NCBI GenBank assembly: GCA_031291305.1
Contig: JARLJH010000040.1
Location: 1-64,000, forward strand
DNA: 64,000 nucleotides
Direction of reading: 5' to 3'
Origin: Rhodoferax sp.
GTDB lineage: Bacteria > Pseudomonadota > Gammaproteobacteria > Burkholderiales > Burkholderiaceae_C
Shown piece after piece: positions 1 through 64,000 of this stretch. The translations under genes and the position numbers were made by a program. The first letter of the stretch is position 1. Each line of letters begins with the position of its first letter. Under the pieces are notes generated by a model. The model was given only the letters and a program-made list of their open reading frames with translations, did no database searches and was not told the origin of the DNA.

Positions 1-345
1 CTGATAGAAAAAGAAGCCAAGAGAAACCAAGCCCAAAAACCGGGCACCGTAAACTTCCAGCTTTAACCCGGTCAAGCCACCAGTCAGAAGTTCTCAACTT
101 CCTCCGCCTTCAGGCTCATACCTGGATTGGAAAATACTACGGTGCCGATACTCGGTTGAGGCACCACTGCACATCCATTACGATTGAAATACTGCATGTT
201 TAATAGCTTTATGCCCAGGTAAAACTTGGGCTAGAGGCTTGTTTGGTTTGGGCTGGCCATTGCTTTCAGGTCGGCCTGATTGCTTGACGACCAGGCGAGT
301 TCTCTATGCAGCGCGGCAAGCCGTGATGCCCCCACCGTGCCACTC
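1..345. other. Intergenic stretch at window edge, no confident gene
   Basis: Downstream of cysN. One plus-strand frame is open from the window edge to a TAA at 64-66 and another to a TAA near 206. Either could be the 3' end of a gene lying outside the window, but neither tail is recognisable. A copy of the dispersed hairpin repeat lies at 202-246. Nothing else can be supported here. Confidence 0.4.
202..246 (+). repeat. Dispersed hairpin repeat, copy a
   Basis: Begins AATAGCTT and contains GCCCAGGTAAAACTTGGGC, a small hairpin, followed by CTAGAGGCTTGTTT. It belongs to the family also seen at 709, 1690, 4321, 5239, 19894, 21196, 56541 and 63072. This copy is intergenic. Confidence 0.6.
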
Positions 346-1749
346 TCACCCATTCACCAGCACAGCCCCCGCCGTGCGGTGCGAGGCGGTGTCTACCAGC
401 ACCAGGGAGCCCAGCACGCGTGACTGGGCAAAGGGTAGGGCGGCGATGGGTTCTTGCAGCAGCAACTCGATGTGGCCGATGCTGTTGGCGCCCAGGGTAT
501 CGGCGTTTTCTTCGGCCAGGGTGTTGATCTCCAGCCGGTGCACGACGCGTTTGACGCGCGCCTTGACCCAGCGGTGGCCGTGCAGCGCCCAGTAGACGCG
601 CCCGGCGACCAGCGGCTCGTCATCCATCCAGGCCACGGTGGCGCTGATCTCGCGGCTGGGTCGCAGGCTGGTGGCGCTGGGTGTGTCGCCGAAATCATCA
701 TCAGAAACAATAGCGGATGGCGCAGGTGCGGTAAGGGCTAGCAGCCAATCGCCGCGTGATACATCGACTTCGCGGTCAAGCACGATCCCCGCGCTGTGAC
801 CGGCTTGCACCGCGGTGGGCTGGCGGGTGGTGCCCAGCACCTGGGCGACGGTGGCGGTTTGGCCGCTGGGCAAGACCTTGATCTGCTGACCCACTTGCGC
901 CACACCGTTGGCGACGCGGCCCCAGAAGATGCGGCGACCTTGCGAGGTGTCCGCAGACGACGAGAACTTCTCCACCCACTGCACCGGGAAGGCAAACGCC
1001 AGCCCGGTGTCAGCCGGGGTCACGGGCAGCAGTTCCAGAATGTCCAGCAGGCTCGGTCCGTTGTAGCCGCACCAGCCGGGCACCTCGTCCACCACGTTGT
1101 GGCCTTTGAGGGCGGAGATGGGCACGATGGTGGCGACCTCAATCCCGGCGTGTTCGGCAAACTTTTCCAGCGCGCCGCGAATGTTGTTGAACCCCAGCGT
1201 GGCCTGGCCAGCGGTTTCGGGCTTGGCAGGGTCTTCGAGCGCGTCGAGCTTGTTGACGGCAAAGACGATGCTGGGCACGCGCAGCAGGTTGCACAGCAGG
1301 CTGTGGCGGCGGGTTTGCGGCAGCAGGGCCAGGTCGGGGTTTTGCCATTGCAGTTTGGTGGCATCGACCAGCACCACGGCGGCGTCGGCGCTGCTGGCGG
1401 CGGTGACCATGTTGCGGGTGTATTGCTCGTGGCCGGGGGCGTCGCCGATGATGAATTTGCGCTCGGCGGTGTTGAAGTAGCGCCAGGCGACGTCGATGGT
1501 GATGCCTTGTTCGCGTTCGGCGCTCAAGCCGTCGGTGAATTGGGCCAGGTCGGTTTCGCCGCTGCGGGAGACGTGGGCCAGCTGGTCTTGCAGCACGCTT
1601 TTGCTGTCGAGCAGCAGGCGGCCGATCAAGGTGCTTTTACCGTCATCGACGCTGCCGCAGGTGATGAACTTGAGGGCGGATTGATGGTCATTTTGGCTTG
1701 TGGCCCTTGTATCTTCTAAGCTAGCAGCTACTGTGTTGATAGTGTTCAT
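346..1749 (-). CDS. cysN: Sulfate adenylyltransferase subunit 1 (GTPase)
   Basis: GTPase subunit of ATP sulfurylase. It couples GTP hydrolysis to the formation of APS from sulfate and ATP, in complex with CysD. The 467 residues match the usual size of stand-alone CysN without a fused APS kinase. Visible motifs are the P-loop GSVDDGKS at residues 32-39, DAPGHEQY near 103 and NKLD near 166, followed by EF-Tu-like beta-barrel domains. The first ~22 residues are encoded by a dispersed-repeat copy, and a second possible copy sits near residue 340. A GGAAG sequence precedes the ATG. CysD normally lies immediately upstream; here 444 bp intervene. Function is very likely. Confidence 0.95.
   Translation of the reverse strand: MNTINTVAASLEDTRATSQNDHQSALKFITCGSVDDGKSTLIGRLLLDSKSVLQDQLAHVSRSGETDLAQFTDGLSAEREQGITIDVAWRYFNTAERKFIIGDAPGHEQYTRNMVTAASSADAAVVLVDATKLQWQNPDLALLPQTRRHSLLCNLLRVPSIVFAVNKLDALEDPAKPETAGQATLGFNNIRGALEKFAEHAGIEVATIVPISALKGHNVVDEVPGWCGYNGPSLLDILELLPVTPADTGLAFAFPVQWVEKFSSSADTSQGRRIFWGRVANGVAQVGQQIKVLPSGQTATVAQVLGTTRQPTAVQAGHSAGIVLDREVDVSRGDWLLALTAPAPSAIVSDDDFGDTPSATSLRPSREISATVAWMDDEPLVAGRVYWALHGHRWVKARVKRVVHRLEINTLAEENADTLGANSIGHIELLLQEPIAALPFAQSRVLGSLVLVDTASHRTAGAVLVNG
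709..748 (+). repeat. Dispersed hairpin repeat, copy b (inside cysN)
   Basis: AATAGC, then GCGCAGGTGCGGTAAGGGC and TAGCAGCCAAT, resembling the other copies but more diverged. It corresponds to a stretch of CysN around residues 334-347 that looks like an insertion before the conserved ATVAWMDDEPL segment. This is the weakest member of the set. Confidence 0.4.
1690..1735 (-). repeat. Dispersed hairpin repeat, copy c (cysN 5' end)
   Basis: On the minus strand it reads TAGCTGCTAGC, then ATACAAGGGCCACAAGCC and an AAAATGAC tail. It encodes the CysN N-terminus between the start codon and the conserved LKFITCGSVDDGKS block, so the element is translated in frame. Confidence 0.6.
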
Positions 1750-2193
1750 CAGGTTCTTCCGTGGTAATTTTTGCGGACGATTCGTTAACTTGGGATACCA
1801 GTTCGTTGTGTCTATGTGGCTTTAACCCGCAGCGCGCATTGAGTATCTAACTCCGCGGATGTCCCCCGGCCCTTTGGGCCTCCTCCTTGATTTGGCAAAA
1901 CCCCAAGTCCTCGCTACGTCAGACACCCAACGCACTCCGCTAGTCGTTATTGCCATCACTGTCTTCGCTGTTGTTGATGTTGGTATGGGCATTGGCGTTG
2001 TCCGGTTCATTGCATCGTTGGCGCCAGGCGCGGTGATTGGGGTATGTGACCGGGCTTTGGGGTGGAAGGCGCGCGCCTGCAGTCGGTAGCGAACTGAAGC
2101 GCCAATTTCGCGGGTGATTTCACCCCAAAACCGCATGCACATGCCCCTGTCGCCGCGCCGGGTTAAGAGCAATACCGTTGGCAGCCAAAGCCA
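1750..2193. other. 444 bp insert separating cysD from cysN
   Basis: In related bacteria cysD and cysN usually abut or overlap. Here 444 bp lie between the cysD stop and the cysN start. Both strands have open frames of about 75-115 codons, but their compositions look like shadows and no family is recognisable. A short hairpin (GGCCC TTT GGGCC) lies near 1869-1880. The 19-mer TTTGGCAAAACCCCAAGTC at 1891-1909 recurs exactly at 4300-4318. It probably represents an inserted non-coding or decayed repetitive element. Confidence 0.5.
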
Positions 2194-3165
2194 TCAAAAG
2201 TACCCATCTTTCTTGCGCTTCTCCATCGACGCCTCAGAAGTCTTGTCATCCATGCGCGTGGCGCCGCGTTCGCTCACGTCGGCGGCCAGGGTTTCCAGCA
2301 CGATCTGACCGGGTGTGGCGGCGAGGCTTTCCACCGGGCAAGTGCAGGTGATGTCGCCCACGGTGCGGAAACGCACGTCGCGCAGCTCGGCCACCTCGCC
2401 GGGCTTCAGGGGGGTCAGCTCGGTCACCGGCACCAGCAGGCCTTTGCGCTCCACCACCTCGCGTTGGTGCGTGTAGTACAGCGAGGGCAGGGCGATCTGC
2501 TCGCGTTCGATGTACTGCCACACGTCCAGCTCGGTCCAGTTGGAAATCGGGAACACGCGGAAATGTTCGCCCGGTTGCAGTTTGGTGTTGAACAGCGTCC
2601 AGAGTTCGGGGCGCTGGTCTTTGGGCTGCCACTGGCCGAAGCTGTCGCGGTGGCTGAAGATGCGTTCCTTGGCGCGGGCCTTTTCCTCGTCGCGGCGGGC
2701 GCCACCAATCAGCGCGTCAAAGCGGAATTCTTCAATCGCTTCGAGCAGCGTCACCGACTGGTGCACATTGCGGCTCTCGCCCGGGTGGGCCAGACGCACG
2801 GTGCCACGCGCCATGGAGTCTTCGACACTGCGCACGATCAGGTCGGCGCCGAGTTCTTTGGCGCGGAAGTCGCGGAAGTCGGTGACCTCGTGGAAGTTGT
2901 GGCCGGTGTCGATCATCAGCAGCGGGTAGGGAATCTTGCCGCCGGTGGCTGGGGTGCCAAAGGCTTTTTCGGCGCACTTGAGCATCACCAGCGAGTCCTT
3001 GCCGCCCGAAAACAGCAAGGTGGGGCGCTCGAAGGCGGCGGCGACTTCGCGCAGGATGAAGATGGTTTCCTCTTCAAGGGCGTCCAGGTGGGCGTTGCTC
3101 AGGTGGTCCGCGTGGTGGTGATGGCTCATGGATTGCAGTAGTTCGGGGGCGATACGGGCGTTCAT
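2194..3165 (-). CDS. cysD: Sulfate adenylyltransferase subunit 2
   Basis: Catalytic adenylyl-transferring subunit of ATP sulfurylase, a PP-loop ATPase that makes APS with CysN. The pyrophosphate-binding loop SGGKDS is at residues 53-58, and the C-terminus ends with the family-typical EKRKKDGYF-like tail. I chose the ATG at 3165 rather than the longer open frame because it forms an ATGA overlap with the cysH stop and starts directly before the conserved region. This gives 323 residues. The N-terminus has a His run (SHHHHADHL). Transcribed with cysH, DUF934 and cysI. Confidence 0.95.
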   Translation of the reverse strand: MNARIAPELLQSMSHHHHADHLSNAHLDALEEETIFILREVAAAFERPTLLFSGGKDSLVMLKCAEKAFGTPATGGKIPYPLLMIDTGHNFHEVTDFRDFRAKELGADLIVRSVEDSMARGTVRLAHPGESRNVHQSVTLLEAIEEFRFDALIGGARRDEEKARAKERIFSHRDSFGQWQPKDQRPELWTLFNTKLQPGEHFRVFPISNWTELDVWQYIEREQIALPSLYYTHQREVVERKGLLVPVTELTPLKPGEVAELRDVRFRTVGDITCTCPVESLAATPGQIVLETLAADVSERGATRMDDKTSEASMEKRKKDGYF

Positions 3166-3929
3166 GCGGAAACCTCTTGTTGGTTGGTCATGGATTCGGC
3201 TTTGACATGCAGGCCGCACTCTTTGGCGGTTTCGTCTTCCCACCACCAGCGCCCGGCGCGGAAGTCTTCGCCCAGGCTGATGGCACGGGTGCAGGGCGCG
3301 CAGCCAATGCTGGGGTAAAACTGATCGTGCAGCGGGTTGTAGTCGACGTGGTTGATGGCGATGAAGTACCAGACATCGCCCCAGGTCCAGTCGGCCAGCG
3401 GGTTGAGCTTGGTGATTTTGCTGTCGCTGGTATCAATCAGCGGTACCTCGGCGCGCGCGCCGGACTGCTCACGGCGCAGGCCGGTGATCCAGGCGTCTTT
3501 GCCGGCCAAGGCGCGGCTTAGCGGTTCCATCTTGCGGATGTTGCAGCAGGCTTTGCGCAGCGTGATGCTCTTGTACATCGCATCCTTGCCTTCGCGGCTG
3601 ACAAACTGCACCACGGCTTCGGTGGCCGGTGTGAACACTTCCACGGGGGTGCGGGAACTGGTCTTGAGCCGCTCCAGCAGAGCCAGGGTTTCGGGGTGCA
3701 ATTGACCGGTTTCGAGCACAAAAATGCCGATGTTGAGCTGCAACTGGTTCACCAGATGCGCGAGCACCATGTCTTCTGCGCCCAGGCTGCACGCCAAGGT
3801 GATGCGCGGTGCGGCGCCGGGTGCGGTGGGTGCATAGTCCAGCGCTGCCTGTTGCAGCAGCTCGATGGTTTGCGCCAGCTTGGCCGCAAAACTGGCGGAC
3901 GGGCGGGCGTGGAGGTCGATGGCGCTCAT
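3162..3929 (-). CDS. cysH: Adenylyl-sulfate (APS/PAPS) reductase
   Basis: Reduces adenylylated sulfate to sulfite with thioredoxin. The 255 residues contain CC at 128-129, CAPC at 210-213 and the catalytic ECGLH at 237-241. The CC plus CxxC set marks the iron-sulfur (APS-using) branch of the family, so APS is probably the substrate. This agrees with the apparent absence of an APS kinase domain in the neighbouring CysN. It overlaps DUF934 and cysD by 4 bp at either end, consistent with translational coupling. Confidence 0.94.
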   Translation of the reverse strand: MSAIDLHARPSASFAAKLAQTIELLQQAALDYAPTAPGAAPRITLACSLGAEDMVLAHLVNQLQLNIGIFVLETGQLHPETLALLERLKTSSRTPVEVFTPATEAVVQFVSREGKDAMYKSITLRKACCNIRKMEPLSRALAGKDAWITGLRREQSGARAEVPLIDTSDSKITKLNPLADWTWGDVWYFIAINHVDYNPLHDQFYPSIGCAPCTRAISLGEDFRAGRWWWEDETAKECGLHVKAESMTNQQEVSA

Positions 3930-4378
3930 GCGGCGGCTCCGGTGGTAGTGGCTGGCGTGCTGCCCGATGCGGCAGTGTGCGCAAACAGCGGCTGTGGGTG
4001 TATCGCATCGCCTTGATAAAAGCCTGTAAACCGGGCCAACTGGCGTTGTGCTGCGGCCAAGTTCTGGTCGTCGCGTAGCACGGCGCTGCTGAAACCGCTG
4101 CGTTGCAATTGCTGCAATTGGTCTACCAGCACGTCGCCGGTGGCGCGCAACTCGCCGGTAAAGCCCAGTCGGCGGCGCAGCAGGTAAGCCTGGCTGTAGG
4201 CGCGGCCGTCGGTGAACTTGGGAAAGTGCAGCTCAATGCAGTCCACCCCGGTAAGCACCAACTCGCGCGGGTCGGCATCGTTGGCGACTTGTAGAATATT
4301 TTGGCAAAACCCCAAGTCGAGGCTTGTAGCCCCCGTATTTAAAGGGCTTTCAGCTATTAATCGTATAGTTTCAGACAT
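3926..4378 (-). CDS. DUF934 family protein of the sulfate reduction operon
   Basis: A protein of about 150 residues, of a family encoded beside cysH and cysI in many betaproteobacteria. The exact role is unproven; it is thought to support sulfite reduction. Conserved features visible are ELHFPKFTDGRAYSQAYLLR near residue 58 and GRLRRRLGF-like LRRRLGFTGELRA. I prefer the ATG at 4378. An upstream in-frame TTG at 4405 is possible. The residues after the start (LIAESPLNTGATSLDLG) are encoded by a dispersed-repeat copy. The stop overlaps the cysH start by 4 bp. Confidence 0.85.
   Translation of the reverse strand: MSETIRLIAESPLNTGATSLDLGFCQNILQVANDADPRELVLTGVDCIELHFPKFTDGRAYSQAYLLRRRLGFTGELRATGDVLVDQLQQLQRSGFSSAVLRDDQNLAAAQRQLARFTGFYQGDAIHPQPLFAHTAASGSTPATTTGAAA
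4321..4363 (-). repeat. Dispersed hairpin repeat, copy d (inside DUF934 gene)
   Basis: On the minus strand it reads TTAATAGCTGAAAGCCC, then TTTAAATACG and GGGGCTACAAGCC: the same AATAGCTG...GCCC...GGGCTA architecture. It is read in frame near the N-terminus. It is followed by the 19-mer shared with position 1891. Confidence 0.6.
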
Positions 4379-4417
4379 GGTGGGTGTTGTCCGTGTTGAA
4401 TTCAAAGGGTTGGAGGT

Positions 4418-6235
4418 TCAGTCGACCAGCGCGTCAGCGGTCGCCAGATGCACATGCAACACTTGCCCGGCATCGCCGGTTTCGTGGCGCACGGCATTGG
4501 CAGCTGACTTGAAGAGGTCGAGCCCCAAGCGTCGCACGCAGGTGATGAAGTTTTCTCCGCTGTCCCGATAAACCCGGTAGGTGTCCAGCAGTGCCTCCAC
4601 CACGTCGGCCACTTCGCTGGCTGCAAACGACGGGCCGATCACCTTGCCCGGTGTGGCCGGGCCTGACAGCGTGGAGCCGTCCGAGCCGCCCAGCGACACC
4701 TGGTACCACTCGCGCCCGTCCTTGTCCACGCCCAGCACGCCAATGTGGCCGCTGTGGTGGTGGCCGCAGGAGTTGATGCAGCCGCTGATGTGCAGATCGA
4801 TCGGTCCCAGGTCAAACAGCTCGTCCAGGTCGGCAAAGCGCTGGGTGATGGACTCGGCAATCGGGATCGAGCGGGCATTGGCCAGCGCGCAGAAGTCGCC
4901 GCCGGGGCAGGCGATCATGTCGGTCAGCAGGCCGATGTTGGCGCGCGCCAGGCCCAGTGCCTTGGCAGCTTGCCAAAGCGCGGGCAAATCGTCGGCGCTG
5001 ACCCAGGGCAACAGCAGGTTTTGCTGGTGGGTGACGCGCGCCTCACCCAGGCTGAAACGGTCCGCGAGATCGGCAGCGGCGTCCAACTGGTCGGCCGTAG
5101 CGTCGCCCGGTGCAAATCCAAGGCGCTTGAAGGACAGGGTCACGGCGCGCAAAGCCGGGTTTTTGTGGGCATGCACGTTCTGCCCGAGCCAGCGTTGGTA
5201 CTCCGCTGTCTCTTTCGGTGTGAACTGGGATGCTGCAGAATCAGGAGCTGCTTGCCCCCGTGTTTGCTGGGCTGGAGGCTGAAATGATGCTGAAACTCGT
5301 TCCAGCTCGGAGGCTGGAATGGTGTGCTCGCCGCCGTCGTTGTCCAGAATGGCTTGGTATTCGGCGTTCACTTCGTCGATATAACGCTGGCCCTCGGCCT
5401 TGACCAGAATCTTGATGCGCGCCTTGTACAGGTTGTCGCGCCGACCCCAGCGGTTGTAGACGCGCACCACCGCTTCCAGGTAGTTCAGGATCTGGTTCCA
5501 CGGCAGAAATTCGCACAAGGTGCGGGCAATCACCGGCGTGCGTCCCATGCCGCCACCGACCAGCACCTTGAAGCCGACCTGGCCGTCCGCGTCGTGCAGC
5601 AGGTGCAGTCCCACGTCATGCCAGGCCACCGCCGCCCGGTCTTCGCGCGCGCCGGTGATGGCGATCTTGAACTTGCGCGGCAGAAAGGCAAACTCGGGGT
5701 GCAGCGTGCTCCACTGGCGCATGATTTCGGCGTAGGGGCGCGGGTCGATCAGCTCGTCGGGCGCAATCCCGGCCAGGGCATCGCTGGTGATGTTGCGGAT
5801 GCAATTGCCGCTGGTCTGGATGCCGTGCATATCGACGCTGGCCAACAGGTCCATCACGTCGGCGCTTTTGGTCAGCGGGATCCAGTTGAACTGCACGTTT
5901 TGCCGTGTGCTGAAGTGGCCATGGCCCACCGGCAGATGCGGGGTGCCGAGTTCGGCCTGCGTGCTGGCCGCCGTGTTGAAGACCTCGGCGCTGGGCTGGT
6001 CAAACTCGCGGGCGATGGTGGCCAGCGCGCGCAACTGGCGGCTGGCCAGTTCGCCATAGGGCACGGCCACGCGCAGCATGGGCGCGTAGCGCTGCACATA
6101 CCAGCCGTTTTGCAGGCGCAGGGGGCGAAAGTTCTCGTCGGGCAGTTCGCCATTGAGGTGACGCTCCAACTGGTCGCGGTATTGCGCGGCACGTTGATGG
6201 ATGAATTGACGGTCAAAGTCTGTGTATTGGTACAT
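4418..6235 (-). CDS. cysI: Sulfite reductase, hemoprotein beta-component
   Basis: Reduces sulfite to sulfide using siroheme and a 4Fe-4S cluster. The 605 residues show nitrite/sulfite reductase ferredoxin-like repeats and the cluster ligands CPGGDFC (about residue 443) and CINSC (about 487), followed by GHHHSGHIG. A segment near residue 320-335 (PPAQQTRGQAAPDSAAS) is encoded by a dispersed-repeat copy and looks like a linker insertion between the two halves. No flavoprotein CysJ is seen; betaproteobacterial CysI usually works with ferredoxin-type donors. First gene of the tight cysI-DUF934-cysH-cysD run. Confidence 0.94.
   Translation of the reverse strand: MYQYTDFDRQFIHQRAAQYRDQLERHLNGELPDENFRPLRLQNGWYVQRYAPMLRVAVPYGELASRQLRALATIAREFDQPSAEVFNTAASTQAELGTPHLPVGHGHFSTRQNVQFNWIPLTKSADVMDLLASVDMHGIQTSGNCIRNITSDALAGIAPDELIDPRPYAEIMRQWSTLHPEFAFLPRKFKIAITGAREDRAAVAWHDVGLHLLHDADGQVGFKVLVGGGMGRTPVIARTLCEFLPWNQILNYLEAVVRVYNRWGRRDNLYKARIKILVKAEGQRYIDEVNAEYQAILDNDGGEHTIPASELERVSASFQPPAQQTRGQAAPDSAASQFTPKETAEYQRWLGQNVHAHKNPALRAVTLSFKRLGFAPGDATADQLDAAADLADRFSLGEARVTHQQNLLLPWVSADDLPALWQAAKALGLARANIGLLTDMIACPGGDFCALANARSIPIAESITQRFADLDELFDLGPIDLHISGCINSCGHHHSGHIGVLGVDKDGREWYQVSLGGSDGSTLSGPATPGKVIGPSFAASEVADVVEALLDTYRVYRDSGENFITCVRRLGLDLFKSAANAVRHETGDAGQVLHVHLATADALVD
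5239..5286 (+). repeat. Dispersed hairpin repeat, copy e (inside cysI)
   Basis: AATCAGGAGCTGCTT followed by GCCCCCGTGTTTGCTGGGC and TGGAGGCTGAAATG. It matches the family core hairpin GCCC-N-GGGC and the TGGAGGC tail. It lies antisense within cysI and keeps the frame open. Confidence 0.5.
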
Positions 6236-6289
6236 GGCGATATCCGTGTAAAAAATCGGGGCTTATCCGAAGATTTGAGGTTTGACCCG

Positions 6290-6363
6290 CTCAGTGGCAG
6301 TCTCTGGCGGCCTCCTCATACTGGAGTACCAGAAATCGCCGGCCGCCAAAGCCAGCCACTGAG
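6290..6363 (-). other. Long stem-loop between the permease gene and cysI
   Basis: Left arm 6290-6312 (CTCAGTGGC...TGGCGGCC) pairs with right arm 6341-6363 (GGCCGCCA...GCCACTGAG); 19 of 23 positions pair. The loop contains a second small hairpin, CTGG-AGTA-CCAG, at 6321-6332. No T-run follows, so it is more like an RNA processing or attenuation structure, or a REP-like repeat, than an intrinsic terminator. It would lie in the cysI leader RNA. Confidence 0.6.
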
Positions 6364-6378
6364 CTTGCGTGTGTGGCA

Positions 6379-7170
6379 TCAGATGGCAATCAGTTTGAGC
6401 CCGGCATACGCCAGCAACAGAGACAGCAGTGAGCGGATCACCCGCTCCGGCACCCGCGCCATGTAATGCGACCCGAGCCAGATGCCTGGCAGCGAACCGG
6501 CCAGCAGCAGGGTCAGCATCGACCAGTTCACCGAGCCCAGGGATGCGTGGCCCAGACCGGCCACCAGGGTCAGCGGCACGGCGTAGGCAATGTCGGCCGC
6601 CACAATCCGCGGCAACGGCAGCATGGGGTAGAGCACCATCAGCACAGTGACGCCGATGGCCCCTGCGCCCACCGAGGTCAGCGACACCAGCGTGCCGATC
6701 AATGCGCCAAACAGCAGCGGCAGGCTCCAGTGGCGGGCGGTCACGGCTTGCGCCTCTTGCCCAGCAGCAACGTGCCTAGGGGCAGCCTTGCCGCGCAGCG
6801 CCTTGTAGAGGGTGGCCGCCGCGGTGAGCAAGAGTGCCACACCCAGCGTGGAGGTCATCAGGTGCTGCACGGCAGGGTTGGCGGGGCCGAGGGTTTTGAG
6901 CACCCAGAGCGTGATCAGGGCGGCTGGAATGCTGCCCGCGGACAATTGCAACACCACGCGCCACGGTACCAGACCCGAGCGTGTCATCTTGATGGTGCCG
7001 CCCATCTTGGTGAACGCGGCAAACAGCAGGTCGGTGCCGACGGCCATGTAGGGCTTGACGCCAAAGGCAAAGATCAGAATCGGCGTCATCAACGAGCCGC
7101 CGCCGACCCCGGTCAAACCGACCACGGTGCCTACAAAAAAACCAGCAAAAATGAAAGTGATGTCATGCAT
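6379..7170 (-). CDS. TauE/SafE (TSUP) family sulfite/organosulfur permease
   Basis: Inner-membrane protein of 263 residues with about eight hydrophobic segments and the family-typical N-terminal GLTGVGGGSLMTPIL repeat motif, echoed by a second SLTSVGAGAIG half near residue 145. TSUP proteins move sulfite, sulfoacetate or related anions. The position directly upstream of cysI suggests sulfite or sulfate handling, but the direction of transport cannot be read from the sequence. Confidence 0.85.
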   Translation of the reverse strand: MHDITFIFAGFFVGTVVGLTGVGGGSLMTPILIFAFGVKPYMAVGTDLLFAAFTKMGGTIKMTRSGLVPWRVVLQLSAGSIPAALITLWVLKTLGPANPAVQHLMTSTLGVALLLTAAATLYKALRGKAAPRHVAAGQEAQAVTARHWSLPLLFGALIGTLVSLTSVGAGAIGVTVLMVLYPMLPLPRIVAADIAYAVPLTLVAGLGHASLGSVNWSMLTLLLAGSLPGIWLGSHYMARVPERVIRSLLSLLLAYAGLKLIAI

Positions 7171-7241
7171 GGGCTGGACTTTACGGTCCAGTCCATATAT
7201 TTCAAACTACATTATTGTGATTTATATATATTGATTTAAAT
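7171..7241 (-). promoter_or_regulatory. AT-rich promoter region of the sulfur operon
   Basis: This 71 bp gap is strikingly AT-rich against its surroundings (TTTATATATATTGATTTAAA, and TCCATATATTTCAAACTAC). It lies upstream of the permease-cysI-cysN block and downstream of the CbiX gene. LysR-type sulfur regulators of the CysB/Cbl kind bind AT-rich sites in such positions. No exact operator can be assigned, so regulation by CysB is inference. Confidence 0.4.
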
Positions 7242-7622
7242 CTAAAGAGGATTGGGGGCCAACGCCCAGTCGGCAATCGCGCGACGCATTTGCGGGTTGT
7301 CACCCAGCGGCGGCGCAATCTCCACCTGCACATCGGGTTGTGCCTCCAGAAAGGCCGCGACGATGTCGATGAGATCACGGTTGACATGTTTGCCCGCTGC
7401 CCAGAACAGCGGCATCACCCGAATATGTTGGCAACCCAGACCGGCCAACTCGGCCAGCGCGTCAGGCAGCGAGGGCTGCATCAGCTCCAGAAACGCCAGC
7501 CGGCACGGCCCTGGGTGCTGGCTTTGAACCTGTTCCAGCACGGCGTCCAGCGGCAAACGCCAGGCCGGGTCGCGTGAGCCGTGGGCAAACAGGAGGATGG
7601 CGGTGTCGCAAGCATTGTTCAT
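7242..7622 (-). CDS. cbiX: CbiX-type sirohydrochlorin chelatase
   Basis: Short single-domain chelatase of 126 residues, the size of CbiX(S)/SirB proteins. It shows the N-terminal LLFAHGSRDPAW motif carrying the metal-binding His, and VMPLFWAAGKHVNRD holding the second conserved His. It would insert Fe2+ (or Co2+) into sirohydrochlorin. Its place before the sulfite reductase operon points to siroheme synthesis for CysI. The start may be the ATG at 7622 or 7631; neither has a clear Shine-Dalgarno sequence. Confidence 0.85.
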   Translation of the reverse strand: MNNACDTAILLFAHGSRDPAWRLPLDAVLEQVQSQHPGPCRLAFLELMQPSLPDALAELAGLGCQHIRVMPLFWAAGKHVNRDLIDIVAAFLEAQPDVQVEIAPPLGDNPQMRRAIADWALAPNPL

Positions 7623-7672
7623 GGCAACCATTTTGGCGTAATACCCAAAGACCCGGCTAACATAGCCGGATC

Positions 7673-8299
7673 ATGCTGTCGATTCATACCACCCTCACAT
7701 TCTTCGCTGTTTCTCTGGCCCTGGGTTTCACGCCGGGGCCAGACAACATTGCGGTGCTGATGCAATCTGCCACACATGGACGCAAGGCGGGGCTGTTCAT
7801 CACCCTGGGCTTGTGTGGTGGTTTGGTCATCCACACGCTGGCGGTGGCGCTCGGCTTGGCCGCAGTGTTTGCGGCTTCGGCCACCGCTTTTGCGGTGCTG
7901 AAAGTGCTCGGGGCGACGTATCTGGCGTACCTGGCCTGGGGCGCGTTTCGGGCTCCTGTCAGTCATGCAACCATGGGGGCGCGTCCAGCGGCCTCACCGT
8001 TTCAGATGTTCACGCGCGGCATTGTGATGAACCTGACGAACCCGAAAGTGGTGTTTTTCTTTCTGGCGCTGCTGCCGCAGTTCGTGCAAGCGGAACGTGG
8101 CTCGGTCACGCTACAGCTCTGCGCGCTGGGTTTGATTTTTATCCTGGCCACGCTGGTTGCGTTTGGCACCATCACCTATTTTTCCGCCACATTCAGCGCT
8201 GGTTTGCGCCAGTCGGCGCGGGCGCAGCGGGGGCTGAATTACTTTGCCGGGTCCATCTTTCTGGGCTTGGCGGTGCGATTGGCACTCACCGAGCGGTAG
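7673..8299 (+). CDS. LysE/RhtB family amino-acid exporter
   Basis: Inner-membrane protein of 208 residues with six hydrophobic segments. It carries the family signature GFTPGPDNIAVLMQS near residues 18-34 and the conserved GIVMNLTNPKVVFFFLALLPQF around 116-138. Members export amino acids or homoserine lactones; the substrate is not predictable. Transcribed divergently from cbiX; only 41-50 bp separate the two starts. Confidence 0.88.
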   Translation: MLSIHTTLTFFAVSLALGFTPGPDNIAVLMQSATHGRKAGLFITLGLCGGLVIHTLAVALGLAAVFAASATAFAVLKVLGATYLAYLAWGAFRAPVSHATMGARPAASPFQMFTRGIVMNLTNPKVVFFFLALLPQFVQAERGSVTLQLCALGLIFILATLVAFGTITYFSATFSAGLRQSARAQRGLNYFAGSIFLGLAVRLALTER

Positions 8300-8387
8300 C
8301 AACTGCGCGACGTCGAAGCGGCTTTCAGGTGCCTGTGGCGCCCAAGTGGCACGCGGGTTTCATGCCTTGGAGTGAGCGCCGGGTGCG

Positions 8388-9584
8388 CTAACGCTGCGTC
8401 ACCGCCACGCCTTCACGCACGCGGTCATCCGGGTGGCTGATGACTTGTTCGTCTACCTGAACGCCTGACAGGATCTGCGCCTGCAAGCCGTTGCGCTGGC
8501 CGACCTGTACCACGCGTTTGCTGGTTTTGCCATTCATCACCACAAAGGTTGCCCAGCCGTTGCCTTCGCGAAACAGCGCGCTGGCAGGAATCTGCAGAAT
8601 GTCCTGCCCCTCCCACAGGATGAAGCTGGCTTCCACCCGATAGCCATCGCCCAGGCCTTGCCAGCGGCTGGCCGGTGAGGTGAACGAGACAATGACCCAG
8701 ACGCGCTGCTCTTCGACGCCCAGCGCAGACACCTTGGTGAAGGCCGCAGGTTCAATCAGCCGCACCACACCTTCCAAAGTGCCGTCGCCGCCCCAGCGCT
8801 CAAAGACAACGCGGGTACCGGGGTGAATGCGCACGGCGTCGGCCGACAGCAAGTCCACCTCCACCTCCAGCGCGTGCGGGTCACCGATCTCCACCAGGGC
8901 CTGACCGGTGGCGACCGAGCCTTCGCTCTTGTGCACGATCTTGAGTACGCGGCCCGCGACGGGTGCGCGCACCGCCACCTGAGGACTGGCGCTGCCGGTG
9001 GTGGCGTAGTGCAGCACGGCGCGTGCCGCTTCCAGGTCATGTTGTGCGGTCGTCACCGCAAACTGGGCCGAGCGCAAGTCTGCCTGGCTGCTTTGTGCCT
9101 GAGCGGCGGCCTGGTCTTCGGCGGCGGCGCTGACATGCCCTTGCAGGCGCAACGACTGTGTGCGCTGCAGTTGCATCTGCGCCAGTGACGCGGTGCTGGC
9201 ACTGGCATTCGCGCGCTGTTGCAAGGCGCTTACATTGGCCTGCGCGGCGGCGATGCGGGCCAGGGCTTCGGCGTGCTGGCGCGGGTCCAGGGGTTCGGCA
9301 CGCAGCGGCTCCAGCACAGCCAGCACGTCGTCGCGCTGCACCGCATCGCCCACGTTCAAAGCGATGCGACGCGCATAGCCAGCCACGGGTGCTGTCACCG
9401 TGTAGCGCTCCAGCACGCGGGTGCGTCCCTCTTGCTCAAGCGTGGCGCGCAGTGCCGCCCGGCTGACCTGCGCCATGTCCACTTCGACAGCTTGCGGTCG
9501 CAGGCCAGCGTACAGGCCCCAGACGACGATCACGCCCGTCAGCAACAGCACAGTGCGGCGTTTCCAGAGAGTATTGATTTTCAT
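8388..9584 (-). CDS. HlyD-like periplasmic adaptor subunit of an ABC exporter
   Basis: Membrane-fusion protein of 398 residues: one N-terminal membrane anchor (residues 12-29), then a lipoyl-like half (YTVTAPVAGYARRIALNVGD), an Ala/Gln-rich coiled-coil hairpin around 105-185 and a beta-barrel domain. It follows the permease gene by 4 bp and the ATPase gene in the same operon, so the three probably form a MacAB-like tripartite exporter. No outer-membrane channel gene is adjacent. The cargo is unknown. Confidence 0.85.
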   Translation of the reverse strand: MKINTLWKRRTVLLLTGVIVVWGLYAGLRPQAVEVDMAQVSRAALRATLEQEGRTRVLERYTVTAPVAGYARRIALNVGDAVQRDDVLAVLEPLRAEPLDPRQHAEALARIAAAQANVSALQQRANASASTASLAQMQLQRTQSLRLQGHVSAAAEDQAAAQAQSSQADLRSAQFAVTTAQHDLEAARAVLHYATTGSASPQVAVRAPVAGRVLKIVHKSEGSVATGQALVEIGDPHALEVEVDLLSADAVRIHPGTRVVFERWGGDGTLEGVVRLIEPAAFTKVSALGVEEQRVWVIVSFTSPASRWQGLGDGYRVEASFILWEGQDILQIPASALFREGNGWATFVVMNGKTSKRVVQVGQRNGLQAQILSGVQVDEQVISHPDDRVREGVAVTQR

Positions 9585-9588
9585 AAGC

Positions 9589-11955
9589 TCACTCCGCTGC
9601 TTTCAGAACGGCAATCAGGTCCAGTTGATCGATCCGGCGGCGCACCGCCAGTCCCGATACCACCGCCGACACCAGCACCACGGCCATGGCAAAGGTGTAG
9701 GTCTGCGGCACCAGCACCACCGGCACGCGAAACAGATCCGTTTGCATGCTGTAGGCAATGTAGTAGCACATCCAGCGGCCCAGCCACAGGCCCAGGGGGA
9801 TGGACAGCAGCGTCAGCAGGCCCAGCTCACCCAGCAGGATGTAGGCAATCTCGCCGCGTGTGAACCCCAGCACGCGCAGGCTGGCCAGTTCACGGGAGCG
9901 TTCGGTCAGGGCGATGCGGGCGCTGTTGTAGATGACGCCAAAGGCAATCACCACGGCAAATGCGGTGGCAACGTAGGTGAAAAACAGCATGGTTTCCTGC
10001 ATCACCCGGTTGAAGTTGCGGATTTCCTGCACGCGTTCGGCCACACCTGCCACGCGCGGCATACCCTTCAGGCGCTCATACAGGGTGCCCATCTGCTGAC
10101 TGTCCACACTGAGGTAGGCACCCGAGAGCGTTGGCCCTTCTTGCATGAAATGGTTCAGCGCCGCCAGGTCCATGTAGCCCGATACCCCCAGGTATTCCCT
10201 GACCATACCGGCAACCGTCACGTTGCGCACCGGGCGGTTGCCCTCCAGCACCTCCACCGTCAGCTGATCGCCAACCCGCACATCCAGCAGTTTGGCCAAA
10301 AAGTCCGTGAGCAGAATGCCCTGCGCAGGCAGGGCCACGGGCCGCAGATCGGCATCCAGCAGACGACTCAGATCGCCGTCGGGTTCAATGCCGCGAATGC
10401 CGGTGCGGTAGCTCAGCGGGCCGTGTCGCAATCTGGCGGGAACTGCGCGAAACACCTCCACATGCGCCACGCCCGGCAAGCCAAGCAGATCAAATTTCGC
10501 CTGGTAGGCGGTCGGGTCGGTGAAGGTCAGCGACAGGTCTTCGCGCTGGGCCATGCCAAACTGGATATTGACCATATAGCTCACCGTATCGCGTTGGAAC
10601 AACCCGGTCAGGATGATGCCGTAGGCAATGGCCACGCCCAAGACGGTCAATGCGGACTTGAACGCCCGGCGCTGGACGCTTCGCAGAATCATGCGGTTGG
10701 GTTGCGACAACCAATGTTTCAGACCCAGGCGCTCGACCCAGGACTCACCGTAGCTGCGCGGCGGGTCGGGGCGCATGGCCACGGCCGGGCGCAGACTGGC
10801 GGCTCGCCACACCGCCAGCACGGCACCGCTGGCGGCAGCCAGCAGGCTGGCCACGGTGGCTTGCAGCAAGGTGAGCGGTGCCAGTTGAAATTTCAGATAC
10901 GGGAAGTGATAAAAGTCCATGTAAACGCTGGAGAGACCGTGGCCCAGCCAGAAACCCAGCGCGGTACCAGCGGCGATGCCCAGCAGCACGATCGTCGACA
11001 CCATCTTCAGGTAATGCCACAGCACATCCAGATTGCCGTAGCCAAAGGCCTTGAGCGTGGCCACCTGTTCGCGCTGCATCGCCACCAGTCGGCCGATCAC
11101 CACATTGAGCAAAAACACCGCCACACCCATGAAGAGCAAGGGAAACATCCGGCCCAGGGTGCCGAGTTGCTCCAGCTCCTGGCTCAGAAAGCGGTGCGAG
11201 AGCTGGTCCTTGCGCGCATAGGCACCCAGTCCGCCATAGGGTTTGAGCAGATCATCCAGCCGGTCAATGACATCCTGGGCGGCTGCGCCGGGGCGCAGGC
11301 TCAAGGCCAGATCGTTGAACGCGCCCTGCATGTCATAGGCCTGACCCAGTGCGCGGCGATCCATCCACATCACCCCGTAGCGCTTGTAGTCCGGAAACGC
11401 TGACCCGGGGCGCATCTGCTGGATGAATTCGGGTGACAGCGCCGTGCCCACGAGCGTCAGCATCTGGCGCCGACCATTGAGGATGGCATCAAAGCGCTGG
11501 CCCAGTTGCAGGGCGTGCGCCTGGGCAAAAGGCGTGCTGACGGCCACTTCGTCGGCGTGTTCGGGCGATGGCAGGCGCCCCGCGCTCAGGTACAGCGCGT
11601 TCAGCCCTTGGCGATCACCCGCCGACACCGACACCATCAGGCCGGTCACCGGCTCAGAGAAGCCTGGCATGTCCAACCGCACCTGGGCCTTGACGCGTGT
11701 CTCGACCTGGTCCACACCAGCCATGGCCTGGACGCGCTGGCGCAGCGATTCGGGTGCGCGCTTCAGGCTGACAAACACATCGGCAAAGTGGTAGTCGCGG
11801 TAATAGTTGTCCTGGGTACTGCGCAGCGCCCCCAAGGTGCTGAGAAACATGATGTAGGTGCCCACGCCGCACATCACCACCAGGGCAATGGCCAGCGCCT
11901 GGCTCTTCATCTGCCACAGGTCGCGCCACATCTTGCGGTCCAGCGCGCTCACCAT
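9589..11955 (-). CDS. FtsX-family ABC transporter permease (two FtsX domains)
   Basis: Large permease of 788 residues with an N-terminal membrane segment (residues 18-40), a periplasmic domain, a first FtsX-type block of three helices (about 265-400), a fourth segment near 440, a second periplasmic domain and a second FtsX block at the C-terminus (about 670-785). This is the architecture of eight-helix lipoprotein or exporter permeases. Its start overlaps the stop of the upstream ATPase gene (11949-11955). Confidence 0.87.
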
Positions 11956-12692
11956 TGCAGCTCCCGTGCGGGTTGACGCTGGGTATTGCGCTCGATGCGC
12001 GACACCAGCCCGTCATTGACATAGATGACCCGGTCGGCCATGGCGGCAATTACCGCGTTGTGGGTGATGACCACGGTGGTGGTGCCCAGCTCGCGGCTGA
12101 CCCGGTCAATCACCTCCAGCACCAGCACACCGGTCTGGGCATCAAGCGCGCCGGTGGGCTCGTCGCACAGCAGCACCTGGGGCCGCTTGGCCACGGCCCG
12201 GGCTATGGCCACACGCTGTTGCTCGCCGCCCGACATCTGGCTCGGGAAATGGTCCATGCGTTGCGCCAGCCCGACCAGCGTCAGCGCTTCTTCAGGCGTC
12301 ATCGGGTTCTTGGCAATCTCGGTCACCAGGGCGACGTTTTCACGGGCCGTCAGGCTCGGAATCAGGTTGTAAAACTGGAAGACAAAGCCCACATGCGCAC
12401 GCCGGTACTGCGTCATGGACGCGTCATCTTCCAGATTCAGGTCTTGGCTGGCATAGCGCAGGGTGCCGGAGGTGGGAGTATCCAGTCCGCCCAAAATGTT
12501 TAGCAGCGTGGATTTGCCGCTGCCCGAGGGGCCCAGCAACACGATGAACTCGCCCGCATACAGGTCCAGATCGACTCCGCGCAGGGCGCGCACTTGCGCT
12601 TCGCCTGCTCCGTAAGCCTTGGTCAGGCCACGGGCTTCAAAGATCGGGTTGGTGTTGCTTTGTGAAAGCGGTTGCATAGGTGCCCTGTGCAA
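11949..12692 (-). CDS. ABC transporter ATP-binding protein (MacB/LolD type)
   Basis: ATPase of 247 residues with Walker [10 protein letters not shown], signature [14 protein letters not shown], Walker [13 protein letters not shown] and H-loop VITHN. The sequence resembles the MacB/LolD/FtsE group that powers FtsX-type permeases. First gene of the ATPase-permease-HlyD operon. The ATG at 12677 (MQPLSQ) is an alternative start. Confidence 0.9.
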
Positions 12693-12774
12693 TCAGCCTG
12701 AATGCGGCGTGATGCGTTTGGGCACATCGTACTGAGATTGCCCTTGCGAAACAAGGCCAATCGGTGGGCCAGGC

Positions 12775-13467
12775 TCAGCCCAGGTGGCGGCCCAAAAAGC
12801 GCAAGCTACGGTCCCAGGCCTGCTGCGCCCAAACCGGGTCGTACTGCGTGGCCGGTGTGCGCCGTGGACCTACAGCGGTCTCATTGGCAAAGGCGTGGTG
12901 CGCCAGGTAGCGGTGGAATTCAAATGGAACTTTGGCGCCGCGCAGCTTGTCCTCCAGCGCGTCAACGGTGTCGATTTTGAAAAACTCGTCTTGCGTGGCC
13001 CAGTGGCCCATCAGTGGTGCCTGGATTTTGCTGGCGTCGATGTACTCCAGCGGCGGGCAGCCGTACCAGACGACACCGGCATCGGCCTCGGGGGTCTGCG
13101 TCATGGCCAGCAGCGTTAGTGCGCCGCCCATGCAAAAGCCGGTGATGCCGACCTTGGGCGCACGGGTCTTGAGGTATTGCACGGCACCGCGAATGTCTTG
13201 CGAGGCTGCGTCGCCAAAATTCAGCCCCTCCATCAGGTGGTGCGCCTCTTGGGCTTCCAGCGTTGACTTGCCACGGTACAGATCCGGCACCAGAGCCTGG
13301 TAGCCAGCGGCAGCCAGCCGGTCTGCCACACCGCGAATCTGCTCATTGAGCCCCCACCACTCCTGAATGACGACGATGGCCGGGGCGTGGGGCGTCTGTG
13401 CGGGCTCGGCCAGATAACCCTGCACGGTTTGTCCGTCCGGACGTTTGAAGTTCACCATGGTTCCCAT
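12775..13467 (-). CDS. Dienelactone hydrolase family protein
   Basis: Cytosolic alpha/beta hydrolase of 230 residues. The nucleophile motif GFCMGG has Cys in place of Ser, as in carboxymethylenebutenolidase. The catalytic His is in the LAHHAF motif near the C-terminus, and an Asp is expected near VVWYG/THRD positions. A sequence AAGGAGATC precedes the ATG at a good distance. The true substrate is uncertain because no chlorocatechol pathway genes are nearby. Confidence 0.88.
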   Translation of the reverse strand: MGTMVNFKRPDGQTVQGYLAEPAQTPHAPAIVVIQEWWGLNEQIRGVADRLAAAGYQALVPDLYRGKSTLEAQEAHHLMEGLNFGDAASQDIRGAVQYLKTRAPKVGITGFCMGGALTLLAMTQTPEADAGVVWYGCPPLEYIDASKIQAPLMGHWATQDEFFKIDTVDALEDKLRGAKVPFEFHRYLAHHAFANETAVGPRRTPATQYDPVWAQQAWDRSLRFLGRHLG

Positions 13468-13575
13468 TGCTTGATCTCCTTGTTGGTTGGGGTTGAGGCG
13501 GGCATGGTAAGCGTGCCATCAGACCCGTGCACACAAAGGCCTTTTGCGCCAGGGCACGCCAGCGATAATCAGCCC

Positions 13576-14355
13576 ATGTCTACCCCCAAAGTTCTGTTCG
13601 GCTTTCATGCCGTGGGCGTGCGCCTGAAAACTGCGCCCCAATCCATCGTTGAAATTTTTGTTGACCCGACGCGCCGCGACGCGCGCATGCGCCAGTTTGT
13701 TGAGCGCTGCCAGGAGGCCGGTGTGCGTCTGATCGAGGCTGATGGCATGCGCCTGGCCAAGATGTGCGGCAGCCACGGGCACCAGGGGGTGGCCGCGCGC
13801 GTGCACGAGCTGACGCTGGTCAAATCACTCGACGAACTGCTGGAGCAACTCGAAGCCGCCAACGCAGACAAACCTGTGGCCGAGCGTGAGCAGCCGCTGA
13901 TTCTGGTGCTCGATGGCGTGACCGACCCGCACAACCTGGGTGCTTGCCTGCGCGTGGCCGATGGCGCTGGCGTGCATGCGGTGATTGCCCCCAAGGACCA
14001 CGCCGCAGGCATCAACGCCACGGTGGCCAAGGTGGCCAGCGGCGCGGCGGAGACGGTGCCGTACTTCATGGTGACCAACCTGGCGCGCACCTTGAATGAG
14101 CTGAAAGAGCGCAACATCTGGATCATCGGCACCAGCGACGTGGCGCCGCGCACGCTGTATCAGACCGATTTGAAAGGCCCGGTGGCGTTGGTGTTGGGCG
14201 CCGAGGGCGACGGCATGCGTCAACTCACCGCCAAGACCTGCGACGAGCTGGTCAGCATCCCGATGCGTGGCGCGGTGGAAAGCCTGAACGTGTCGGTGGC
14301 CAGCGGCGTGTGCCTGTATGAGGCGCTGCGCCAGCGTTCAGGGACGGCTGGTTAG
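13576..14355 (+). CDS. rlmB: 23S rRNA (guanosine-2'-O-)-methyltransferase RlmB
   Basis: SpoU-family SAM-dependent methyltransferase that modifies G2251 of 23S rRNA. The 259 residues start at ATG 13576 (STPKVLFGFHAV), which matches the family start; the longer open frame upstream overlaps the divergent hydrolase and is not used. Visible motifs are the N-terminal substrate-binding domain, LDGVTDPHNLGACLR (motif 1), LVLGAEGDGM (motif 2) and SIPMRGAVESLNVSVA (motif 3, trefoil knot). Its end overlaps the convergent MFS gene. Confidence 0.93.
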   Translation: MSTPKVLFGFHAVGVRLKTAPQSIVEIFVDPTRRDARMRQFVERCQEAGVRLIEADGMRLAKMCGSHGHQGVAARVHELTLVKSLDELLEQLEAANADKPVAEREQPLILVLDGVTDPHNLGACLRVADGAGVHAVIAPKDHAAGINATVAKVASGAAETVPYFMVTNLARTLNELKERNIWIIGTSDVAPRTLYQTDLKGPVALVLGAEGDGMRQLTAKTCDELVSIPMRGAVESLNVSVASGVCLYEALRQRSGTAG

Positions 14356-15714
14356 CAGGGGGCTGCTGTTAGCCGCTGAGTCTGACGGGCTGCGATGCAG
14401 CGCATGCGCCTGTTCATCGGCGTGTTGTGCCGCGTTTCGTCCCCGACGAATATTCACTGGAATCAGTAGCAGCAAACCCAGGACAAACATCACTGAGGTG
14501 CTCAGAATGGCCGTGCGCTGGTTGCCATTGGTCATCCAGGTGATGATGCCGTAGGTCAGTGGGCCGACGATGCTGGCAAGGCGTATGGCAAACGTCCACA
14601 GCCCAAAGAACTCGGCACTCTGGCGTTTGGGTGCAAACACACCGGCCATGGCACGACCCGCTGATTGACTGCTACCCATGCAAAAGCCTGCAATCGCTGC
14701 GGCATACCAGAACTCTCCTTTGGTGGTGGCCATGGCAGCGATCACGCAGGTGGCGATCCATCCCACCAGCGTGGTCGCCAGCGCCAACTTGTGTCCCACC
14801 CGATCCTGAAAATAGCCCCAAGCGAAGGCCCCAAACGCAGCCGCCAGATTGAGTGCAAAGATCAACACCATGGTTTCCTGCTGCTTGAAGCCGATCACTT
14901 GCTCCGCATAGATGGCGGCCAGAGAAATCGCCACGGCCACGCCCGCCTGGTAAAACACCGCACAGGCCAGTAGCCACATGAAGTCTTTGTAATCTCGTGC
15001 CTGACTCGCCGTGTGTTTCAACTGCATCAGCGAGGCGATGAAACCACTTTGACCCGCGACCGCCGCACTCACGTGACCGCGCTCCTTCAGCAAGGCGAAA
15101 GTCAGCAACGAGGCGAAGCCGTAAATGACTGCCGTGATCAACATCGTGACGGGCACGAATTGCGAGGCGGGCATGCCTTTGCCTTGTGCCCACATGACAT
15201 AACCCAGACACAATCCAAGAGCCAACATGCCGCCAAAATAGCCAAAACTCCAGCCCCAACCGCTGACCTTGCCCAAGGCTTCGGTGCGCGCCAGTTCGGG
15301 TAAAAACGCAGCGGTGAGCGATTCGCCATACGAGTAAAAGGTGTTGGACACCACGATCAACACGATCGCCAGCGCAACGCTTCCTGGTCCTACCAATGCC
15401 AGCGCCGCCGTGGCGACAACGCAGGCACCGGTGACGATGGCCAGCAAACGCTTCTTGGCCGCACGCAAATCGGCAAAAGCACCCATGCTGGGCATGGTGA
15501 TCATCACAATGGCGTGCGACACGCTCAACGCAGCTGTCCAAGCGAACGTGGCCCAATCTGCGCCCTGAGCCACGCCGCCCACGAAGTACGCGGCAAACAC
15601 CGCCGTGATGACGACCGTGGTATAGCCGGAGTTGGCAAAGTCGTACATTGCCCAGCCAAAGACTTCACGCTTGCGCACGCCGGGGTTAAGGTTATCTTGT
15701 GAGAACAAAGCCAT
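14338..15714 (-). CDS. MFS transporter, UMF1/Atg22-like family
   Basis: Membrane transporter of 458 residues with 12 hydrophobic segments and the family-typical start VFGWAMYDFANSGYTTVVITAVF. Members of this branch of the major facilitator superfamily export amino acids or unknown metabolites. Convergent with rlmB, overlapping it by 18 bp. The substrate cannot be inferred. Confidence 0.88.
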   Translation of the reverse strand: MALFSQDNLNPGVRKREVFGWAMYDFANSGYTTVVITAVFAAYFVGGVAQGADWATFAWTAALSVSHAIVMITMPSMGAFADLRAAKKRLLAIVTGACVVATAALALVGPGSVALAIVLIVVSNTFYSYGESLTAAFLPELARTEALGKVSGWGWSFGYFGGMLALGLCLGYVMWAQGKGMPASQFVPVTMLITAVIYGFASLLTFALLKERGHVSAAVAGQSGFIASLMQLKHTASQARDYKDFMWLLACAVFYQAGVAVAISLAAIYAEQVIGFKQQETMVLIFALNLAAAFGAFAWGYFQDRVGHKLALATTLVGWIATCVIAAMATTKGEFWYAAAIAGFCMGSSQSAGRAMAGVFAPKRQSAEFFGLWTFAIRLASIVGPLTYGIITWMTNGNQRTAILSTSVMFVLGLLLLIPVNIRRGRNAAQHADEQAHALHRSPSDSAANSSPLLTSRP

Positions 15715-15758
15715 GGGTTTCCTGAAAAAAGATTGAAACAGACAAGAATTTCAAGCGC

Positions 15759-16736
15759 TCAGTCCTTGGACTGAATGCCGCCAATCACCACCAGCCAATC
15801 GCGCAATTCTTTGAAAACACGTTCTCTGGTTTTCAGTGTCGACAGGGTCAGTTCATGCATACCATCTGCGATGGCACACATGACGACGTGAGGCCCCAGT
15901 TTAGGTGACAAGCGTCGTATATCGGCCACGTCCAGCACGATGTCAGCGCTCATCACATCGGGGCTCCACTGTTTGGGCCAGGCGCTGCGCGCCGCGTGCA
16001 TGACCAACACCGGGCAGGCAATCGCCAGCCCCTGGGCCACTTCCGCATGGGCACGGTGAATGGCGCGAAGCCAACCCGCGTAGACCGGAAATCCTTTGAT
16101 CGGCTTCCAGCGGGTGTCGTAGTACCACTCGCCATGCTGGCTGGCATGCAAGCTCTGACCATAAACGACCGACATATCGGGAATCGGCAGATGCGGAAAA
16201 AACGCCCCCAAGGCTGACAGGATGGGCTCCAAGGTCCTTTGCTGCCAGGCGGGTAAGTTCATGTCGAGGAACGGACTGTTCAGAAACACCGCATTGACTG
16301 CCGCACGCTGTTGGCCGCGGTGCGCATACAAGGCAGCCACCAGTCCTCCCGTGGAATGGCCGTTGAGCAGCAGCCAGTCGATATGTTCCGTCCCGCGCAA
16401 GACTGTGACCGCAGCATCCACATCCTGCAGGTACTCGTCGATGTCAGTGGTGTAGTTGGGCAACTGATGCTGGCGCATGGACCGACCATGCCGACGAAGC
16501 TCCACCGCATAGAAATGCATGTCAGCGCCGTTATAAAAATCTGCCAGATGGGTCTGAAAGAAATAGTCCACGTATCCGTGGATATACAGAACGGCTTGTG
16601 TGCTGGCCACGCTGCAGCGTCGGCGCACCAGCACCACCTCGACTGGCCCATCGGGGGCCGAGCATCCGGTGAGCGTGGTCTGCTCAAAGCCGGGCAGAAC
16701 ATCCGGCGTCCAGGCGCTTTGTAGCTTCATTGGCAT
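15759..16736 (-). CDS. Alpha/beta hydrolase (serine aminopeptidase S33/lysophospholipase type)
   Basis: Hydrolase of 325 residues. The nucleophile elbow is GHSTGG near residue 125, the oxyanion region is LYIHGYVDYFFQ near 50, and the catalytic His is near the C-terminus in GMHELTLS. It resembles PldB-like monoglyceride or lysophospholipase enzymes. There is no signal peptide. It shares strand and a 44 bp gap with the MFS gene. Confidence 0.8.
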   Translation of the reverse strand: MPMKLQSAWTPDVLPGFEQTTLTGCSAPDGPVEVVLVRRRCSVASTQAVLYIHGYVDYFFQTHLADFYNGADMHFYAVELRRHGRSMRQHQLPNYTTDIDEYLQDVDAAVTVLRGTEHIDWLLLNGHSTGGLVAALYAHRGQQRAAVNAVFLNSPFLDMNLPAWQQRTLEPILSALGAFFPHLPIPDMSVVYGQSLHASQHGEWYYDTRWKPIKGFPVYAGWLRAIHRAHAEVAQGLAIACPVLVMHAARSAWPKQWSPDVMSADIVLDVADIRRLSPKLGPHVVMCAIADGMHELTLSTLKTRERVFKELRDWLVVIGGIQSKD

Positions 16737-16934
16737 GTTGACGGGTCAAAAATATCTTGCATTCAGGGATGACCGTTCTTTGAATACAGCAAGGTCATTC
16801 AGAAAAGTGTTGATGGTTGTAGTCCGCCACATCGCTGATTTGGAAACGTAGACCGCAGTGATGGCCAATCGCACAGCATTGACACGTTCAGGATCAGCAA
16901 AACGCTTTGCCTTGGGGTTTCCTATCTCCCTTTG

Positions 16935-16952
16935 CGGTCACTATATCGTCAT
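16935..16952 (+). promoter_or_regulatory. Possible Pho box upstream of the nucleotidase gene
   Basis: The sequence CGGTCACTATATCGTCAT is two direct TCA-type half-sites 11 bp apart and matches 12 of 18 positions of the classical CTGTCATAWAWCTGTCAY Pho box. A TAACTAT sequence about 10 bp downstream could be a -10. Phosphate-starvation control would suit a periplasmic nucleotidase, but this is a hypothesis from one weak site. Confidence 0.3.
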
Positions 16953-17012
16953 TTCCTAATGTAACTATCTGCCACTGGATTTCAAAAATGACCGCATCTC
17001 TGGAGTATCACC

Positions 17013-19040
17013 ATGAAACAGCAATTATCGATTCTGTCAATCAGCCTGCTTTCTGCCGGGCTTCTCTCGGGTTGTGGGGGTAGTAGTGACCCTACACCCA
17101 TCGCGTCGGTCGCCGAAGGTACGCAAGCGAACCTGGCTCTGCTTGAAACCACTGACCTGCACGTCAACATCATGAGCTACGACTACTACAAGCTGGCAGA
17201 AGACAAATCGCTTGGCTATGAACGTGTGGCGACCTTGATCAAGAGCGCCCGCAGCGAATTCCCCAACTCCATGCTGTTTGACAACGGCGACACCATTCAA
17301 GGAACGGTGCTTGGGGATTATCAGGCGATCGTCAAACCCATCGATTGCGCCACGACCGAAGCTATGTACAAAGTCATGAACACCATGGGCTACGACGCGG
17401 GCACCATTGGCAACCATGAATTCAACTATGGCTTGGCTTACCTGAGTCAGGTGACCGGCAAGCAGCTCAATGTTGCTGTTGACGGCCTGCCAACCAAGAA
17501 TTGTGCCGGTCCGAATTTTCCGTTGGTATTGGCCAACGTCAACAGCAACAAGGACAGCAAGCCGCTGTTCGATCCCTACACCATCGTTACCAAGACACTG
17601 ACCGCCACCGACCCGGATGGCAAGAGTGTGCAGGTGCCGGTCAAGGTTGCGGTCATCGGCTTCACCCCTCCGCCCATCTTGAACTGGGACAAGCGCTGGC
17701 TGGATGGCAAGGTTTCCGTCACCGACACGGTTGCCACTGCACAGAACTATGTCAATGAGGTGCGCAGCAAGGGTGCCGACCTGGTCGTGTTCCTGGAACA
17801 CGGCGGTCTTGACAACTCAACCTATACCGCCAGCCTTGAGAACATGGGGTATTACCTGTCACAGGTTTCTGGTGTGGATGCCATGTTCCTCGGTCACTCA
17901 CACCAGGTTTTCCCGCTCTCAACCAGCACGGTTGGCATGTTCAACTTGCCCGGCGTGGACAAGACCAATGGCTATGTGAATGGTGTCCCCACCGTCATGG
18001 GTGGGTATTGGGGCAAGAACCTTGGCGTGATGAATCTGGCTCTGGCTTATGGAAAAAATGGCTGGTATGTTGATAAAGCTAAATCCAAGATGGAATCACG
18101 CTCAACCCAAAATGCTGACAAAACCTACGTCCCCGTTGATCCCAGCATCGCTCCGCTGGTTGCCACAGAACATCAGGCCACCATCGACTACGTGAAAACC
18201 CCGATCGGCGATACCGATTTCCGCATGACGACCTATTTTGCGGATGTAGGTGATGTGTCCGCCATTGAAGTGGTGAACCAGGCTCAAGCCGCCTATGTCT
18301 CGGATTACGTTCAGGCCAATCTGCCTCAGTACAAGAATCTGCCAGTTTTGTCGGTATCGGCACCGTTCAAGAGCGGTTTCGGTGGCGGTTCAGACTTTAC
18401 CGATGTTGCTCAAGGCAATATGGCGATTAACAACGCGGCGGATCTTTACCTCTACGCCAACACCGTTTACGCGGTGAAAGTGACCGGGGCAGACATTAAG
18501 CACTGGATGGAAACGGCGGCGCAACGCTTCAACAAAATCGATCCGAGCGCAACAACGCAACAGGAGCTGGTCAGCACTTTCCCAGGCTATAACTTTGACG
18601 TCTTCAGTTCGCCCGACATCCAATACCAGATTGACGTGACCCAGCCAGTCGGTAGTCGCATCGTCAACCTGACCTACAAGGGCGTTGCCGTTGATCCAAC
18701 CGCAGAATTCATCGTGGCCACCAACAACTACCGCGCTAGTGGCGGTGGAAGCTTCCCAGGTCTGGATGGCAGCAAAACTATTTATGCGTCACCCGACGCC
18801 AACCGGGACGTGCTGATCGCTTACATCAAGAAGGTGCAACATTTGACCCGCACCAACAATGGCGCGGCGCGCTCTTGGAGCTTCAAACCAGTCACGACGA
18901 CTGCACCGGTCGTTTTCCACTCTGCTCAAAATATGCTGAGCGTGGCGCAGACTGTCGGCCTGACCAATATTTCAGTGCTGCTGGCAGACGATGGCACCGG
19001 CAAGGGAACATCCACTTACCAAATCGATTTGTCCAAATAA
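17013..19040 (+). CDS. Periplasmic 5'-nucleotidase/2',3'-cyclic phosphodiesterase lipoprotein
   Basis: Lipoprotein of 675 residues with lipobox LLSG-C at residue 21-25. The calcineurin-like metallophosphatase domain shows DLHVNI (about 50), DNGDTIQG (about 91), GNHEFNYG (about 130) and GHSHQVF (about 294). The C-terminal 5'-nucleotidase domain (about 400-600) carries a YLYANTVYAVKVTGADIKHWME substrate motif. It would release phosphate and nucleosides from nucleotides in the periplasm (UshA/CpdB group). ATG is preceded by GGAGTATCACC. A strong terminator follows. Confidence 0.9.
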   Translation: MKQQLSILSISLLSAGLLSGCGGSSDPTPIASVAEGTQANLALLETTDLHVNIMSYDYYKLAEDKSLGYERVATLIKSARSEFPNSMLFDNGDTIQGTVLGDYQAIVKPIDCATTEAMYKVMNTMGYDAGTIGNHEFNYGLAYLSQVTGKQLNVAVDGLPTKNCAGPNFPLVLANVNSNKDSKPLFDPYTIVTKTLTATDPDGKSVQVPVKVAVIGFTPPPILNWDKRWLDGKVSVTDTVATAQNYVNEVRSKGADLVVFLEHGGLDNSTYTASLENMGYYLSQVSGVDAMFLGHSHQVFPLSTSTVGMFNLPGVDKTNGYVNGVPTVMGGYWGKNLGVMNLALAYGKNGWYVDKAKSKMESRSTQNADKTYVPVDPSIAPLVATEHQATIDYVKTPIGDTDFRMTTYFADVGDVSAIEVVNQAQAAYVSDYVQANLPQYKNLPVLSVSAPFKSGFGGGSDFTDVAQGNMAINNAADLYLYANTVYAVKVTGADIKHWMETAAQRFNKIDPSATTQQELVSTFPGYNFDVFSSPDIQYQIDVTQPVGSRIVNLTYKGVAVDPTAEFIVATNNYRASGGGSFPGLDGSKTIYASPDANRDVLIAYIKKVQHLTRTNNGAARSWSFKPVTTTAPVVFHSAQNMLSVAQTVGLTNISVLLADDGTGKGTSTYQIDLSK

Positions 19041-19068
19041 GCCCAGTTGTTTTTGTTGTTTGGCTAAT

Positions 19069-19094
19069 GCGCCGGGCTTTTCCGGCGCTTTTTT
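19069..19094 (+). terminator. Intrinsic terminator of the nucleotidase gene
   Basis: Perfect 7-bp stem GCGCCGG (19069-19075) with CCGGCGC (19082-19088) and a six-base loop, followed directly by TTTTTT. It lies 28 bp after the nucleotidase stop codon. Confidence 0.9.
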
Positions 19095-19109
19095 AATTTA
19101 TATCTCCCC

Positions 19110-19847
19110 ATGAAACCTGTTTCCATGATGCTTGTTACTGCAGTTGTACTCGGTAGCGTATTGGTCTATGGATATGTTCACTATGCCCGTCTTTCCAGCG
19201 AGCAGGTCGATCTGTTGACGATGCAGGCGGCGCAAGGTCTGCGCTCCTCGCGCATACAGGTTCAGGCTGCCGCGTATGCAGGCAATGCCCGAGCCATGCG
19301 GGCCGAAGGACTGTATGAGCTGGCGCAAAAAGATGCGACTTCCGTCAACCAAGGCGTGGCGCTTTTATCAGAGGCAGCCAAAAAAGGAGAGCCCGAAGCC
19401 GCACTTGACATGGGGCGACTCTATTTTCATGGCCGCCCCGGTGAAAGACCTGATTACCAACAAGCACGTGCATGGCTGCCATCGGTTGCCGAAAAGTTGC
19501 CCGCGGCGTCCTACTATCTGGCGCTGATGGATAAAAATGGACTGGCTGGCCCAGTTGACGCTGGCAAGGCTACAAAGGAGCTGATCCTTGCTGCCAAAGG
19601 GGGGGTAACGGACGCACTCTTCCTGCTTGGCAACGCCTACAGAAGTGGCGACGGTATCGCCAAAAACGAGGGCGAGGCCGTGCGGTGCTTCCAAGAGGCG
19701 GCCATGCATGAACATCCTGGAGCCATATTGGCCCTGGCCTTAGCCTATCAGCATGGTGAGATGGGTTTGCCGCACGATGAACGTCAAGCCAATCAGCTGT
19801 TTGCATTGGCGCACGATGCCGCTCAGGACCCACCAAGAATGCCGTGA
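19110..19847 (+). CDS. Sel1-like/TPR repeat protein
   Basis: Protein of 245 residues with an N-terminal hydrophobic anchor or signal (SMMLVTAVVLGSVLVYGYV) and at least three Sel1-type helical repeats of about 36 residues (for example EAALDMGRLYFHG, DALFLLGNAYRSGDG, GAILALALAYQHGEMG). Such repeats mediate protein-protein contacts, usually in the periplasm. No partner can be named. It starts just after the terminator, so it needs its own promoter. Confidence 0.75.
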   Translation: MKPVSMMLVTAVVLGSVLVYGYVHYARLSSEQVDLLTMQAAQGLRSSRIQVQAAAYAGNARAMRAEGLYELAQKDATSVNQGVALLSEAAKKGEPEAALDMGRLYFHGRPGERPDYQQARAWLPSVAEKLPAASYYLALMDKNGLAGPVDAGKATKELILAAKGGVTDALFLLGNAYRSGDGIAKNEGEAVRCFQEAAMHEHPGAILALALAYQHGEMGLPHDERQANQLFALAHDAAQDPPRMP

Positions 19848-19893
19848 GCTTCGATCTTTCACCGCCTGTCACAGGTACTGCGCGAATTGGCGT

Positions 19894-19956
19894 TTTGATG
19901 CTATATTATTGATATCTATTTGCTCTTTATATACAAGGGCTAGAGGTCAATTTGAC
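19894..19956 (+). repeat. Dispersed hairpin repeat, copy f
   Basis: TTGATGCTATATTATTGATAT... followed by ATACAAGGGCTAGAGGTCAATTTGAC. The 3' half is nearly identical to the family tail. Intergenic, between the Sel1 gene and creA. Confidence 0.6.
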
Positions 19957-19964
19957 TTATAGAT

Positions 19965-20432
19965 TTATTGAAGGGGAATCGGCTGCCCAGCCGGTACGGC
20001 AACGGCGGTGACGCTGTTTTTGGGACTACCGTCAACAAGCTTGTCGGAGTACACCAGGTAGACCAGCGTGTTGCGCTTGACGTCCACCATGCGCACCACC
20101 CGCACATGTTTGAACAGGAAGGATGAGCGCGTGTTGAACACTTCTTCTTCGTGCTCCACCTTGCCCTTGAACGCGATGGCTCCGACCTGACGGCAAGCCA
20201 CCGAGGCGTCGGAGGTGTCTTCAGCCAAACCCAGCGCACCGGCATAGCCGCCCGTTTTGGCGTGCGACAGGTAACACGCCACGCCGTCCACCTGCGGGTC
20301 GTCAAAGACTTCCACCACCACCTTGTCGTTAGGGCTTAGCAGCTTGAAGGTGGTGCTGACATTGCCAATTGTTTCGGCGGATGCGCCCAGTGTGGCAGAC
20401 AGAAAAGTCAGGAGGATCAGGATCTTTTTCAT
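19965..20432 (-). CDS. creA: CreA family periplasmic protein
   Basis: Secreted protein of 155 residues with a signal peptide (KKILILLTFLSATLGASA) and the conserved CreA pattern IGNVSTTFKLLSPNDKVVVE, VACYLSHAKTGG and VYLVYSDKLVDGSPKNS, with two conserved Cys. CreA proteins are widespread in proteobacteria but their biochemical function is unknown. Confidence 0.88.
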   Translation of the reverse strand: MKKILILLTFLSATLGASAETIGNVSTTFKLLSPNDKVVVEVFDDPQVDGVACYLSHAKTGGYAGALGLAEDTSDASVACRQVGAIAFKGKVEHEEEVFNTRSSFLFKHVRVVRMVDVKRNTLVYLVYSDKLVDGSPKNSVTAVAVPAGQPIPLQ

Positions 20433-20468
20433 GAGGAATGTCGAGTTGTGTGAGTCGATAAATGTAAG

Positions 20469-21065
20469 TTAGACCAGGCCAAACCAGCCCAGTAATGCAC
20501 CAGCGCACAGTAACCACAGCAGATGCAGTTTGGTGCGCCAAACCACCACCGCGCAAACCATCGATATGACCCACAGGCGCCAACTGGCAGACGTTTTGCC
20601 CAGATTGACGCACATGATCCAGCCGGTGGACAGCAACAGCGCCACCACCACGGGCGCCATGCCTTGCTTGAACGCCCGCACGGCGCGCAGCTCGCGGTTG
20701 CGATGCGCCCAGCGCGAGGCCAACAGCGTCAGCGTGGTGCTGGGCATCAATACCCCCAGCATGGCAAGCAGCATCCCCGCCAGCCCATAAGCCCAGGCCA
20801 GCCAGCTGCCCGCCGCAACCCCGCTGGCGTTGAGCCCCACATTCCAGCCGAACAGCGCCACAAACAGCACGTTTGGCCCGGGGGCAGCCTGCGCTAGTGC
20901 CACTGAACCGCTGAACTGACTGTCCAGCAACCAGTGTTGTTCGTCGACCAGGGTGCGATGCATTTCGGGCAGGGTGCTGACGGCGCCGCCAACGGCCAGC
21001 AGCGACAGGGACAAAAAATGCGTCAGCAGCGAGAGCCAGTCGGCAGCCGTCAGGTGGATGGTCAT
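20469..21065 (-). CDS. Chromate transporter, second half of a split ChrA pair
   Basis: Short-chain CHR protein of 198 residues with about six hydrophobic segments and the motif GSVALAQAAPGPNVLFVALFGWNVG, the conserved AxAxPGPN signature of the family. Short ChrA proteins occur as adjacent homologous pairs inserted in opposite topology. Its start overlaps the stop of the upstream half by 4 bp. It exports chromate or a related oxyanion; sulfate is a known analogue. Confidence 0.87.
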   Translation of the reverse strand: MTIHLTAADWLSLLTHFLSLSLLAVGGAVSTLPEMHRTLVDEQHWLLDSQFSGSVALAQAAPGPNVLFVALFGWNVGLNASGVAAGSWLAWAYGLAGMLLAMLGVLMPSTTLTLLASRWAHRNRELRAVRAFKQGMAPVVVALLLSTGWIMCVNLGKTSASWRLWVISMVCAVVVWRTKLHLLWLLCAGALLGWFGLV

Positions 21066-21691
21066 GGTTGGTCCTTGCCAGCAGCTTTGTCCGACGCAGT
21101 GTCACGTTGACCCTGTCCCAGCAGGCGATACGCCCACAGCGCAGCCAGACCGCCCAGCCCCAGCAGCACCCAGATGAGAGGAATGCGCAGCAGCGCAATT
21201 GCTACAAATGTCAGAGCTATTACCCCAGATAAAATCTGGGCTGGAAGTACATTTTTCTTTAAAGACGGCAGCAACTTCAGCCCCGCCGCCGCAATCATGC
21301 CAGCGGCCACGGCACCCATGCCGCGCATGGCACCCTGCATCTGTGGCTGATCGGAGAGCCCGGCAAACAGCACCGCCAGTACCATCACGATCACCAGCGG
21401 AAAAGTCAACAGCCCAGCCAGGGCCACCAGCCCACCGCGCCAGCCAAAGTAGCGGTCGCCCAGCATCAGCGACAAATTGACCACGTTGGCACCCGGCAAG
21501 ACCTGCGCCACCGCCCATTCCTCGACAAACTCCTCGTTGGTGAGCCAGCGCCTTTTGTCCACCAACTCCCGCTGCACCACCGCCAGCACGCCGCCAAAAC
21601 CTTGTAACGCCAGCCACGAGAAGGCCCAGAACAACTCGCCCAGGCTCCGTGGGCGCAGCGGGCCGGGTGGGTTCTGGTCAACGTCCTTCAT
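21062..21691 (-). CDS. Chromate transporter, first half of a split ChrA pair
   Basis: Short-chain CHR protein of 209 residues with the family signatures FWAFSWLALQGFGGVLAVVQRE and VAQVLPGANVVNLSLMLGDR. I chose ATG 21691 (MKDVDQNPPGP) because the longer frame overlaps far into the preceding hydrolase gene. The C-terminal hydrophobic segment around residues 143-165 coincides with a dispersed-repeat copy, without an obvious change in length. Pairs with the downstream half. Confidence 0.87.
   Translation of the reverse strand: MKDVDQNPPGPLRPRSLGELFWAFSWLALQGFGGVLAVVQRELVDKRRWLTNEEFVEEWAVAQVLPGANVVNLSLMLGDRYFGWRGGLVALAGLLTFPLVIVMVLAVLFAGLSDQPQMQGAMRGMGAVAAGMIAAAGLKLLPSLKKNVLPAQILSGVIALTFVAIALLRIPLIWVLLGLGGLAALWAYRLLGQGQRDTASDKAAGKDQP
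21196..21257 (+). repeat. Dispersed hairpin repeat, copy g (inside chrA half)
   Basis: GAGCTATTACCCCAGATAAA followed by ATCTGGGCTGGAAGTACATT. CCAGAT-AAA-ATCTGG forms the core hairpin and GGGCTGGAAG matches the family tail. It lies antisense within the chromate transporter gene, where it encodes part of a membrane helix. Confidence 0.45.
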
Positions 21692-22664
21692 CAGCTTGGC
21701 TTGACGGTAGCTCGCTGGACGGGCCGCTGGTGGCTGGCGTGTCGGCCAGTTGCTGGCAGGTCCAGTCAATCACTTGGGGGTTCAGGCACATCTCCAGATG
21801 CCCGATGCCCCGGAACTCGGTCACCGGCACATCGCGCAGCACCTGCTCGGGTTGCGGAAAACAGATGTTGTCGTGCAGATTCAAGGCAATCTGCATCAGC
21901 GGCGGCAGGCGGGAGCCCTCGCTGGCCTGCAGCGCCTGCAGCCAATCGCTGTGCCAGTGCATCTGCACCCCGTTGGGGGTGGTCACCGGCTGCGGGATGC
22001 TGGTACCCTGGTGAGGCGTGCCCAAGGTAATGACGCGGGCAACGCGTGCCAGTCGGGCAGGTTTCAAAGTGCGCAGCCAGGCGCGGATGGCCAGTCCGCC
22101 CATGCTGTGGCCCACCAGCGCGATCTGCTGCGACCGCGTTTGCTTTTGCAGCGTGATCACGGCCGCGTCGATCAGGCTGGCGTAATCGTCGATGGAGACA
22201 AACAGCGGCTCCAGATCTACCGCCAGCACCGGGTGGCCAGCTCGGTGCAAAGCCCGCGCCATGTTGTCCCAAAGCCGGTGGTTGCATATAAAGCCATGTA
22301 CCAGCACCACTGGTACGGCGCTGTGCGTCGTCTCGCCGGTGGCGTTGGCGCGCGGCATCCTGACCCCGTTACGGCGGCGCGGCCAGGGCTGGCGCAGCAT
22401 GTAAATGAGTACGGCGGACTGGTATTCGGCCCACAGAATTCGCCACCATAGCAGGGCTGCCCCACCCGTGCGAGACTGGATCATCGAGGTCAGTATCACC
22501 AGAAACTGTAGCAGTAAAGGCAGCGCTATAGCCGACAAGGGGATCAAAAGTAGGGACAAAGCGCCACCACCATGCTGGGCAGACAGCACCGCCGCATAGC
22601 TGCCCAGCAGTGCCCCAAGAATCAGTTGGAAGACGTAAAGGATGCGCAGAAGATAAGCAAGCAT
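21678..22664 (-). CDS. Triacylglycerol lipase-like alpha/beta hydrolase
   Basis: Protein of about 328 residues with two or three N-terminal membrane segments (LAYLLRILYVFQLILGALLGSY and LIPLSAIALPLLLQFLVIL). A hydrolase domain follows, with PVVLVHGFICNHRLW (oxyanion region) and nucleophile elbow GHSMGG, and a possible catalytic His in GIGHLEMCLNP. The membrane-anchored layout suggests action on lipids at the inner membrane. Start ATG 22664 preferred over 22700. Its end overlaps the chromate transporter start. Confidence 0.75.
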   Translation of the reverse strand: MLAYLLRILYVFQLILGALLGSYAAVLSAQHGGGALSLLLIPLSAIALPLLLQFLVILTSMIQSRTGGAALLWWRILWAEYQSAVLIYMLRQPWPRRRNGVRMPRANATGETTHSAVPVVLVHGFICNHRLWDNMARALHRAGHPVLAVDLEPLFVSIDDYASLIDAAVITLQKQTRSQQIALVGHSMGGLAIRAWLRTLKPARLARVARVITLGTPHQGTSIPQPVTTPNGVQMHWHSDWLQALQASEGSRLPPLMQIALNLHDNICFPQPEQVLRDVPVTEFRGIGHLEMCLNPQVIDWTCQQLADTPATSGPSSELPSSQADEGR

Positions 22665-22795
22665 GGGCGAAAAGGGGGGGTGAAAGGCACTCTGGGTCAC
22701 AATTGTCTGTCAACTCGGTTTACTGCGTATGGACTGCGGCCGTCAGCGGTGAAGCGACCAACGCAGTTCAAAGTCCTCTTCACCCGTAACGAACC

Positions 22796-23374
22796 ATGAC
22801 CCAACTTCTCAGCGTCCAGACAGCCCGTGCCCGGCGCATCTTGATCAACGGCCGCTCCGTGCTCACGGCGATTCACAAACAGCCCGTTTTCGGCGCGGTG
22901 GCGATGCAGCCCCTGGGTTTGCTGGGCGACGAGCAAGCCGACCTGTCGGTGCACGGCGGTCTGGACAAGGCGGTTTACGCCTACCCATCAGAGCATTATC
23001 TGCTGTGGCAGGCCGCACGCCAAGCTGCTGGCCTGACCGGTATTGACGATGCCTTGCCCTGGGGCAGCATGGGTGAGAACTTGACACTCTCAGGCCTGCT
23101 GGAGCGCGACGTGTGGGTGGGTGACGTATTGCGCTTTGCCAACTGCGCGCTACGTGTCACCCAGCCGCGCGAGCCTTGCTACAAGTTCAACGCGGCCATG
23201 GGCTTCAACACGGCGGCCAAAATCATGGCGCAACAAGGCTGTTGCGGCTTTTATCTGGCGGTGCAGGAGCCTGGCAGCCTGCAGGCGGGGGAGTCGTTTG
23301 AAGTGATTCCCGGCAAGCGGGGCCTAGGCATTCCCGAGAGTTTTCGGGCCAAGATGGTTAAGCACCTGCGTTGA
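22796..23374 (+). CDS. MOSC domain protein (YiiM-like)
   Basis: MOSC domain protein of 192 residues with the typical LLGDEQADLSVHGGLDKAVYAYP start segment, GSMGENLTLSGL and the conserved Cys in QPREPCYKF. MOSC domains bind molybdenum cofactor; YiiM-type proteins reduce N-hydroxylated compounds. ORF spacing and the conserved core make the call firm; the substrate is inferred from the family. Confidence 0.87.
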   Translation: MTQLLSVQTARARRILINGRSVLTAIHKQPVFGAVAMQPLGLLGDEQADLSVHGGLDKAVYAYPSEHYLLWQAARQAAGLTGIDDALPWGSMGENLTLSGLLERDVWVGDVLRFANCALRVTQPREPCYKFNAAMGFNTAAKIMAQQGCCGFYLAVQEPGSLQAGESFEVIPGKRGLGIPESFRAKMVKHLR

Positions 23375-23766
23375 ATCAGCCGCTGACACTGCGCCGTTTT
23401 CGGCTGCGCAATAAAGTCTGGACCTCGCAGGCATCGATGGGTGAGTGCCGATGGCACCGGGGCAGCGTAGCCCCCACCTTTCATCAACAGCAGCAATAGG
23501 GAAGTCCGATAGCCAGCTAGGCTTGCGAGATCACCCATGGCGCAAACGCTCTACGCCGATGCTTGACACCGCACCACTGTGGACAGCTCCGAACCAACGG
23601 CGAAGGGTACGAATTTCAATTCAAACTCAGGGGTAACTCCATTTCCAAATCATCCGTGTCGTTGTTGCATCGCCTTGTCGTGCGTCAGCACTGCCTGCGG
23701 CTTCGCGCCTAGACACAAATGATTTGGAAACGGAATAAGTAGTTCAAAAAAACGGGTCAACTTCTT
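23375..23766. other. Gene-free stretch with an inverted-repeat element
   Basis: 392 bp between the MOSC gene and the Sco gene, which converge. A short plus-strand frame after the MOSC stop reads LRRFRLRNKV, faintly like the start of an old-yellow-enzyme flavin oxidoreductase, but it decays at once and could be chance. An imperfect inverted repeat lies at 23639-23733. Nothing else is recognisable. Confidence 0.4.
23639..23733. repeat. Imperfect 22-bp inverted repeat flanking 51 bp
   Basis: Left arm 23639-23660 (CCATTTCCAAATCAT..GTGTC) and right arm 23712-23733 (GACAC..ATGATTTGGAAACGG) pair at 19 of 22 positions. The interior has a further small hairpin GTGC-GTCA-GCAC. It looks like a non-autonomous hairpin repeat (MITE or REP-like) rather than a terminator, as there is no T-run. 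Confidence 0.6.
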
Positions 23767-24366
23767 TCAGTCGTGCGTCAGAAACTTCTGAACATCTGCT
23801 GCGATTTGCTCCGCAGTCAGGTCATAGAGAAGTTTTACTCGAGTCTTGCCGGACGTATCAATGAGATAGCCGTATGCCGAATGGTCGACCAGCGTCGCGC
23901 CCTGATATTCAAGGATTTGGTAGTTGACATGAAACCTACGGGCCAGCGCATCTGTCTTTGCCGCACTGCCACGCAAAGCGATGAATTTGGGATTGAAGTT
24001 TGGCACGTAATTGCGCAGGATTTCAGCCGTGTCGCGTTCAGGGTCAACCGTCACCCACAGCACTTGAGACTTATCTGCATCCGGACCCAAGAGGTTCATG
24101 ACCCGCGCCAAGTTGGAAAGTGTCGTCGGACAGACATCTGGACACCTCGTGTAACCGAAGAATATCAAGACAACCTTGCCGCGGAAATCTGACAATTTTC
24201 GCCGCCGTCCATTTTGGTCCGTCATATCCAACTGACCGCCAATATGCTCGGCGCTGACATCCTTGCCATACAGCGCTATCCCTGCTGGGTTAGGGGGTGT
24301 AACGGCTGCAGCGTTGAAGGTCGTCGCCGTTGCTATAAGGCCTACGGCCACCAAGGTGCGGAACAT
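23767..24366 (-). CDS. Sco1/SenC family copper chaperone
   Basis: Thioredoxin-fold protein of 199 residues with a signal sequence and the copper-binding set CPDVC (in GYTRCPDVCPTTL near residue 74-80) plus a distal His in VDHSAYGYLID. Sco proteins deliver copper to the CuA site of cytochrome oxidase or act as thiol-disulfide reductases for it. It lies 13 bp after the PCuAC gene, a common partnership. Confidence 0.9.
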   Translation of the reverse strand: MFRTLVAVGLIATATTFNAAAVTPPNPAGIALYGKDVSAEHIGGQLDMTDQNGRRRKLSDFRGKVVLIFFGYTRCPDVCPTTLSNLARVMNLLGPDADKSQVLWVTVDPERDTAEILRNYVPNFNPKFIALRGSAAKTDALARRFHVNYQILEYQGATLVDHSAYGYLIDTSGKTRVKLLYDLTAEQIAADVQKFLTHD

Positions 24367-24379
24367 ATCTCACTACTGC

Positions 24380-24862
24380 CTATTGCGACATGTTCATCCC
24401 ATCCATTTTCATGGGCGGGTTTGCTTGGGCCAAATCGTGAACCTCGGCTGTCACGTCCACTGTGCTCTTGATACCGTCTTTGGTCGCAAACGTCAACTGC
24501 AGGGGTACAAGCTCGCCCTTTGACAGTGGCTTACTCAGTCCCATCAACATGACATGATAGGACCCTGGTTGGAGTTTGACCGGTGAATTTGCTGGAACTT
24601 TCAAGGCTTTGATGGGCCGCATCTTCATCATGCCTGCGGTCATGCTCATTTCGTGAATTTGCACCATCTTGGCGACCGGCGAGGTGACATGGAGCAACTG
24701 GGTTGGCTCGCTGCTTTTCAGCGTCATGAAAGCTCCGGTTTCGGTTTGCCCCTTCACCGTGCCGCGAACCCACGCCTCTGAAACGACCACATCTGCAAAT
24801 GCCATCGAGGTCCCTGCGAACAAGGCCATCACACATATGCCTGTTGATTTCCATATCTTCAT
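24380..24862 (-). CDS. PCu(A)C periplasmic copper chaperone
   Basis: Periplasmic protein of 160 residues: signal peptide (SMAFA cleavage near 23), DUF461/PCuAC fold, and the Cu(I) ligands H-x(n)-M...H-x-M visible as VQIHEMSMTAGMMKMRPI and GSYHVMLMGL. A C-terminal Met/His tail (MKMDGMNMSQ) may add copper binding. Start ATG 24862 is preceded by GGAGAA. Together with Sco it supplies Cu(I) to periplasmic or exported copper enzymes. The multicopper oxidase operon further on could be a client, by inference. Confidence 0.88.
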   Translation of the reverse strand: MKIWKSTGICVMALFAGTSMAFADVVVSEAWVRGTVKGQTETGAFMTLKSSEPTQLLHVTSPVAKMVQIHEMSMTAGMMKMRPIKALKVPANSPVKLQPGSYHVMLMGLSKPLSKGELVPLQLTFATKDGIKSTVDVTAEVHDLAQANPPMKMDGMNMSQ

Positions 24863-25063
24863 TCTGTTCTCCTGTGGTTGACGGTGAATCCAAAATTGAT
24901 GGAGTGACTGTCCTATCAACGGGTCCGAGTCGTTCACACTCAGCATAGCTTGGCCGATGGCCGAATCCCTTGTAGAAACAGAACCAGATTTCTTGTCGAT
25001 CCAATTGCGGCGATTCAACTGACTAAATACTTTCTACTTTCACAACGTCAACACCCGAATGCT

Positions 25064-25717
25064 CTATAAATTTGCCATGACACGACGAACATACGCTTGC
25101 GTTTCTGGATATTGCGGTATCTTTCGTCCGGCTTTCATCACAGCCTGCTCACCAGCGTTATATCCTGCCAGCGCCAGTTCCAAGTCACCCTCGAAGAAAT
25201 CCAGCAACCACTTCAGATAGCTCGCGCCCGCGTAGACGTTGTCACGCTCGACAAAAGGGTTCGTCACACCAAAGCGTTTGGCCGTGGCTGGCATCAACTG
25301 CATCAGACCAATGGCACCACGCGGGGACACGGCCCTGGCATCGTAGTTGGACTCCGCCGAAATGACCGCATTAATCAAACCGGGGGCCAGTTTGACGCTA
25401 TTGGCGACCCCATCAATCATGGGCCGCAGTTTCGCCGCTCTGGCAGGCATGGCATGCACCGAACTGGTACCCAAGCTGGCCATCGGTTTAGCGCTTGGGG
25501 GTTCAATCACCGGCGCCAGCAAGAGCACCGGCGTTTGATCGGACTGAAAGTTGGAGAGCACGATCGCGCCTGATGCAGAGGCTTCGCTCACATAAACCTG
25601 CCCGATGGCACACAAGGGAAATGCCATCACCGCGCCCAAAACGGAGGGGCGACGTAGTCGATGAAACGGTGTTAGTGAATACAACATGCGCTGCATTTCA
25701 ACGCCTGAGCAATGCAT
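25064..25717 (-). CDS. Lytic transglycosylase (SLT domain)
   Basis: Exported peptidoglycan lyase of about 217 residues. The catalytic Glu is in NAVISAESNYDARAVSPRG, followed by the typical GLMQLMPATAKRFGV, NVYAGASYLKWLL and LALAGYNAGEQAV motifs. The signal region is MAFPLCAIGQVYVSEA-like; the start is uncertain among Met codons at 25717, 25696 and 25687. It is transcribed divergently from the secretion operon and shares its control region, so it probably opens the cell wall for that machine. Confidence 0.87.
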   Translation of the reverse strand: MHCSGVEMQRMLYSLTPFHRLRRPSVLGAVMAFPLCAIGQVYVSEASASGAIVLSNFQSDQTPVLLLAPVIEPPSAKPMASLGTSSVHAMPARAAKLRPMIDGVANSVKLAPGLINAVISAESNYDARAVSPRGAIGLMQLMPATAKRFGVTNPFVERDNVYAGASYLKWLLDFFEGDLELALAGYNAGEQAVMKAGRKIPQYPETQAYVRRVMANL

Positions 25718-25768
25718 TTGTCAAGGGAGTAGGACCCACCCACCCATGGTAGGCAAATCACCCGGAAA

Positions 25769-25800
25769 TTTAAGGAATCCTTAAGGTCGATGCCTATATT
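25769..25800 (+). promoter_or_regulatory. PmrA/QseB-type direct-repeat box and promoter of the secretion operon
   Basis: TTTAAG-GAATC-CTTAAG (25769-25785) is an exact YTTAAK-N5-YTTAAK direct repeat of the kind bound by PmrA/BasR/QseB-group OmpR regulators, with 11-bp periodicity. A TATATT -10 element lies at 25795-25800, so the box takes the place of the -35, as in activator-dependent promoters. The pseudopilin start codon is at 25860. The region also lies upstream of the divergent lytic transglycosylase. Confidence 0.6.
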
Positions 25801-25859
25801 GGATGGCGGGTAGGGCGCGCGGCCTTTTGGGTAGATCACTCAATTTGAAGGGGATCACG

Positions 25860-26363
25860 ATGACTGCAATTGATGCGCAGCAATTGACATCCACAACGGT
25901 GAGCGTGAGTTGTCCGGGTGACAAAAGATCAAACGTGCTTGGTCAAAGTCGTGAGCCTTCCAGAGGCTTCACACTGTTGGAGTTGCTGGTGGTGATTGTC
26001 ATCATCGGCCTGCTCGCGGGCATGGTGGCACCGCGCTACTTCAGTCAGGTCAGCAAATCCAACACGAGCATCGCCCGTGCCCAGATTGATTTGCTGAAAA
26101 AAGCGCTGGATCAATATCGGCTGGATGTAGGTAGTTACCCCAGCACCGAACTGGGATTGGCGGCATTGAACACCCGCCCGCAAAACATGGAGAAATGGGC
26201 AGGACCCTACCTGGAATCGGCGGTTCCCCCTGATCCATGGGATCGACCCTATATCTACAAATTTCCCGGAGAGCATGGCGAATACGACCTGTCCTCGCTG
26301 GGCTCTGACGGGCAAGAAGGCGGCACTGGCGAAGCCGCTGACGTAAGCAACTGGTCACGTTGA
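25860..26363 (+). CDS. Major pseudopilin, GspG/OxpG-like
   Basis: Type II secretion pseudopilin of 167 residues. It has an unusually long, ~37-residue leader before the prepilin peptidase site RG-FTLLELLVV, then a hydrophobic helix and the conserved GspG pattern GSYPSTELGLAALNTRP, GPYLESAVPPDPWDRPY and DLSSLGSDGQEGGTGEAADVSNW (calcium-binding loop). Start ATG 25860 follows AAGGGGATCACG. It is the first gene of the operon and the likely main pseudopilus subunit. A prepilin peptidase must be encoded elsewhere. Confidence 0.9.
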   Translation: MTAIDAQQLTSTTVSVSCPGDKRSNVLGQSREPSRGFTLLELLVVIVIIGLLAGMVAPRYFSQVSKSNTSIARAQIDLLKKALDQYRLDVGSYPSTELGLAALNTRPQNMEKWAGPYLESAVPPDPWDRPYIYKFPGEHGEYDLSSLGSDGQEGGTGEAADVSNWSR

Positions 26364-26373
26364 GGAGCAAGCT

Positions 26374-27606
26374 GTGCTTGGCTTCAGTTCAACAGCAACA
26401 CGGGCCAATTTCGAACTGGTTGTTCGAAATCTGCATGGCGGCGTACAGACGCTGGACCTCAGTGCTGCCGACGCCAATGCGGCTTGCGCTCTGGCCGCGC
26501 AAGACGGCCTTCAGGTGTTGGCGTGTCATGCGCGTGGCAGTCTGGAAAGCACGCCCACTGAGCAGCAAACCGTTACAAGAATGGGCATGGATGTCGCCAA
26601 CTTTTCTTTTGAGCTGGCGTCCCTAATGGCTGCTGGCTTGTCCGTGATGGAAGCGCTGCGCACCCTGGCTGCCAAGGAAAGCCATGATCAAACCCGCCGC
26701 GCACTGCTCGATATCGTCGCCGGGGTCAGTGAGGGACTGCCCTTGTCGGCGGCCATGCAACGCGCGCCAGGCCGATACCCGCCACTGCTGGTTGCCACGG
26801 TCAGCGCCAGCGAGCAGACCGGGGACCTGAGCGCGTCCTTGCGCCGCTATGCAGAGCATCAACTTCTCATCAAGGCTTTGCGGGACAAGGTGGTGGGTGC
26901 AACCATTTACCCTGTGCTGTTACTGACGATGGGTTGTCTGGTCGTCATGTTCCTGATGACCGTGGTGGTGCCCAAGTTTGCGCTACTGATTGCAAGCAGC
27001 CGACATGAGTTGCCATGGACGTCGCAGTTACTCATGTCATGGGGTAGCTTTGCTGCACAGCATGCATGGCAGATCAGGTCCGGTGGCGTGTTCCTGTTGG
27101 TCGCGCTGTTGATGACAGGTCGGCATGTGTTGCGATCCGGGGCCAAATCTGCTTGGTTGGAAAAAGTTCCGTTCATCGGCCCAACGATGCGCAAATTTCG
27201 GCACGCCCAGTTGTACCGGACCACCGGCATGCTGGTACGCGGCGGCATTGCTGTACCAAAAGCTCTTCAGCTAGGCGCCACCTTGCTTGGTGATGCCGAC
27301 CGGACACGCCTGGGTCAGGCGATCAGCCTGATCCACGAAGGACGTAGTCTCAGCCACGCCCTGGAAGGCGCACAACTCGCCGACCCGGTTGCAACCAGTA
27401 TGCTGACTGTCGCCGAACGAACCGGCGATTTGGCCGACATGCTGGAGCGCATTGCGGCGTTTCACGAATCCCGTTTGCAGCGCTCCGTAGAAATCACCAG
27501 CAGGCTGTTTGAGCCCCTACTGATGATCGTGATTGGCCTGGTGGTGGCTGCCATCGTGGTGATGATGTATTTGCCTATTTTTGACCTCGCCTCCAGTCTT
27601 CAATGA
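26374..27606 (+). CDS. Type II secretion inner-membrane platform protein, GspF/PilC-like
   Basis: Protein of 410 residues with two T2SSF domains (about 72-195 and 275-397), each with helical cytoplasmic bundles, and three membrane helices (about 173-195, 225-245 and 380-402). The conserved FSFELASLMAAGLSVMEAL and QLYRTTGMLVRGGIAVPKAL starts of each repeat are visible. The start is a GTG at 26374 preceded by GAGGAGCAA. It anchors the E ATPase and pseudopilins. Confidence 0.9.
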   Translation: MLGFSSTATRANFELVVRNLHGGVQTLDLSAADANAACALAAQDGLQVLACHARGSLESTPTEQQTVTRMGMDVANFSFELASLMAAGLSVMEALRTLAAKESHDQTRRALLDIVAGVSEGLPLSAAMQRAPGRYPPLLVATVSASEQTGDLSASLRRYAEHQLLIKALRDKVVGATIYPVLLLTMGCLVVMFLMTVVVPKFALLIASSRHELPWTSQLLMSWGSFAAQHAWQIRSGGVFLLVALLMTGRHVLRSGAKSAWLEKVPFIGPTMRKFRHAQLYRTTGMLVRGGIAVPKALQLGATLLGDADRTRLGQAISLIHEGRSLSHALEGAQLADPVATSMLTVAERTGDLADMLERIAAFHESRLQRSVEITSRLFEPLLMIVIGLVVAAIVVMMYLPIFDLASSLQ

Positions 27607-27626
27607 CCCCTTCAAGGAAACGAACC

Positions 27627-29315
27627 ATGAACGCCATGCTTGAAGCCCCTCAAATGCTGGATGCGGCGCTGGTACAGCAGGCCTTGCGTAGCGCAGGCTC
27701 CAGGCCTCGCATGGTCTGGATTGCGGATCAGATGAAGCTCACTGAAGATGCGCTGTTGCCGTTGGCTGCGACGCACTTCGAACTGGAAGCCTTTGACATG
27801 GCCATGTTGCGAACATTGACCCCCGATTTCAACGTGGTGTCTTTCGCCGACTGTCAGCGTCGTGGTTGCGTGGTGGGATATGTCGTTGCGCAGTCTGAAC
27901 TGACGGTGGTGGTGACGGATCCCATGGATGCCCGGATGCGTAGCTGGTTGGAGTCGCGACTGCGGCATCAGCGTGTACACATGGGCTTGGCCACCGGCGC
28001 TGATCTGCACGCGTTCCTGGTGACTGCGGAGAAATCAGTTCGCGCCATGGATGCGGTGAAGATGCATGGTGACAACGCAGCGGTGGCAGCGCAAGATGTC
28101 TCTGCGATCTCCATCTCACGTATTGATGCCACAGCCAGCCCGGTGGTGCGGCTGGTGGATTCAACTTTATATGACGCGCTACGCAGCGGTGCCAGCGACA
28201 TTCACTTGGAGACACATCCGGCAGGCATGGTCATTAAATACCGGCTAGACGGCGTTCTGGAGGTGATCAAACAAATCGACAACATTGAGCTTGCCCATCA
28301 AGCCATTTCGCGCATCAAGGTGGTCTCCGAGCTGGACATTGCGGAGCGACGCATACCCCAAGACGGGCGTTTTCAAGTGGTGGTTGACGAACGTGAGATC
28401 GATTTCCGTGTTTCCATCATGCCCAATCTTTTTGGTGAAGACGCTGTCTTGAGGGTGCTGGACCGCAAGCACCTCACCGGACAATTTCAAGCGCTCACGC
28501 TTGACACGCTTGGTTTTGACGACGATATCCTGACTTTCATTCGTGATGCGTCACAGATGCCATACGGTTTGTTGCTCGTGACAGGTCCAACAGGCAGTGG
28601 CAAGACCACAACGCTGTATGCAGCTCTGTCGGAAATCAACACCGGGTTAGACAAAATCATCACCATTGAGGACCCGATTGAGTACCAGTTGCCTGGGGTG
28701 CTACAGATCCCGGTGAATGAGAAAAAAGGGCTGACTTTTGTGCGGGGCCTGCGATCCATTCTGCGTCATGACCCCGACAAAATCATGGTGGGCGAGATTC
28801 GGGATGCTGAAACGGCGCACATCGCTGTACAAGCCGCGCTAACTGGCCACCAGGTATTCACCACCGTTCACGCCAACAACGTGTTTGACGTGATAGGCCG
28901 TTTCGCCAATATGGGCGTCGACAGCTATAGCCTGGTCGCGGCACTCAACGGGATTGTGGCGCAGCGACTGCTTCGCGTGAACTGTCAGTCATGCGCCGTC
29001 GTCACCGATGCACCCAGCGATTTGCTGCGTCGCAGTGGCCTGATGTTTTCAGCGCTGGAGGGCGCAACTTTCAAACAAGGCCTGGGTTGTGCGCATTGCC
29101 GAGGCACCGGCTACAGGGGACGCCGTGCGATTGCCGAAACCCTGCCCATGACCGACTCGCTTCGGGCCCTGTTGGTTCAGCGTGCACCGATTGCGGACAT
29201 CCGTCAAGCCGCCCGCAACAGCGGGTTTGTCAGCCTGCGCGACGCTGCCGTGGCACTGGCACTGAAAGGCGAAACCACTCTGGAGGAAATCAATCGTGTC
29301 ACTCCTGTCGAATAG
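27627..29315 (+). CDS. Type II secretion/type IV pilus assembly ATPase, GspE/PilB-like
   Basis: Cytoplasmic hexameric ATPase of about 562 residues: N-terminal GSPII_E domain, Walker A GPTGSGKTT, Asp box, Walker B-type MVGEIRDAETA, His box GHQVFTTVHANN and the four-Cys zinc motif CQSC...CAHC. I prefer ATG 27627, preceded by AAGGAAACG, over ATG 27603, which overlaps the F stop codon in ATGA form. It drives pseudopilin assembly. The long gap between N-domain and Walker A matches GspE/PilB rather than PilT. Confidence 0.92.
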   Translation: MNAMLEAPQMLDAALVQQALRSAGSRPRMVWIADQMKLTEDALLPLAATHFELEAFDMAMLRTLTPDFNVVSFADCQRRGCVVGYVVAQSELTVVVTDPMDARMRSWLESRLRHQRVHMGLATGADLHAFLVTAEKSVRAMDAVKMHGDNAAVAAQDVSAISISRIDATASPVVRLVDSTLYDALRSGASDIHLETHPAGMVIKYRLDGVLEVIKQIDNIELAHQAISRIKVVSELDIAERRIPQDGRFQVVVDEREIDFRVSIMPNLFGEDAVLRVLDRKHLTGQFQALTLDTLGFDDDILTFIRDASQMPYGLLLVTGPTGSGKTTTLYAALSEINTGLDKIITIEDPIEYQLPGVLQIPVNEKKGLTFVRGLRSILRHDPDKIMVGEIRDAETAHIAVQAALTGHQVFTTVHANNVFDVIGRFANMGVDSYSLVAALNGIVAQRLLRVNCQSCAVVTDAPSDLLRRSGLMFSALEGATFKQGLGCAHCRGTGYRGRRAIAETLPMTDSLRALLVQRAPIADIRQAARNSGFVSLRDAAVALALKGETTLEEINRVTPVE

Positions 29316-30132
29316 GTCCTTGCAGTTGCACGTCGGCACCTTGTCGGTACGTGGCACCTTGTGCGCGAAACGCTCGCCTCATAAGGTGTTCGCGCGATCG
29401 CATCACGAATTCAGGGACACTGAGCCTGTGACGCCTGGGGCCGTGCCAATGAGCGCGATCAACAAACCTTGCATGGCCGCGATGGACGCCGTGTTGTCGG
29501 AGTTAGGCACCAAAGCAGCCCGTCAAAAGCCGGTCTTGCGGGTGGTGATGGGCGACGCTTGTGTCCACTTTGATGTGGTTCAGGGTAACTATAGCGGTGC
29601 CAGTGACCGACATCTGCAGTCTATTGCCAATGCCTGCATTGCCGAAATATTGGGCGACGCCAAATCGAGTCAGATCGTGCGTTGGCAATTGCAGCCGGAC
29701 TTGCGCCACCTGCTGATTTCCTGCATCGATTCGCGAGACACTGCGGCGGTAACCCAGGCCGCCAAGCGTCACGGGCTACAGTTGCATTCACTTCAACCGG
29801 ACTTTTGCGTCCAGTGGAATCAGTATGCCAGCGTGTTGCCGGCACGTCCGTGTGTTTTTGCAACGGTCAACGAGGGATATGCCACGGTCGCCTACGCCCA
29901 GGAGGGAACGATTGCCGCGCTGAGTTCTGGCCCGTGCTTTTGTGGCGACAACTCACTGGAAGACGGCCGACAAAAGACCCTATTGACTGATGAGCGCACT
30001 GACCGCTTGCTGGCGAGTTTGGGGCAAAACCCAAGTGCAGTATCGAACTTCTTTCTTGTCACAACCGCGCCCGAGTTCATTCCTGGCGTTTCGCGTTGGA
30101 AAGCGTTTGGCCAGTGCGAGGTGCCGCGATGA
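29296..30132 (+). CDS. Uncharacterised secretion-operon protein, PilM/GspL-cytoplasmic-like position
   Basis: Protein of 278 residues without signal peptide or membrane helix. By place in the operon (after E, before PilN- and PilO-like proteins) it corresponds to PilM/MshI or the cytoplasmic half of GspL, which are actin-like folds. Weak support comes from LRVVMGDACVHFDVVQGN and the RHGLQLHSLQPDF segment, typical of such proteins. The start overlaps the E gene by 20 bp. Homology is inferred from order more than sequence. Confidence 0.7.
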   Translation: MSLLSNRSLQLHVGTLSVRGTLCAKRSPHKVFARSHHEFRDTEPVTPGAVPMSAINKPCMAAMDAVLSELGTKAARQKPVLRVVMGDACVHFDVVQGNYSGASDRHLQSIANACIAEILGDAKSSQIVRWQLQPDLRHLLISCIDSRDTAAVTQAAKRHGLQLHSLQPDFCVQWNQYASVLPARPCVFATVNEGYATVAYAQEGTIAALSSGPCFCGDNSLEDGRQKTLLTDERTDRLLASLGQNPSAVSNFFLVTTAPEFIPGVSRWKAFGQCEVPR

Positions 30133-30665
30133 AGAACGTTCACCTTGACCTGGATTTCGCACCGAAGCGACGGAAAGTGTCGTTGCCAGCCCTGGGGGTG
30201 CTGGCAACGGCGATCCTGCTTTTCATCCTGACCGTCTTGCAGGCGGCGTTCAAAGTGGCTGAAAACGCGCGTCAGTCAGGCTTGATCGCGAATGCAAATT
30301 CAGCAATAAGTCGATCCACGGCACCAGTCAAACCCGCACGCCTCAGCGCCTCAGAGACCGCCCGCATCAAGTTCGTGCGCCAGACCTCAAGCACGTTGGC
30401 AACACCCTGGGCAGATTTGTTGTTGGTGCTTGAATCGGCCCCCTCCAATGTCGCTTTACTGCAGCTTGATCCGTCGGCAAGTAAACGCAGTCTGTCATTG
30501 ACCGCCGAAGCCGCCGGCCCTGCGGAAATGCTGAACTACCTGCAAACGCTCCAGTCAGACAAGCGGCTTTCCAACGTGGTTTTGGTGTCGCATCAGGTGC
30601 AGCTTCAGGCGCCGGGTACGCCATGGCGTTTCAAGGTGCGCGCCAATTGGGGAGAAACACCATGA
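30129..30665 (+). CDS. PilN/GspL-C-like inner-membrane assembly protein
   Basis: Bitopic protein of 178 residues: short cytoplasmic N-terminus (HLDLDFAPKRRK, the type of segment that PilN uses to bind PilM), one membrane helix (residues 20-41), then a periplasmic ferredoxin-like domain with LLLVLESAPSNVALLQLDPS. ATGA overlap with the upstream gene. It would link the cytoplasmic ATPase complex to the periplasmic PilO/P-like proteins. Confidence 0.75.
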   Translation: MKNVHLDLDFAPKRRKVSLPALGVLATAILLFILTVLQAAFKVAENARQSGLIANANSAISRSTAPVKPARLSASETARIKFVRQTSSTLATPWADLLLVLESAPSNVALLQLDPSASKRSLSLTAEAAGPAEMLNYLQTLQSDKRLSNVVLVSHQVQLQAPGTPWRFKVRANWGETP

Positions 30666-31210
30666 CCGGCGCACTAACGCGTATTTGGCGCCGCACCCTG
30701 CGTCGCGTTGGGTCAGTGGGCATCGCTGCCGCCATGATTCTGCTCATTTCAGCGACCTTGGCAGCATGGTCGGTCCGGCTCGATCGTGAAGGCAAATCCC
30801 TGCGCAACACGCTTCAGATACAGGCAAAGTCACCCACGAGACCTGTGCCTATTGTCAAGGCGCCGACGTTACCCGTTGAACAACAGATTGGCGAGTTCGT
30901 AGCCACATTTCCACCGGTATCACAAACGGCAGATGATCTGACTGAAGTATTTGAGAGCGCCAAACGGCGTCACATCCAGCTTAACCGGGGAGACTACCAG
31001 CTCAAAGACGAAGCGCATTCCGCGTTGCTCACCCTGACAGCCACTTTCCCGTTGACCGCCAGCTACGCGCAGACCAAGGAATTTGCCGCTGACGTGCTGA
31101 GAGCACTTCCGCATGCTTCGATGGATGAACTCAGCATGTCACGCGGCACAGCAACGGACAGTGCGTTAGAAACATCCATTCGTTTCAGTTTTGTGTATCG
31201 GAGGCCATGA
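30662..31210 (+). CDS. PilO/GspM-like inner-membrane assembly protein
   Basis: Bitopic protein of 182 residues with a membrane helix at about residues 18-40 and a periplasmic domain containing a predicted helix and ferredoxin-like fold (EFVATFPPVSQTADDLTEVFESAKRRHIQL is typical of PilO/GspM). ATGA overlap with the upstream gene. Sequence conservation is low, so the call rests on operon order, size and topology. Confidence 0.72.
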   Translation: MTGALTRIWRRTLRRVGSVGIAAAMILLISATLAAWSVRLDREGKSLRNTLQIQAKSPTRPVPIVKAPTLPVEQQIGEFVATFPPVSQTADDLTEVFESAKRRHIQLNRGDYQLKDEAHSALLTLTATFPLTASYAQTKEFAADVLRALPHASMDELSMSRGTATDSALETSIRFSFVYRRP

Positions 31211-31211
31211 G

Positions 31212-31781
31212 ATGAGTGGCACCAAAAAATTGATGCAATGGTTATTTCTTGCTGCCGCCGGGTCGGCTAGCTTTTATGGTGCCATGCGGTGGCGTAGCGG
31301 CGCTGAAGCTTCTCATCGTGATCTGGTGGGGCCACACATCCGCACCACAACCCGTACCCCAACGGCGACAAACTCAATAGCACCATCGTCCGACAAGACA
31401 GCATCGTCGTCGGGACGCGACGGCACCATCGTACGGCCTGAGCGCACGCATGTTGTGCCACAGTCAGGTGGTGACGCATTTGTCAGGCTGAGTTGGCTGC
31501 CACCGCCACCCGTGGTACATGTCACGCCACCCAAGCCGGTCGCGCCGCCGGTACCCGTCGCTCCGCCGATACCGTTTACTTTTGTCGGTTTGATAGAACG
31601 CGGTACGTCTCAACCCCAGGCCTTCTTGTCCAAAGGCGACACGTTGCTGGTGGTCGCCGCAGGAGATGTGATCGACAACAACACCTATCGGGTCGATTCC
31701 CTCAGCGCACAGCAGATTGTTGTCACGTATTTGCCCATGAACACGCCACAAACGCTCTCTATTTTGGGGACATCAAAATGA
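31212..31781 (+). CDS. PilP/GspC-like periplasmic connector protein
   Basis: Protein of 189 residues with one N-terminal hydrophobic segment, a long Ser/Thr/Pro linker (VTPPKPVAPPVPVAPPIP) and a small C-terminal beta domain FTFVGLIERGTSQPQAFLSKGDTLLVV, the homology-region motif of GspC/PilP proteins that contact the secretin. It immediately precedes and overlaps the secretin gene, which fits that role. Confidence 0.75.
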   Translation: MSGTKKLMQWLFLAAAGSASFYGAMRWRSGAEASHRDLVGPHIRTTTRTPTATNSIAPSSDKTASSSGRDGTIVRPERTHVVPQSGGDAFVRLSWLPPPPVVHVTPPKPVAPPVPVAPPIPFTFVGLIERGTSQPQAFLSKGDTLLVVAAGDVIDNNTYRVDSLSAQQIVVTYLPMNTPQTLSILGTSK

Positions 31782-33871
31782 AAACAACGAGGTTCATTCA
31801 AGCGCTCAAACAGGCCGGTCTCGTGACATCTGTGGGTGTTTTGCTAAGCGGTTGCGCTGGCATGCGCTACCACGACGAAGGAATGAAGCTGTTGTCTGAA
31901 GGCAAGCAAGAGGAAGGCTTGAGCAGTCTCAAGAAGGCGACACAAATCGAGCCCACCAACGGCGAGTTCCGCATGGACATGATGAAGGCCAAAATTGCCT
32001 ATGCTGCTGACCTGTCGACGTTGGCGGAGACTGCATTGCAAGGTGGCAAGGTCGCTGAAGCGCGAGAACTCTTCAACCAAGCTCTGAAGTTCGATCCAGA
32101 CAACCCAAAGGCCATTCGCGGCTCGTCCAGCATTGAACTTGATGTACGCAGCGCACGCTTGGTCAGCGATTCCGAGCGCTTGCTTGCGGAGGGTCGTCTA
32201 GATGCAGCTCGTAAAAAAGTCGAGACGGCGCTGGCAGAAAACCCGTCCCACAAAGGGGCACGGCGTCAGCTCGCGATCATCATCGAAAAAGAAGAAAAGA
32301 TGCGCGACGATCGCGCTGCGAAGGCGGCCGCCAATTCGATCATGAAAAAGCCAGTCACCCTGCAGTTTCGTGATGCCAACCTACGCATGGTGTTTGAAGC
32401 GCTCTCACGCACCACCGGCCTGAACGTTATCTTGGACAGAGACGTTCGCGCCGACCTAAAAACCACCATTTTTGTCAAGGACGCAGCGGTTGAAGACACG
32501 GTGGATATGATCCTGATGCAAAACCAGCTCGAAAAACGCGCCATCAACGCCAATACGCTGTTTATCTATCCTGCTACACCAGCCAAACAAAAAGAGTACC
32601 AGGACCTGGAAGTTCGCAGCTTTCAGATCGCCAATGCAGATGTGAAATACCTGCAGACCGTTCTGAAGAACGTGCTCAAAATCAAGGATGTGTCCGTTGA
32701 CGAACGCAGTGGCACATTGGTCATGCGCGATACCCCCGACGCCATTGCCGTGGCGGCCAAGGTCATTGCTGCGCACGATGTTCCCGACCCGGAGGTCATG
32801 CTGGAAGTGGAAGTGCTCGAAGTTTCACATGACCGGCTAACCAATTTGGGCATCCAGTTTCCGGACTCGATCTCCTTGTCAACACCGACACCCACGGATG
32901 GCTTGACGTTGGGTGGCCTTCGGGCACTGACCAGTAATGACTTGTTGGTATCGTCCTTGTCCTTGGGCATTAACCTCAAGCTGCAGGACACGGATGGCAA
33001 CATTCTGGCAAGCCCGCGCATTCGTGCTCGCAACAAGGAAAAGGCAAAAATTCTGATCGGAGATCGCGTGCCTATCATTACCAATTCAGTCACTCCAACA
33101 TCATCCGGATCTTCGGTGGTCACCGGTTCGGTGCAGTATCAGGATGTGGGGCTGAAGCTCGAATTTGAGCCACAGGTCTATAACGATCATGAAGTCGGCA
33201 TCCGCATTGCTCTGGAGGTCAGCTCCATCGTCAAGGAAATTTCCGGCCCCAGCGGGTCGCTGGCCTACCAGATTGGCACCCGTAACGCCAATACTGCGGT
33301 ACGTCTGCAGGATGGCGAGACGCAGATTCTTGGTGGGCTGATCTCAACGGCAGATCGCAACACCGGCAACAAGGTGCCTGGGCTTGGTCAGCTGCCCGTG
33401 TTGGGTAAGTTGTTCAGCAACAACAGTGGTACCGACAACAAGACGGAGATCATTCTCTCCATCACCCCTCACATTCTGCGAGCTCCGGCCGTACTCGATG
33501 CCTCGTCGCGCAATTTCTTTTCCGGTACCGAAGGCAACCTGCGTGAACGAGCACTGCAACTGGACCCGATTGGGGCGGTCAGCATGCAGTCAACCAATCT
33601 CGGATCAGTGGCGACCACCAACCGTGCTCCAACGGGATCTCCGCCTCCCGCGATGCGTTCATTCAGCAGGTCCTTGTCACCACCAGCGCTACCGGTCCCA
33701 TCGGCTGACGCGAACCCGACCGCGACACCGGAGCCCACCATCAGAAAACTACTGCCACTAATGAATGGCGCCCCCAGAATCAATCCGGACCCCGTCCCGG
33801 CTGCGACCGATTCGGCCACAGAGACGTCGCCAGCCGATGCAACAGAAGGTGATAGCAAGGTGCCGCAATGA
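31778..33871 (+). CDS. Secretin with N-terminal TPRs, GspD/MshL/PilQ-like lipoprotein
   Basis: Outer-membrane secretin of 697 residues. Lipobox LLSG-C26 replaces a separate pilotin. Residues about 30-150 hold TPR-like repeats, followed by an STN/N1 domain (FRDANLRMVFEALSRTTGLNVIL), a further N domain and the secretin pore with VPGLGQLPVLGKLF, the conserved gate/lip motif. A Pro/Ser/Thr-rich disordered tail of ~110 residues ends the protein. A TPR-fused secretin lipoprotein is not the canonical GspD form and resembles atypical type II/MSH-type systems. Confidence 0.9.
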   Translation: MKTTRFIQALKQAGLVTSVGVLLSGCAGMRYHDEGMKLLSEGKQEEGLSSLKKATQIEPTNGEFRMDMMKAKIAYAADLSTLAETALQGGKVAEARELFNQALKFDPDNPKAIRGSSSIELDVRSARLVSDSERLLAEGRLDAARKKVETALAENPSHKGARRQLAIIIEKEEKMRDDRAAKAAANSIMKKPVTLQFRDANLRMVFEALSRTTGLNVILDRDVRADLKTTIFVKDAAVEDTVDMILMQNQLEKRAINANTLFIYPATPAKQKEYQDLEVRSFQIANADVKYLQTVLKNVLKIKDVSVDERSGTLVMRDTPDAIAVAAKVIAAHDVPDPEVMLEVEVLEVSHDRLTNLGIQFPDSISLSTPTPTDGLTLGGLRALTSNDLLVSSLSLGINLKLQDTDGNILASPRIRARNKEKAKILIGDRVPIITNSVTPTSSGSSVVTGSVQYQDVGLKLEFEPQVYNDHEVGIRIALEVSSIVKEISGPSGSLAYQIGTRNANTAVRLQDGETQILGGLISTADRNTGNKVPGLGQLPVLGKLFSNNSGTDNKTEIILSITPHILRAPAVLDASSRNFFSGTEGNLRERALQLDPIGAVSMQSTNLGSVATTNRAPTGSPPPAMRSFSRSLSPPALPVPSADANPTATPEPTIRKLLPLMNGAPRINPDPVPAATDSATETSPADATEGDSKVPQ

Positions 33872-34377
33872 GCACACCGCGCAAGTCATTGACATCAGCC
33901 GGGTTCACACTCATCGAGTTGGTGATCACGGTCGCGCTAGTCGGGCTGATGGCCATGATGGTCCTGCCCTTGTATGAGGTAACAACCACGCGTATGAAAG
34001 AGTCCGAGCTGCGTCACGCCTTGCGCACGATCCGAGAGGGTCTGGATGCCTACAAAGCCGCCGTGGATGATGGTCGCCTGGCCAGTGATGCGGGCACGTC
34101 AGGCTATCCACCCTCACTCGAGTTGCTGACCGAACCTCTGGAGCTGGTGAGCAAGCGTGACCTGTCGGGCAGCCAAAAGTCGCAGCGCATGGTCATCTTG
34201 CGTCAATTGCCTCGTGATCCGTTCAACAACGATCCAGACATTCCTGCCGCGCAGACCTGGCAAACCCGCGCCTATGCAAGTCGTACCGATGATCCCGAAC
34301 CGGGTGAGGACGTGTTCGATGTTTCGTCCAAGTCCGATCGAATGGCTCTGGACGGGACAAGCTACTCAAGCTGGTGA
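33868..34377 (+). CDS. Pseudopilin (second)
   Basis: Protein of 169 residues with a short leader and the prepilin peptidase site AG-FTLIELVITVALVG, conserved Glu at +5, and a C-terminal domain with YPPSLELLTEPL and QLPRDPFNNDP repeats of the GspG type. ATGA overlap with the secretin. Probably a minor or second major pseudopilin. Confidence 0.85.
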   Translation: MSTPRKSLTSAGFTLIELVITVALVGLMAMMVLPLYEVTTTRMKESELRHALRTIREGLDAYKAAVDDGRLASDAGTSGYPPSLELLTEPLELVSKRDLSGSQKSQRMVILRQLPRDPFNNDPDIPAAQTWQTRAYASRTDDPEPGEDVFDVSSKSDRMALDGTSYSSW

Positions 34378-34805
34378 GACCCATGACACCCGCTATTCAC
34401 CCTCCCCCCCCGCGTCTTAAAGCAGACGTCTGCTCAGCCAGAATACGCCTGCAGTGTGGCTTTACCCTGATAGAAATTCTGGTGGTCATGACCCTGATTG
34501 CCCTGCTGTTGACACTGGCCGTTCCGCGATATTTCAGCGCGCTTGACAAGGGACGCTTGCGGGTACAACAGCAGAACGTCGCCACGCTTCGTGATGCCAT
34601 CGACAAGTTTCACGCAGACAAGGGTCGCTACCCTGCCGATCTTGAGGAGATTGTCACCAATAAATACCTGCGTCAGATCCCGATTGACCCGGTGTCTGAA
34701 ACGGCCAATTGGGTGCTTGTAGCGCCAACGGACGACTCTGAAGGCAACGTCTATGACGTACAGCCACCACCGTTGCCCACCGATTCGGCGGCTGAGGGCA
34801 AGTGA
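34374..34805 (+). CDS. Pseudopilin (third)
   Basis: Protein of 143 residues; site CG-FTLIEILVVMTLIAL with Glu at +5, then AVPRYFSALDKG and DKGRYPADLEEIVTNKYLR typical of GspG-like subunits. A GTG start at 34374 overlaps the previous stop; the ATG at 34383 is possible. The leader is about 27-30 residues, longer than usual. It lacks the calcium loop seen in the first pseudopilin. Confidence 0.85.
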   Translation: MRPMTPAIHPPPPRLKADVCSARIRLQCGFTLIEILVVMTLIALLLTLAVPRYFSALDKGRLRVQQQNVATLRDAIDKFHADKGRYPADLEEIVTNKYLRQIPIDPVSETANWVLVAPTDDSEGNVYDVQPPPLPTDSAAEGK

Positions 34806-35390
34806 ATGCAACGCAGAACCTACCCATCCCCAGCACAGCGGGTATCGCAACAGCACGGCTTCCTGCTGATGGGCATCCTAGTCATCATGGTGCTGGCCGG
34901 TATCGCGCTGATGGCAGCTGTGGAATTCTGGACGGTACAGCGCCAACGCGAGCGCGAGCAGCAGCTCCTTTTCGTGGGTGACGCCTACCGGCAAGCCATT
35001 CGACATTACTACTTTGGGGCACCTCCAGGGTCACCGCGCAAGCTGCCCACCAGTCTTAACGCACTGCTGGATGATGACCGCTACCCGATGCCGGTACACC
35101 ACCTACGCCGGTTGTATCCCGATCCGATAACCGGAAAGACGGAGTGGGGTGAGCTTCGCGTTGGAGATGTCATCGCCGGGGTGTTCAGCCTGTCAGAAGT
35201 TCACCCTATCAAACAAGCCGGATTTTCATTGGCAGATGCGAGCTTTGACGGCAAGACAAGCTATAGGGATTGGGAGTTCGTTTTTACGCAGGCGCCAGGC
35301 GTGGCAGGCGCCATGGGGAAAGTCGATGCAACATCATCCACGTCTCCCGCAGCATTTTCGTCACAACCAGATTTGGGGAACACGAAATGA
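34806..35390 (+). CDS. Pseudopilin-like protein of the secretion operon
   Basis: Protein of 194 residues with a type III-like signal QHG-FLLMGILVIMVLAG followed by a hydrophobic helix, but without the Glu at +5 (a Met/Gly occupies the area), as in GspK-type tip pseudopilins, although it is smaller than GspK. The middle has QREREQQLLFVGDAYRQAI and a Pro-rich GAPPGSPRKLP. It starts directly after the third pseudopilin stop and overlaps the regulator gene by 4 bp. Confidence 0.78.
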   Translation: MQRRTYPSPAQRVSQQHGFLLMGILVIMVLAGIALMAAVEFWTVQRQREREQQLLFVGDAYRQAIRHYYFGAPPGSPRKLPTSLNALLDDDRYPMPVHHLRRLYPDPITGKTEWGELRVGDVIAGVFSLSEVHPIKQAGFSLADASFDGKTSYRDWEFVFTQAPGVAGAMGKVDATSSTSPAAFSSQPDLGNTK

Positions 35391-36088
35391 GCATTCGATT
35401 GCTTCTTCTTGACGACAACACCCTGTTTCGCAAAGGGCTGTCCGCCTTGCTGTCGCAACAACCCGACATATCCGTGGCTGGCGATGTCAGTACTGGCAGA
35501 GAAGCAGAGCAGATGTCTGCCCGCCTCGAACCCGACGTGTTGCTGATGGATTTGCGCCTTGAAGGCGTCAGCGGACTCGATATCGCGACACAAATCAAAC
35601 GCCGACATACGCAGATTAAGGTGGTCATGCTGACGGCTTCCCGCACCGAAGAGTACGTTCGCGCAGCACTGCGGATGGGCATCGATGGCTACGTTCTGAA
35701 AGATGCCAGTCTAGAAGAGCTCCTGATCGCGATACGCAGCGTGGCCAAGGGCAAGAAATACCTCAGCCCTGACGTTTCAGGCCACGTGGTCGAAAGCTTC
35801 CTGCATCCGGAACAAACCAACGGAAAGTCCTCTCAGCTAGACGTACTCACACACCGTGAGCGAGGCATCCTGCAATTGATTGCCGAAGGGAGGACTAACC
35901 GCAGTGCGGCAGAGTTTTTGTGTGTTAGCCCCAAAACGGTTGAGAAACACCGCGCCAGTTTGATGCAAAAGCTGGGCTTGCGTAATGCGACTGAAATGAC
36001 GCTGGCCGCCATTGAAATGGGACTGATTGAGCGACCTAGTTCGTTCTCCCGCTTTGCTTCCATGAACACGCCACTCGACTTACCATAG
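35387..36088 (+). CDS. NarL/FixJ-family response regulator (operon-terminal)
   Basis: Receiver plus LuxR-type helix-turn-helix regulator of 233 residues. The receiver shows LLDDN, the phosphoacceptor Asp in DVLLMDLRL near residue 54, MLTAS and VLKDAS. The DNA-binding domain has LTHRERGILQLIAEGRTNRSAAEFLCVSPKTVEKHR. ATGA overlap makes it the last gene of the secretion operon. It is a close paralogue of the regulator at 39828-40511. No cognate kinase of NarX type is seen here. Confidence 0.92.
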   Translation: MSIRLLLLDDNTLFRKGLSALLSQQPDISVAGDVSTGREAEQMSARLEPDVLLMDLRLEGVSGLDIATQIKRRHTQIKVVMLTASRTEEYVRAALRMGIDGYVLKDASLEELLIAIRSVAKGKKYLSPDVSGHVVESFLHPEQTNGKSSQLDVLTHRERGILQLIAEGRTNRSAAEFLCVSPKTVEKHRASLMQKLGLRNATEMTLAAIEMGLIERPSSFSRFASMNTPLDLP

Positions 36089-36124
36089 CCGAAAACCTGG
36101 CGCCTGTGCGGGGGAGCAAATTTG

Positions 36125-36140
36125 TTGTAAATATTTACAA
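36125..36140 (+). promoter_or_regulatory. Perfect 16-bp palindrome, candidate operator
   Basis: TTGTAAATATTTACAA is fully self-complementary. It sits 37 bp after the NarL-type regulator stop and about 50 bp before the start of the decayed regulator, inside an AT-rich stretch. It looks like a dimer binding site controlling the kinase operon. The protein that binds is unknown. Confidence 0.5.
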
Positions 36141-36189
36141 AGTTGGCAACAATGTTGAAAAGCTGCAACTTTTTGCGATGGAGTCGGGC

Positions 36190-36438
36190 ATGCATTTGAT
36201 ACGTGTCGTGAATGACGAAGCGCTCGTAACTCGAGTGTTCAGGGCGGTAGAGGCTCTGGTTCGTAAGAAACACCAGAGGTTGACACCTAGCCAGTTTGAC
36301 GAAGACCTGTGTAGCCGGGGCGCGGAAGGCAAGGGCAATGCAGTGGTGGAATATAGCCGCAAGCCGCGGCGCTAAATATGTGCGGAATTGATGCACACAA
36401 TCCGAGGGGGACCACCTGATGGCGCAGTCCCAAATGTA
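36190..36438 (+). pseudogene. Decayed OmpR-family response regulator (internal deletion and nonsense codon)
   Basis: The reading frame from ATG 36190 starts like the intact regulator at 39021 (HLIRVVNDEALVTRVF against RLILVEDDKMLGEAVQ), then jumps directly to the winged-helix domain: VEALVRKKHQRLTPSQFDED aligns with LEVLVRRKNQVLTRAQIEEA. A TAA at 36373-36375 replaces the Lys codon of the RRK motif. Beyond it the same frame still reads ICAELMHTIRGG against ICPDLIHTVRGV. So most of the receiver is deleted and the C-terminus is interrupted. It is the remnant of the partner gene that normally precedes the kinase. Confidence 0.8.
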
Positions 36439-37802
36439 TGCCTGAAGTTGTGATGGTCCGGTCAGTGCAGCGCCGAGTGGCGCTGGTGTCGGCCGTGGTC
36501 GTCGGTGTTGCGCTGACAGTTGGAGTGATAGGTATGGAATTTGTTGAAGGCTTCGAGCATGAACAAATGCTTGACGGACGTCTGAAACATTTGGCCAGAA
36601 CCATTCTCAAGTTTGTCGATGACAAACCTGAAAAATTGGCAGCGGTGACATCGGAATCACTCTTGCGCCAAAGTGATGAAACGAAAGAACAATCGATCTA
36701 TATCTATCAGGCTTGGTCGAGCACCGGTAAACTGTTGTCACAGAGCTCCGGATCACCGATATCAAAACCGCTAACCAAGCTAGACAATTTCGGCTTTGAC
36801 TCGGTTTCCATCAACGGAGAAATGAACCGGGTGTTTTCGTTGGCGTCCCCAAGTGGATCGGTTGTTATACAGGTTGCAGAACCACTTAAGGAACGGGTTG
36901 ACAATTTCAGAGTGACCTTTGGGTTTTACCTAGCTACGCTATTGCTTCCCTTCGGGTTCTCAATGGCTGCGACCAGGTTCTTGCTGCGAAGTTCGTTTCG
37001 CGCGCTGGATAAGTTGGCCGAGCAAATGCACCAGCATCATATTCTGGATGCTAAACCGGTGACAAACGACATTCCCAACAACGAGTTTGCCCCCGTTTTT
37101 CTAGCCGTGAACTCCTTGTTTCAAAGGACCGGGCAAGCGTTTTTGATGGAGCAGCGATTCACATCCACAGCCGCACATGAACTGCGAACACCCTGGGCAG
37201 GCATCCGCGCACAGGCGCAAATTGCCTCCCATTCTCAGAATCAGGAAGAGTTGCATGCTGCCTTGCAATCCATCGTACGCGGCGTGGATCGCGCCTCGCA
37301 TCTGTTTGATCAATTGTTTGACCTGACAAGGGTCGACAGTATGTCAAAAGGCATTTCGTCGAGCTTTCAGCGCGTGCAGCTGGCCGGAATCTACACCGAG
37401 GTTCTGGAAGATCTGGGCAGCAAAGCGGCGTCTAAACGGATATCCATCACAAAGCAGCTTCCCGAAGAAGACATAAAGGGCATGGATTTCGCCATTTTTC
37501 TTTTGCTGAAGAATTTGGTGTCGAACGCGATTCTCTACACCGCAGAAGGGGGCAGAGTAGATGTTGGTATCTATCGAAATGGTCAGGATGTCACATTGAC
37601 CGTGGATGATTCTGGAAAAGGAATACCTGCTGATTCGCGCGAACGTGCATTCGAGCGCTTTAATCGTCTCGGGCAGCATGGTCCGGAAGGCGTCGGACTT
37701 GGCCTTTCAATCGTAGCGCAAATTGTTGAATTGCATCACGCGGACATTCACCTCTTGGACTCCCCACTGGGTGGTCTGCGAGTTCAGGTGATTTTTAGGT
37801 GA
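36438..37802 (+). CDS. Sensor histidine kinase, QseC/PmrB-like
   Basis: Inner-membrane kinase of 454 residues with helices at about 12-32 and 159-181 flanking a ~125-residue periplasmic sensor. The H-box is TAAHELRTPWAGIRAQAQIA, where Trp replaces the usual Leu after Pro. The N-box is LLKNLVSNAILYTAEGG, followed by DDSGKGIP and GVGLGLSIVAQIVELH. Its genuine partner gene directly upstream is decayed, so the intact OmpR-type regulator at 39021 is the likely substitute partner. The periplasmic signal is unknown; metals are typical for this group. Confidence 0.9.
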   Translation: MPEVVMVRSVQRRVALVSAVVVGVALTVGVIGMEFVEGFEHEQMLDGRLKHLARTILKFVDDKPEKLAAVTSESLLRQSDETKEQSIYIYQAWSSTGKLLSQSSGSPISKPLTKLDNFGFDSVSINGEMNRVFSLASPSGSVVIQVAEPLKERVDNFRVTFGFYLATLLLPFGFSMAATRFLLRSSFRALDKLAEQMHQHHILDAKPVTNDIPNNEFAPVFLAVNSLFQRTGQAFLMEQRFTSTAAHELRTPWAGIRAQAQIASHSQNQEELHAALQSIVRGVDRASHLFDQLFDLTRVDSMSKGISSSFQRVQLAGIYTEVLEDLGSKAASKRISITKQLPEEDIKGMDFAIFLLLKNLVSNAILYTAEGGRVDVGIYRNGQDVTLTVDDSGKGIPADSRERAFERFNRLGQHGPEGVGLGLSIVAQIVELHHADIHLLDSPLGGLRVQVIFR

Positions 37803-38039
37803 TTAACGGCTATTCGAGTCGCTACCCTGTGTCTTCGTGGCGCCTCTGGATCAGGAATTCCACGGCAATCCGAAACTCGTATTGCGCCATCCCCATTTCA
37901 GTCGTCCTGCCTCGGGAACAACGAACAGCACGATGCGAATCTCGGAGGTGTGTGGGTTACCGCGCATACTAAAGCCACCAAGCGTCTACAAGATTGAACC
38001 AATATGGAAATCGCTGATCAACAGGTTTTTTGAATTCGT
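37803..38039. other. Intergenic stretch, no gene recognised
   Basis: 237 bp between the kinase and the stand-alone receiver. A minus-strand frame (TSEIRIVLFVVPEAGRLKWG) and a plus-strand frame of 73 codons are open but belong to no family I recognise. It may hold the promoter of the receiver gene. Confidence 0.35.
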
Positions 38040-38552
38040 ATGTTTGGAGCCAATCTGAGAAATTCCATTATCTCCCTTGCATTACAGGCGCCGATGTCGA
38101 CGGATGTCACAGATTTGCCTAATGGACTGGGTGGCAATAGTACAACTGCCCTTGGGCCGGATACAGCGGCTTTGCGAGTTTTACTAGTGGAGGATTGCCA
38201 AGAGCACCAGCGTGATGCTTGCAAATTATTGTGCCGATGGGGCATCAAACCAGCTGTCGTGTCCAACGGTGTAAGGGCGGTCAAGCTTTACCGGGAACAG
38301 GAGTTTGATATTGTCCTGATGGATATTGCGATGCCGATCATGGACGGCCTGGAGGCGACTATGCTCATTCGGCGCGACGAATTCAAGTGTCCAGTGCATC
38401 GTCATTGTCCGATCATCGCCTATACGTCGGGTTGGACCATGGATGACAAAATGTTGTGGCAAAAAATTGGCATCGATGATGTACTCATCAAACCAACCCA
38501 GCCGGAGCAGATGGCCGCCTGTCTAACTCGTTGGTGTGGCAGACCACGCTGA
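38040..38552 (+). CDS. Stand-alone receiver domain protein
   Basis: Single receiver domain of 170 residues without an output domain. Key residues are VLLVEDCQEH, phosphoacceptor Asp in DIVLMDIAMPIMDGLEA, YTSG and the Lys in VLIKPTQPEQ. The sequence resembles the receiver of hybrid kinases and phosphorelays. The first ~45 residues are unconserved; ATG 38094 is an alternative start. It may act as a phosphate sink or relay between the kinase and the regulators of this cluster. Confidence 0.85.
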   Translation: MFGANLRNSIISLALQAPMSTDVTDLPNGLGGNSTTALGPDTAALRVLLVEDCQEHQRDACKLLCRWGIKPAVVSNGVRAVKLYREQEFDIVLMDIAMPIMDGLEATMLIRRDEFKCPVHRHCPIIAYTSGWTMDDKMLWQKIGIDDVLIKPTQPEQMAACLTRWCGRPR

Positions 38553-39020
38553 ATACGTCATGACCAAGACACCAGGTGGATTGACGGGATTCACGATCTA
38601 ACCTTGGGTGGTACTTTTGGACAGTAGGCATGAATGCATGGATCGTTTGCTGACCATCCTGGTTTGCACTCCATCTGAAATCTTGAGTGTCGAATTTTCT
38701 TCCACTTTTTTGGAAAGAACGATGCACAACAATCTAACCAATTGACAAATATCAATTTTTTTTATGGCATAAAAATTGCTGTATTGGTTCGTTGAGTTTG
38801 AAATGAAGCGAACCGCGCGTCCACTCATTTGACAGAATTCAAAAAGTAAACGATCTGCGAATGGCTATTGGCTGACATGGCAGCTTTCGGATGGTAGTGT
38901 CGGCTATAGAGACGCTAGGGTTGCATAACTTGACAATGGACTATCCGGGTATCTTCCTGTAGCTGATTGGTGACTTTGCAAAAGAAGTTTTAGGAAAGCT
39001 TTTGTGATTGAGAGGTTGGC
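38553..39020. other. AT-rich regulatory stretch upstream of the OmpR-type regulator
   Basis: 468 bp without a credible gene. AATTGA-CAAATA-TCAATT followed by a T-run near 38740-38765 could be a weak terminator for the receiver gene, and it overlaps a TTGACA hexamer. A degenerate direct repeat TTTTAG-GAAAG-CTTTTG lies at 38988-39004, just before the regulator start. Confidence 0.4.
38988..39004 (+). promoter_or_regulatory. Degenerate PmrA-type box before the OmpR regulator gene
   Basis: TTTTAG-GAAAG-CTTTTG keeps the 6-5-6 spacing of the boxes at 25769 and 56194, with changes in both half-sites. It lies 16 bp upstream of the ATG at 39021, a position suited to autorepression. Weak evidence on its own. 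Confidence 0.25.
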
Positions 39021-39764
39021 ATGCGATTGATACTTGTTGAAGATGACAAGATGCTGGGCGAAGCTGTGCAAACTCATCTGAACCGCTCGGGTTTCGCCGT
39101 CGATTGGGTTGGATGTGGCAATGATTTTTCTGAAGCCGTCAGAGGCCACCATTATGACTTCGTGGTATTGGACCTGGGTCTGCCAGACTGCAACGGTGAG
39201 GTATTGGTCAATCAAGTGCAACAGCAGCAACGTCGCGTTCCTGTGATTGTGGTGACGGCGCGCGGCAGCGTGTTTGATCGGATCAAACTTTTGGATCTGG
39301 GTGCCGATGACTTTCTGGTCAAGCCATACGATTTGGATGAATTGACGGCGCGCATTCGATCTGTACTGCGCCGACAACCATCAGACGACGCCGATGCCGG
39401 TGCGTCCGTGCATGGGCCACTGTGCCTGTATCCCTTGCGATTTTCAGCAACATGGGAGGGTAAGCCCATCCCTCTGACCCACCGCGAGTTCTGGGTGCTG
39501 GAGGTATTGGTTCGCAGAAAGAACCAGGTCTTGACACGCGCGCAGATCGAGGAAGCTCTGTATGGCTGGGGCGAGGAAGTGGAGAGCAATGCGATTGAGG
39601 TGTATATCCACATGCTGCGCCGAAAAATTTGCCCTGATCTGATTCATACCGTCCGTGGGGTTGGCTATCAGTTGGCTCCGGCCCGAATATATGACAGATA
39701 TTGCACGGGTCCGGTCGGTGTCGAGCCAAGTGACGCATGTATCGAATGTAGTCGCCAAAGTTGA
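39021..39764 (+). CDS. OmpR-family response regulator, PmrA/QseB-like
   Basis: Regulator of 247 residues: receiver with EDDKMLGEAV, phosphoacceptor Asp in FVVLDLGLPDCNG, Thr in VTARG and Lys in LVKPYDLDEL. The winged-helix domain follows with PLTHREFWVLEVLVRRKNQV, EVYIHMLRRKICPDLIHTVRGVGYQL. It has no adjacent kinase, while the kinase at 36438 has lost its own regulator gene. It is the best candidate to bind the YTTAAK-N5-YTTAA boxes at 25769 and 56194, the site type used by its subfamily. Confidence 0.92.
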   Translation: MRLILVEDDKMLGEAVQTHLNRSGFAVDWVGCGNDFSEAVRGHHYDFVVLDLGLPDCNGEVLVNQVQQQQRRVPVIVVTARGSVFDRIKLLDLGADDFLVKPYDLDELTARIRSVLRRQPSDDADAGASVHGPLCLYPLRFSATWEGKPIPLTHREFWVLEVLVRRKNQVLTRAQIEEALYGWGEEVESNAIEVYIHMLRRKICPDLIHTVRGVGYQLAPARIYDRYCTGPVGVEPSDACIECSRQS

Positions 39765-39827
39765 TGCTGGCGATCTTGCTCACTTTCGTCACGGAGACGG
39801 TCATGAATGTAACGACTGTTTCCTACA

Positions 39828-40511
39828 TTACTGACTTATGAGTAACTGCGTCATCCATTCTGGCAAATCTACCAATCCGACCTGCATGGCAATCAGCGTC
39901 ATCTCAGTCGCGTTGCGAACGCCAAGTTTGCGCATAAGACTGGCGCGGTCTTTCTCGATCGTCTTCGGACTGATGCATAGACTTTTGGCTGCGTCCAAAT
40001 TGGATTTTCCTTCCGCAATCAGTTGAAGTATGCCCCGTTCACGGACGGTGAGCTTATCGACTTCTGGCAAATCACTATTCGGTTTATTAGGAAAGACAAA
40101 ACGATCAACAACATAATGAGAGATATCCGGGGTAAGGTATAACTTGCCTCTTGCAGCGCTGCGCAATGCAACCCATAACTCATCCACACTGGCGTCCTTT
40201 AAAACAAATCCATCGATGTTTAAACGCAGGGCGGCGCGCACGTAATCTTCAGCCCGCAGACTGGTCAGCAATACAACCTTAACCTGAGGGTGACGGTGTT
40301 TAATCTGCTTGATCGCTTCAAGTCCGTTGCCTCCCGGGGACTTGACGTCAATCAAGACTAGGTCAGCATCAATATGATCCAAGGCCGATGCGGCCGCCTT
40401 GCCAGAGTCCAAGTCTCCCACAACCTGAAAATCCGATAAAAACGAGATCAGCGCTGCAATGCCTTTGCGGAAAAGCATGTTGTCGTCGACCAAAAGTATC
40501 CGGGTTTTCAT
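39828..40511 (-). CDS. NarL/FixJ-family response regulator
   Basis: Receiver plus LuxR-type regulator of 227 residues, paralogous to the one at 35387. The Asp is in DLVLIDVKSPGGNG; LLTSLRAEDYV and VLKDAS follow, and the HTH is LTVRERGILQLIAEGKSNLDAAKSLCISPKTIEKDR. In the HTH, KDR replaces the usual KHR. It lies downstream of the oxidase operon on the same strand but 232 bp away, so it is probably transcribed from its own promoter. Confidence 0.92.
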   Translation of the reverse strand: MKTRILLVDDNMLFRKGIAALISFLSDFQVVGDLDSGKAAASALDHIDADLVLIDVKSPGGNGLEAIKQIKHRHPQVKVVLLTSLRAEDYVRAALRLNIDGFVLKDASVDELWVALRSAARGKLYLTPDISHYVVDRFVFPNKPNSDLPEVDKLTVRERGILQLIAEGKSNLDAAKSLCISPKTIEKDRASLMRKLGVRNATEMTLIAMQVGLVDLPEWMTQLLISQ

Positions 40512-40643
40512 TTATTGCTCCTTTGAACTATTCCGTGTTCAATTCAGTAGCACACATCGTGCAGCAGCCCTATGTTTACTCCCTTATCGCTCGCTTGCGG
40601 AAAAAATCATACATCTCTAAATACCAAAATTCATTGAGCCCAC

Positions 40644-40682
40644 AATATTCGAACAGGTTCCTCAGGTAAATAGCCGAATATT
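40644..40682. promoter_or_regulatory. Inverted repeat upstream of the second NarL-type regulator
   Basis: AATATTCG (40644-40651) and CGAATATT (40675-40682) are perfect inverted 8-mers 23 bp apart. Between them lies a second dyad GAAC-AG-GTTC at 40651-40660. The site is about 135-170 bp before the regulator start and 60 bp after the oxidase operon. It could be an operator or an mRNA-end hairpin. Confidence 0.35.
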
Positions 40683-40743
40683 CAGAATTAACACATTGAG
40701 TGAACCCTCCAAACCTTCAGAGCGCTGCAGAACCTGACAATCT

Positions 40744-42393
40744 TTACGGGACAGTCCACTCACTGTCAGCCACGATACTTTGCCTGTTACCCCCATCTTT
40801 TTGAGTATCAAAACGAACCACGTAGCCGCCCTTGGACCCAAAGCGCTGCCCTGGCGCCAGACTCAACCGCGGGTAGTACCCATTGACAAGCCTGTGAGAC
40901 ACCATGGCTTCAACACACTCAACCAGATAGTCTGGGACAAAGCTATCCAGCATTCCTGTTAATGTCTCAGCCAGAATGCCACAGGCAACGTAGGTGTCCG
41001 CTTGAATCCGTTCATCCACGATTGGCAGATGTTTGATCCGGAGCCAACTTTGCGGAAAATTCATCCTCACCTTGCGCAGCTCAGGTAAATCCACCGGGTA
41101 GGTTAATCGGGCCACAGTTCGCCAAGCCTCAGGCAACGGTGCGTTCTCCATGCCAGACATGATGCCTGAAATAAAGACCCGCGTGGGTATCGGCGTGATC
41201 GACGCAAGCTTTTGAATATCTGCCGGGCGCAGCCACAACGCCAGTGCATCATCAGGTGCAAGGCCGCCCAGCGCCAACGTCATCTCCTTTTGATCAGACA
41301 ACTCGTGCTGCAGAGGACGGTTTTCCACCTTGATGCCTGAAGCCCTTGCCAACGCAGCCAAGGCGCTGCTCGCTGACTCACCGACATCACCTTGTCGGTA
41401 CACCTGAACCAGCCGCGCTATATGGGGTGAGTCCGTCAAGCTTGCCGATTGTCCAAAAAGCCCCTTAGCCATCAAGTCGGCTTCAAGCAACACACCACGA
41501 GAGAAATAGATTGGATAGAAATCATTTTCAGCCACCACCGGCAAATCAACGTTAGGTAACAGGCAGGGTAGCTTCTCAACTTCACAGAAGTGGTGTATTG
41601 GTGCCCAAGTACGTCCACCCAATCCGGAAATCACCGCAAATACGGGCTCCGCTGCTAATCGTGCACGCAATTGTTGCTCCCACTGATCGGATTCACCGCT
41701 GAGTTGCCAGACGTGTAACTGCCAGCGGCGTGACACCCGGTATTCGATTTCACGCGAAGACTGCAAGGGACGCACACCACCACGAATGAATTGATTTTTA
41801 TCTGCAAAAAAATGCTCCATCACATCAAGCATCGCCTGACGCTTGATCGGATCAGAATCCGGTGTGATGATGGTGGCAAAGTGCAAAGTATCTCCAATGA
41901 CCCCACGAGTCGGCATTGCGCTCAGGCCTTTGAGATAGTTTGTGAGAGACGCCATGCTGAGGTCGTCCATTGGATATCGCGGCATTAAATAGCTCAATGT
42001 GCGGCCATTGGGGCCAACTCCTTCTCTGATAGCGCGCGCCAAGGTTTCATCGGTATAGGGTTCTCTTGTGGATCGATAACCAGACACGTGCGGCAGGCTC
42101 ATATCCTGTACATTGGTTGAATGGGACCGAAACAGATATTTTCCGATGATTGGTGGTACAACAACACTCCCCTCGGTGGTACCCAAGCCACTGGGGCGAT
42201 GACAGTTCACGCAAGCTGCATGCAAGCCCTCCACCACGCCACCCTCGTCGCGATAGCCCCGAAGCGGTACGGTTGAAGGCAATTCACCACGGCGGTAAAT
42301 GGCCTCTCCTGCGCTGGTGTCCAGCCCCCTCCCAAATGCGATGGGCGAAGACAGCAACAGAACAAGGCACGCTAACCAACATTTCGTTTGCAT
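40744..42393 (-). CDS. Cytochrome c fused to a periplasmic ligand-binding-like domain
   Basis: Exported protein of 549 residues: signal peptide (CWLACLVLLLSSPIAFG), a c-type cytochrome domain with one heme motif CVNCH (residues about 59-63) and candidate axial Met in YLMPRYPM near 130. A ~380-residue domain follows that looks like a type 1 periplasmic binding protein of ABC or receptor type. ATG 42393 is chosen because the signal peptide starts there. Last gene of the oxidase operon, 14 bp after the Sco gene. It could take electrons from the oxidase system or sense a ligand. Confidence 0.8.
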   Translation of the reverse strand: MQTKCWLACLVLLLSSPIAFGRGLDTSAGEAIYRRGELPSTVPLRGYRDEGGVVEGLHAACVNCHRPSGLGTTEGSVVVPPIIGKYLFRSHSTNVQDMSLPHVSGYRSTREPYTDETLARAIREGVGPNGRTLSYLMPRYPMDDLSMASLTNYLKGLSAMPTRGVIGDTLHFATIITPDSDPIKRQAMLDVMEHFFADKNQFIRGGVRPLQSSREIEYRVSRRWQLHVWQLSGESDQWEQQLRARLAAEPVFAVISGLGGRTWAPIHHFCEVEKLPCLLPNVDLPVVAENDFYPIYFSRGVLLEADLMAKGLFGQSASLTDSPHIARLVQVYRQGDVGESASSALAALARASGIKVENRPLQHELSDQKEMTLALGGLAPDDALALWLRPADIQKLASITPIPTRVFISGIMSGMENAPLPEAWRTVARLTYPVDLPELRKVRMNFPQSWLRIKHLPIVDERIQADTYVACGILAETLTGMLDSFVPDYLVECVEAMVSHRLVNGYYPRLSLAPGQRFGSKGGYVVRFDTQKDGGNRQSIVADSEWTVP

Positions 42394-42407
42394 CGCCGTA
42401 GAGTGAC

Positions 42408-43037
42408 TCAGTTTGTCGAGGTAAGTGATGCCGACGACGCCGTGAGCTTCGCAAATTGGTCCATCAAATCTTGAGACGACGCAAAGCCGTCCATCCGTAC
42501 CCATGATTTACCAGGGGCAGAGCGCAACAGTGTCAATGAGCTGTGATTCATTTTGTCTCCGCCGTAGACGTTAAAAGCCTTCTCTGTCGCAATAATTGCG
42601 TTGACAGTACCTGTGTAATGCTGCCATTGGCTACCAGCGGAGTACCGTTGCGCATACACCCGCAAGCGTGCGGGCGTATCCTGCTCCGGGTCAATCGTAA
42701 TGGACACCATATGGACTTTCTCGCGTTGATCGCCCAGACGCGACTGGAATTCCGAAAACACCTGACTCATGAGCGGACAAATTCCGGTGCAGGTGGTGTA
42801 GATGAAATTTAGGATAACCGGGCGGCCATCGTTGAGCTCTTGCGTCAACAGCACCTTTTGACCGTCGTCACGAATCAGCCAAAGTGGTGGCACGGTGTAT
42901 TGAGCCGTGGTTACAGTCAGGCCTTTTTCCGGGTGAAGACCGTGGGCTTGCGCGACGAATGCGTTGGTTCCCATCGTTACAGATGCAAAAAGCATTAAAG
43001 CGATGGCCTTCTTGGGATAGAAAGCGTGAAACTTCAT
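42408..43037 (-). CDS. Second Sco1/SenC-type copper chaperone
   Basis: Exported thioredoxin-fold protein of 209 residues with signal peptide ending near AFVAQA, copper motif CTGIC in IYTTCTGICPLMSQV and the distal His in MNHSSLTLLRS. Start ATG 43037 is preceded by a strong GGAGG. It sits within the multicopper oxidase operon, so it probably loads copper into, or maintains the cysteines of, that enzyme before export. Confidence 0.88.
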   Translation of the reverse strand: MKFHAFYPKKAIALMLFASVTMGTNAFVAQAHGLHPEKGLTVTTAQYTVPPLWLIRDDGQKVLLTQELNDGRPVILNFIYTTCTGICPLMSQVFSEFQSRLGDQREKVHMVSITIDPEQDTPARLRVYAQRYSAGSQWQHYTGTVNAIIATEKAFNVYGGDKMNHSSLTLLRSAPGKSWVRMDGFASSQDLMDQFAKLTASSASLTSTN

Positions 43038-43157
43038 GATGAACCTCCGTTTGAATATTGGTCCGACACCAGCTATTTGGTTTGGCAAACCAAGAGTCGT
43101 GCGTTCCGGGTTTTGGGCACAAGAGCGCGCCAACCTCCGGTGCCGACCTCATCTACG

Positions 43158-44042
43158 TCAGGTCGGCTTGGAGAAGTGGGAATCTGGCAGCGCGGGATTC
43201 ACCGACACCTGATGGATATCGATACGCTGAGATGTTGTAGCCCCGGCGTACCTGTCCTCCAGCACAAATGGCAACATAAGATTGCCCACCTTGCGATAGT
43301 CACTCATCGTCGTGACAACAATACGCTCCTTGCCGCCAAACGAATGTGGCACCGCAAGCCTGACATCCAGAAAGGTCTGCGCATCAATCCAGAGAGTGAG
43401 CTGGTCGCCGTTCTTCAGGGCGAGCTTGAGCTTGTAGGCCTCACGTCCATCAACAGGGTCCACGCCAGCCAATTCAACGTGCGTGCCCTTGGCGGCGTAG
43501 TCGATCAACGGGCCGTCAAGCTCCTGTTGGCTTTGCGCCAAGCGCTGCTCATAGGCGCTGTATGGTTCGACCTCGTGCCGACCCAGGTATGGCCGCAGCT
43601 TCCAGCCAACCGAGCCGTTATAGACCTGGATTGCTTTTGCTCCCCGCGCTTCGATCTCCACGCGCATCTGCCGCGGGCGACGGAACTCGATTAAGTATGG
43701 CAGCCGTATAACCGTGTCCGCATGGGCCTCAGCGGCAGTCAATTCAGGATGCAGGCGCTTGCGCGGCCGGTCCGGGCTGCCGCGCGTTTCCTCAACCAGT
43801 TTGCGGGTGTCTGGCGTGGTGTGACCGACATCCATCAAACCGGACATGGACAGCGTCTGCACCGAGTGCCAGGCAGCGGAGCCGCCACGCGCTGAGATGT
43901 TGCGGGCCAGGATGGTGTCCAGCGACAATGTGGCCGCCTTGCTTTGGGCATGGCTGAACGCGGGAAAGGACCCCGCCAACAGCGTCACGCCCAGGGAGCC
44001 AAGCGCCGTTCGACGGGTAGGTGAAAAGATCGATTGAGTCAT
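43158..44042 (-). CDS. Exported protein, LolA/LppX-like fold, of the oxidase operon
   Basis: Protein of 294 residues with a twin-arginine-type signal (SPTRRTALGSLGVTLLAG). The mature part, ARGGSAAWHSVQTLSMSGLM, MRVEIEARGAKAIQVYNGSVGWKL and KLALKNGDQLTLWIDAQTFL, follows the pattern of outer-membrane lipoprotein-sorting-like half-barrels that bind hydrophobic ligands. The specific role is unknown. Placement between the giant oxidase protein and the Sco gene suggests an accessory in assembly or surface delivery. Confidence 0.72.
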   Translation of the reverse strand: MTQSIFSPTRRTALGSLGVTLLAGSFPAFSHAQSKAATLSLDTILARNISARGGSAAWHSVQTLSMSGLMDVGHTTPDTRKLVEETRGSPDRPRKRLHPELTAAEAHADTVIRLPYLIEFRRPRQMRVEIEARGAKAIQVYNGSVGWKLRPYLGRHEVEPYSAYEQRLAQSQQELDGPLIDYAAKGTHVELAGVDPVDGREAYKLKLALKNGDQLTLWIDAQTFLDVRLAVPHSFGGKERIVVTTMSDYRKVGNLMLPFVLEDRYAGATTSQRIDIHQVSVNPALPDSHFSKPT

Positions 44043-44054
44043 GGTTGCAAGCTC

Positions 44055-44603
44055 CTAGTCGACGATGATTTCATCGGCGCGAAAATCGCCAATGACGATG
44101 CTGACACGGTCTCCGGGCGCCACCAGCTTGCCTGGATTGCCAAAGATCACAAAATAGGTGCGGTCCGCCAAGGGCGTGGCTGTCTGGCGTAGCTCCCCGA
44201 TATTTTCCATCGCAGGCACCGCCAGGCGGGCACCGGTTTTTGCATCAATCAGGTACGGTCGCAGCCTGTTGTCAAACAGAGGCAGCGCCCGCAGCACATT
44301 CACAACGCGGTAGCTCAGCTTGAGCATATAGCCGGACGAAACCCGGTGCACACCGGCGATGTCAACCCCCCAATTGCGCTTGTAGCGGTCGCTGTAGCGC
44401 GCATGCCAGGTTTGCTGTGCGGTCGTGCTGTCGGCCATGGCCTGGGTGTCGCCTGCATAGGCAGAAAACACCGAACACACGAACCCAAACAGCAATAGAG
44501 CAGAACCCAGCACGGCGAGTCGATGTCGGCAGAGCCGCCGTGGTCGGCCAGTGTCAAGTCCACTGGCCGAGGGGCAAAGCGAAAGCATGTGATCAAACAT
44601 CAT
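44055..44603 (-). CDS. Hypothetical membrane-anchored/exported protein of the oxidase operon
   Basis: Protein of 182 residues with one hydrophobic segment (LAVLGSALLLFGFVCSVFSAYAG, residues 29-51), then a small domain with YMLKLSYRVVNVLRALPLFD, RPYLIDAKTGARLAVPAMENIG and RTYFVIFGNPGKLVAPGDRVSIVIGDF, possibly a beta-sandwich. I do not recognise the family. It starts 7 bp after the giant protein gene and ends 12 bp before the next, so it is firmly in the operon. Confidence 0.7.
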   Translation of the reverse strand: MMFDHMLSLCPSASGLDTGRPRRLCRHRLAVLGSALLLFGFVCSVFSAYAGDTQAMADSTTAQQTWHARYSDRYKRNWGVDIAGVHRVSSGYMLKLSYRVVNVLRALPLFDNRLRPYLIDAKTGARLAVPAMENIGELRQTATPLADRTYFVIFGNPGKLVAPGDRVSIVIGDFRADEIIVD

Positions 44604-44610
44604 GACGACA

Positions 44611-47600
44611 CTACTTCGCCGTACCCGACAGGGTCGATGTCTGCGTTCCGGCGCTGTCGGTCACGCTGATGGTTGCGGCACGGACACTGCTAGCAGGATC
44701 GGCGGTCCTTGCCTTGAACTGTATGGTGACCACACAGGTCGCGTTTGGTGCGAGCGTGGTGTTCGGTCCGCAGGTTGACAGCAAGTTAACCACGGTGTAG
44801 TCAGCTGGGCTGGTACCACCGAGAACCCCGTTCGTGATTCCGATCAGCGGCACATTGCCTGTGTTAGTCAATGTGAAGGCCTGCACAGGACCCAATGCGC
44901 ATGCAGCCCTCTGAAGAAAGTTTGTACCAGGGCAGGTGCGTGTCATGGTGGGACTCCATGTTGTCGGTGTCAAGGACGCACTGTTGACTGCTGCAACGCC
45001 TGTTCCGCTGAGACTGACCGGCGCACCCGTGACGGCAACATTGGCGCTGATCGCCAGCGTTGCCGTAGCCGTACCCGCAGCGCTAGGTGCAAAGGTGACG
45101 GTGATCGTGCAACTTGTATTTGCGGCAAGTGTTGCGGTGCAAGTACCACCCGACCGCGCAAACTGAGGCACTGACGGCGTCACGGTGATGCCGGTAAGGG
45201 CAGCGGTGCCTGTGTTGCTCAGGGTGAGGGTCTGGGCCAGACTGCTTGTGCCCACCGCGACAGATCCGAAGGACAGCGAGCCTGGGCTGACGCTACCGAC
45301 CGCAAGGTTGGCCGCCGACACGAATTCATCAGCGCCGATGTCGAACTTGCCACCTTGCGGACGTGCATCACCATCGATGTCGTGGTTCGTCACAGTTGTC
45401 GTGGTACCCGTGTTGTAAGCGCTCCCAGAGGCGGCTGCCAAGTGGTAGTCGCCGTTGACTTTGGTTCCAGTGGCCTGGTCCATCACCGACAGCGGGCCAA
45501 AGTGCAGGTCCACGAAGTTACCCGACTCGTCCAGAGTAGCCGCCACCGCCAGATTGAAAGGTGGCTGGAATGGTGTGCCAGGCTCAAACTGCAAACCAGG
45601 AGTCGTGCGCGACGCGTTGCAATAGACCTTCACCAGACCGGGGTTGCCAGCCGTTGTCGACAGCACCGTGTTGCCGACTGCAAACCTTGCAGTCGCCGCG
45701 GCCGATGTGTCACCCACAACGCCCAGGTCCCAATACTTCTCTTGCGCAGGAACACAACCGTCGACACCGGGCGTGCCAAGAGCGGCCGGTTTGGTCGCTG
45801 CTGCTGCATCAGTCCAATTGTTGGAGGGGCTCAGCTGCGAGGTGCCGTCAACAATCGTGAAGAAGAACGAGCGGTTGTGCCAGACGATGTTGTTCACCAG
45901 ATGTGGGTTCGAGACGGCATTGGCAGTACGTTGGCTCGATGGAAGTGCTGCCAACAACGGCGCGGAAGTCATCTCCGAGCTGATGCCCGCAGGGCTTGGC
46001 ACAGCCGTGGTTGGGCCGGTGTTGACAGTGCCAACCTGTGTACTGAAGAGACTGCCGGCAATGCCGGTGCTGTCATTGGACACAATCGTGTTGTTCACAA
46101 TGTTACTGAACAGTGTGTCAGACATCGAGATGCCTGCACCCGCATAGGCCGCGAGGTTGTTGGTAATCATGTTGTTGGTAAGGGTGATCTTCCAACTTCT
46201 CGTGGGTGCCCCGACTCCTTCAGAACCATTGACGCTCGCGAGTCGCACACCGCCACCGCTGCCAGCACGGGCAAAGTTGCCCTGGATCACGTTGGCGTCC
46301 ACCAGCACATTGCCAGTACCTAATGAAAGCGTTGTGCCAGTGGCACCTTCGCCTTCAATCACCAGACCACCGCCGGACTGCACGCCGGTTTGCTGGTAAC
46401 TCTCGTTGAAGAGAATCTTGTTGTTGCTGATGGTGCCGTTCATGCTCAGCCCTATGTGGCCAATGCCGCCACCGTCGCTGCTGGAGTAGTTACCGCAGAC
46501 CCAGTTGCCTGTGACTTTGTAGCCGTCACTACCGGCGCAGATGGACAAGCCACCACCGGCACCACCGGCAGCCGCAGCAATCGCTCCTGCTGCGGGAGCG
46601 GCCTCCACGGTGCCATTGTTGGTGATGGCATTGTGGTGGATGTTGACATTCTCGTCGTACTTGAACCCCGAGAATGCATTGGTCAGTGCCTGGCCTTCCA
46701 AGTAGGGCTGGCCAACGCGAATACCTGCGGCCAGTGTGCCCGCGTTGCCAAAGACGCGGTTGTTGGAAATCTCCAGGTTATGCGCCCAGCCATTGACGTA
46801 GATACCGCCGCCGGCGTCACTGCCTGTGAAACTCAATCCGTCTATGCGTGCGTTGCTGCAACGGAAGTTGTGAATATTGCGACAGTCGGCGGCGCCGGCG
46901 TTCAGCGGCGTCGTGCCATCGTTGCGATAGCCCTTGGCCAGTACGGTGATGCCTGCGCCCTCTTCGGTGGCAAGCACTGATGGTTCAAGCAGGAGAATGC
47001 CACCGGTAATCTCCTGGCCAGGCAGTGGGTCAACTGGTGGCACGCCGGGCAAGGTGTTGCCCTGGTTGTCAAGACCGAATAGATTGTTGACCCGTGTGCG
47101 CCAGGCATCGAGCTTCTGGTTCGGGTACTTGGCTGCATTGACCACGGTGGCGGCCGCGCCTACGCCTTGCAGGCGAATGGGACGATCCATCACCAGGAGT
47201 TCACTGTAGTTGCCCGCATCAACAATGATCAGGTCGCCCGGTGCAGCGTTGTCAATCGCATCCTGAATGGGATGCTTGAGCGTGTCGGGACCACTAGTGG
47301 AAAGGTCCGGCGGGCCAACATAGAAGGGTGCGCGATAGCCCCTGGACCTCGAATCGGCAATGGTCACCGTCACGGCGTCGATCGACTTCACACCGCTAGA
47401 GGTGGTGATGACCAACTCGCCCGTGCTCACGCCAGTCGATGGCACCGTGAGCGTGATCTTCTGGTCGCTCCAGTTGGCTGGTAGCACGGGGACGATGGTG
47501 CCGTTGATGCTCACCGTTCCGGGCGCAGCGCCAAAGCCGTAGTGACGCGAGATCTTCGGCTGGTTGACCGTTGGATGGGTAGCGTCTGCAAGCGCAGTTG

Positions 47601-50600
47601 GACCTTCGTAGGCGGGGTTGTTGACCATCACATCACCCAGCGCAGTGATCGTCAGTTGGCGCGTGGAACTGGGCGCAACGTCGACAAAGGGGCCCACATT
47701 GTTCTTGGCAGTCGTGGTTCCAGGGGCTGCCACCAGCGTGCCGGTGCCGTCAACACGGAAGATGGAAGGCGTGCTGTCCGGATAGGCGCAGTCCACCGGC
47801 TCATAGCTGGAGCCTGAGGCATAGGCCGACACTGGCAACACGGGCGTGTCCAGGTAGGTCGTGATGCCTGGCATGGACGGCCACACATAGCAGAAGTTGC
47901 TGAACATCGGGTTGTAGCTCGGGTCCACGACCATGCGTACCTTGCCCGTGCTCGGGTCGAGCGTGCCCAATGGATCCGGTATGGGACCGGGGTCGTTCAT
48001 GCAAAAGGTCAGCATGTTGGGCGCGTAGCCGCTCGGATTGGGAACGTTGGCTTCCCAGGTCGATGGCACCAGGTGGTTGAAGGTACCCCATTTGTCGTTG
48101 TAGACACGGGCGATTTCAAGTCCGTTGTAATCGCGTACCGAAACGGGCGCGTTTGGCAGTGAGGCTTTCTCCAGAAAAGCAGGGTTGTAAGGGTCGAACT
48201 CGGCCGCAGCGTCGTTGAGCATGATCCCGCTGATATGGCCTGCGATCGGGGTTTGCGTGAATACCTGGAAATCTGCGCTAGCCTGCGACTGATCAGTCAA
48301 GTTCACTTCCTTGTGGTCGCACAGCGGCCGATCTTGTCCGGCGTAGGGCGCAACCTGCTGGTTATCAGGGAACAAAGTCAGGTAGTCGGGCACCCGGTGC
48401 ATCTCACCAACACAGGGCGGGAACGATGTGTTGAGGTTGGAGCCGACCACCTTGGCGTCGTTCAGCGTGGCCTGATCTGGCACGATAAAGATATTGCCCA
48501 AGCCCATGAACTGAGTCGCCGCATACGGGGCAATCCATGCATCACCAATCAGGATGTTCTTGTCTTCTTCCTTGACGATTTCATAACCGTCTGGCATCAC
48601 CAGTTCAACCACATACTTGCCGCTGGGCAGCACGTCGGGGTAGGTCACACTGGCTGGCTTGTTGGTCAGTACGGTGTTTGCCGGGTTGGGCTTGCAGATT
48701 GAGCAATTGGCACTCGGGAAACGGTAGCGACCGTCATATACGGCAGGTTGTATTTGGTTGAAGTTGTGCTGACCGTCGTAACACTTGAACTGGTTCGCCG
48801 CGCCCAGCGTCACCTGGACCATGGGGTCGGTGGCTGGATCACCTGGGCAATGTATGGCTGCCGCAGCGTCATCCCAACTCCAGGTGGTGGTGTGGTCCAC
48901 CAGTATGCGGCTGACGCTACCGTCAGCGTTCTGAACTTCCTGGTACAGATTGACCGCCACGCGAGGCACTGCTGGCTCCCAGGAGAACTGCACTTCCAGG
49001 CTAGGGTCATCAAAACCACGGGTAGAGGCGTAATACACCAGGCCCGTGATGCCGCCGGTTTCGCCTGGCACATAGGGGCGTTTGCCCCAGTCAATCGAAG
49101 CGGTCTGGTTGATGAATCCCTGGGTGCCCTCGGTCAGGGTCGTACCAGGGTCAATGCGGCTGGTCAATCCCGCCGAGTACACGGCACCTGGCACCTGAAG
49201 TGCTGAGGGCAACGAGACGGTCTCCTTGGAATTGAGCACGCCACGGAAGTCTTTGGTGACTGACATATTGTTCAGGTCTGTGACGCTGATCGTCGCAATG
49301 TCGGGTTTCCCGCCAGCGTCATAGACGGTGTGTACACCGGTGCCGGTGTAGCGGGTCGTGTCAGACTCAACCACATACCAGTTAAACAGCGGGAACAACT
49401 CATTTGCCGTCACCGAGCCGGACGAGTCAGTGGTCAGAAAACTGGCAATGCTGCCGTCGCGAAAGCGCACATTCATGGGAATCTGCGACACACCGGGCTC
49501 GCCATCATCGCGCACACCGTTCTGGTTAGTGTCAATAAACGCGCTCTGTTCGATGCGGGTGAACCAACTGAAGACAGGTATGTCGCCAGCATTGACAACG
49601 GCAGAGGGCGTGTCGGGCACGGTAAGTGCCTTGTAGGCAATGATCTGGTCAAGCCACTGGTCCCAGATGACCAGGCTGTGGCTGCCAGCAGGCACATTCT
49701 TCAGTGAGAAGTTTCCAAACTCGTCGCAGGTGGCAAGCGCGACCGTGGCACCAGTGCCACCTGAGGAATTCACCCCCACATAACAAGTCGTTGCGTTCAG
49801 GCTCGCACGGCAGCTCGGGTCAGTCGGATTGACAGGCGAGCCGTCAGCATTCGTTCCCGTCGCACAGCTGTTGTTCAGGTTCGCCATCAACGGGGTCGGG
49901 CGATCCATGTGCAGGCTGGGCACGCGACCATTGACGGTGGCCGTTCCCTTTTGCGCCGCATTGACGGCGTTGATGTGATCCGGGTTGATAAAGCCGATGA
50001 ACGAGTGGAATCCGGGTGGGCCGAACTCCTGCCAGTACGGCTTCTCACCCGGTTTAACAAAGGTGTCATTGGCAGGGGTTCCCTCCAGCGTGGACACCTG
50101 GATCCAGGTCTCTCCCTTGACAGCGCGGTCGGCACCCGGCGTGGCCCATACGTCATAGCGGCCAGGGATGATGTTCTTGACCAAGGCCATGCCGGCCAGG
50201 GTAGACACATTGCCAGCGCTGTCCAATGCGGGGCAGGTGATGATGGTGCCAGACGGCGTGTTCATGGGACACATGTTCACACCCGTCACGCTGTCTTTCT
50301 GGTTGGCCAGGGAATTGGTAAACGGCATGCCCGAGAGGTCGTAGGTCATCAGGCCTGCCGGATCGCCGGAACTGCCACGTGTGTCGTACAGATTGATGGT
50401 GAAGCCACCCAAGCCCGGCTCGTTGTCGTCCACCCCCCCATTGGTTGGGTTGTTGTCTTCAAAGACAAACACGCTCAGCTGGGATGGCGGCAATGCATTG
50501 CGCGGTACCAGCACGGTCGCTGCATTCTGACCTGCAGCAACAGACACGCCCCCCATGGTGTGGCCGTAAGTCGCGCCTGCTGCAATGGTGCCATCAGCGT

Positions 50601-52770
50601 TGTACGAAGCACTGCCCTGATCAGCGTCACCCGGCAAAACGGAAATGTAGTAGCGTTTGAGTGGATCAAGTGCAACATCGCTTGGCATGGTGCGCACGCG
50701 TGGCGAGAACTTCGCACCCGTGTTGAGGTCACCACAACTGTTGGGGCCTGTGCAGCCTGAGGCAATGACTGGCATATAACTCTTGTGAAAATTCGTTGCC
50801 AGCGTGTTCTGTGCTGCCGGATTTTTTGGATCGTGAAAGAACGTGGTGTCTTCTTCAATCACCCAGCTGTAGTCGCTAAGCGGCGACTTGTCCTGTGAGT
50901 CCTGCACCGTGATAGCCAAGCCGGAGCCGACTGTAAAATTGACGGTCACACTGACCGGGGATGCGCTTGATGCACCCTGACTGTTTACCACGTGGTATGT
51001 GAACGTGCAAACACCACCGGAGGTCGTCGGCGTGGCGGTGAAACTGCCGTCAGACAAGAGACTGACAGCCTTGCAAGATGGGTCGACAACATCTATCACG
51101 GCCTTCAAAGGCAGTTTGGAAGGATCGCTGTCATTTGCAAGCACCCCCGGCGAACTGGATTTGTAAAAGCTCGACAGCTTGCTGGTGAAGGAGTCGGCCA
51201 GCGCAACCGGAACCCCACCGGTGGCACCCACAGTAATGGTTACCAGGGCGGAGACAGCAGCGTTGCCATTGCCCTGGTACGTGAACGTATCAGTTCCCAC
51301 ATAGCCGCTATTGGGTGTGTAGATGAAAGACCCGTCACTGGCGATCACGACGCTTCCATGGCTCGGCGTTGTCGCTCCGATTGCTGCGGTGACAACATTG
51401 ATGTCATTCTTCAACACATTGCCGTTGAAGCTGGTATTTGCCGGCGTTGCGAACATGTCGGGTACGGCACGCGCGCCAAGGCCTGCCGGGAGCGTAGCAC
51501 CAGTCGTGCCCGCAGTCGTTCCGGCCGCTTGCACGGCAACAAAGCCCAGCATGCCGCTGTTGATCTGGGCGGTGTGCGTCGTCAGGTTGCTGCCTGTCAG
51601 GCTCAGGGCGCGGTCGAATACCGGATACGAACTGGGCGTGTAGCTGGTCGCCCCTGACGCCAGCACCGGGGTGAACACCACGTCCATGGTCTTTCCTGCC
51701 GGCATCAGCACCTGGGACTGGGCCTTGGCGCGTCCGGGCAACAGATAGCCGTCTTCGGCAACGACGCGCAAAGGCGTCTGCAGGCCGACAATTGACGGCA
51801 CGTGGGTGCGCAGGCCAGCGTTGAGCAGGCGCAACAGTATTTGTCCGCCCCCCGAGGTCAACACCGTGTTGTCAGAGACGGGAAAGCCAGAGTTGGCGGG
51901 CTGGGTCGGATCAAAAGCGTGCCCGTTGATCAGGAAATAGGTAGGCGCGTAGTTGACCGCTGGCGGGTAGCAGGCTGATGTGGCGCAGCTCGCATCACTA
52001 AAAAGCGTCGTCACACTGGCGTGTGCGAGTGCTGCAGCATTCACAGCAGCGTTCTGACGCGGATCGATTTCACTGAACAAAAGCGTAATGTCTGCGTCAT
52101 AAGGCACGCGCGGCTTGGTCACGCCTGAGAGCGGATAGGCCTCGCCTGCAGAGGCGGCGGGTGCCTGGGTCACCACCACCACGCCATAGAGCCCCATGGG
52201 CGCTTGCAGCGAAGGCACCGAGCCGGTTTCGTACAGGTAGGTTCCGGGACGCAACTTAGACCAGGTATAGGTTATCGAGGTAGCGCCAACATCACCTGCA
52301 GCCGCTTCCGGGGAAAAGGCCCGCGCGCGCGCGCCCTGTTTCGGTGGCGTGAAACTGGCTGAGTTATCCACTGTCGGCCAAGTAATTGCGGGTGTACCGT
52401 TGTGCACCGGGCTATCCACACGGGGAACATCCGTTCCCGTACCACCAGATCCAAGCCCGCCTCCGAGCTGGCCAATAATCACCAGCGAAGTCGCCGTCGG
52501 CAACGTGTTGGTGAAGTTGATGGTCAGACTGCCGAAGCCACTTGAATCTGTGGGTACGACAATGATTGGCCCGGGCTGCCACGCGGACGTGCATGTGCCG
52601 GTGCTGCAATAGCCCCACATCGGCACCTGGCTGCCGTCAGGCAAAGTGGCTGCCATGGGCGCAGCAGTGATGTTCGCGACGGTTTGTGCCGAAGCTGCAC
52701 CGCTGGCGAGCAGCCCGGAGAGCGCAATAACTGCCGCTGGCAGCAACGCTCTGAAGAGGTGTTTGTACAT
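44611..52770 (-). CDS. Giant exported multicopper oxidase subunit with surface-type repeat domains
   Basis: Protein of 2719 residues. After a signal peptide (cleavage near ASAQ, residue 28) come two cupredoxin-like domains (about 30-430) that lack copper ligands: IIGQLGGG and YLYETGSV stand where HxH motifs are expected. Then follow two cadherin/Ig-like domains (about 437-615), SdrD-B/CNA-type domains including DTNQNGVRDDGE near 1080, an IPT-like part, a parallel beta-helix (about 1840-2290) and two choice-of-anchor-D-type domains to the end. Start ATG 52770 follows GGAGG. Third gene of the operon, 32 bp after the previous subunit. The long modules suggest surface attachment. There are no RTX repeats or autotransporter barrel, so export by the type II-like machine is likely. 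Confidence 0.85.
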   Translation of the reverse strand: MYKHLFRALLPAAVIALSGLLASGAASAQTVANITAAPMAATLPDGSQVPMWGYCSTGTCTSAWQPGPIIVVPTDSSGFGSLTINFTNTLPTATSLVIIGQLGGGLGSGGTGTDVPRVDSPVHNGTPAITWPTVDNSASFTPPKQGARARAFSPEAAAGDVGATSITYTWSKLRPGTYLYETGSVPSLQAPMGLYGVVVVTQAPAASAGEAYPLSGVTKPRVPYDADITLLFSEIDPRQNAAVNAAALAHASVTTLFSDASCATSACYPPAVNYAPTYFLINGHAFDPTQPANSGFPVSDNTVLTSGGGQILLRLLNAGLRTHVPSIVGLQTPLRVVAEDGYLLPGRAKAQSQVLMPAGKTMDVVFTPVLASGATSYTPSSYPVFDRALSLTGSNLTTHTAQINSGMLGFVAVQAAGTTAGTTGATLPAGLGARAVPDMFATPANTSFNGNVLKNDINVVTAAIGATTPSHGSVVIASDGSFIYTPNSGYVGTDTFTYQGNGNAAVSALVTITVGATGGVPVALADSFTSKLSSFYKSSSPGVLANDSDPSKLPLKAVIDVVDPSCKAVSLLSDGSFTATPTTSGGVCTFTYHVVNSQGASSASPVSVTVNFTVGSGLAITVQDSQDKSPLSDYSWVIEEDTTFFHDPKNPAAQNTLATNFHKSYMPVIASGCTGPNSCGDLNTGAKFSPRVRTMPSDVALDPLKRYYISVLPGDADQGSASYNADGTIAAGATYGHTMGGVSVAAGQNAATVLVPRNALPPSQLSVFVFEDNNPTNGGVDDNEPGLGGFTINLYDTRGSSGDPAGLMTYDLSGMPFTNSLANQKDSVTGVNMCPMNTPSGTIITCPALDSAGNVSTLAGMALVKNIIPGRYDVWATPGADRAVKGETWIQVSTLEGTPANDTFVKPGEKPYWQEFGPPGFHSFIGFINPDHINAVNAAQKGTATVNGRVPSLHMDRPTPLMANLNNSCATGTNADGSPVNPTDPSCRASLNATTCYVGVNSSGGTGATVALATCDEFGNFSLKNVPAGSHSLVIWDQWLDQIIAYKALTVPDTPSAVVNAGDIPVFSWFTRIEQSAFIDTNQNGVRDDGEPGVSQIPMNVRFRDGSIASFLTTDSSGSVTANELFPLFNWYVVESDTTRYTGTGVHTVYDAGGKPDIATISVTDLNNMSVTKDFRGVLNSKETVSLPSALQVPGAVYSAGLTSRIDPGTTLTEGTQGFINQTASIDWGKRPYVPGETGGITGLVYYASTRGFDDPSLEVQFSWEPAVPRVAVNLYQEVQNADGSVSRILVDHTTTWSWDDAAAAIHCPGDPATDPMVQVTLGAANQFKCYDGQHNFNQIQPAVYDGRYRFPSANCSICKPNPANTVLTNKPASVTYPDVLPSGKYVVELVMPDGYEIVKEEDKNILIGDAWIAPYAATQFMGLGNIFIVPDQATLNDAKVVGSNLNTSFPPCVGEMHRVPDYLTLFPDNQQVAPYAGQDRPLCDHKEVNLTDQSQASADFQVFTQTPIAGHISGIMLNDAAAEFDPYNPAFLEKASLPNAPVSVRDYNGLEIARVYNDKWGTFNHLVPSTWEANVPNPSGYAPNMLTFCMNDPGPIPDPLGTLDPSTGKVRMVVDPSYNPMFSNFCYVWPSMPGITTYLDTPVLPVSAYASGSSYEPVDCAYPDSTPSIFRVDGTGTLVAAPGTTTAKNNVGPFVDVAPSSTRQLTITALGDVMVNNPAYEGPTALADATHPTVNQPKISRHYGFGAAPGTVSINGTIVPVLPANWSDQKITLTVPSTGVSTGELVITTSSGVKSIDAVTVTIADSRSRGYRAPFYVGPPDLSTSGPDTLKHPIQDAIDNAAPGDLIIVDAGNYSELLVMDRPIRLQGVGAAATVVNAAKYPNQKLDAWRTRVNNLFGLDNQGNTLPGVPPVDPLPGQEITGGILLLEPSVLATEEGAGITVLAKGYRNDGTTPLNAGAADCRNIHNFRCSNARIDGLSFTGSDAGGGIYVNGWAHNLEISNNRVFGNAGTLAAGIRVGQPYLEGQALTNAFSGFKYDENVNIHHNAITNNGTVEAAPAAGAIAAAAGGAGGGLSICAGSDGYKVTGNWVCGNYSSSDGGGIGHIGLSMNGTISNNKILFNESYQQTGVQSGGGLVIEGEGATGTTLSLGTGNVLVDANVIQGNFARAGSGGGVRLASVNGSEGVGAPTRSWKITLTNNMITNNLAAYAGAGISMSDTLFSNIVNNTIVSNDSTGIAGSLFSTQVGTVNTGPTTAVPSPAGISSEMTSAPLLAALPSSQRTANAVSNPHLVNNIVWHNRSFFFTIVDGTSQLSPSNNWTDAAAATKPAALGTPGVDGCVPAQEKYWDLGVVGDTSAAATARFAVGNTVLSTTAGNPGLVKVYCNASRTTPGLQFEPGTPFQPPFNLAVAATLDESGNFVDLHFGPLSVMDQATGTKVNGDYHLAAASGSAYNTGTTTTVTNHDIDGDARPQGGKFDIGADEFVSAANLAVGSVSPGSLSFGSVAVGTSSLAQTLTLSNTGTAALTGITVTPSVPQFARSGGTCTATLAANTSCTITVTFAPSAAGTATATLAISANVAVTGAPVSLSGTGVAAVNSASLTPTTWSPTMTRTCPGTNFLQRAACALGPVQAFTLTNTGNVPLIGITNGVLGGTSPADYTVVNLLSTCGPNTTLAPNATCVVTIQFKARTADPASSVRAATISVTDSAGTQTSTLSGTAK

Positions 52771-52802
52771 GGTTTTTCCTCCTACGGTTTCTGCGGGTGA
52801 CA

Positions 52803-54329
52803 TCACTGTGTCTCGTCGATGTGCGAGGTCGGGGGGTCGATGATGAGCATCATCATCATTCCGCCCGGGAAGACGTTGTTGGTCGTGATCTCCCGCTCGT
52901 TATGCGAGTGCCACATATAGGCATAGCCTGCATTGGGGTTCTGTACCACCGCTGCGGGGGGCAAGGGCGTGGGGTTGGAGGACTGCAGGCCCAAATACGG
53001 TGTACCGCCGTACCAAAGCCCATTGGCCACCGCTTGCGGATCGGGTGGCGCTACGGGAATGTCCTTGCCATGATCGGGGCACCACTCGTGCGTGGTTGCA
53101 TCAAACGGGCTGGTGTATCCAAAACCCTTGCCTGCCAGCTGCGCCGTGACCGTAGCATCTGGCACTGTGATATTGGCGATTGCCGCGGCAAGTGTGACAC
53201 CATTGCATGTGTGCGCTTGGGTACGCCCATAGACATCCCAATTCAGACCCTGACCGGTCCATGTGAAGATCTGATCCTGCGTCTGGCCTGGAACCGTCGC
53301 CGTGGTGAACAGCAAGGGCCCGGCCAATGTCACACCATCGCTGTCGCTAACGATCATATTGGCGTCGCGTGCCAGCACACGTGCATGGTTGGCGTGGAAG
53401 TGGAATGGGTGCTGCATCCGTCCCTGCCCGATGATGCGCATCAGCACTAAGTCGCCAGGATGCATGTGCGGATTGCCGTTGTAGGGCTGATGGGGATAGG
53501 CCGGCGAATACGGCGTGTCCATATCGTCTGGCATGGAGCGTCCATTGACCAGGAAATACTGCGGCTGGTAGGGATCGGTCGCGATATTGAGCGACCCCGG
53601 TTCGCCGTTCTTGCCAGCTTCTGCAAGCCTGTGGATGGTGGCGTTCATTTCACTGAACTGGAACAGGTACTCGCGGTCGTAGCAGGTGTTCGGATTGTCA
53701 TACGCCGACGAGGCGAGAGAGAACTCGCCCGGTGTGGCTTTGCAGCCCACTGGCACAGTCGAGGGCAACACGATGATGGCGCCGAACATGCCCATCTCAA
53801 TCTGCAGGTCCGCCTGTGTGCCACTGTAGTAGGCATAGGTGCCGGGCTTGCTGGGTGTAAAGGTGTAGGTCACCGAGCAGCCAGGCGCTGCTTCGACGGC
53901 AATCAACCCTTGAGGAGCAGGCACACTCGCAACACAGGTGGACGGCTGCGATGTTGCAGGCGATGCAATGACATTTAATCCCGAAAACACAATCGACGTG
54001 TTGCCCGCCGCGCGCGGCAACTGGTCCGTGAGCGTCACGGTAACTGTCTGCCCCTCCGTGACAATCATCGTCGGGCCTGGCGTCTGCATGGTGGGGCAGG
54101 TGCCGGTCGACGGAAGGAATCCAGAGGGTGCGCTTGCGCAGCCGTAACCCCAGGAGTAGATGGTCGCGCCGTCAGGCTGCGATGTGTAGGCCTCTGTTGC
54201 CACCAGGTTGAAATTCGACCCGGTGATGCCAGGTACTGCAGCTTGGCATGTGCCCGCTGCGACCGTCAGCAGGCCGCCAAAGACAAGTATCGACGCCAGT
54301 TGATGAGCCCGGGTGAGTGCGTGCTTCAT
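52803..54329 (-). CDS. Multicopper oxidase subunit B (half of the trinuclear site)
   Basis: Exported protein of 508 residues with signal peptide (LASILVFGGLLTVAAGTCQA) and two cupredoxin domains. The first (about 35-200) lacks ligands. The second carries MQHPFHFHANH near residue 308 and MWHSHNEREITTN near 471, ending FPGGMMMMLIID. These give two HxH pairs but no type-1 Cys. It would complement the subunit encoded upstream, which holds the type-1 site and the other two HxH pairs. The gap to each neighbour is 9 and 32 bp. Confidence 0.88.
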   Translation of the reverse strand: MKHALTRAHQLASILVFGGLLTVAAGTCQAAVPGITGSNFNLVATEAYTSQPDGATIYSWGYGCASAPSGFLPSTGTCPTMQTPGPTMIVTEGQTVTVTLTDQLPRAAGNTSIVFSGLNVIASPATSQPSTCVASVPAPQGLIAVEAAPGCSVTYTFTPSKPGTYAYYSGTQADLQIEMGMFGAIIVLPSTVPVGCKATPGEFSLASSAYDNPNTCYDREYLFQFSEMNATIHRLAEAGKNGEPGSLNIATDPYQPQYFLVNGRSMPDDMDTPYSPAYPHQPYNGNPHMHPGDLVLMRIIGQGRMQHPFHFHANHARVLARDANMIVSDSDGVTLAGPLLFTTATVPGQTQDQIFTWTGQGLNWDVYGRTQAHTCNGVTLAAAIANITVPDATVTAQLAGKGFGYTSPFDATTHEWCPDHGKDIPVAPPDPQAVANGLWYGGTPYLGLQSSNPTPLPPAAVVQNPNAGYAYMWHSHNEREITTNNVFPGGMMMMLIIDPPTSHIDETQ

Positions 54330-54338
54330 GTCGTGCCC

Positions 54339-55892
54339 CTACTGAACAAGTATCTCGGTCATCATCCCGCCGAGGTTTTCGGCGTCGTTGGACAGATGAT
54401 CCAGATTGGTGGTGTAAACAAAATACGTACCTTTGGGCACGTCCGCAGAATCGATGATCACGTCGGCCGACTCGCCTCCGCCCAGCGTGATCGAATTGGT
54501 GTCGTAAGCGAGGTTGTTGCCAGCCATGTCACGCAGCAAGCGCGCGTTCCAGGCAATAACCTTCATCGGGATGCCGTTGGTAGCTAGCGTGTGGAATTCG
54601 GTGACGTTGAGGTCTGATACCCGCAACAAAGCGCGATGCGTGATGCCTGCAGCGCACGGCGACGTGCAAGATGTCAGCACGATCTTTGACGAAATGGGTT
54701 GGCTCGGCCTGGCCAAGCCGTCCGAATCCTGCGTGCGAATCTGGTCGGTGCTGACGGTGTCCGGGTAGCTGCGACCACTGATCATGAAATATTTGTCCTT
54801 CATGCCCGAGAAGTCTTCCGGGTTGAATGTCATGCCTACGAAGTGGAAGGCCGGATCAAAGCCCATGAGCTGCATCGGGTACTCGACGTCGTAGGCTGTG
54901 GAGCCGTCCCCGTCGTTGTAGGCGTATTGAACAGTGCCCGGCTCGCGGGTAGCAACGTTGGTCGGCGGGGCCGGCGTCGCACCCGTGCACAAAATGTCGG
55001 CGCAATGCACACCGTCGGTAGATAAGCCATGCGTTGTATTGTTAGCAACCAGCGCAACACGCAGTGAGTCACCGGGGGCTAGGACGTCCTGGCGGGGTCG
55101 CACATACAGCTGACCCACCATGCCCATCTGCAGGTGTTCTGGCGGGGTGATGTGGCAATGAAAGAAGTAGGTGCCGGCATCCGGTGCGGTGTAGTAATAG
55201 GTCATACTGCCGGAAATTGAAATGGCAATCGACGCATCGGGAACACCGTCAAAATAGGACGAGGCGTTTGGATAGCCGTGGAAGTGCACCGTGTGCTGCT
55301 CAAATAGATCGGGCCGCATGATCATCCCGACGTTGCTGAGCGTCAGAAAATACTCGTCGTCTTCGTTGATGGCCATCAGCGGCGCTGGTTGTTGAGCAGC
55401 CAGTACGCCGATGTTCATCATCGCCGCTGCGTCAAGCACGCCACCATTGGGGCTTGGAGGGCTGCTCGAAACGTAGGTCGGATCGGGCACTGGATTCATT
55501 GCGTTGCCTGCATCCAGACCTGGTAAGTTTGGCATGTTGTAGGCAGTATTGAATTCGGCTGCAGTTTGCGTTCCGGGCTTGCCTTGGCTGATCAGGTCGA
55601 TTCCCGACAGCGGCCCAAAGCCAAACAAATAGGTCTGACTGCCGTCAGCCATGGTGGCGTACCCATCGCCGCCGGATATCTCCTGGCACTTGATGCTGGG
55701 ATTGGGCAACATCTTGCCCGTGGGCACGCCATTTATTAACTCAGGCACGAGCGGGTGAAGTACTGTGCTCGTTGGACATTGCGTTCGCAGCAGCTGGGCC
55801 TGGGCTCCACCGCATAGCAAGGCGTTGATCACACATATTGCCACCACACACGCAAAGCGTTGTACGGCTTGACTGTTACTTAGTTTCAACAT
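54339..55892 (-). CDS. Multicopper oxidase subunit A (type-1 copper and half of the trinuclear site)
   Basis: Exported protein of 517 residues with signal peptide (VVAICVINALLCGGAQA) and two cupredoxin domains. The first shows HTVHFHG near residue 200 and FFHCHITPPEHLQMGM near 245, i.e. HxxHxH and HCH-x-EH-x-M: a complete type-1 ligand set plus four trinuclear histidines. The second domain (about 315-517) ends with TTNLDHLSNDAENLGGMM, where the WHSH motif is lost. First gene of the operon; ATG is preceded by GGAGG. A 679 bp regulatory gap lies upstream. Confidence 0.9.
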   Translation of the reverse strand: MLKLSNSQAVQRFACVVAICVINALLCGGAQAQLLRTQCPTSTVLHPLVPELINGVPTGKMLPNPSIKCQEISGGDGYATMADGSQTYLFGFGPLSGIDLISQGKPGTQTAAEFNTAYNMPNLPGLDAGNAMNPVPDPTYVSSSPPSPNGGVLDAAAMMNIGVLAAQQPAPLMAINEDDEYFLTLSNVGMIMRPDLFEQHTVHFHGYPNASSYFDGVPDASIAISISGSMTYYYTAPDAGTYFFHCHITPPEHLQMGMVGQLYVRPRQDVLAPGDSLRVALVANNTTHGLSTDGVHCADILCTGATPAPPTNVATREPGTVQYAYNDGDGSTAYDVEYPMQLMGFDPAFHFVGMTFNPEDFSGMKDKYFMISGRSYPDTVSTDQIRTQDSDGLARPSQPISSKIVLTSCTSPCAAGITHRALLRVSDLNVTEFHTLATNGIPMKVIAWNARLLRDMAGNNLAYDTNSITLGGGESADVIIDSADVPKGTYFVYTTNLDHLSNDAENLGGMMTEILVQ

Positions 55893-56571
55893 TTCATCCC
55901 TCCGTTTTCCTTTGGGGGTGTTCGTTCAAGCTTTTTTAACGAAGCCATTCAGAAGCGAAACAAGCACGCAAATTACCCTGGAGACATTTACCAACCACCC
56001 ATTTGGCCAGGGCGACCACGACGCGCGGTGCTTCATCGTGGTCGACACATTGCGCTTCTTGACAAATCCGAAAAGCACAATCTGTGATGTATAGATTAGT
56101 ATCAGGAGTAACAATTTGTGGAGGGGTTTCCCGAGCCAAAGATGGGGGTGAACCCTACCCAATTGGTGGCACTCAGAGGGTTCTTAGAACTTCCTTAAGG
56201 CATGCTTAACATCTGCTAATCGTGGGCACAAGTGCCCCATGGAACCATCACTTGAAGCTCGAGCAGCGTTGCTCGAACAATGGTCGAGAACTTAGGTCGA
56301 TAGCCGGTAGTTTCGACAGACGCGTACCAATGCGCGCGACTGGTCGAGTCCGGGTATTCCTAGTGGTGATATCAATGCATATTGCTGGCACACCGGGGCG
56401 CAGTCGAACGGCCGGTATGGGGCGACCACATCGAAAAGCTGTATGGCAGCAATGGGTCTATGGTTTCAGAATTTGTTGACAAGAATTGCTGCAACATCTG
56501 CGTTTTTGGCATCGTTGCCGCAGAATAGTTAACTACATATTCAATAGCTGATAGTCCATATAAAACGGGGG
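55893..56571. other. Long control region upstream of the oxidase operon
   Basis: 679 bp lie between the first oxidase gene (minus) and the acyltransferase gene end. Contents: a direct-repeat box at 56194-56210, a hairpin GGGCAC-AA-GTGCCC at 56224-56237, and a dispersed-repeat copy from 56541. An 85-codon plus-strand frame at 56222-56479 has no recognisable product and looks spurious. A leader RNA of up to ~300 nt before the oxidase gene is possible. Confidence 0.45.
56194..56210. promoter_or_regulatory. PmrA/QseB-type direct-repeat box upstream of the oxidase operon
   Basis: CTTAAG-GCATG-CTTAAC repeats the 6-5-6 arrangement found upstream of the secretion operon (25769). A further half-site, CTTAGA at 56183-56188, continues the 11-bp periodicity to three units. 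The box lies about 300 bp upstream of the first oxidase gene, farther than a classical activator site. CTTAAG is self-complementary, so the direction is not fixed by sequence. Confidence 0.5.
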
Positions 56572-56590
56572 CTACAGCCTGTTTTTATCT
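56541..56590 (+). repeat. Dispersed hairpin repeat, copy h (3' end of acyltransferase gene)
   Basis: TCAATAGCTGATAGTCC, then ATATAAAACGGGGGCTACAG and CCTGTTTTTATC. The acyltransferase stop codon (56572-56574) and its last residues (ADKNRL) are encoded by this copy. Confidence 0.6.
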
Positions 56591-57477
56591 GCAAGTATCT
56601 GCGAGATCAGGGTGTCTTTCTCAGCCCACAGGCGGTTTACCCACAGCTGGCAGGTTTCGCGCAGCGCCTGCTCGGCGTTTTGTCCGGGGGCTGGCTGGGC
56701 ATGTGGTACGGCCAGGGTGCGTACTCTCACCACGACGTTCTTCACACGGCCCATCAGAAACTCGGTGAAGGTGGGGCGCCCATCGGGATAGACGATGGTG
56801 ATGTCGAGCACCGCGCCGAATTTCTCACCCATGGCATCGAGCGCCAGTGTGATGCCGCCCGCCTTGGGCTTAAGCAGGTGTTGGTATGGCGACTGCTGGC
56901 GCTGTTGCTTGGCCGAGGTGCAGCGTGTGCCCTCCAGAAAATTCATCACACTGGTGGGTACCAAGGCGTATTTCTCGCAGGCCTTGCGGGTGGTGGTGGC
57001 GTCCTTGCCGCGCTCCTCGGGGTGTTGTTTCAGATACGCCTCGCTATGGCGGCGCATGAACGGGAACTCCAGCGCCCACCAGGCCAGACCCATGATCGGC
57101 ACCCAGATCAGCTCTTTTTTCAGGAAGAACTTCAGCAGCGGAATGCGCCGGTTCAGCACATGCTGCAGCACCAGAATGTCGACCCAGCTCTGGTGGTTGC
57201 AGAGCACCAGATACCACTGGCGCGGGCTCAGGTCTTTGATACCGCTGACCTCCCAGTCGAGCTTTTGGGTCAGTCGCATCCAGCCGCTGTTACCGGCAAT
57301 CCAGGCTTCGGCAATGCGCAGCAGTAGTGGATCTACCACCAGGCGCACCGCCTTGAATGGCAGCAGCAGCTTGATGACCGAGACCGCCAGAAGCAGAGGC
57401 ACCCAAAGCAGGATGTTGAGCAGCATCAGGGCGCTGGCGATAACCCCAAGCAACGGTGCAGGTAAAAAGTGAAGCAT
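56572..57477 (-). CDS. 1-acyl-sn-glycerol-3-phosphate acyltransferase family protein (YihG-like)
   Basis: Inner-membrane acyltransferase of about 301 residues with N-terminal membrane segments (LLGVIASALMLLNILLWVPLLLAVSVI). Catalytic motif NHQSWVDILVL is the HX4D box, and FLEGTRCTSAKQ is the substrate-binding EGTR box. It transfers acyl groups in phospholipid remodelling or synthesis. Start at ATG 57477 or 57489. The C-terminal end is shaped by a dispersed repeat. Confidence 0.88.
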   Translation of the reverse strand: MLHFLPAPLLGVIASALMLLNILLWVPLLLAVSVIKLLLPFKAVRLVVDPLLLRIAEAWIAGNSGWMRLTQKLDWEVSGIKDLSPRQWYLVLCNHQSWVDILVLQHVLNRRIPLLKFFLKKELIWVPIMGLAWWALEFPFMRRHSEAYLKQHPEERGKDATTTRKACEKYALVPTSVMNFLEGTRCTSAKQQRQQSPYQHLLKPKAGGITLALDAMGEKFGAVLDITIVYPDGRPTFTEFLMGRVKNVVVRVRTLAVPHAQPAPGQNAEQALRETCQLWVNRLWAEKDTLISQILADKNRL

Positions 57478-57577
57478 GATGAATGACATTTCACGGCACA
57501 GGGGCTGCACCGATGGGCTATTTTCAGGGATGATTGCACTGTTTGTAGGACGGTTTTCTGGAAAAGGGTGCCCGAAG

Positions 57578-57787
57578 ATGATGATCGTGTTGTCCCTGTT
57601 GATTCTGGCCACGCTGCTGCTGAGCTTTTATAGCGTCGATCAGCTCACTGCGGGCGCGGTGCAGTGGTTGTCAGGTGCTGACGGGCTTGTCCTGCTGGTT
57701 GCAGTGGCTGTGCTGGTGGTCTGGCTGGTCTGGCGAAAGCGGCGGGCTGCAGCCTGTGCCCCGACAGACGTTCCCCGTGAATCTTGA
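57578..57787 (+). CDS. Small two-helix membrane protein, unknown
   Basis: Protein of 69 residues starting at ATG 57578, with two hydrophobic segments (IVLSLLILATLLLSFY and GLVLLVAVAVLVVWLVW) and a basic RKRR after the second. Divergent from the acyltransferase and 17 bp before the oxidoreductase gene. No family recognised. The longer frame from 57476 overlaps the acyltransferase start and is less likely. Confidence 0.5.
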   Translation: MMIVLSLLILATLLLSFYSVDQLTAGAVQWLSGADGLVLLVAVAVLVVWLVWRKRRAAACAPTDVPRES

Positions 57788-57804
57788 AAAAGCGAGCAAT
57801 CAAC

Positions 57805-58890
57805 ATGTCGACAAACACGACCCTGCGCGTGGCCCTGATCGGCTACGGCTCTGCCGCCAGAATTTTTCATGCGCCGCTGCTGGCCGGTGTGCCGGGCCTT
57901 GAGCTGGCGTGCGTCTGTTCCAGCCGACCTGATGCGGTTCATGCCGATTGGCCTGGCCTGCGCGTGGTGGCGACACCAGCCGAAGTATTTGCCGACGCCA
58001 CCATCGACATTGTGGTGATCGCCACCCCCAACGACAGCCATTACCCACTGGCGCTGGCAGCGCTGCAAGCTGGCAAACACGTGGTGGTGGACAAGCCGTG
58101 CACTGTGACCCTGGCCGATGCCGAACACCTATTGCAGGTCGCGGCCCAGCAGGGCAGGGTGCTGACGGTGTTCCAGAACCGGCGGCTTGATAGCGACTTT
58201 CTCGCGCTGCAGCAGGTGCTTGCCGACGGAACTCTGGGCCGGGTCGTGCAGGTGGATTCGCACTTTGACCGTTATCGCCCGGTGGTACCGAGCCGTTGGC
58301 GCGAGGAAGACTTGCCAGGCTCAGGCCTGTGGTTTGACCTGGGTTCACATTTGGTGGACCAGGCACTGGTACTGTGGGGTTTGCCGGATGCGATCAGCCT
58401 GGACTTGGCCTGTATGCGCGACGGCTCCGAGGTCAACGACTGGTTTCATGCCGTACTGCGTTATGACACGACGCGCGCCGGTCTGCGGGTGATCCTGCAC
58501 GCCAGCACCCTGGTGGCCGACCTGGGGCCGCGCTGGACGGTGCATGGCACTAGCGGAAGCTTCACCAAATTTGGATTGGACACGCAGGAAGATACCCTGA
58601 AAGCTGGTCAGCGCCCTCAGCTTGATGCATTGATGGACTGGGGCCGTGATTCTCATCCCGGAACGGTGTTGCAGATGGCAGTCATGCCCGGTGTCGCCAG
58701 CCCGGTCTCGGTGCGCTTTGAAGCACCCAGGCCGTCGGGCAATTACCTGGCCTGGTATGCCAACCTGCGCGATCACCTGGCGGGGCGGGCTGATTTGCTG
58801 GTGACGCCTGAGCAGGTGCGTGCGGTGATGCAGGTGCTGACCCTTGGGGAGCAAAGTGCCAGTCAGGGGCGCGTGGTTTCGCTACGCTGA
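57805..58890 (+). CDS. Gfo/Idh/MocA family NAD(P)-dependent oxidoreductase
   Basis: Protein of 361 residues with an N-terminal Rossmann fold (VALIGYGSAARIFHAPLLAG), VVIATPNDSHYPLALAAL and the conserved Lys of DKPCTVTLADAEHLL, the EKP-like catalytic motif. The C-terminal GFO/IDH/MocA domain has GSHLVDQALVLWG. It resembles YdgJ/YhhX-type dehydrogenases of sugars or inositols. Substrate unknown. Confidence 0.9.
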   Translation: MSTNTTLRVALIGYGSAARIFHAPLLAGVPGLELACVCSSRPDAVHADWPGLRVVATPAEVFADATIDIVVIATPNDSHYPLALAALQAGKHVVVDKPCTVTLADAEHLLQVAAQQGRVLTVFQNRRLDSDFLALQQVLADGTLGRVVQVDSHFDRYRPVVPSRWREEDLPGSGLWFDLGSHLVDQALVLWGLPDAISLDLACMRDGSEVNDWFHAVLRYDTTRAGLRVILHASTLVADLGPRWTVHGTSGSFTKFGLDTQEDTLKAGQRPQLDALMDWGRDSHPGTVLQMAVMPGVASPVSVRFEAPRPSGNYLAWYANLRDHLAGRADLLVTPEQVRAVMQVLTLGEQSASQGRVVSLR

Positions 58891-58977
58891 GCTGTGTCGG
58901 TCTTGGCTGCTCAAGGCCGCCGTACTCTTGGGCTATGCGACGGCGCCAGTACGATTAGTGCAGGGCCGTAACTCGTG

Positions 58978-60624
58978 TCAGTTGGCAAGCCTGGGAACGT
59001 TCATGGGTTCAAGCTTGAATTTTTCGACCAGCGTCAACAGACGCGTTGCTTGTTCGGTGAGAGAAAAGGCCGCCGCGCTGGCCTCTTCGGCCATGGCCGC
59101 GTTTTGCTGTGCCACATCTTCGAGACCTTGCATGGCTTCTCGCGTTTCAGTGATGGCCTGTAGCTGGTTGGCGGTGTCTTGATGGATAACCCCCATCATT
59201 TGCGATACCTGGCCGATGGATTCACTGATCTTGTGCGTCGAATCGCCGGCGATGACCACCTGTTGCGAGCCCTTTTCCACCTTTGCCTGCGAGTCTTGGA
59301 TCAACGCCCGGATGTCCTTGGCAGCCACCGCACTTCGGCTGGCGAGTTGGCGCACCTCTGTTGCGACTACCGCAAAGCCCCGCCCTTGTTCACCCGCACG
59401 TGCGGCCTCCACCGCCGCGTTGAGCGCCAGAATATTGGTCTGGAACGACACACCATCAATCAGGCCGATGATCTCAGCAATTTGGCGCGAGGCCGCATTG
59501 ACGCTGGCCATGATGGACACGGCGCCTGAGACCACCTGTTCACCCTGCGCTGCGTCATTGCGTGCGGAGTCGGCGAGCCGGTTCGCGTTGCGAGCAGATT
59601 CTGTGGTTTGCTCGACGGAAGTCACCAGTGTGCGCATGGCGGTGGCGGCGCGCTGCAAAGTACTGGCCGCGTCCTCTGTGCGTGAACCCAGCTGGGTACT
59701 GCCCTGGGAAATCTCGTTGGCCCCCTGCAGGATGGAGCGTGAGCTCTGAACCACGTCAAAGGCTAGCGCGCCCTGCTTGTAACGCAGCTCTTCGAGCGCC
59801 AAAAGAAGTTGCCCAATCTCGTCACGACGCTGCGTGCGCACGGGCTCAGACAAATCGTGATCCGCCATACGTCTGGCGGCTTGAACCGCTTGCTCGACAC
59901 CTTGTGTGACATTGCGGGTAATCCACCAGCCCAGGCTGGCAGCCAGTATCAGCGCGATGGCCGCGCCACTCAGCAAAATTAGTTGCGTGGAGTTACCCAG
60001 TCCAACCGAACTCTGGGCTGTCAAGCGACTTTGCTCTTCGTCCCAGGCCGTCAGGCGCTCGGAGCTGGCCGTCCATTCGTCCAGTTGTTTGGTCCACTTA
60101 ACCAAATCCGTGGTGAAAATGATGCGGATGTTGAAACCGACGGCATCCAAACCACGATCAGCGCCTTCCTTGGTCGCTTGCGCTAGCAACTCCTGCATGG
60201 CTGTGCCGCGCGTTTCAACGTCGTTGATCAGTGCAATACCCGCAGGGTCAGAGATCATTGCGCGCGCCTTGGTCGCACTGTCACTGAAACTCTTGTAAAT
60301 AGTGTTTAGTTGCGTGTATCCCTTGGCGTTGGCATTCTCCATGGATGCTGCCAACATGCGCAGCGCTGTGCCATAACTGCTGACACTGCGTTCAATGCCT
60401 CTGACCGCCTGGCTGCGCAGGGCGCCAGTACCTGCAGCTGCGTCAAGTGCGCTGCTCATGGTATGAACGCGCTGCATGGCAATGCCTGTCAGAAACAGCA
60501 AGATCAGCAGAATCAGCCCAAAGGCCAGCATCATGCGGTGTGATAAACGCAAAGCCCCCAGCTTGCTCGAAGATGACGCCGAGAAACTGTTTGACTCGGA
60601 AAGTGAAGTATTTGTTGTGGACAT
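58978..60624 (-). CDS. Methyl-accepting chemotaxis protein
   Basis: Receptor of 548 residues: first membrane helix about 30-50, a ~160-residue periplasmic four-helix-bundle-like sensor, second helix about 212-235, HAMP (about 235-285), then the coiled-coil signalling domain with the hairpin tip [27 protein letters not shown]. It lacks the C-terminal NWETF-type pentapeptide. It transmits to CheW/CheA; ligand unknown. Convergent with the oxidoreductase. Confidence 0.92.
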
Positions 60625-60871
60625 AAAACCTCATGAGTTGGCCGCTTTGCCGCGGGGGGTGCCATTGCCTTGCAACTGTACCCTAACCAAACTTTCGGAA
60701 ATTTTGAAACAAGGGGTTGAGTGTTCTGACTGGTCTGACTGGTCGTGGTTGTCACTGTCACAGTCAACTATGGATAGCCACCTGGATAGCAATCGTTGGT
60801 GATGATCGGTTCACGCAGCGTGCCAGAGTAAGATTTGGTGGTTCATGCAGTTTCGTGGAGTGATTTTGTTG
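60625..60871. other. Divergent control region of the chemoreceptor and crcB genes
   Basis: 247 bp. It contains a tandem TCTGACTGG repeat and GTCACTGTCACAGTC near 60725-60770. No fluoride riboswitch consensus could be recognised before crcB. No gene is seen. Confidence 0.4.
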
Positions 60872-61246
60872 ATGACTTCGATTCTTTCCATCAGCCTGGG
60901 TGCTGCCTTAGGTGCGGTTATGCGCTGGTTGCTCAGCACCCGGCTCAATAGTCTGTTTCCTGCGCTGCCTTTGGGGACGCTGGCGGCGAATCTGATCGGT
61001 GGCTACTTGATCGGCGTGGCCATCTCGTATTTCGCGCTGCATGTCGAACTACCTCCGCAGTGGCGTCTGCTGGTGATCACCGGTTTTTTGGGTGGGTTGA
61101 CCACGTTTTCAACCTTTTCTGCCGAGGTGGTGACACAGCTTCAGCAAGGTAATCTGGTGTGGGCCTTTGCCGGTATCGCCGTTCACGTGCTGGGTTCCCT
61201 GGCGATGACGATGCTTGGCATGGCCACGGTGTCGGCGCTATCCTGA
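60872..61246 (+). CDS. crcB: CrcB/Fluc fluoride ion channel
   Basis: Membrane protein of 124 residues with four helices, the usual Fluc size. Conserved residues are GAVMRWLLS near the start, [14 protein letters not shown] (the Asn of the pore) and [15 protein letters not shown] (the phenylalanine box and central TTFSTFS break). It exports fluoride as a dual-topology dimer. ATG 60872 is preferred over 60845. The DUF190 gene follows 30 bp downstream. Confidence 0.92.
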
Positions 61247-61276
61247 CGCGCCAGAGCAAGATAACGGGAGATCATC

Positions 61277-61600
61277 ATGAATGGATATCAGGTGACATTT
61301 TTTACCCAGCAGGACCGGCGTAATCATGGCTTGTCGCTGGCCGAGTGGCTGCTCAAAACCGCCAAGGACTTGGGCATCGCCGGTGGCACAGCGATCGCGG
61401 CTGCAGAAGGGCTGGGCCATGACCATCGCCTGCACTCGGCACACTTTTTTGAGCTGGCCGATCAGCCGGTGGAAATCACATTTGTGCTCTCAGAGGCACA
61501 AACTGACCAGCTGTTCGATCTGCTGGAAAAGGAAGACATCCGTCTTTTTTATACCAAGGTAGCGGTGCAGTACGGCACCTTGGGCATCGGGAGACACTAG
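61277..61600 (+). CDS. DUF190 family protein
   Basis: Small soluble protein of 107 residues of the DUF190 family, PII-like in fold, often encoded next to crcB. Visible pattern: FFTQQDRRNHGLSLAEWLLK, GIAGGTAIAAAEGLG and VEITFVLSEAQTDQLFDLL. The linked position suggests a role with the fluoride channel, possibly regulation. AACGGGAG precedes the start codon. The stop is adjacent to the convergent EamA gene. Confidence 0.85.
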   Translation: MNGYQVTFFTQQDRRNHGLSLAEWLLKTAKDLGIAGGTAIAAAEGLGHDHRLHSAHFFELADQPVEITFVLSEAQTDQLFDLLEKEDIRLFYTKVAVQYGTLGIGRH

Positions 61601-61601
61601 C

Positions 61602-62036
61602 TCATCGCTTGATGGCCAGCACCAGTACGCCGCCGGCCACCATGGCGATGCCGGTCCACTGCTGCAGCGACGGACGCTCGCCCAGAAAGATGACGGCGAA
61701 GATGGCCACCAGCACCAAGCTGAGCTTGTCCACCGGCGCCACCTTGGAGGCCTCACCAATTTGCAGGGCACGAAAGTAACACACCCACGAGGCCCCGGTC
61801 GCCAGCCCCGATAGGCCCAAAAAGAGCCAGGTCTTGCCGGGCAGATTCAGCGGGTTGCTCCATTTGCCTGCATACATCACAAAAGCGCTCAGCACGACCA
61901 TGATGATGGCTGTGCGTACCAGCGTAGCCAAATCGGAATCTACGCCCTGGATGCCGATCTTGGCAAAGATGGCGGTCAGCGCTGCGAACACAGCCGAGAG
62001 CAAGGCCCAATAAAACCAGTTGTGAGATGCGGTCAT
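61602..62036 (-). CDS. Single-domain EamA/DMT family transporter
   Basis: Inner-membrane protein of 144 residues with five hydrophobic segments and one EamA domain (FYWALLSAVFAALTAIFAKIG, VDKLSLVLVAIFAVIFLGERPS). Most family members carry two EamA copies; this half-size form probably works as a dimer. Start ATG 62036, with 62045 possible. Substrate unknown. Confidence 0.82.
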   Translation of the reverse strand: MTASHNWFYWALLSAVFAALTAIFAKIGIQGVDSDLATLVRTAIIMVVLSAFVMYAGKWSNPLNLPGKTWLFLGLSGLATGASWVCYFRALQIGEASKVAPVDKLSLVLVAIFAVIFLGERPSLQQWTGIAMVAGGVLVLAIKR

Positions 62037-62216
62037 GTGAATCACCTATTGGAAAGTCAAGTATCACTGTAGCGGCAAACAGACTTTGATTCCGTTTCCG
62101 CAATCATTGGTGTTGAGGCCAGAAGCGGCAGATGCGCTGGCCCTGCTGGCCCTGCTGGGGGTGTTGGCAAGCCTAAAACCTTACACTCAGCGCCTCCCCA
62201 ATCCCCTGAAGTGTGC

Positions 62217-64000
62217 ATGAACGCCCCTGTTGACGTGTCTTTTTTCCCGCGCGCGGCCAAACCGCTGACCAGTTACCGCAAGTTCTGGGCGGCGCGCTTT
62301 GGCACGGCACCGCACCTGCCCATGAGCCGCGCCGAGATGGACAAACTGGGCTGGGACAGCTGCGACATCGTGCTGGTCACCGGCGATGCCTATGTGGACC
62401 ACCCGAGTTTTGGCATGGCGGTGATAGGCCGCATGCTGGAGGCCCAGGGTTTTCGCGTCGGCATCATCGCCCAGCCCGACTGGCAAAGTGCCGAGCCGTT
62501 TCGGGCTTTGGGCAAACCCAACCTGTTCTGGGGCGTGACGGCTGGCAACATGGACAGCATGATCAACCGCTACACGGCAGATCGCAAAATTCGCACCGAT
62601 GACGCCTACACGCCCGGCGATGTGGGTGGCAAGCGGCCCGACCGCGCGGCCATCGTCTACAGCCAGCGTTGCCGCGAAGCTTTCAAGGAGGTGCCCATCA
62701 TTCTGGGTGGCATCGAAGGCAGCCTGCGTCGCATTGCCCATTACGACTATTGGAGCGACAAGGTGCGCCGCAGCATTGTGGTGGACGCCAAGTGCGACCT
62801 GCTGTTGTACGGCAATGCCGAGCGCGCCCTGGTCGAGGTGGCACATCGTTTGGCAGCACGTGAGCCAATCGAGACCATCACCGATGTGCGTGGCACCGCC
62901 TTTGTGCGTCGGTCAGATGACGACAGCCGCCTGAGCTGGTTCGAGATCAACTCCACCAGCGTCGATGAGCCGGGCCGCATCGAGTCGCACATCAACCCAT
63001 ACCAGACCACCTCTGAACAAGCGGCAGGGCAGGGCAGCAATTGCGCCAAGGAAGACGCGGCTGTGAATCAGAATACTGCAGATTCTGTAGCTGTCAGCCC
63101 AGAAGATATCAGGGCTAGAGGCCAATTTTCCTTAAGAAATGTAGACAAGCCGGAGGCCACTGCCAGCACCCAGCCATTGACCTTTTACGCCAACCCGGCG
63201 CTGTCCAGCAGCCCGTCCAAGCTCAAAGTGCCGCCGCGCGAGCGCTCGGTGATCCGCCTGCCCAGTTACGAGCAGGTCAAGGCCGACCCGGTGCTCTACG
63301 CCCATGCCAACCGGGTTCTGCATCTGGAAACCAACCCTGGCAACGCGCGCGCCCTGGTGCAGGCGCACGGTGATGGCGCCACAGCGCGTGATGTCTGGAT
63401 CAACCCGCCGCCGATCCCGCTCACCACAGCGGAAATGGACTACGTGTTTGACCTGCCGTATGCGCGGGCGCCACACCCGAGCTACGCCGATGAGCACGGC
63501 AGCCATGACGGCGCCACCAAGATTCCGGCCTGGGAGATGATCCGTTTTTCGGTCAACATCATGCGCGGCTGCTTTGGCGGCTGCACGTTTTGCAGCATCA
63601 CCGAGCATGAAGGCCGCATCATTCAGAGCCGCTCGGAAGACTCGATCATCAAAGAGATCGAAGACATCCGCGACAAGGTCAAAGGCTTTACCGGCACGAT
63701 TTCCGACCTCGGCGGGCCAACAGCCAATATGTACCGCCTGGGCTGTAAAAGCCCACAGATCGAAGCCGCGTGCCGCAAGCCGAGCTGCGTGTTCCCCGGC
63801 ATCTGCAGCAACCTGGGCACCGACCACCAACCGCTGATCGCCATTTACCGGCGTGGTCGCGCGCTCAAGGGCATCAAGAAGATTTTGATTGGCTCCGGCG
63901 TGCGCTACGACCTGGCTGTGCAAAGCCCCGAATACGTGAAAGAACTGGTGCAGCACCATGTGGGCGGCTACCTGAAGATCGCGCCGGAACACACCGAATC
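62217..64000 (+). CDS. YgiQ family radical SAM protein (partial, runs off the window)
   Basis: Open from ATG 62217 to the window end (594 codons, no stop). It starts with [21 protein letters not shown], the usual YgiQ opening; [17 protein letters not shown] is the N-terminal UPF0313 domain, and [10 protein letters not shown] near residue 452 is the radical SAM iron-sulfur motif (CxxxCxxC). A segment around residues 268-305 ([20 protein letters not shown] and following) is encoded by a dispersed-repeat copy and looks like an in-frame insertion. The enzyme's reaction is not established. Confidence 0.92.
63072..63130 (+). repeat. Dispersed hairpin repeat, copy i (inside ygiQ-like gene)
   Basis: ACTGCAGATTCTGTAGCTGT, then CAGCCCAGAAGATATCAGGG and CTAGAGGCCAATTTTCC. 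It keeps the GCCC-N-GGGC hairpin and CTAGAGGCCAATTTT tail. It is translated on the same strand as part of the YgiQ-like protein between its N-terminal domain and radical SAM core. Confidence 0.65.

Follow-up and report, generated by a model that had tools for sequence, protein, structure and literature searches.

The question raised by this locus is whether three neighboring cupredoxin genes in the window (i.e., the whole 64,000-nucleotide stretch of Rhodoferax sp. DNA analyzed here) encode the parts of one multicopper oxidase and, if so, which known enzyme plan they follow. The original prediction was a surface-tethered oxidase complex in which six cupredoxin domains are split over three chains.

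Gene layout and cupredoxin domains

According to the open reading frame (ORF) list, genes A, B, and C are adjacent on the minus strand, in the order A, B, C:

54339 to 55892, minus strand: gene A (517 aa), a two-cupredoxin chain with a predicted type 1 copper site and half of a predicted trinuclear site
52803 to 54329, minus strand: gene B (508 aa), a two-cupredoxin chain whose domain 2 is the predicted other half of the trinuclear site
44611 to 52806, minus strand: gene C (2,731 aa from a GTG), two cupredoxin domains without copper motifs and a giant tail

The likeliest start of C is the ATG at 52770, which is preceded by an AGGAGG stretch and yields a protein of about 2,719 aa. With this start, the gaps are 9 bp (A/B) and 32 bp (B/C), and each gene begins with a signal-peptide-like stretch (judged by eye), in agreement with the tight spacing and the three signal peptides predicted originally.

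The six predicted cupredoxin domains were recovered with different methods. Protein A matched Pfam Cu-oxidase_2/3 at residues 167 to 267 and, below the threshold, Cu-oxidase at 420 to 499; B matched Cu-oxidase_3 at 82 to 189 and Cu-oxidase_2 at 252 to 349; C had no Cu-oxidase match in Pfam and was recognized by profile-profile comparison and AlphaFold2. Profile-profile probabilities were 98.6% (A-B), 99.95% (B-C), and 96.9% (A-C). The cupredoxin pair of C (51487 to 52770, minus strand; no copper motifs) matched profiles of two-domain multicopper oxidases (2dMCO) and copper nitrite reductases (best E value, 2e-5). AlphaFold2 and Foldseek were applied to A and C as single chains, while the domains of B come from Pfam and profile comparison. 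The best PDB match of the A model (pLDDT, 84.9) was 3g5w of N. europaea, which we take to be a type C two-domain multicopper oxidase (E value, 8e-18; TM-score, 0.45 when normalized to the query and 0.71 when normalized to the target). The C model (402 residues; pLDDT, 81.3) best matched 2zwn (E value, 2e-17) and 3g5w (E value, 3e-17), with modest TM-scores by query length (0.54 to 0.55). The alignments span 458 columns for A and about 390 to 400 columns for C, compared with two-domain copper oxidase chains of 316 to 318 residues. Because of the profile-profile comparison and the best PDB matches of the models, we assign two cupredoxin domains each to A and C; the three proteins appear to be paralogous two-cupredoxin chains.

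Division of the copper ligands between A and B

The predicted copper ligands lie in the following motifs, with roles assigned by homology with 3g5w and 2zwn:

55278 to 55295, minus strand: A residues 200 to 205 (HTVHFH); H200, type 1; H203 and H205, trinuclear
55119 to 55160, minus strand: A residues 245 to 258 (HCHITPPEHLQMGM); H245 and H247, trinuclear; C246, H253, and M258, type 1
53394 to 53411, minus strand: B residues 307 to 312 (HPFHFH); H310 and H312, trinuclear; H307 invariant too
52902 to 52910, minus strand: B residues 474 to 476 (HSH); trinuclear

In A, residues H200, H203, H205, H245, C246, H247, H253, and M258 are invariant (85/85 rows; this count, the 83-row counts for B, and the 84-locus count below include locus L055, a duplicate of L035), as they are in two other sets (37/37 and 13/13; the latter comprises 12 loci plus L036). 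In B, with gaps excluded from 83 rows, H307, H310, and H312 are conserved in 82 of the 82 rows that have a letter there, and H474 and H476 in 81 of 81; both motifs are kept in 13/13 rows of the smaller set. The HSH of B aligns, weakly, opposite the HDH of domain 2 of 2zwn.

Profile alignments indicate that the counterpart places elsewhere have been lost, namely, in the first domain of B (T111, V114, and S116; Y168-S-G170), the first domain of C (T94, V97, and I99; E181-T-G183), and the second domain of A (A437 and N439; Y493-T-T495). The second domain of C keeps the first histidine (H323), followed by S326 and V328 (C numbered from 52770). Judged by these motifs, the eight trinuclear histidines are predicted to be split four and four between the first domain of A (A1) and the second domain of B (B2), with the type 1 site in A1. 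The two halves lie on separate gene products in every row scored.

Resemblance to type C two-domain oxidases

The structures 3g5w and 2zwn are the best sequence and structure matches for A and the best structure matches for C. In known trimers of two-domain oxidases, domain 1 of one protomer and domain 2 of the next jointly supply the trinuclear histidines, and in type C the type 1 site sits in the N-terminal domain (available text of PMC13151041). Type C enzymes and A have in common two cupredoxin domains per chain and the type 1 ligands (H200, C246, H253, and M258 in A) in the first domain. They differ in that type C is a homotrimer from one gene with three equal sites, whereas A-B-C would be the product of three genes with one surviving site. 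Read from the sequence, the A-B-C ligand pattern is that of a type C homotrimer that has become a heterotrimer and kept only one of its three sites alive.

The tail of C and neighboring genes

Beyond its cupredoxin pair, C continues for about 2,290 residues, as had been predicted, and Pfam places several domains in this tail:

51037 to 51468, minus strand: Big_9/Cadherin_4-like domains
49348 to 49545, minus strand: best SdrD_B-like stretch
46414 to 46866, minus strand: right-handed beta-helix-like stretch (Beta_helix, 25.5 bits; cutoff, 25.9)
45040 to 45309, minus strand: choice-of-anchor D/ASH-like domain (ASH/HYDIN match)

The tail occurs either fused to C (the layout of the window) or as a separate first gene (the other layout), in operons that are otherwise alike, which links the tail to C. 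The genes behind C are as follows:

44055 to 44603, minus strand: U182, a small protein encoded downstream of C in loci of each layout
43158 to 44042, minus strand: LolA-like protein (below the Pfam cutoff)
42408 to 43133, minus strand: SCO1/SenC copper-delivery protein (PF02630; E value, 7e-22)
40744 to 42504, minus strand: large protein with a CxxCH heme c motif (CVNCH, by eye; weak cytochrome c match below the cutoff)

A cluster of this kind is already in print, as Slit_1812 to Slit_1818 of Sideroxydans lithotrophicus ES-1 (Keffer et al. 2025; PMC12016527). As described in the available text of that paper, its products were raised on magnetite and include a cytochrome, SCO1, small proteins, two cupredoxin proteins with canonical oxidase motifs, and a large cupredoxin protein that lacks copper motifs and has adhesin/polysaccharide-lyase-like domains; relatives are listed in Paraburkholderia, Ralstonia, Anaeromyxobacter, and Steroidobacteraceae. 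By this description, the order in the window (i.e., A, B, C, U182, LolA-like, SCO1, and cytochrome-like) fits the kinds and order of the Slit genes, and a Sideroxydans sp. metagenome-assembled genome (MAG; locus L058) carries the same A-B-C. For this cluster, the available text of PMC12016527 mentions neither a shared active site nor a heterotrimer, a second layout, or a link to type II secretion; compared with it, the shared active-site reading and the link to secretion genes are new here.

Linkage to type II secretion genes

A type II secretion system (T2SS) cluster lies on the plus strand of the window at 25803 to 35390 (T2SS E, T2SS F, and secretin all present; 25.8 to 35.4 kb):

25803 to 26363, plus strand: pseudopilin-like gene (by eye)
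26374 to 27606, plus strand: T2SS F (search match)
27603 to 29315, plus strand: T2SS E (search match)
within 31493 to 33871, plus strand: secretin (search match)
33868 to 34377 and 34806 to 35390, plus strand: two pseudopilin-like genes (by eye)

Seven other loci also have T2SS genes near A. Loci L081, L092, and L115 have one weak secretion match each and were excluded from that count. Among 49 mutually related genomes (those with the best A matches, drawn as 50 of 80 loci, less L059), a T2SS E gene lies at most 30 kb from A in 22 (0.96 expected); in the other 27, no E gene lies within this distance, and it is mostly on another contig. The E genes belong to an upper class of matches (at least 47% identity and an E value of at most 1e-130), with a cut chosen after the score gap was seen; a partial match at a contig edge (G1078) was assigned to this class. 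Of 97 relatives that lack the oxidase (as judged by a search with B), 29 have the secretion ATPase lineage as well, which rules this lineage out as an exclusive oxidase marker and leaves the co-location and the enrichment. The T2SS genes near A suggest an export route, with the T2SS a candidate exporter of A, B, and C.

Proposed heterotrimer and its substrate

We infer a ring, its activity, an export route, surface display, and a substrate as follows. A, B, and C would assemble outside the cytoplasm into a pseudo-threefold ring like that of the type C homotrimer. One of the three interchain sites would be alive, with A1 providing the type 1 copper and four histidines and B2 the other four. Electrons from the substrate would pass to the type 1 copper of A, and O2 would be reduced at the A-B interface. 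C, free of copper motifs, would complete the ring and tether it to the giant tail, which is probably displayed on the surface; SCO1 may assist copper loading, and the nearby T2SS would be the likely export route. We assign a rough probability of 0.68 to this reading (i.e., an A-B-C ring with a single A-B trinuclear site, SCO1 loading, T2SS export, and a tail tether), and a multiprotein oxidase, as foreseen originally, is probable. A common view derives six-domain oxidases, ceruloplasmin among them, from simpler cupredoxin assemblies; if the reading is true, the ring, with its three unlike chains and single surviving site, would be a present-day form of the intermediate step, reached in a second line, that of type C.

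For the substrate, we lean slightly toward Fe(II) or Mn(II) at mineral surfaces, and the ring would then be a candidate for the extracellular oxidation of solid Fe(II)/Mn(II) by neutral-pH bacteria. A serious competitor, to which we give about one chance in three, is that the ring is real and acts on phenolic or humic polymers, the beta-helix part of the tail binding polysaccharide. By their record titles, many hosts are Burkholderiales and Acidobacteria, which live in soil, and the tail has beta-helix features. The polysaccharide-lyase wording in the main text of PMC12016527 and a lignin-acting two-domain oxidase (available text of PMC13151041) point the same way. Against a polymer substrate, the cluster is also present in Sideroxydans, Gallionella, and Gallionellaceae MAGs, and it rises on magnetite (main text of PMC12016527).

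The most far-reaching version of our reading is tentative, at somewhat less than even odds: that this is the first multicopper oxidase with a trinuclear site from two gene products, an obligate A-B-C heterotrimer that descends from a type C homotrimer, on a line separate from those of MnxG and ceruloplasmin, and that leaves the cell through the linked T2SS, is carried on a giant surface scaffold, and oxidizes solid minerals. No heterotrimeric oxidase was found in print among the matches listed (titles and beginnings of abstracts).

Codivergence of A, B, and C and alternatives to a shared site

A and B might instead work independently, as a blue copper electron carrier and a histidine-site metal binder with no shared active site. 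Each has its own signal-peptide-like start, and the type 1 site is complete in A. In the published Sideroxydans proteome, the abundance percentiles of the presumed A (Slit_1818), B (1817), and C (1816) were 29.5, 74.8, and 79.3 on late fresh magnetite and 9.0, 42.7, and 57.2 on late commercial magnetite. The presumed A is thus far below the presumed B and C, and A:B:C looks nonequimolar, as independent proteins might be. We nevertheless consider independence unlikely, given that the trinuclear histidines divide four and four, are invariant in both proteins, and have lost their counterpart halves. A and B also adjoin in the loci holding both, and the three proteins codiverge: their identity matrices correlate at 0.93 to 0.96 over 88 rows (L055 and L169, the latter a duplicate of L042, dropped), a level reached in 0 of 500 label shuffles, which leave shared species history in place.

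The original comparison with MnxG, MofA, and ceruloplasmin was not supported. A-B-C shares with them six cupredoxin domains and one trinuclear site, and gene neighborhoods add to the likeness: an mnxG operon includes an SCO protein, and a mofA operon includes a cytochrome c-type gene and a copper chaperone (available text of PMC8218464). However, as described in the available text of PMC3600357, by which we set A-B-C apart, these enzymes are single chains with type 1 sites in even-numbered domains; in bacterial six-domain forms of the MnxG/MofA kind, domain 2 holds the type 1 site, and domains 2 and 3 have the trinuclear site between them. In A-B-C, the type 1 site is predicted in A1 and the partner half in B2, with no even-domain type 1 site and no 2/3 site. 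The place of the type 1 site speaks against a split MnxG, and the A and C models match two-domain oxidases best; the same six-domain enzyme cut into three genes is therefore an even poorer candidate than independent proteins. One-chain bacterial forms reach 2,681 aa (same source), so the window is not alone in having long additions.

Among the matches listed (few candidates per genome scored), no frame longer than 1,100 aa fell outside the A-B-C family, and no full-length one-chain homologue appeared. A 2,371-aa frame in genome G766 was rejected as such a homologue, as it proved to be overlapping open frames, the tail gene that it overlaps lying in another frame. An assembly or frameshift artifact of a single long gene has a negligible probability, since 70 of 84 loci repeat the arrangement in identical order and strand, with A and B as separate genes and the tail joined to C, which establishes the three-gene split as real. 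Of the remaining 14 loci, 12 are cut by contig ends, 1 is fragmented, and 1 has the tail as its own gene. The C frame reaches the beta-helix part in 65 of the 70; the other 5 have the tail start only (L047 and L079 at contig ends; L062, L110, and L116 broken). A locus with a short A (L167) has no tail gene within its contig.

The family spans named strains of Cupriavidus, Paraburkholderia, and Collimonas, in addition to Acidobacteria. Cupriavidus metallidurans CH34 and Paraburkholderia caribensis are among those in which the plasmid search found relatives; in two plasmid records that were inspected, the region of the match is unannotated.

Gene cluster and predicted folds

The cluster comprises three genes, each with two cupredoxin domains (A1/A2, B1/B2, and C1/C2):
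54339-55892, minus strand: gene A
52803-54329, minus strand: gene B
44611-52806 (likely start at 52770), minus strand: gene C

The ORF coordinates bear out the tight spacing on the minus strand described in the original prediction (A/B and B/C gaps of 9 and 32 bp, taking the likely C start at 52770). Pfam oxidase domains were detected in A and B only and none in C, for which the domain search returned Ig/cadherin-like, SdrD-like, beta-helix, and anchor-D-like domains. Profile comparison identified A, B, and C as mutually homologous chains (repeat comparison, probabilities of 99.4% for A-B, 98.4% for A-C, and 100% for B-C). AlphaFold2 models cover A (pLDDT, 84.9) and 402 residues from the start of mature C (81.3), with B supported at the sequence and profile level only. 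The two-domain copper oxidases 3g5w and 2zwn were the best or near-best PDB matches for both models (A versus 3g5w, E = 8e-18; C versus 2zwn, 2e-17, and versus 3g5w, 3e-17), with TM scores of 0.67 to 0.71 by target length and 0.45 (A) and 0.54 to 0.55 (C) by query length. Given this profile homology and these structural matches, the six predicted cupredoxin domains are well supported.

Genes for a small protein (U182), a LolA-like protein, SCO1, and a large haem-c-motif protein lie 3' of C. The LolA-like protein (43158-44042) begins with a twin-arginine-like SPTRRTALG, while the starts of A, B, and C appear Sec-like by eye.

A divided active site

Multicopper oxidases use a type-1 ligand set and eight trinuclear histidines. 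In A1, the type-1 ligands (H200, C246, H253, and M258) and four trinuclear histidines (H203, H205, H245, and H247) were invariant in 85/85 and 37/37 rows of two alignments. B2 retains H310 and H312 (82/82) and H474 and H476 (81/81), and both ligand sets were also kept in a set of 13 loci scored separately. In profile alignments, the counterpart places are lost in B1 (T111, V114, S116, and Y-S-G), C1 (T94, V97, I99, and E-T-G), and A2 (A437, N439, and Y-T-T, the last opposite H474-S-H476 of B and H-D-H of 3g5w); A2 positions 437 and 439 were located via C because aligning A directly to B misplaces this stretch. In C2, S326 and V328 replace ligands and the first histidine alone is kept; the only C histidines conserved across loci are H135 and H335 (ORF numbering). 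Judged by motifs, neither A nor B alone can build a trinuclear site, and together they hold exactly one.

According to the available passages of PMC13151041, two-domain oxidases build the trinuclear site from first-domain histidines of one protomer and second-domain histidines of its neighbor, and type C carries the type-1 site in the N-terminal domain. A1 plus B2 matches this type-C pattern, except that the three chains here differ from one another. Should A1 face B2, the other two interfaces would be B1-C2 and C1-A2, and ligands are lost on both sides of each. We infer that A, B, and C form this ring; its oxidase activity and substrate are likewise putative. We read A-B-C as a putative oxidase of type-C origin, with one surviving active site divided over two gene products.

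The original prediction had compared the split A-B-C with MnxG and MofA, which are single-chain six-domain oxidases. For such oxidases, the passages available of PMC3600357 place type-1 sites in even domains and, in bacteria, the trinuclear one between domains 2 and 3. Judged by this published description, ligand placement differs; A-B-C therefore seems to have reached six domains by a route of its own and not to be a cut MnxG.

Comparison with a published cluster

The existence of such a cluster is already in print and is not new here. In the available parts of Keffer et al. 2025 (PMC12016527), the only paper found to mention the Slit locus tags, Slit_1812-1818 is the same kind of cluster, reached higher abundance in late magnetite cultures than in those with Fe(II)-citrate, has relatives in other Burkholderiales, Anaeromyxobacter, and Steroidobacteraceae, and is proposed to act in solid Fe(II) oxidation; canonical motifs are reported in two of the proteins and none in the third. 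Percentile abundances there were 29.5 for Slit_1818 (presumed A), 74.8 for presumed B, and 79.3 for presumed C on late fresh magnetite; the corresponding values on late commercial magnetite were 9.0, 42.7, and 57.2. The position of presumed A far below B and C counts against equal subunits. The literature passages and listings searched contained no mention of a single surviving site divided over two gene products, a type-C origin, a second layout with a free tail, or a link to type II secretion (T2SS).

Two layouts among relatives

Of 503 candidate stretches from a scan of genome contigs with an A alignment, 450 were relatives; the best 80 of these, together with G015, G094, C. metallidurans, and P. 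caribensis, gave 84 loci. Separate A and B genes, with C running in one frame into its giant tail in the same order and on the same strand, were found at 70/84 loci, confirming the predicted three-gene split and C-tail fusion. The C frame stops short of the tail at two loci (in G094 a different gene encodes the tail, and L066 is fragmented), and contigs end inside C (5 loci), before C (5), or before B (2). At L062 (13136-21392), L110, and L116, C is broken into at least two frames by sequence error or decay. Strong A matches are rare around the genome of the window (5/250 genomes of its family and 7/399 of its order). Single Acidobacteria genomes carry several copies (five A matches in that of L052 and four in that of L064).

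A class-wide search covering 369 genomes brought up a second layout. Among 12 loci with a shorter A (L036 of G094 and 11 of 12 fetched loci), 11 encode the tail apart, in one gene or a pair of genes preceding A; the remaining contig (L167) contains no tail gene. The cupredoxin pairs of A, B, and C are thus separate in both layouts, with the tail either fused to C or a neighbor. Between U182 and SCO1, G094 carries a subtilase-like gene with Ig/cadherin-like repeats (L036:6617-9229), and a gene carrying repeats of this kind occupies the same position in L174 and L175 (G165 and G272).

Neighboring secretion and regulatory genes

T2SS genes occupy 25803-35390 (~25.8 to 35.4 kb) of the window, beyond the oxidase operon, and related genes flank the front of A at seven loci (L048, L049, L053, L071, L089, L112, and L132), including those of Cupriavidus metallidurans CH34 and C. 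basilensis. A close T2SS E gene was present in 47/49 genomes behind the loci, lying ≤30 kb from an A gene in 22/49 (0.96 expected under random placement). It also occurred in 32/100 relatives, three of which (G000, G015, and G094) are those with a strong B match; the E gene is thus enriched with the oxidase without being bound to it. G094 carries it on the oxidase contig, ~25.6 kb from A; it did not turn up in any of the fetched second-layout stretches (9.4 to 20 kb). Our best guess is that T2SS exports A, B, and C, with their Sec-like starts, to the surface.

A sensor kinase (2CSK_N type) and an OmpR-type regulator are encoded at 36438-39764, flanked on one side by the secretion genes and on the other by a NarL-type regulator (39828-40511) that stands where the oxidase operon ends; metal-sensing control is possible.
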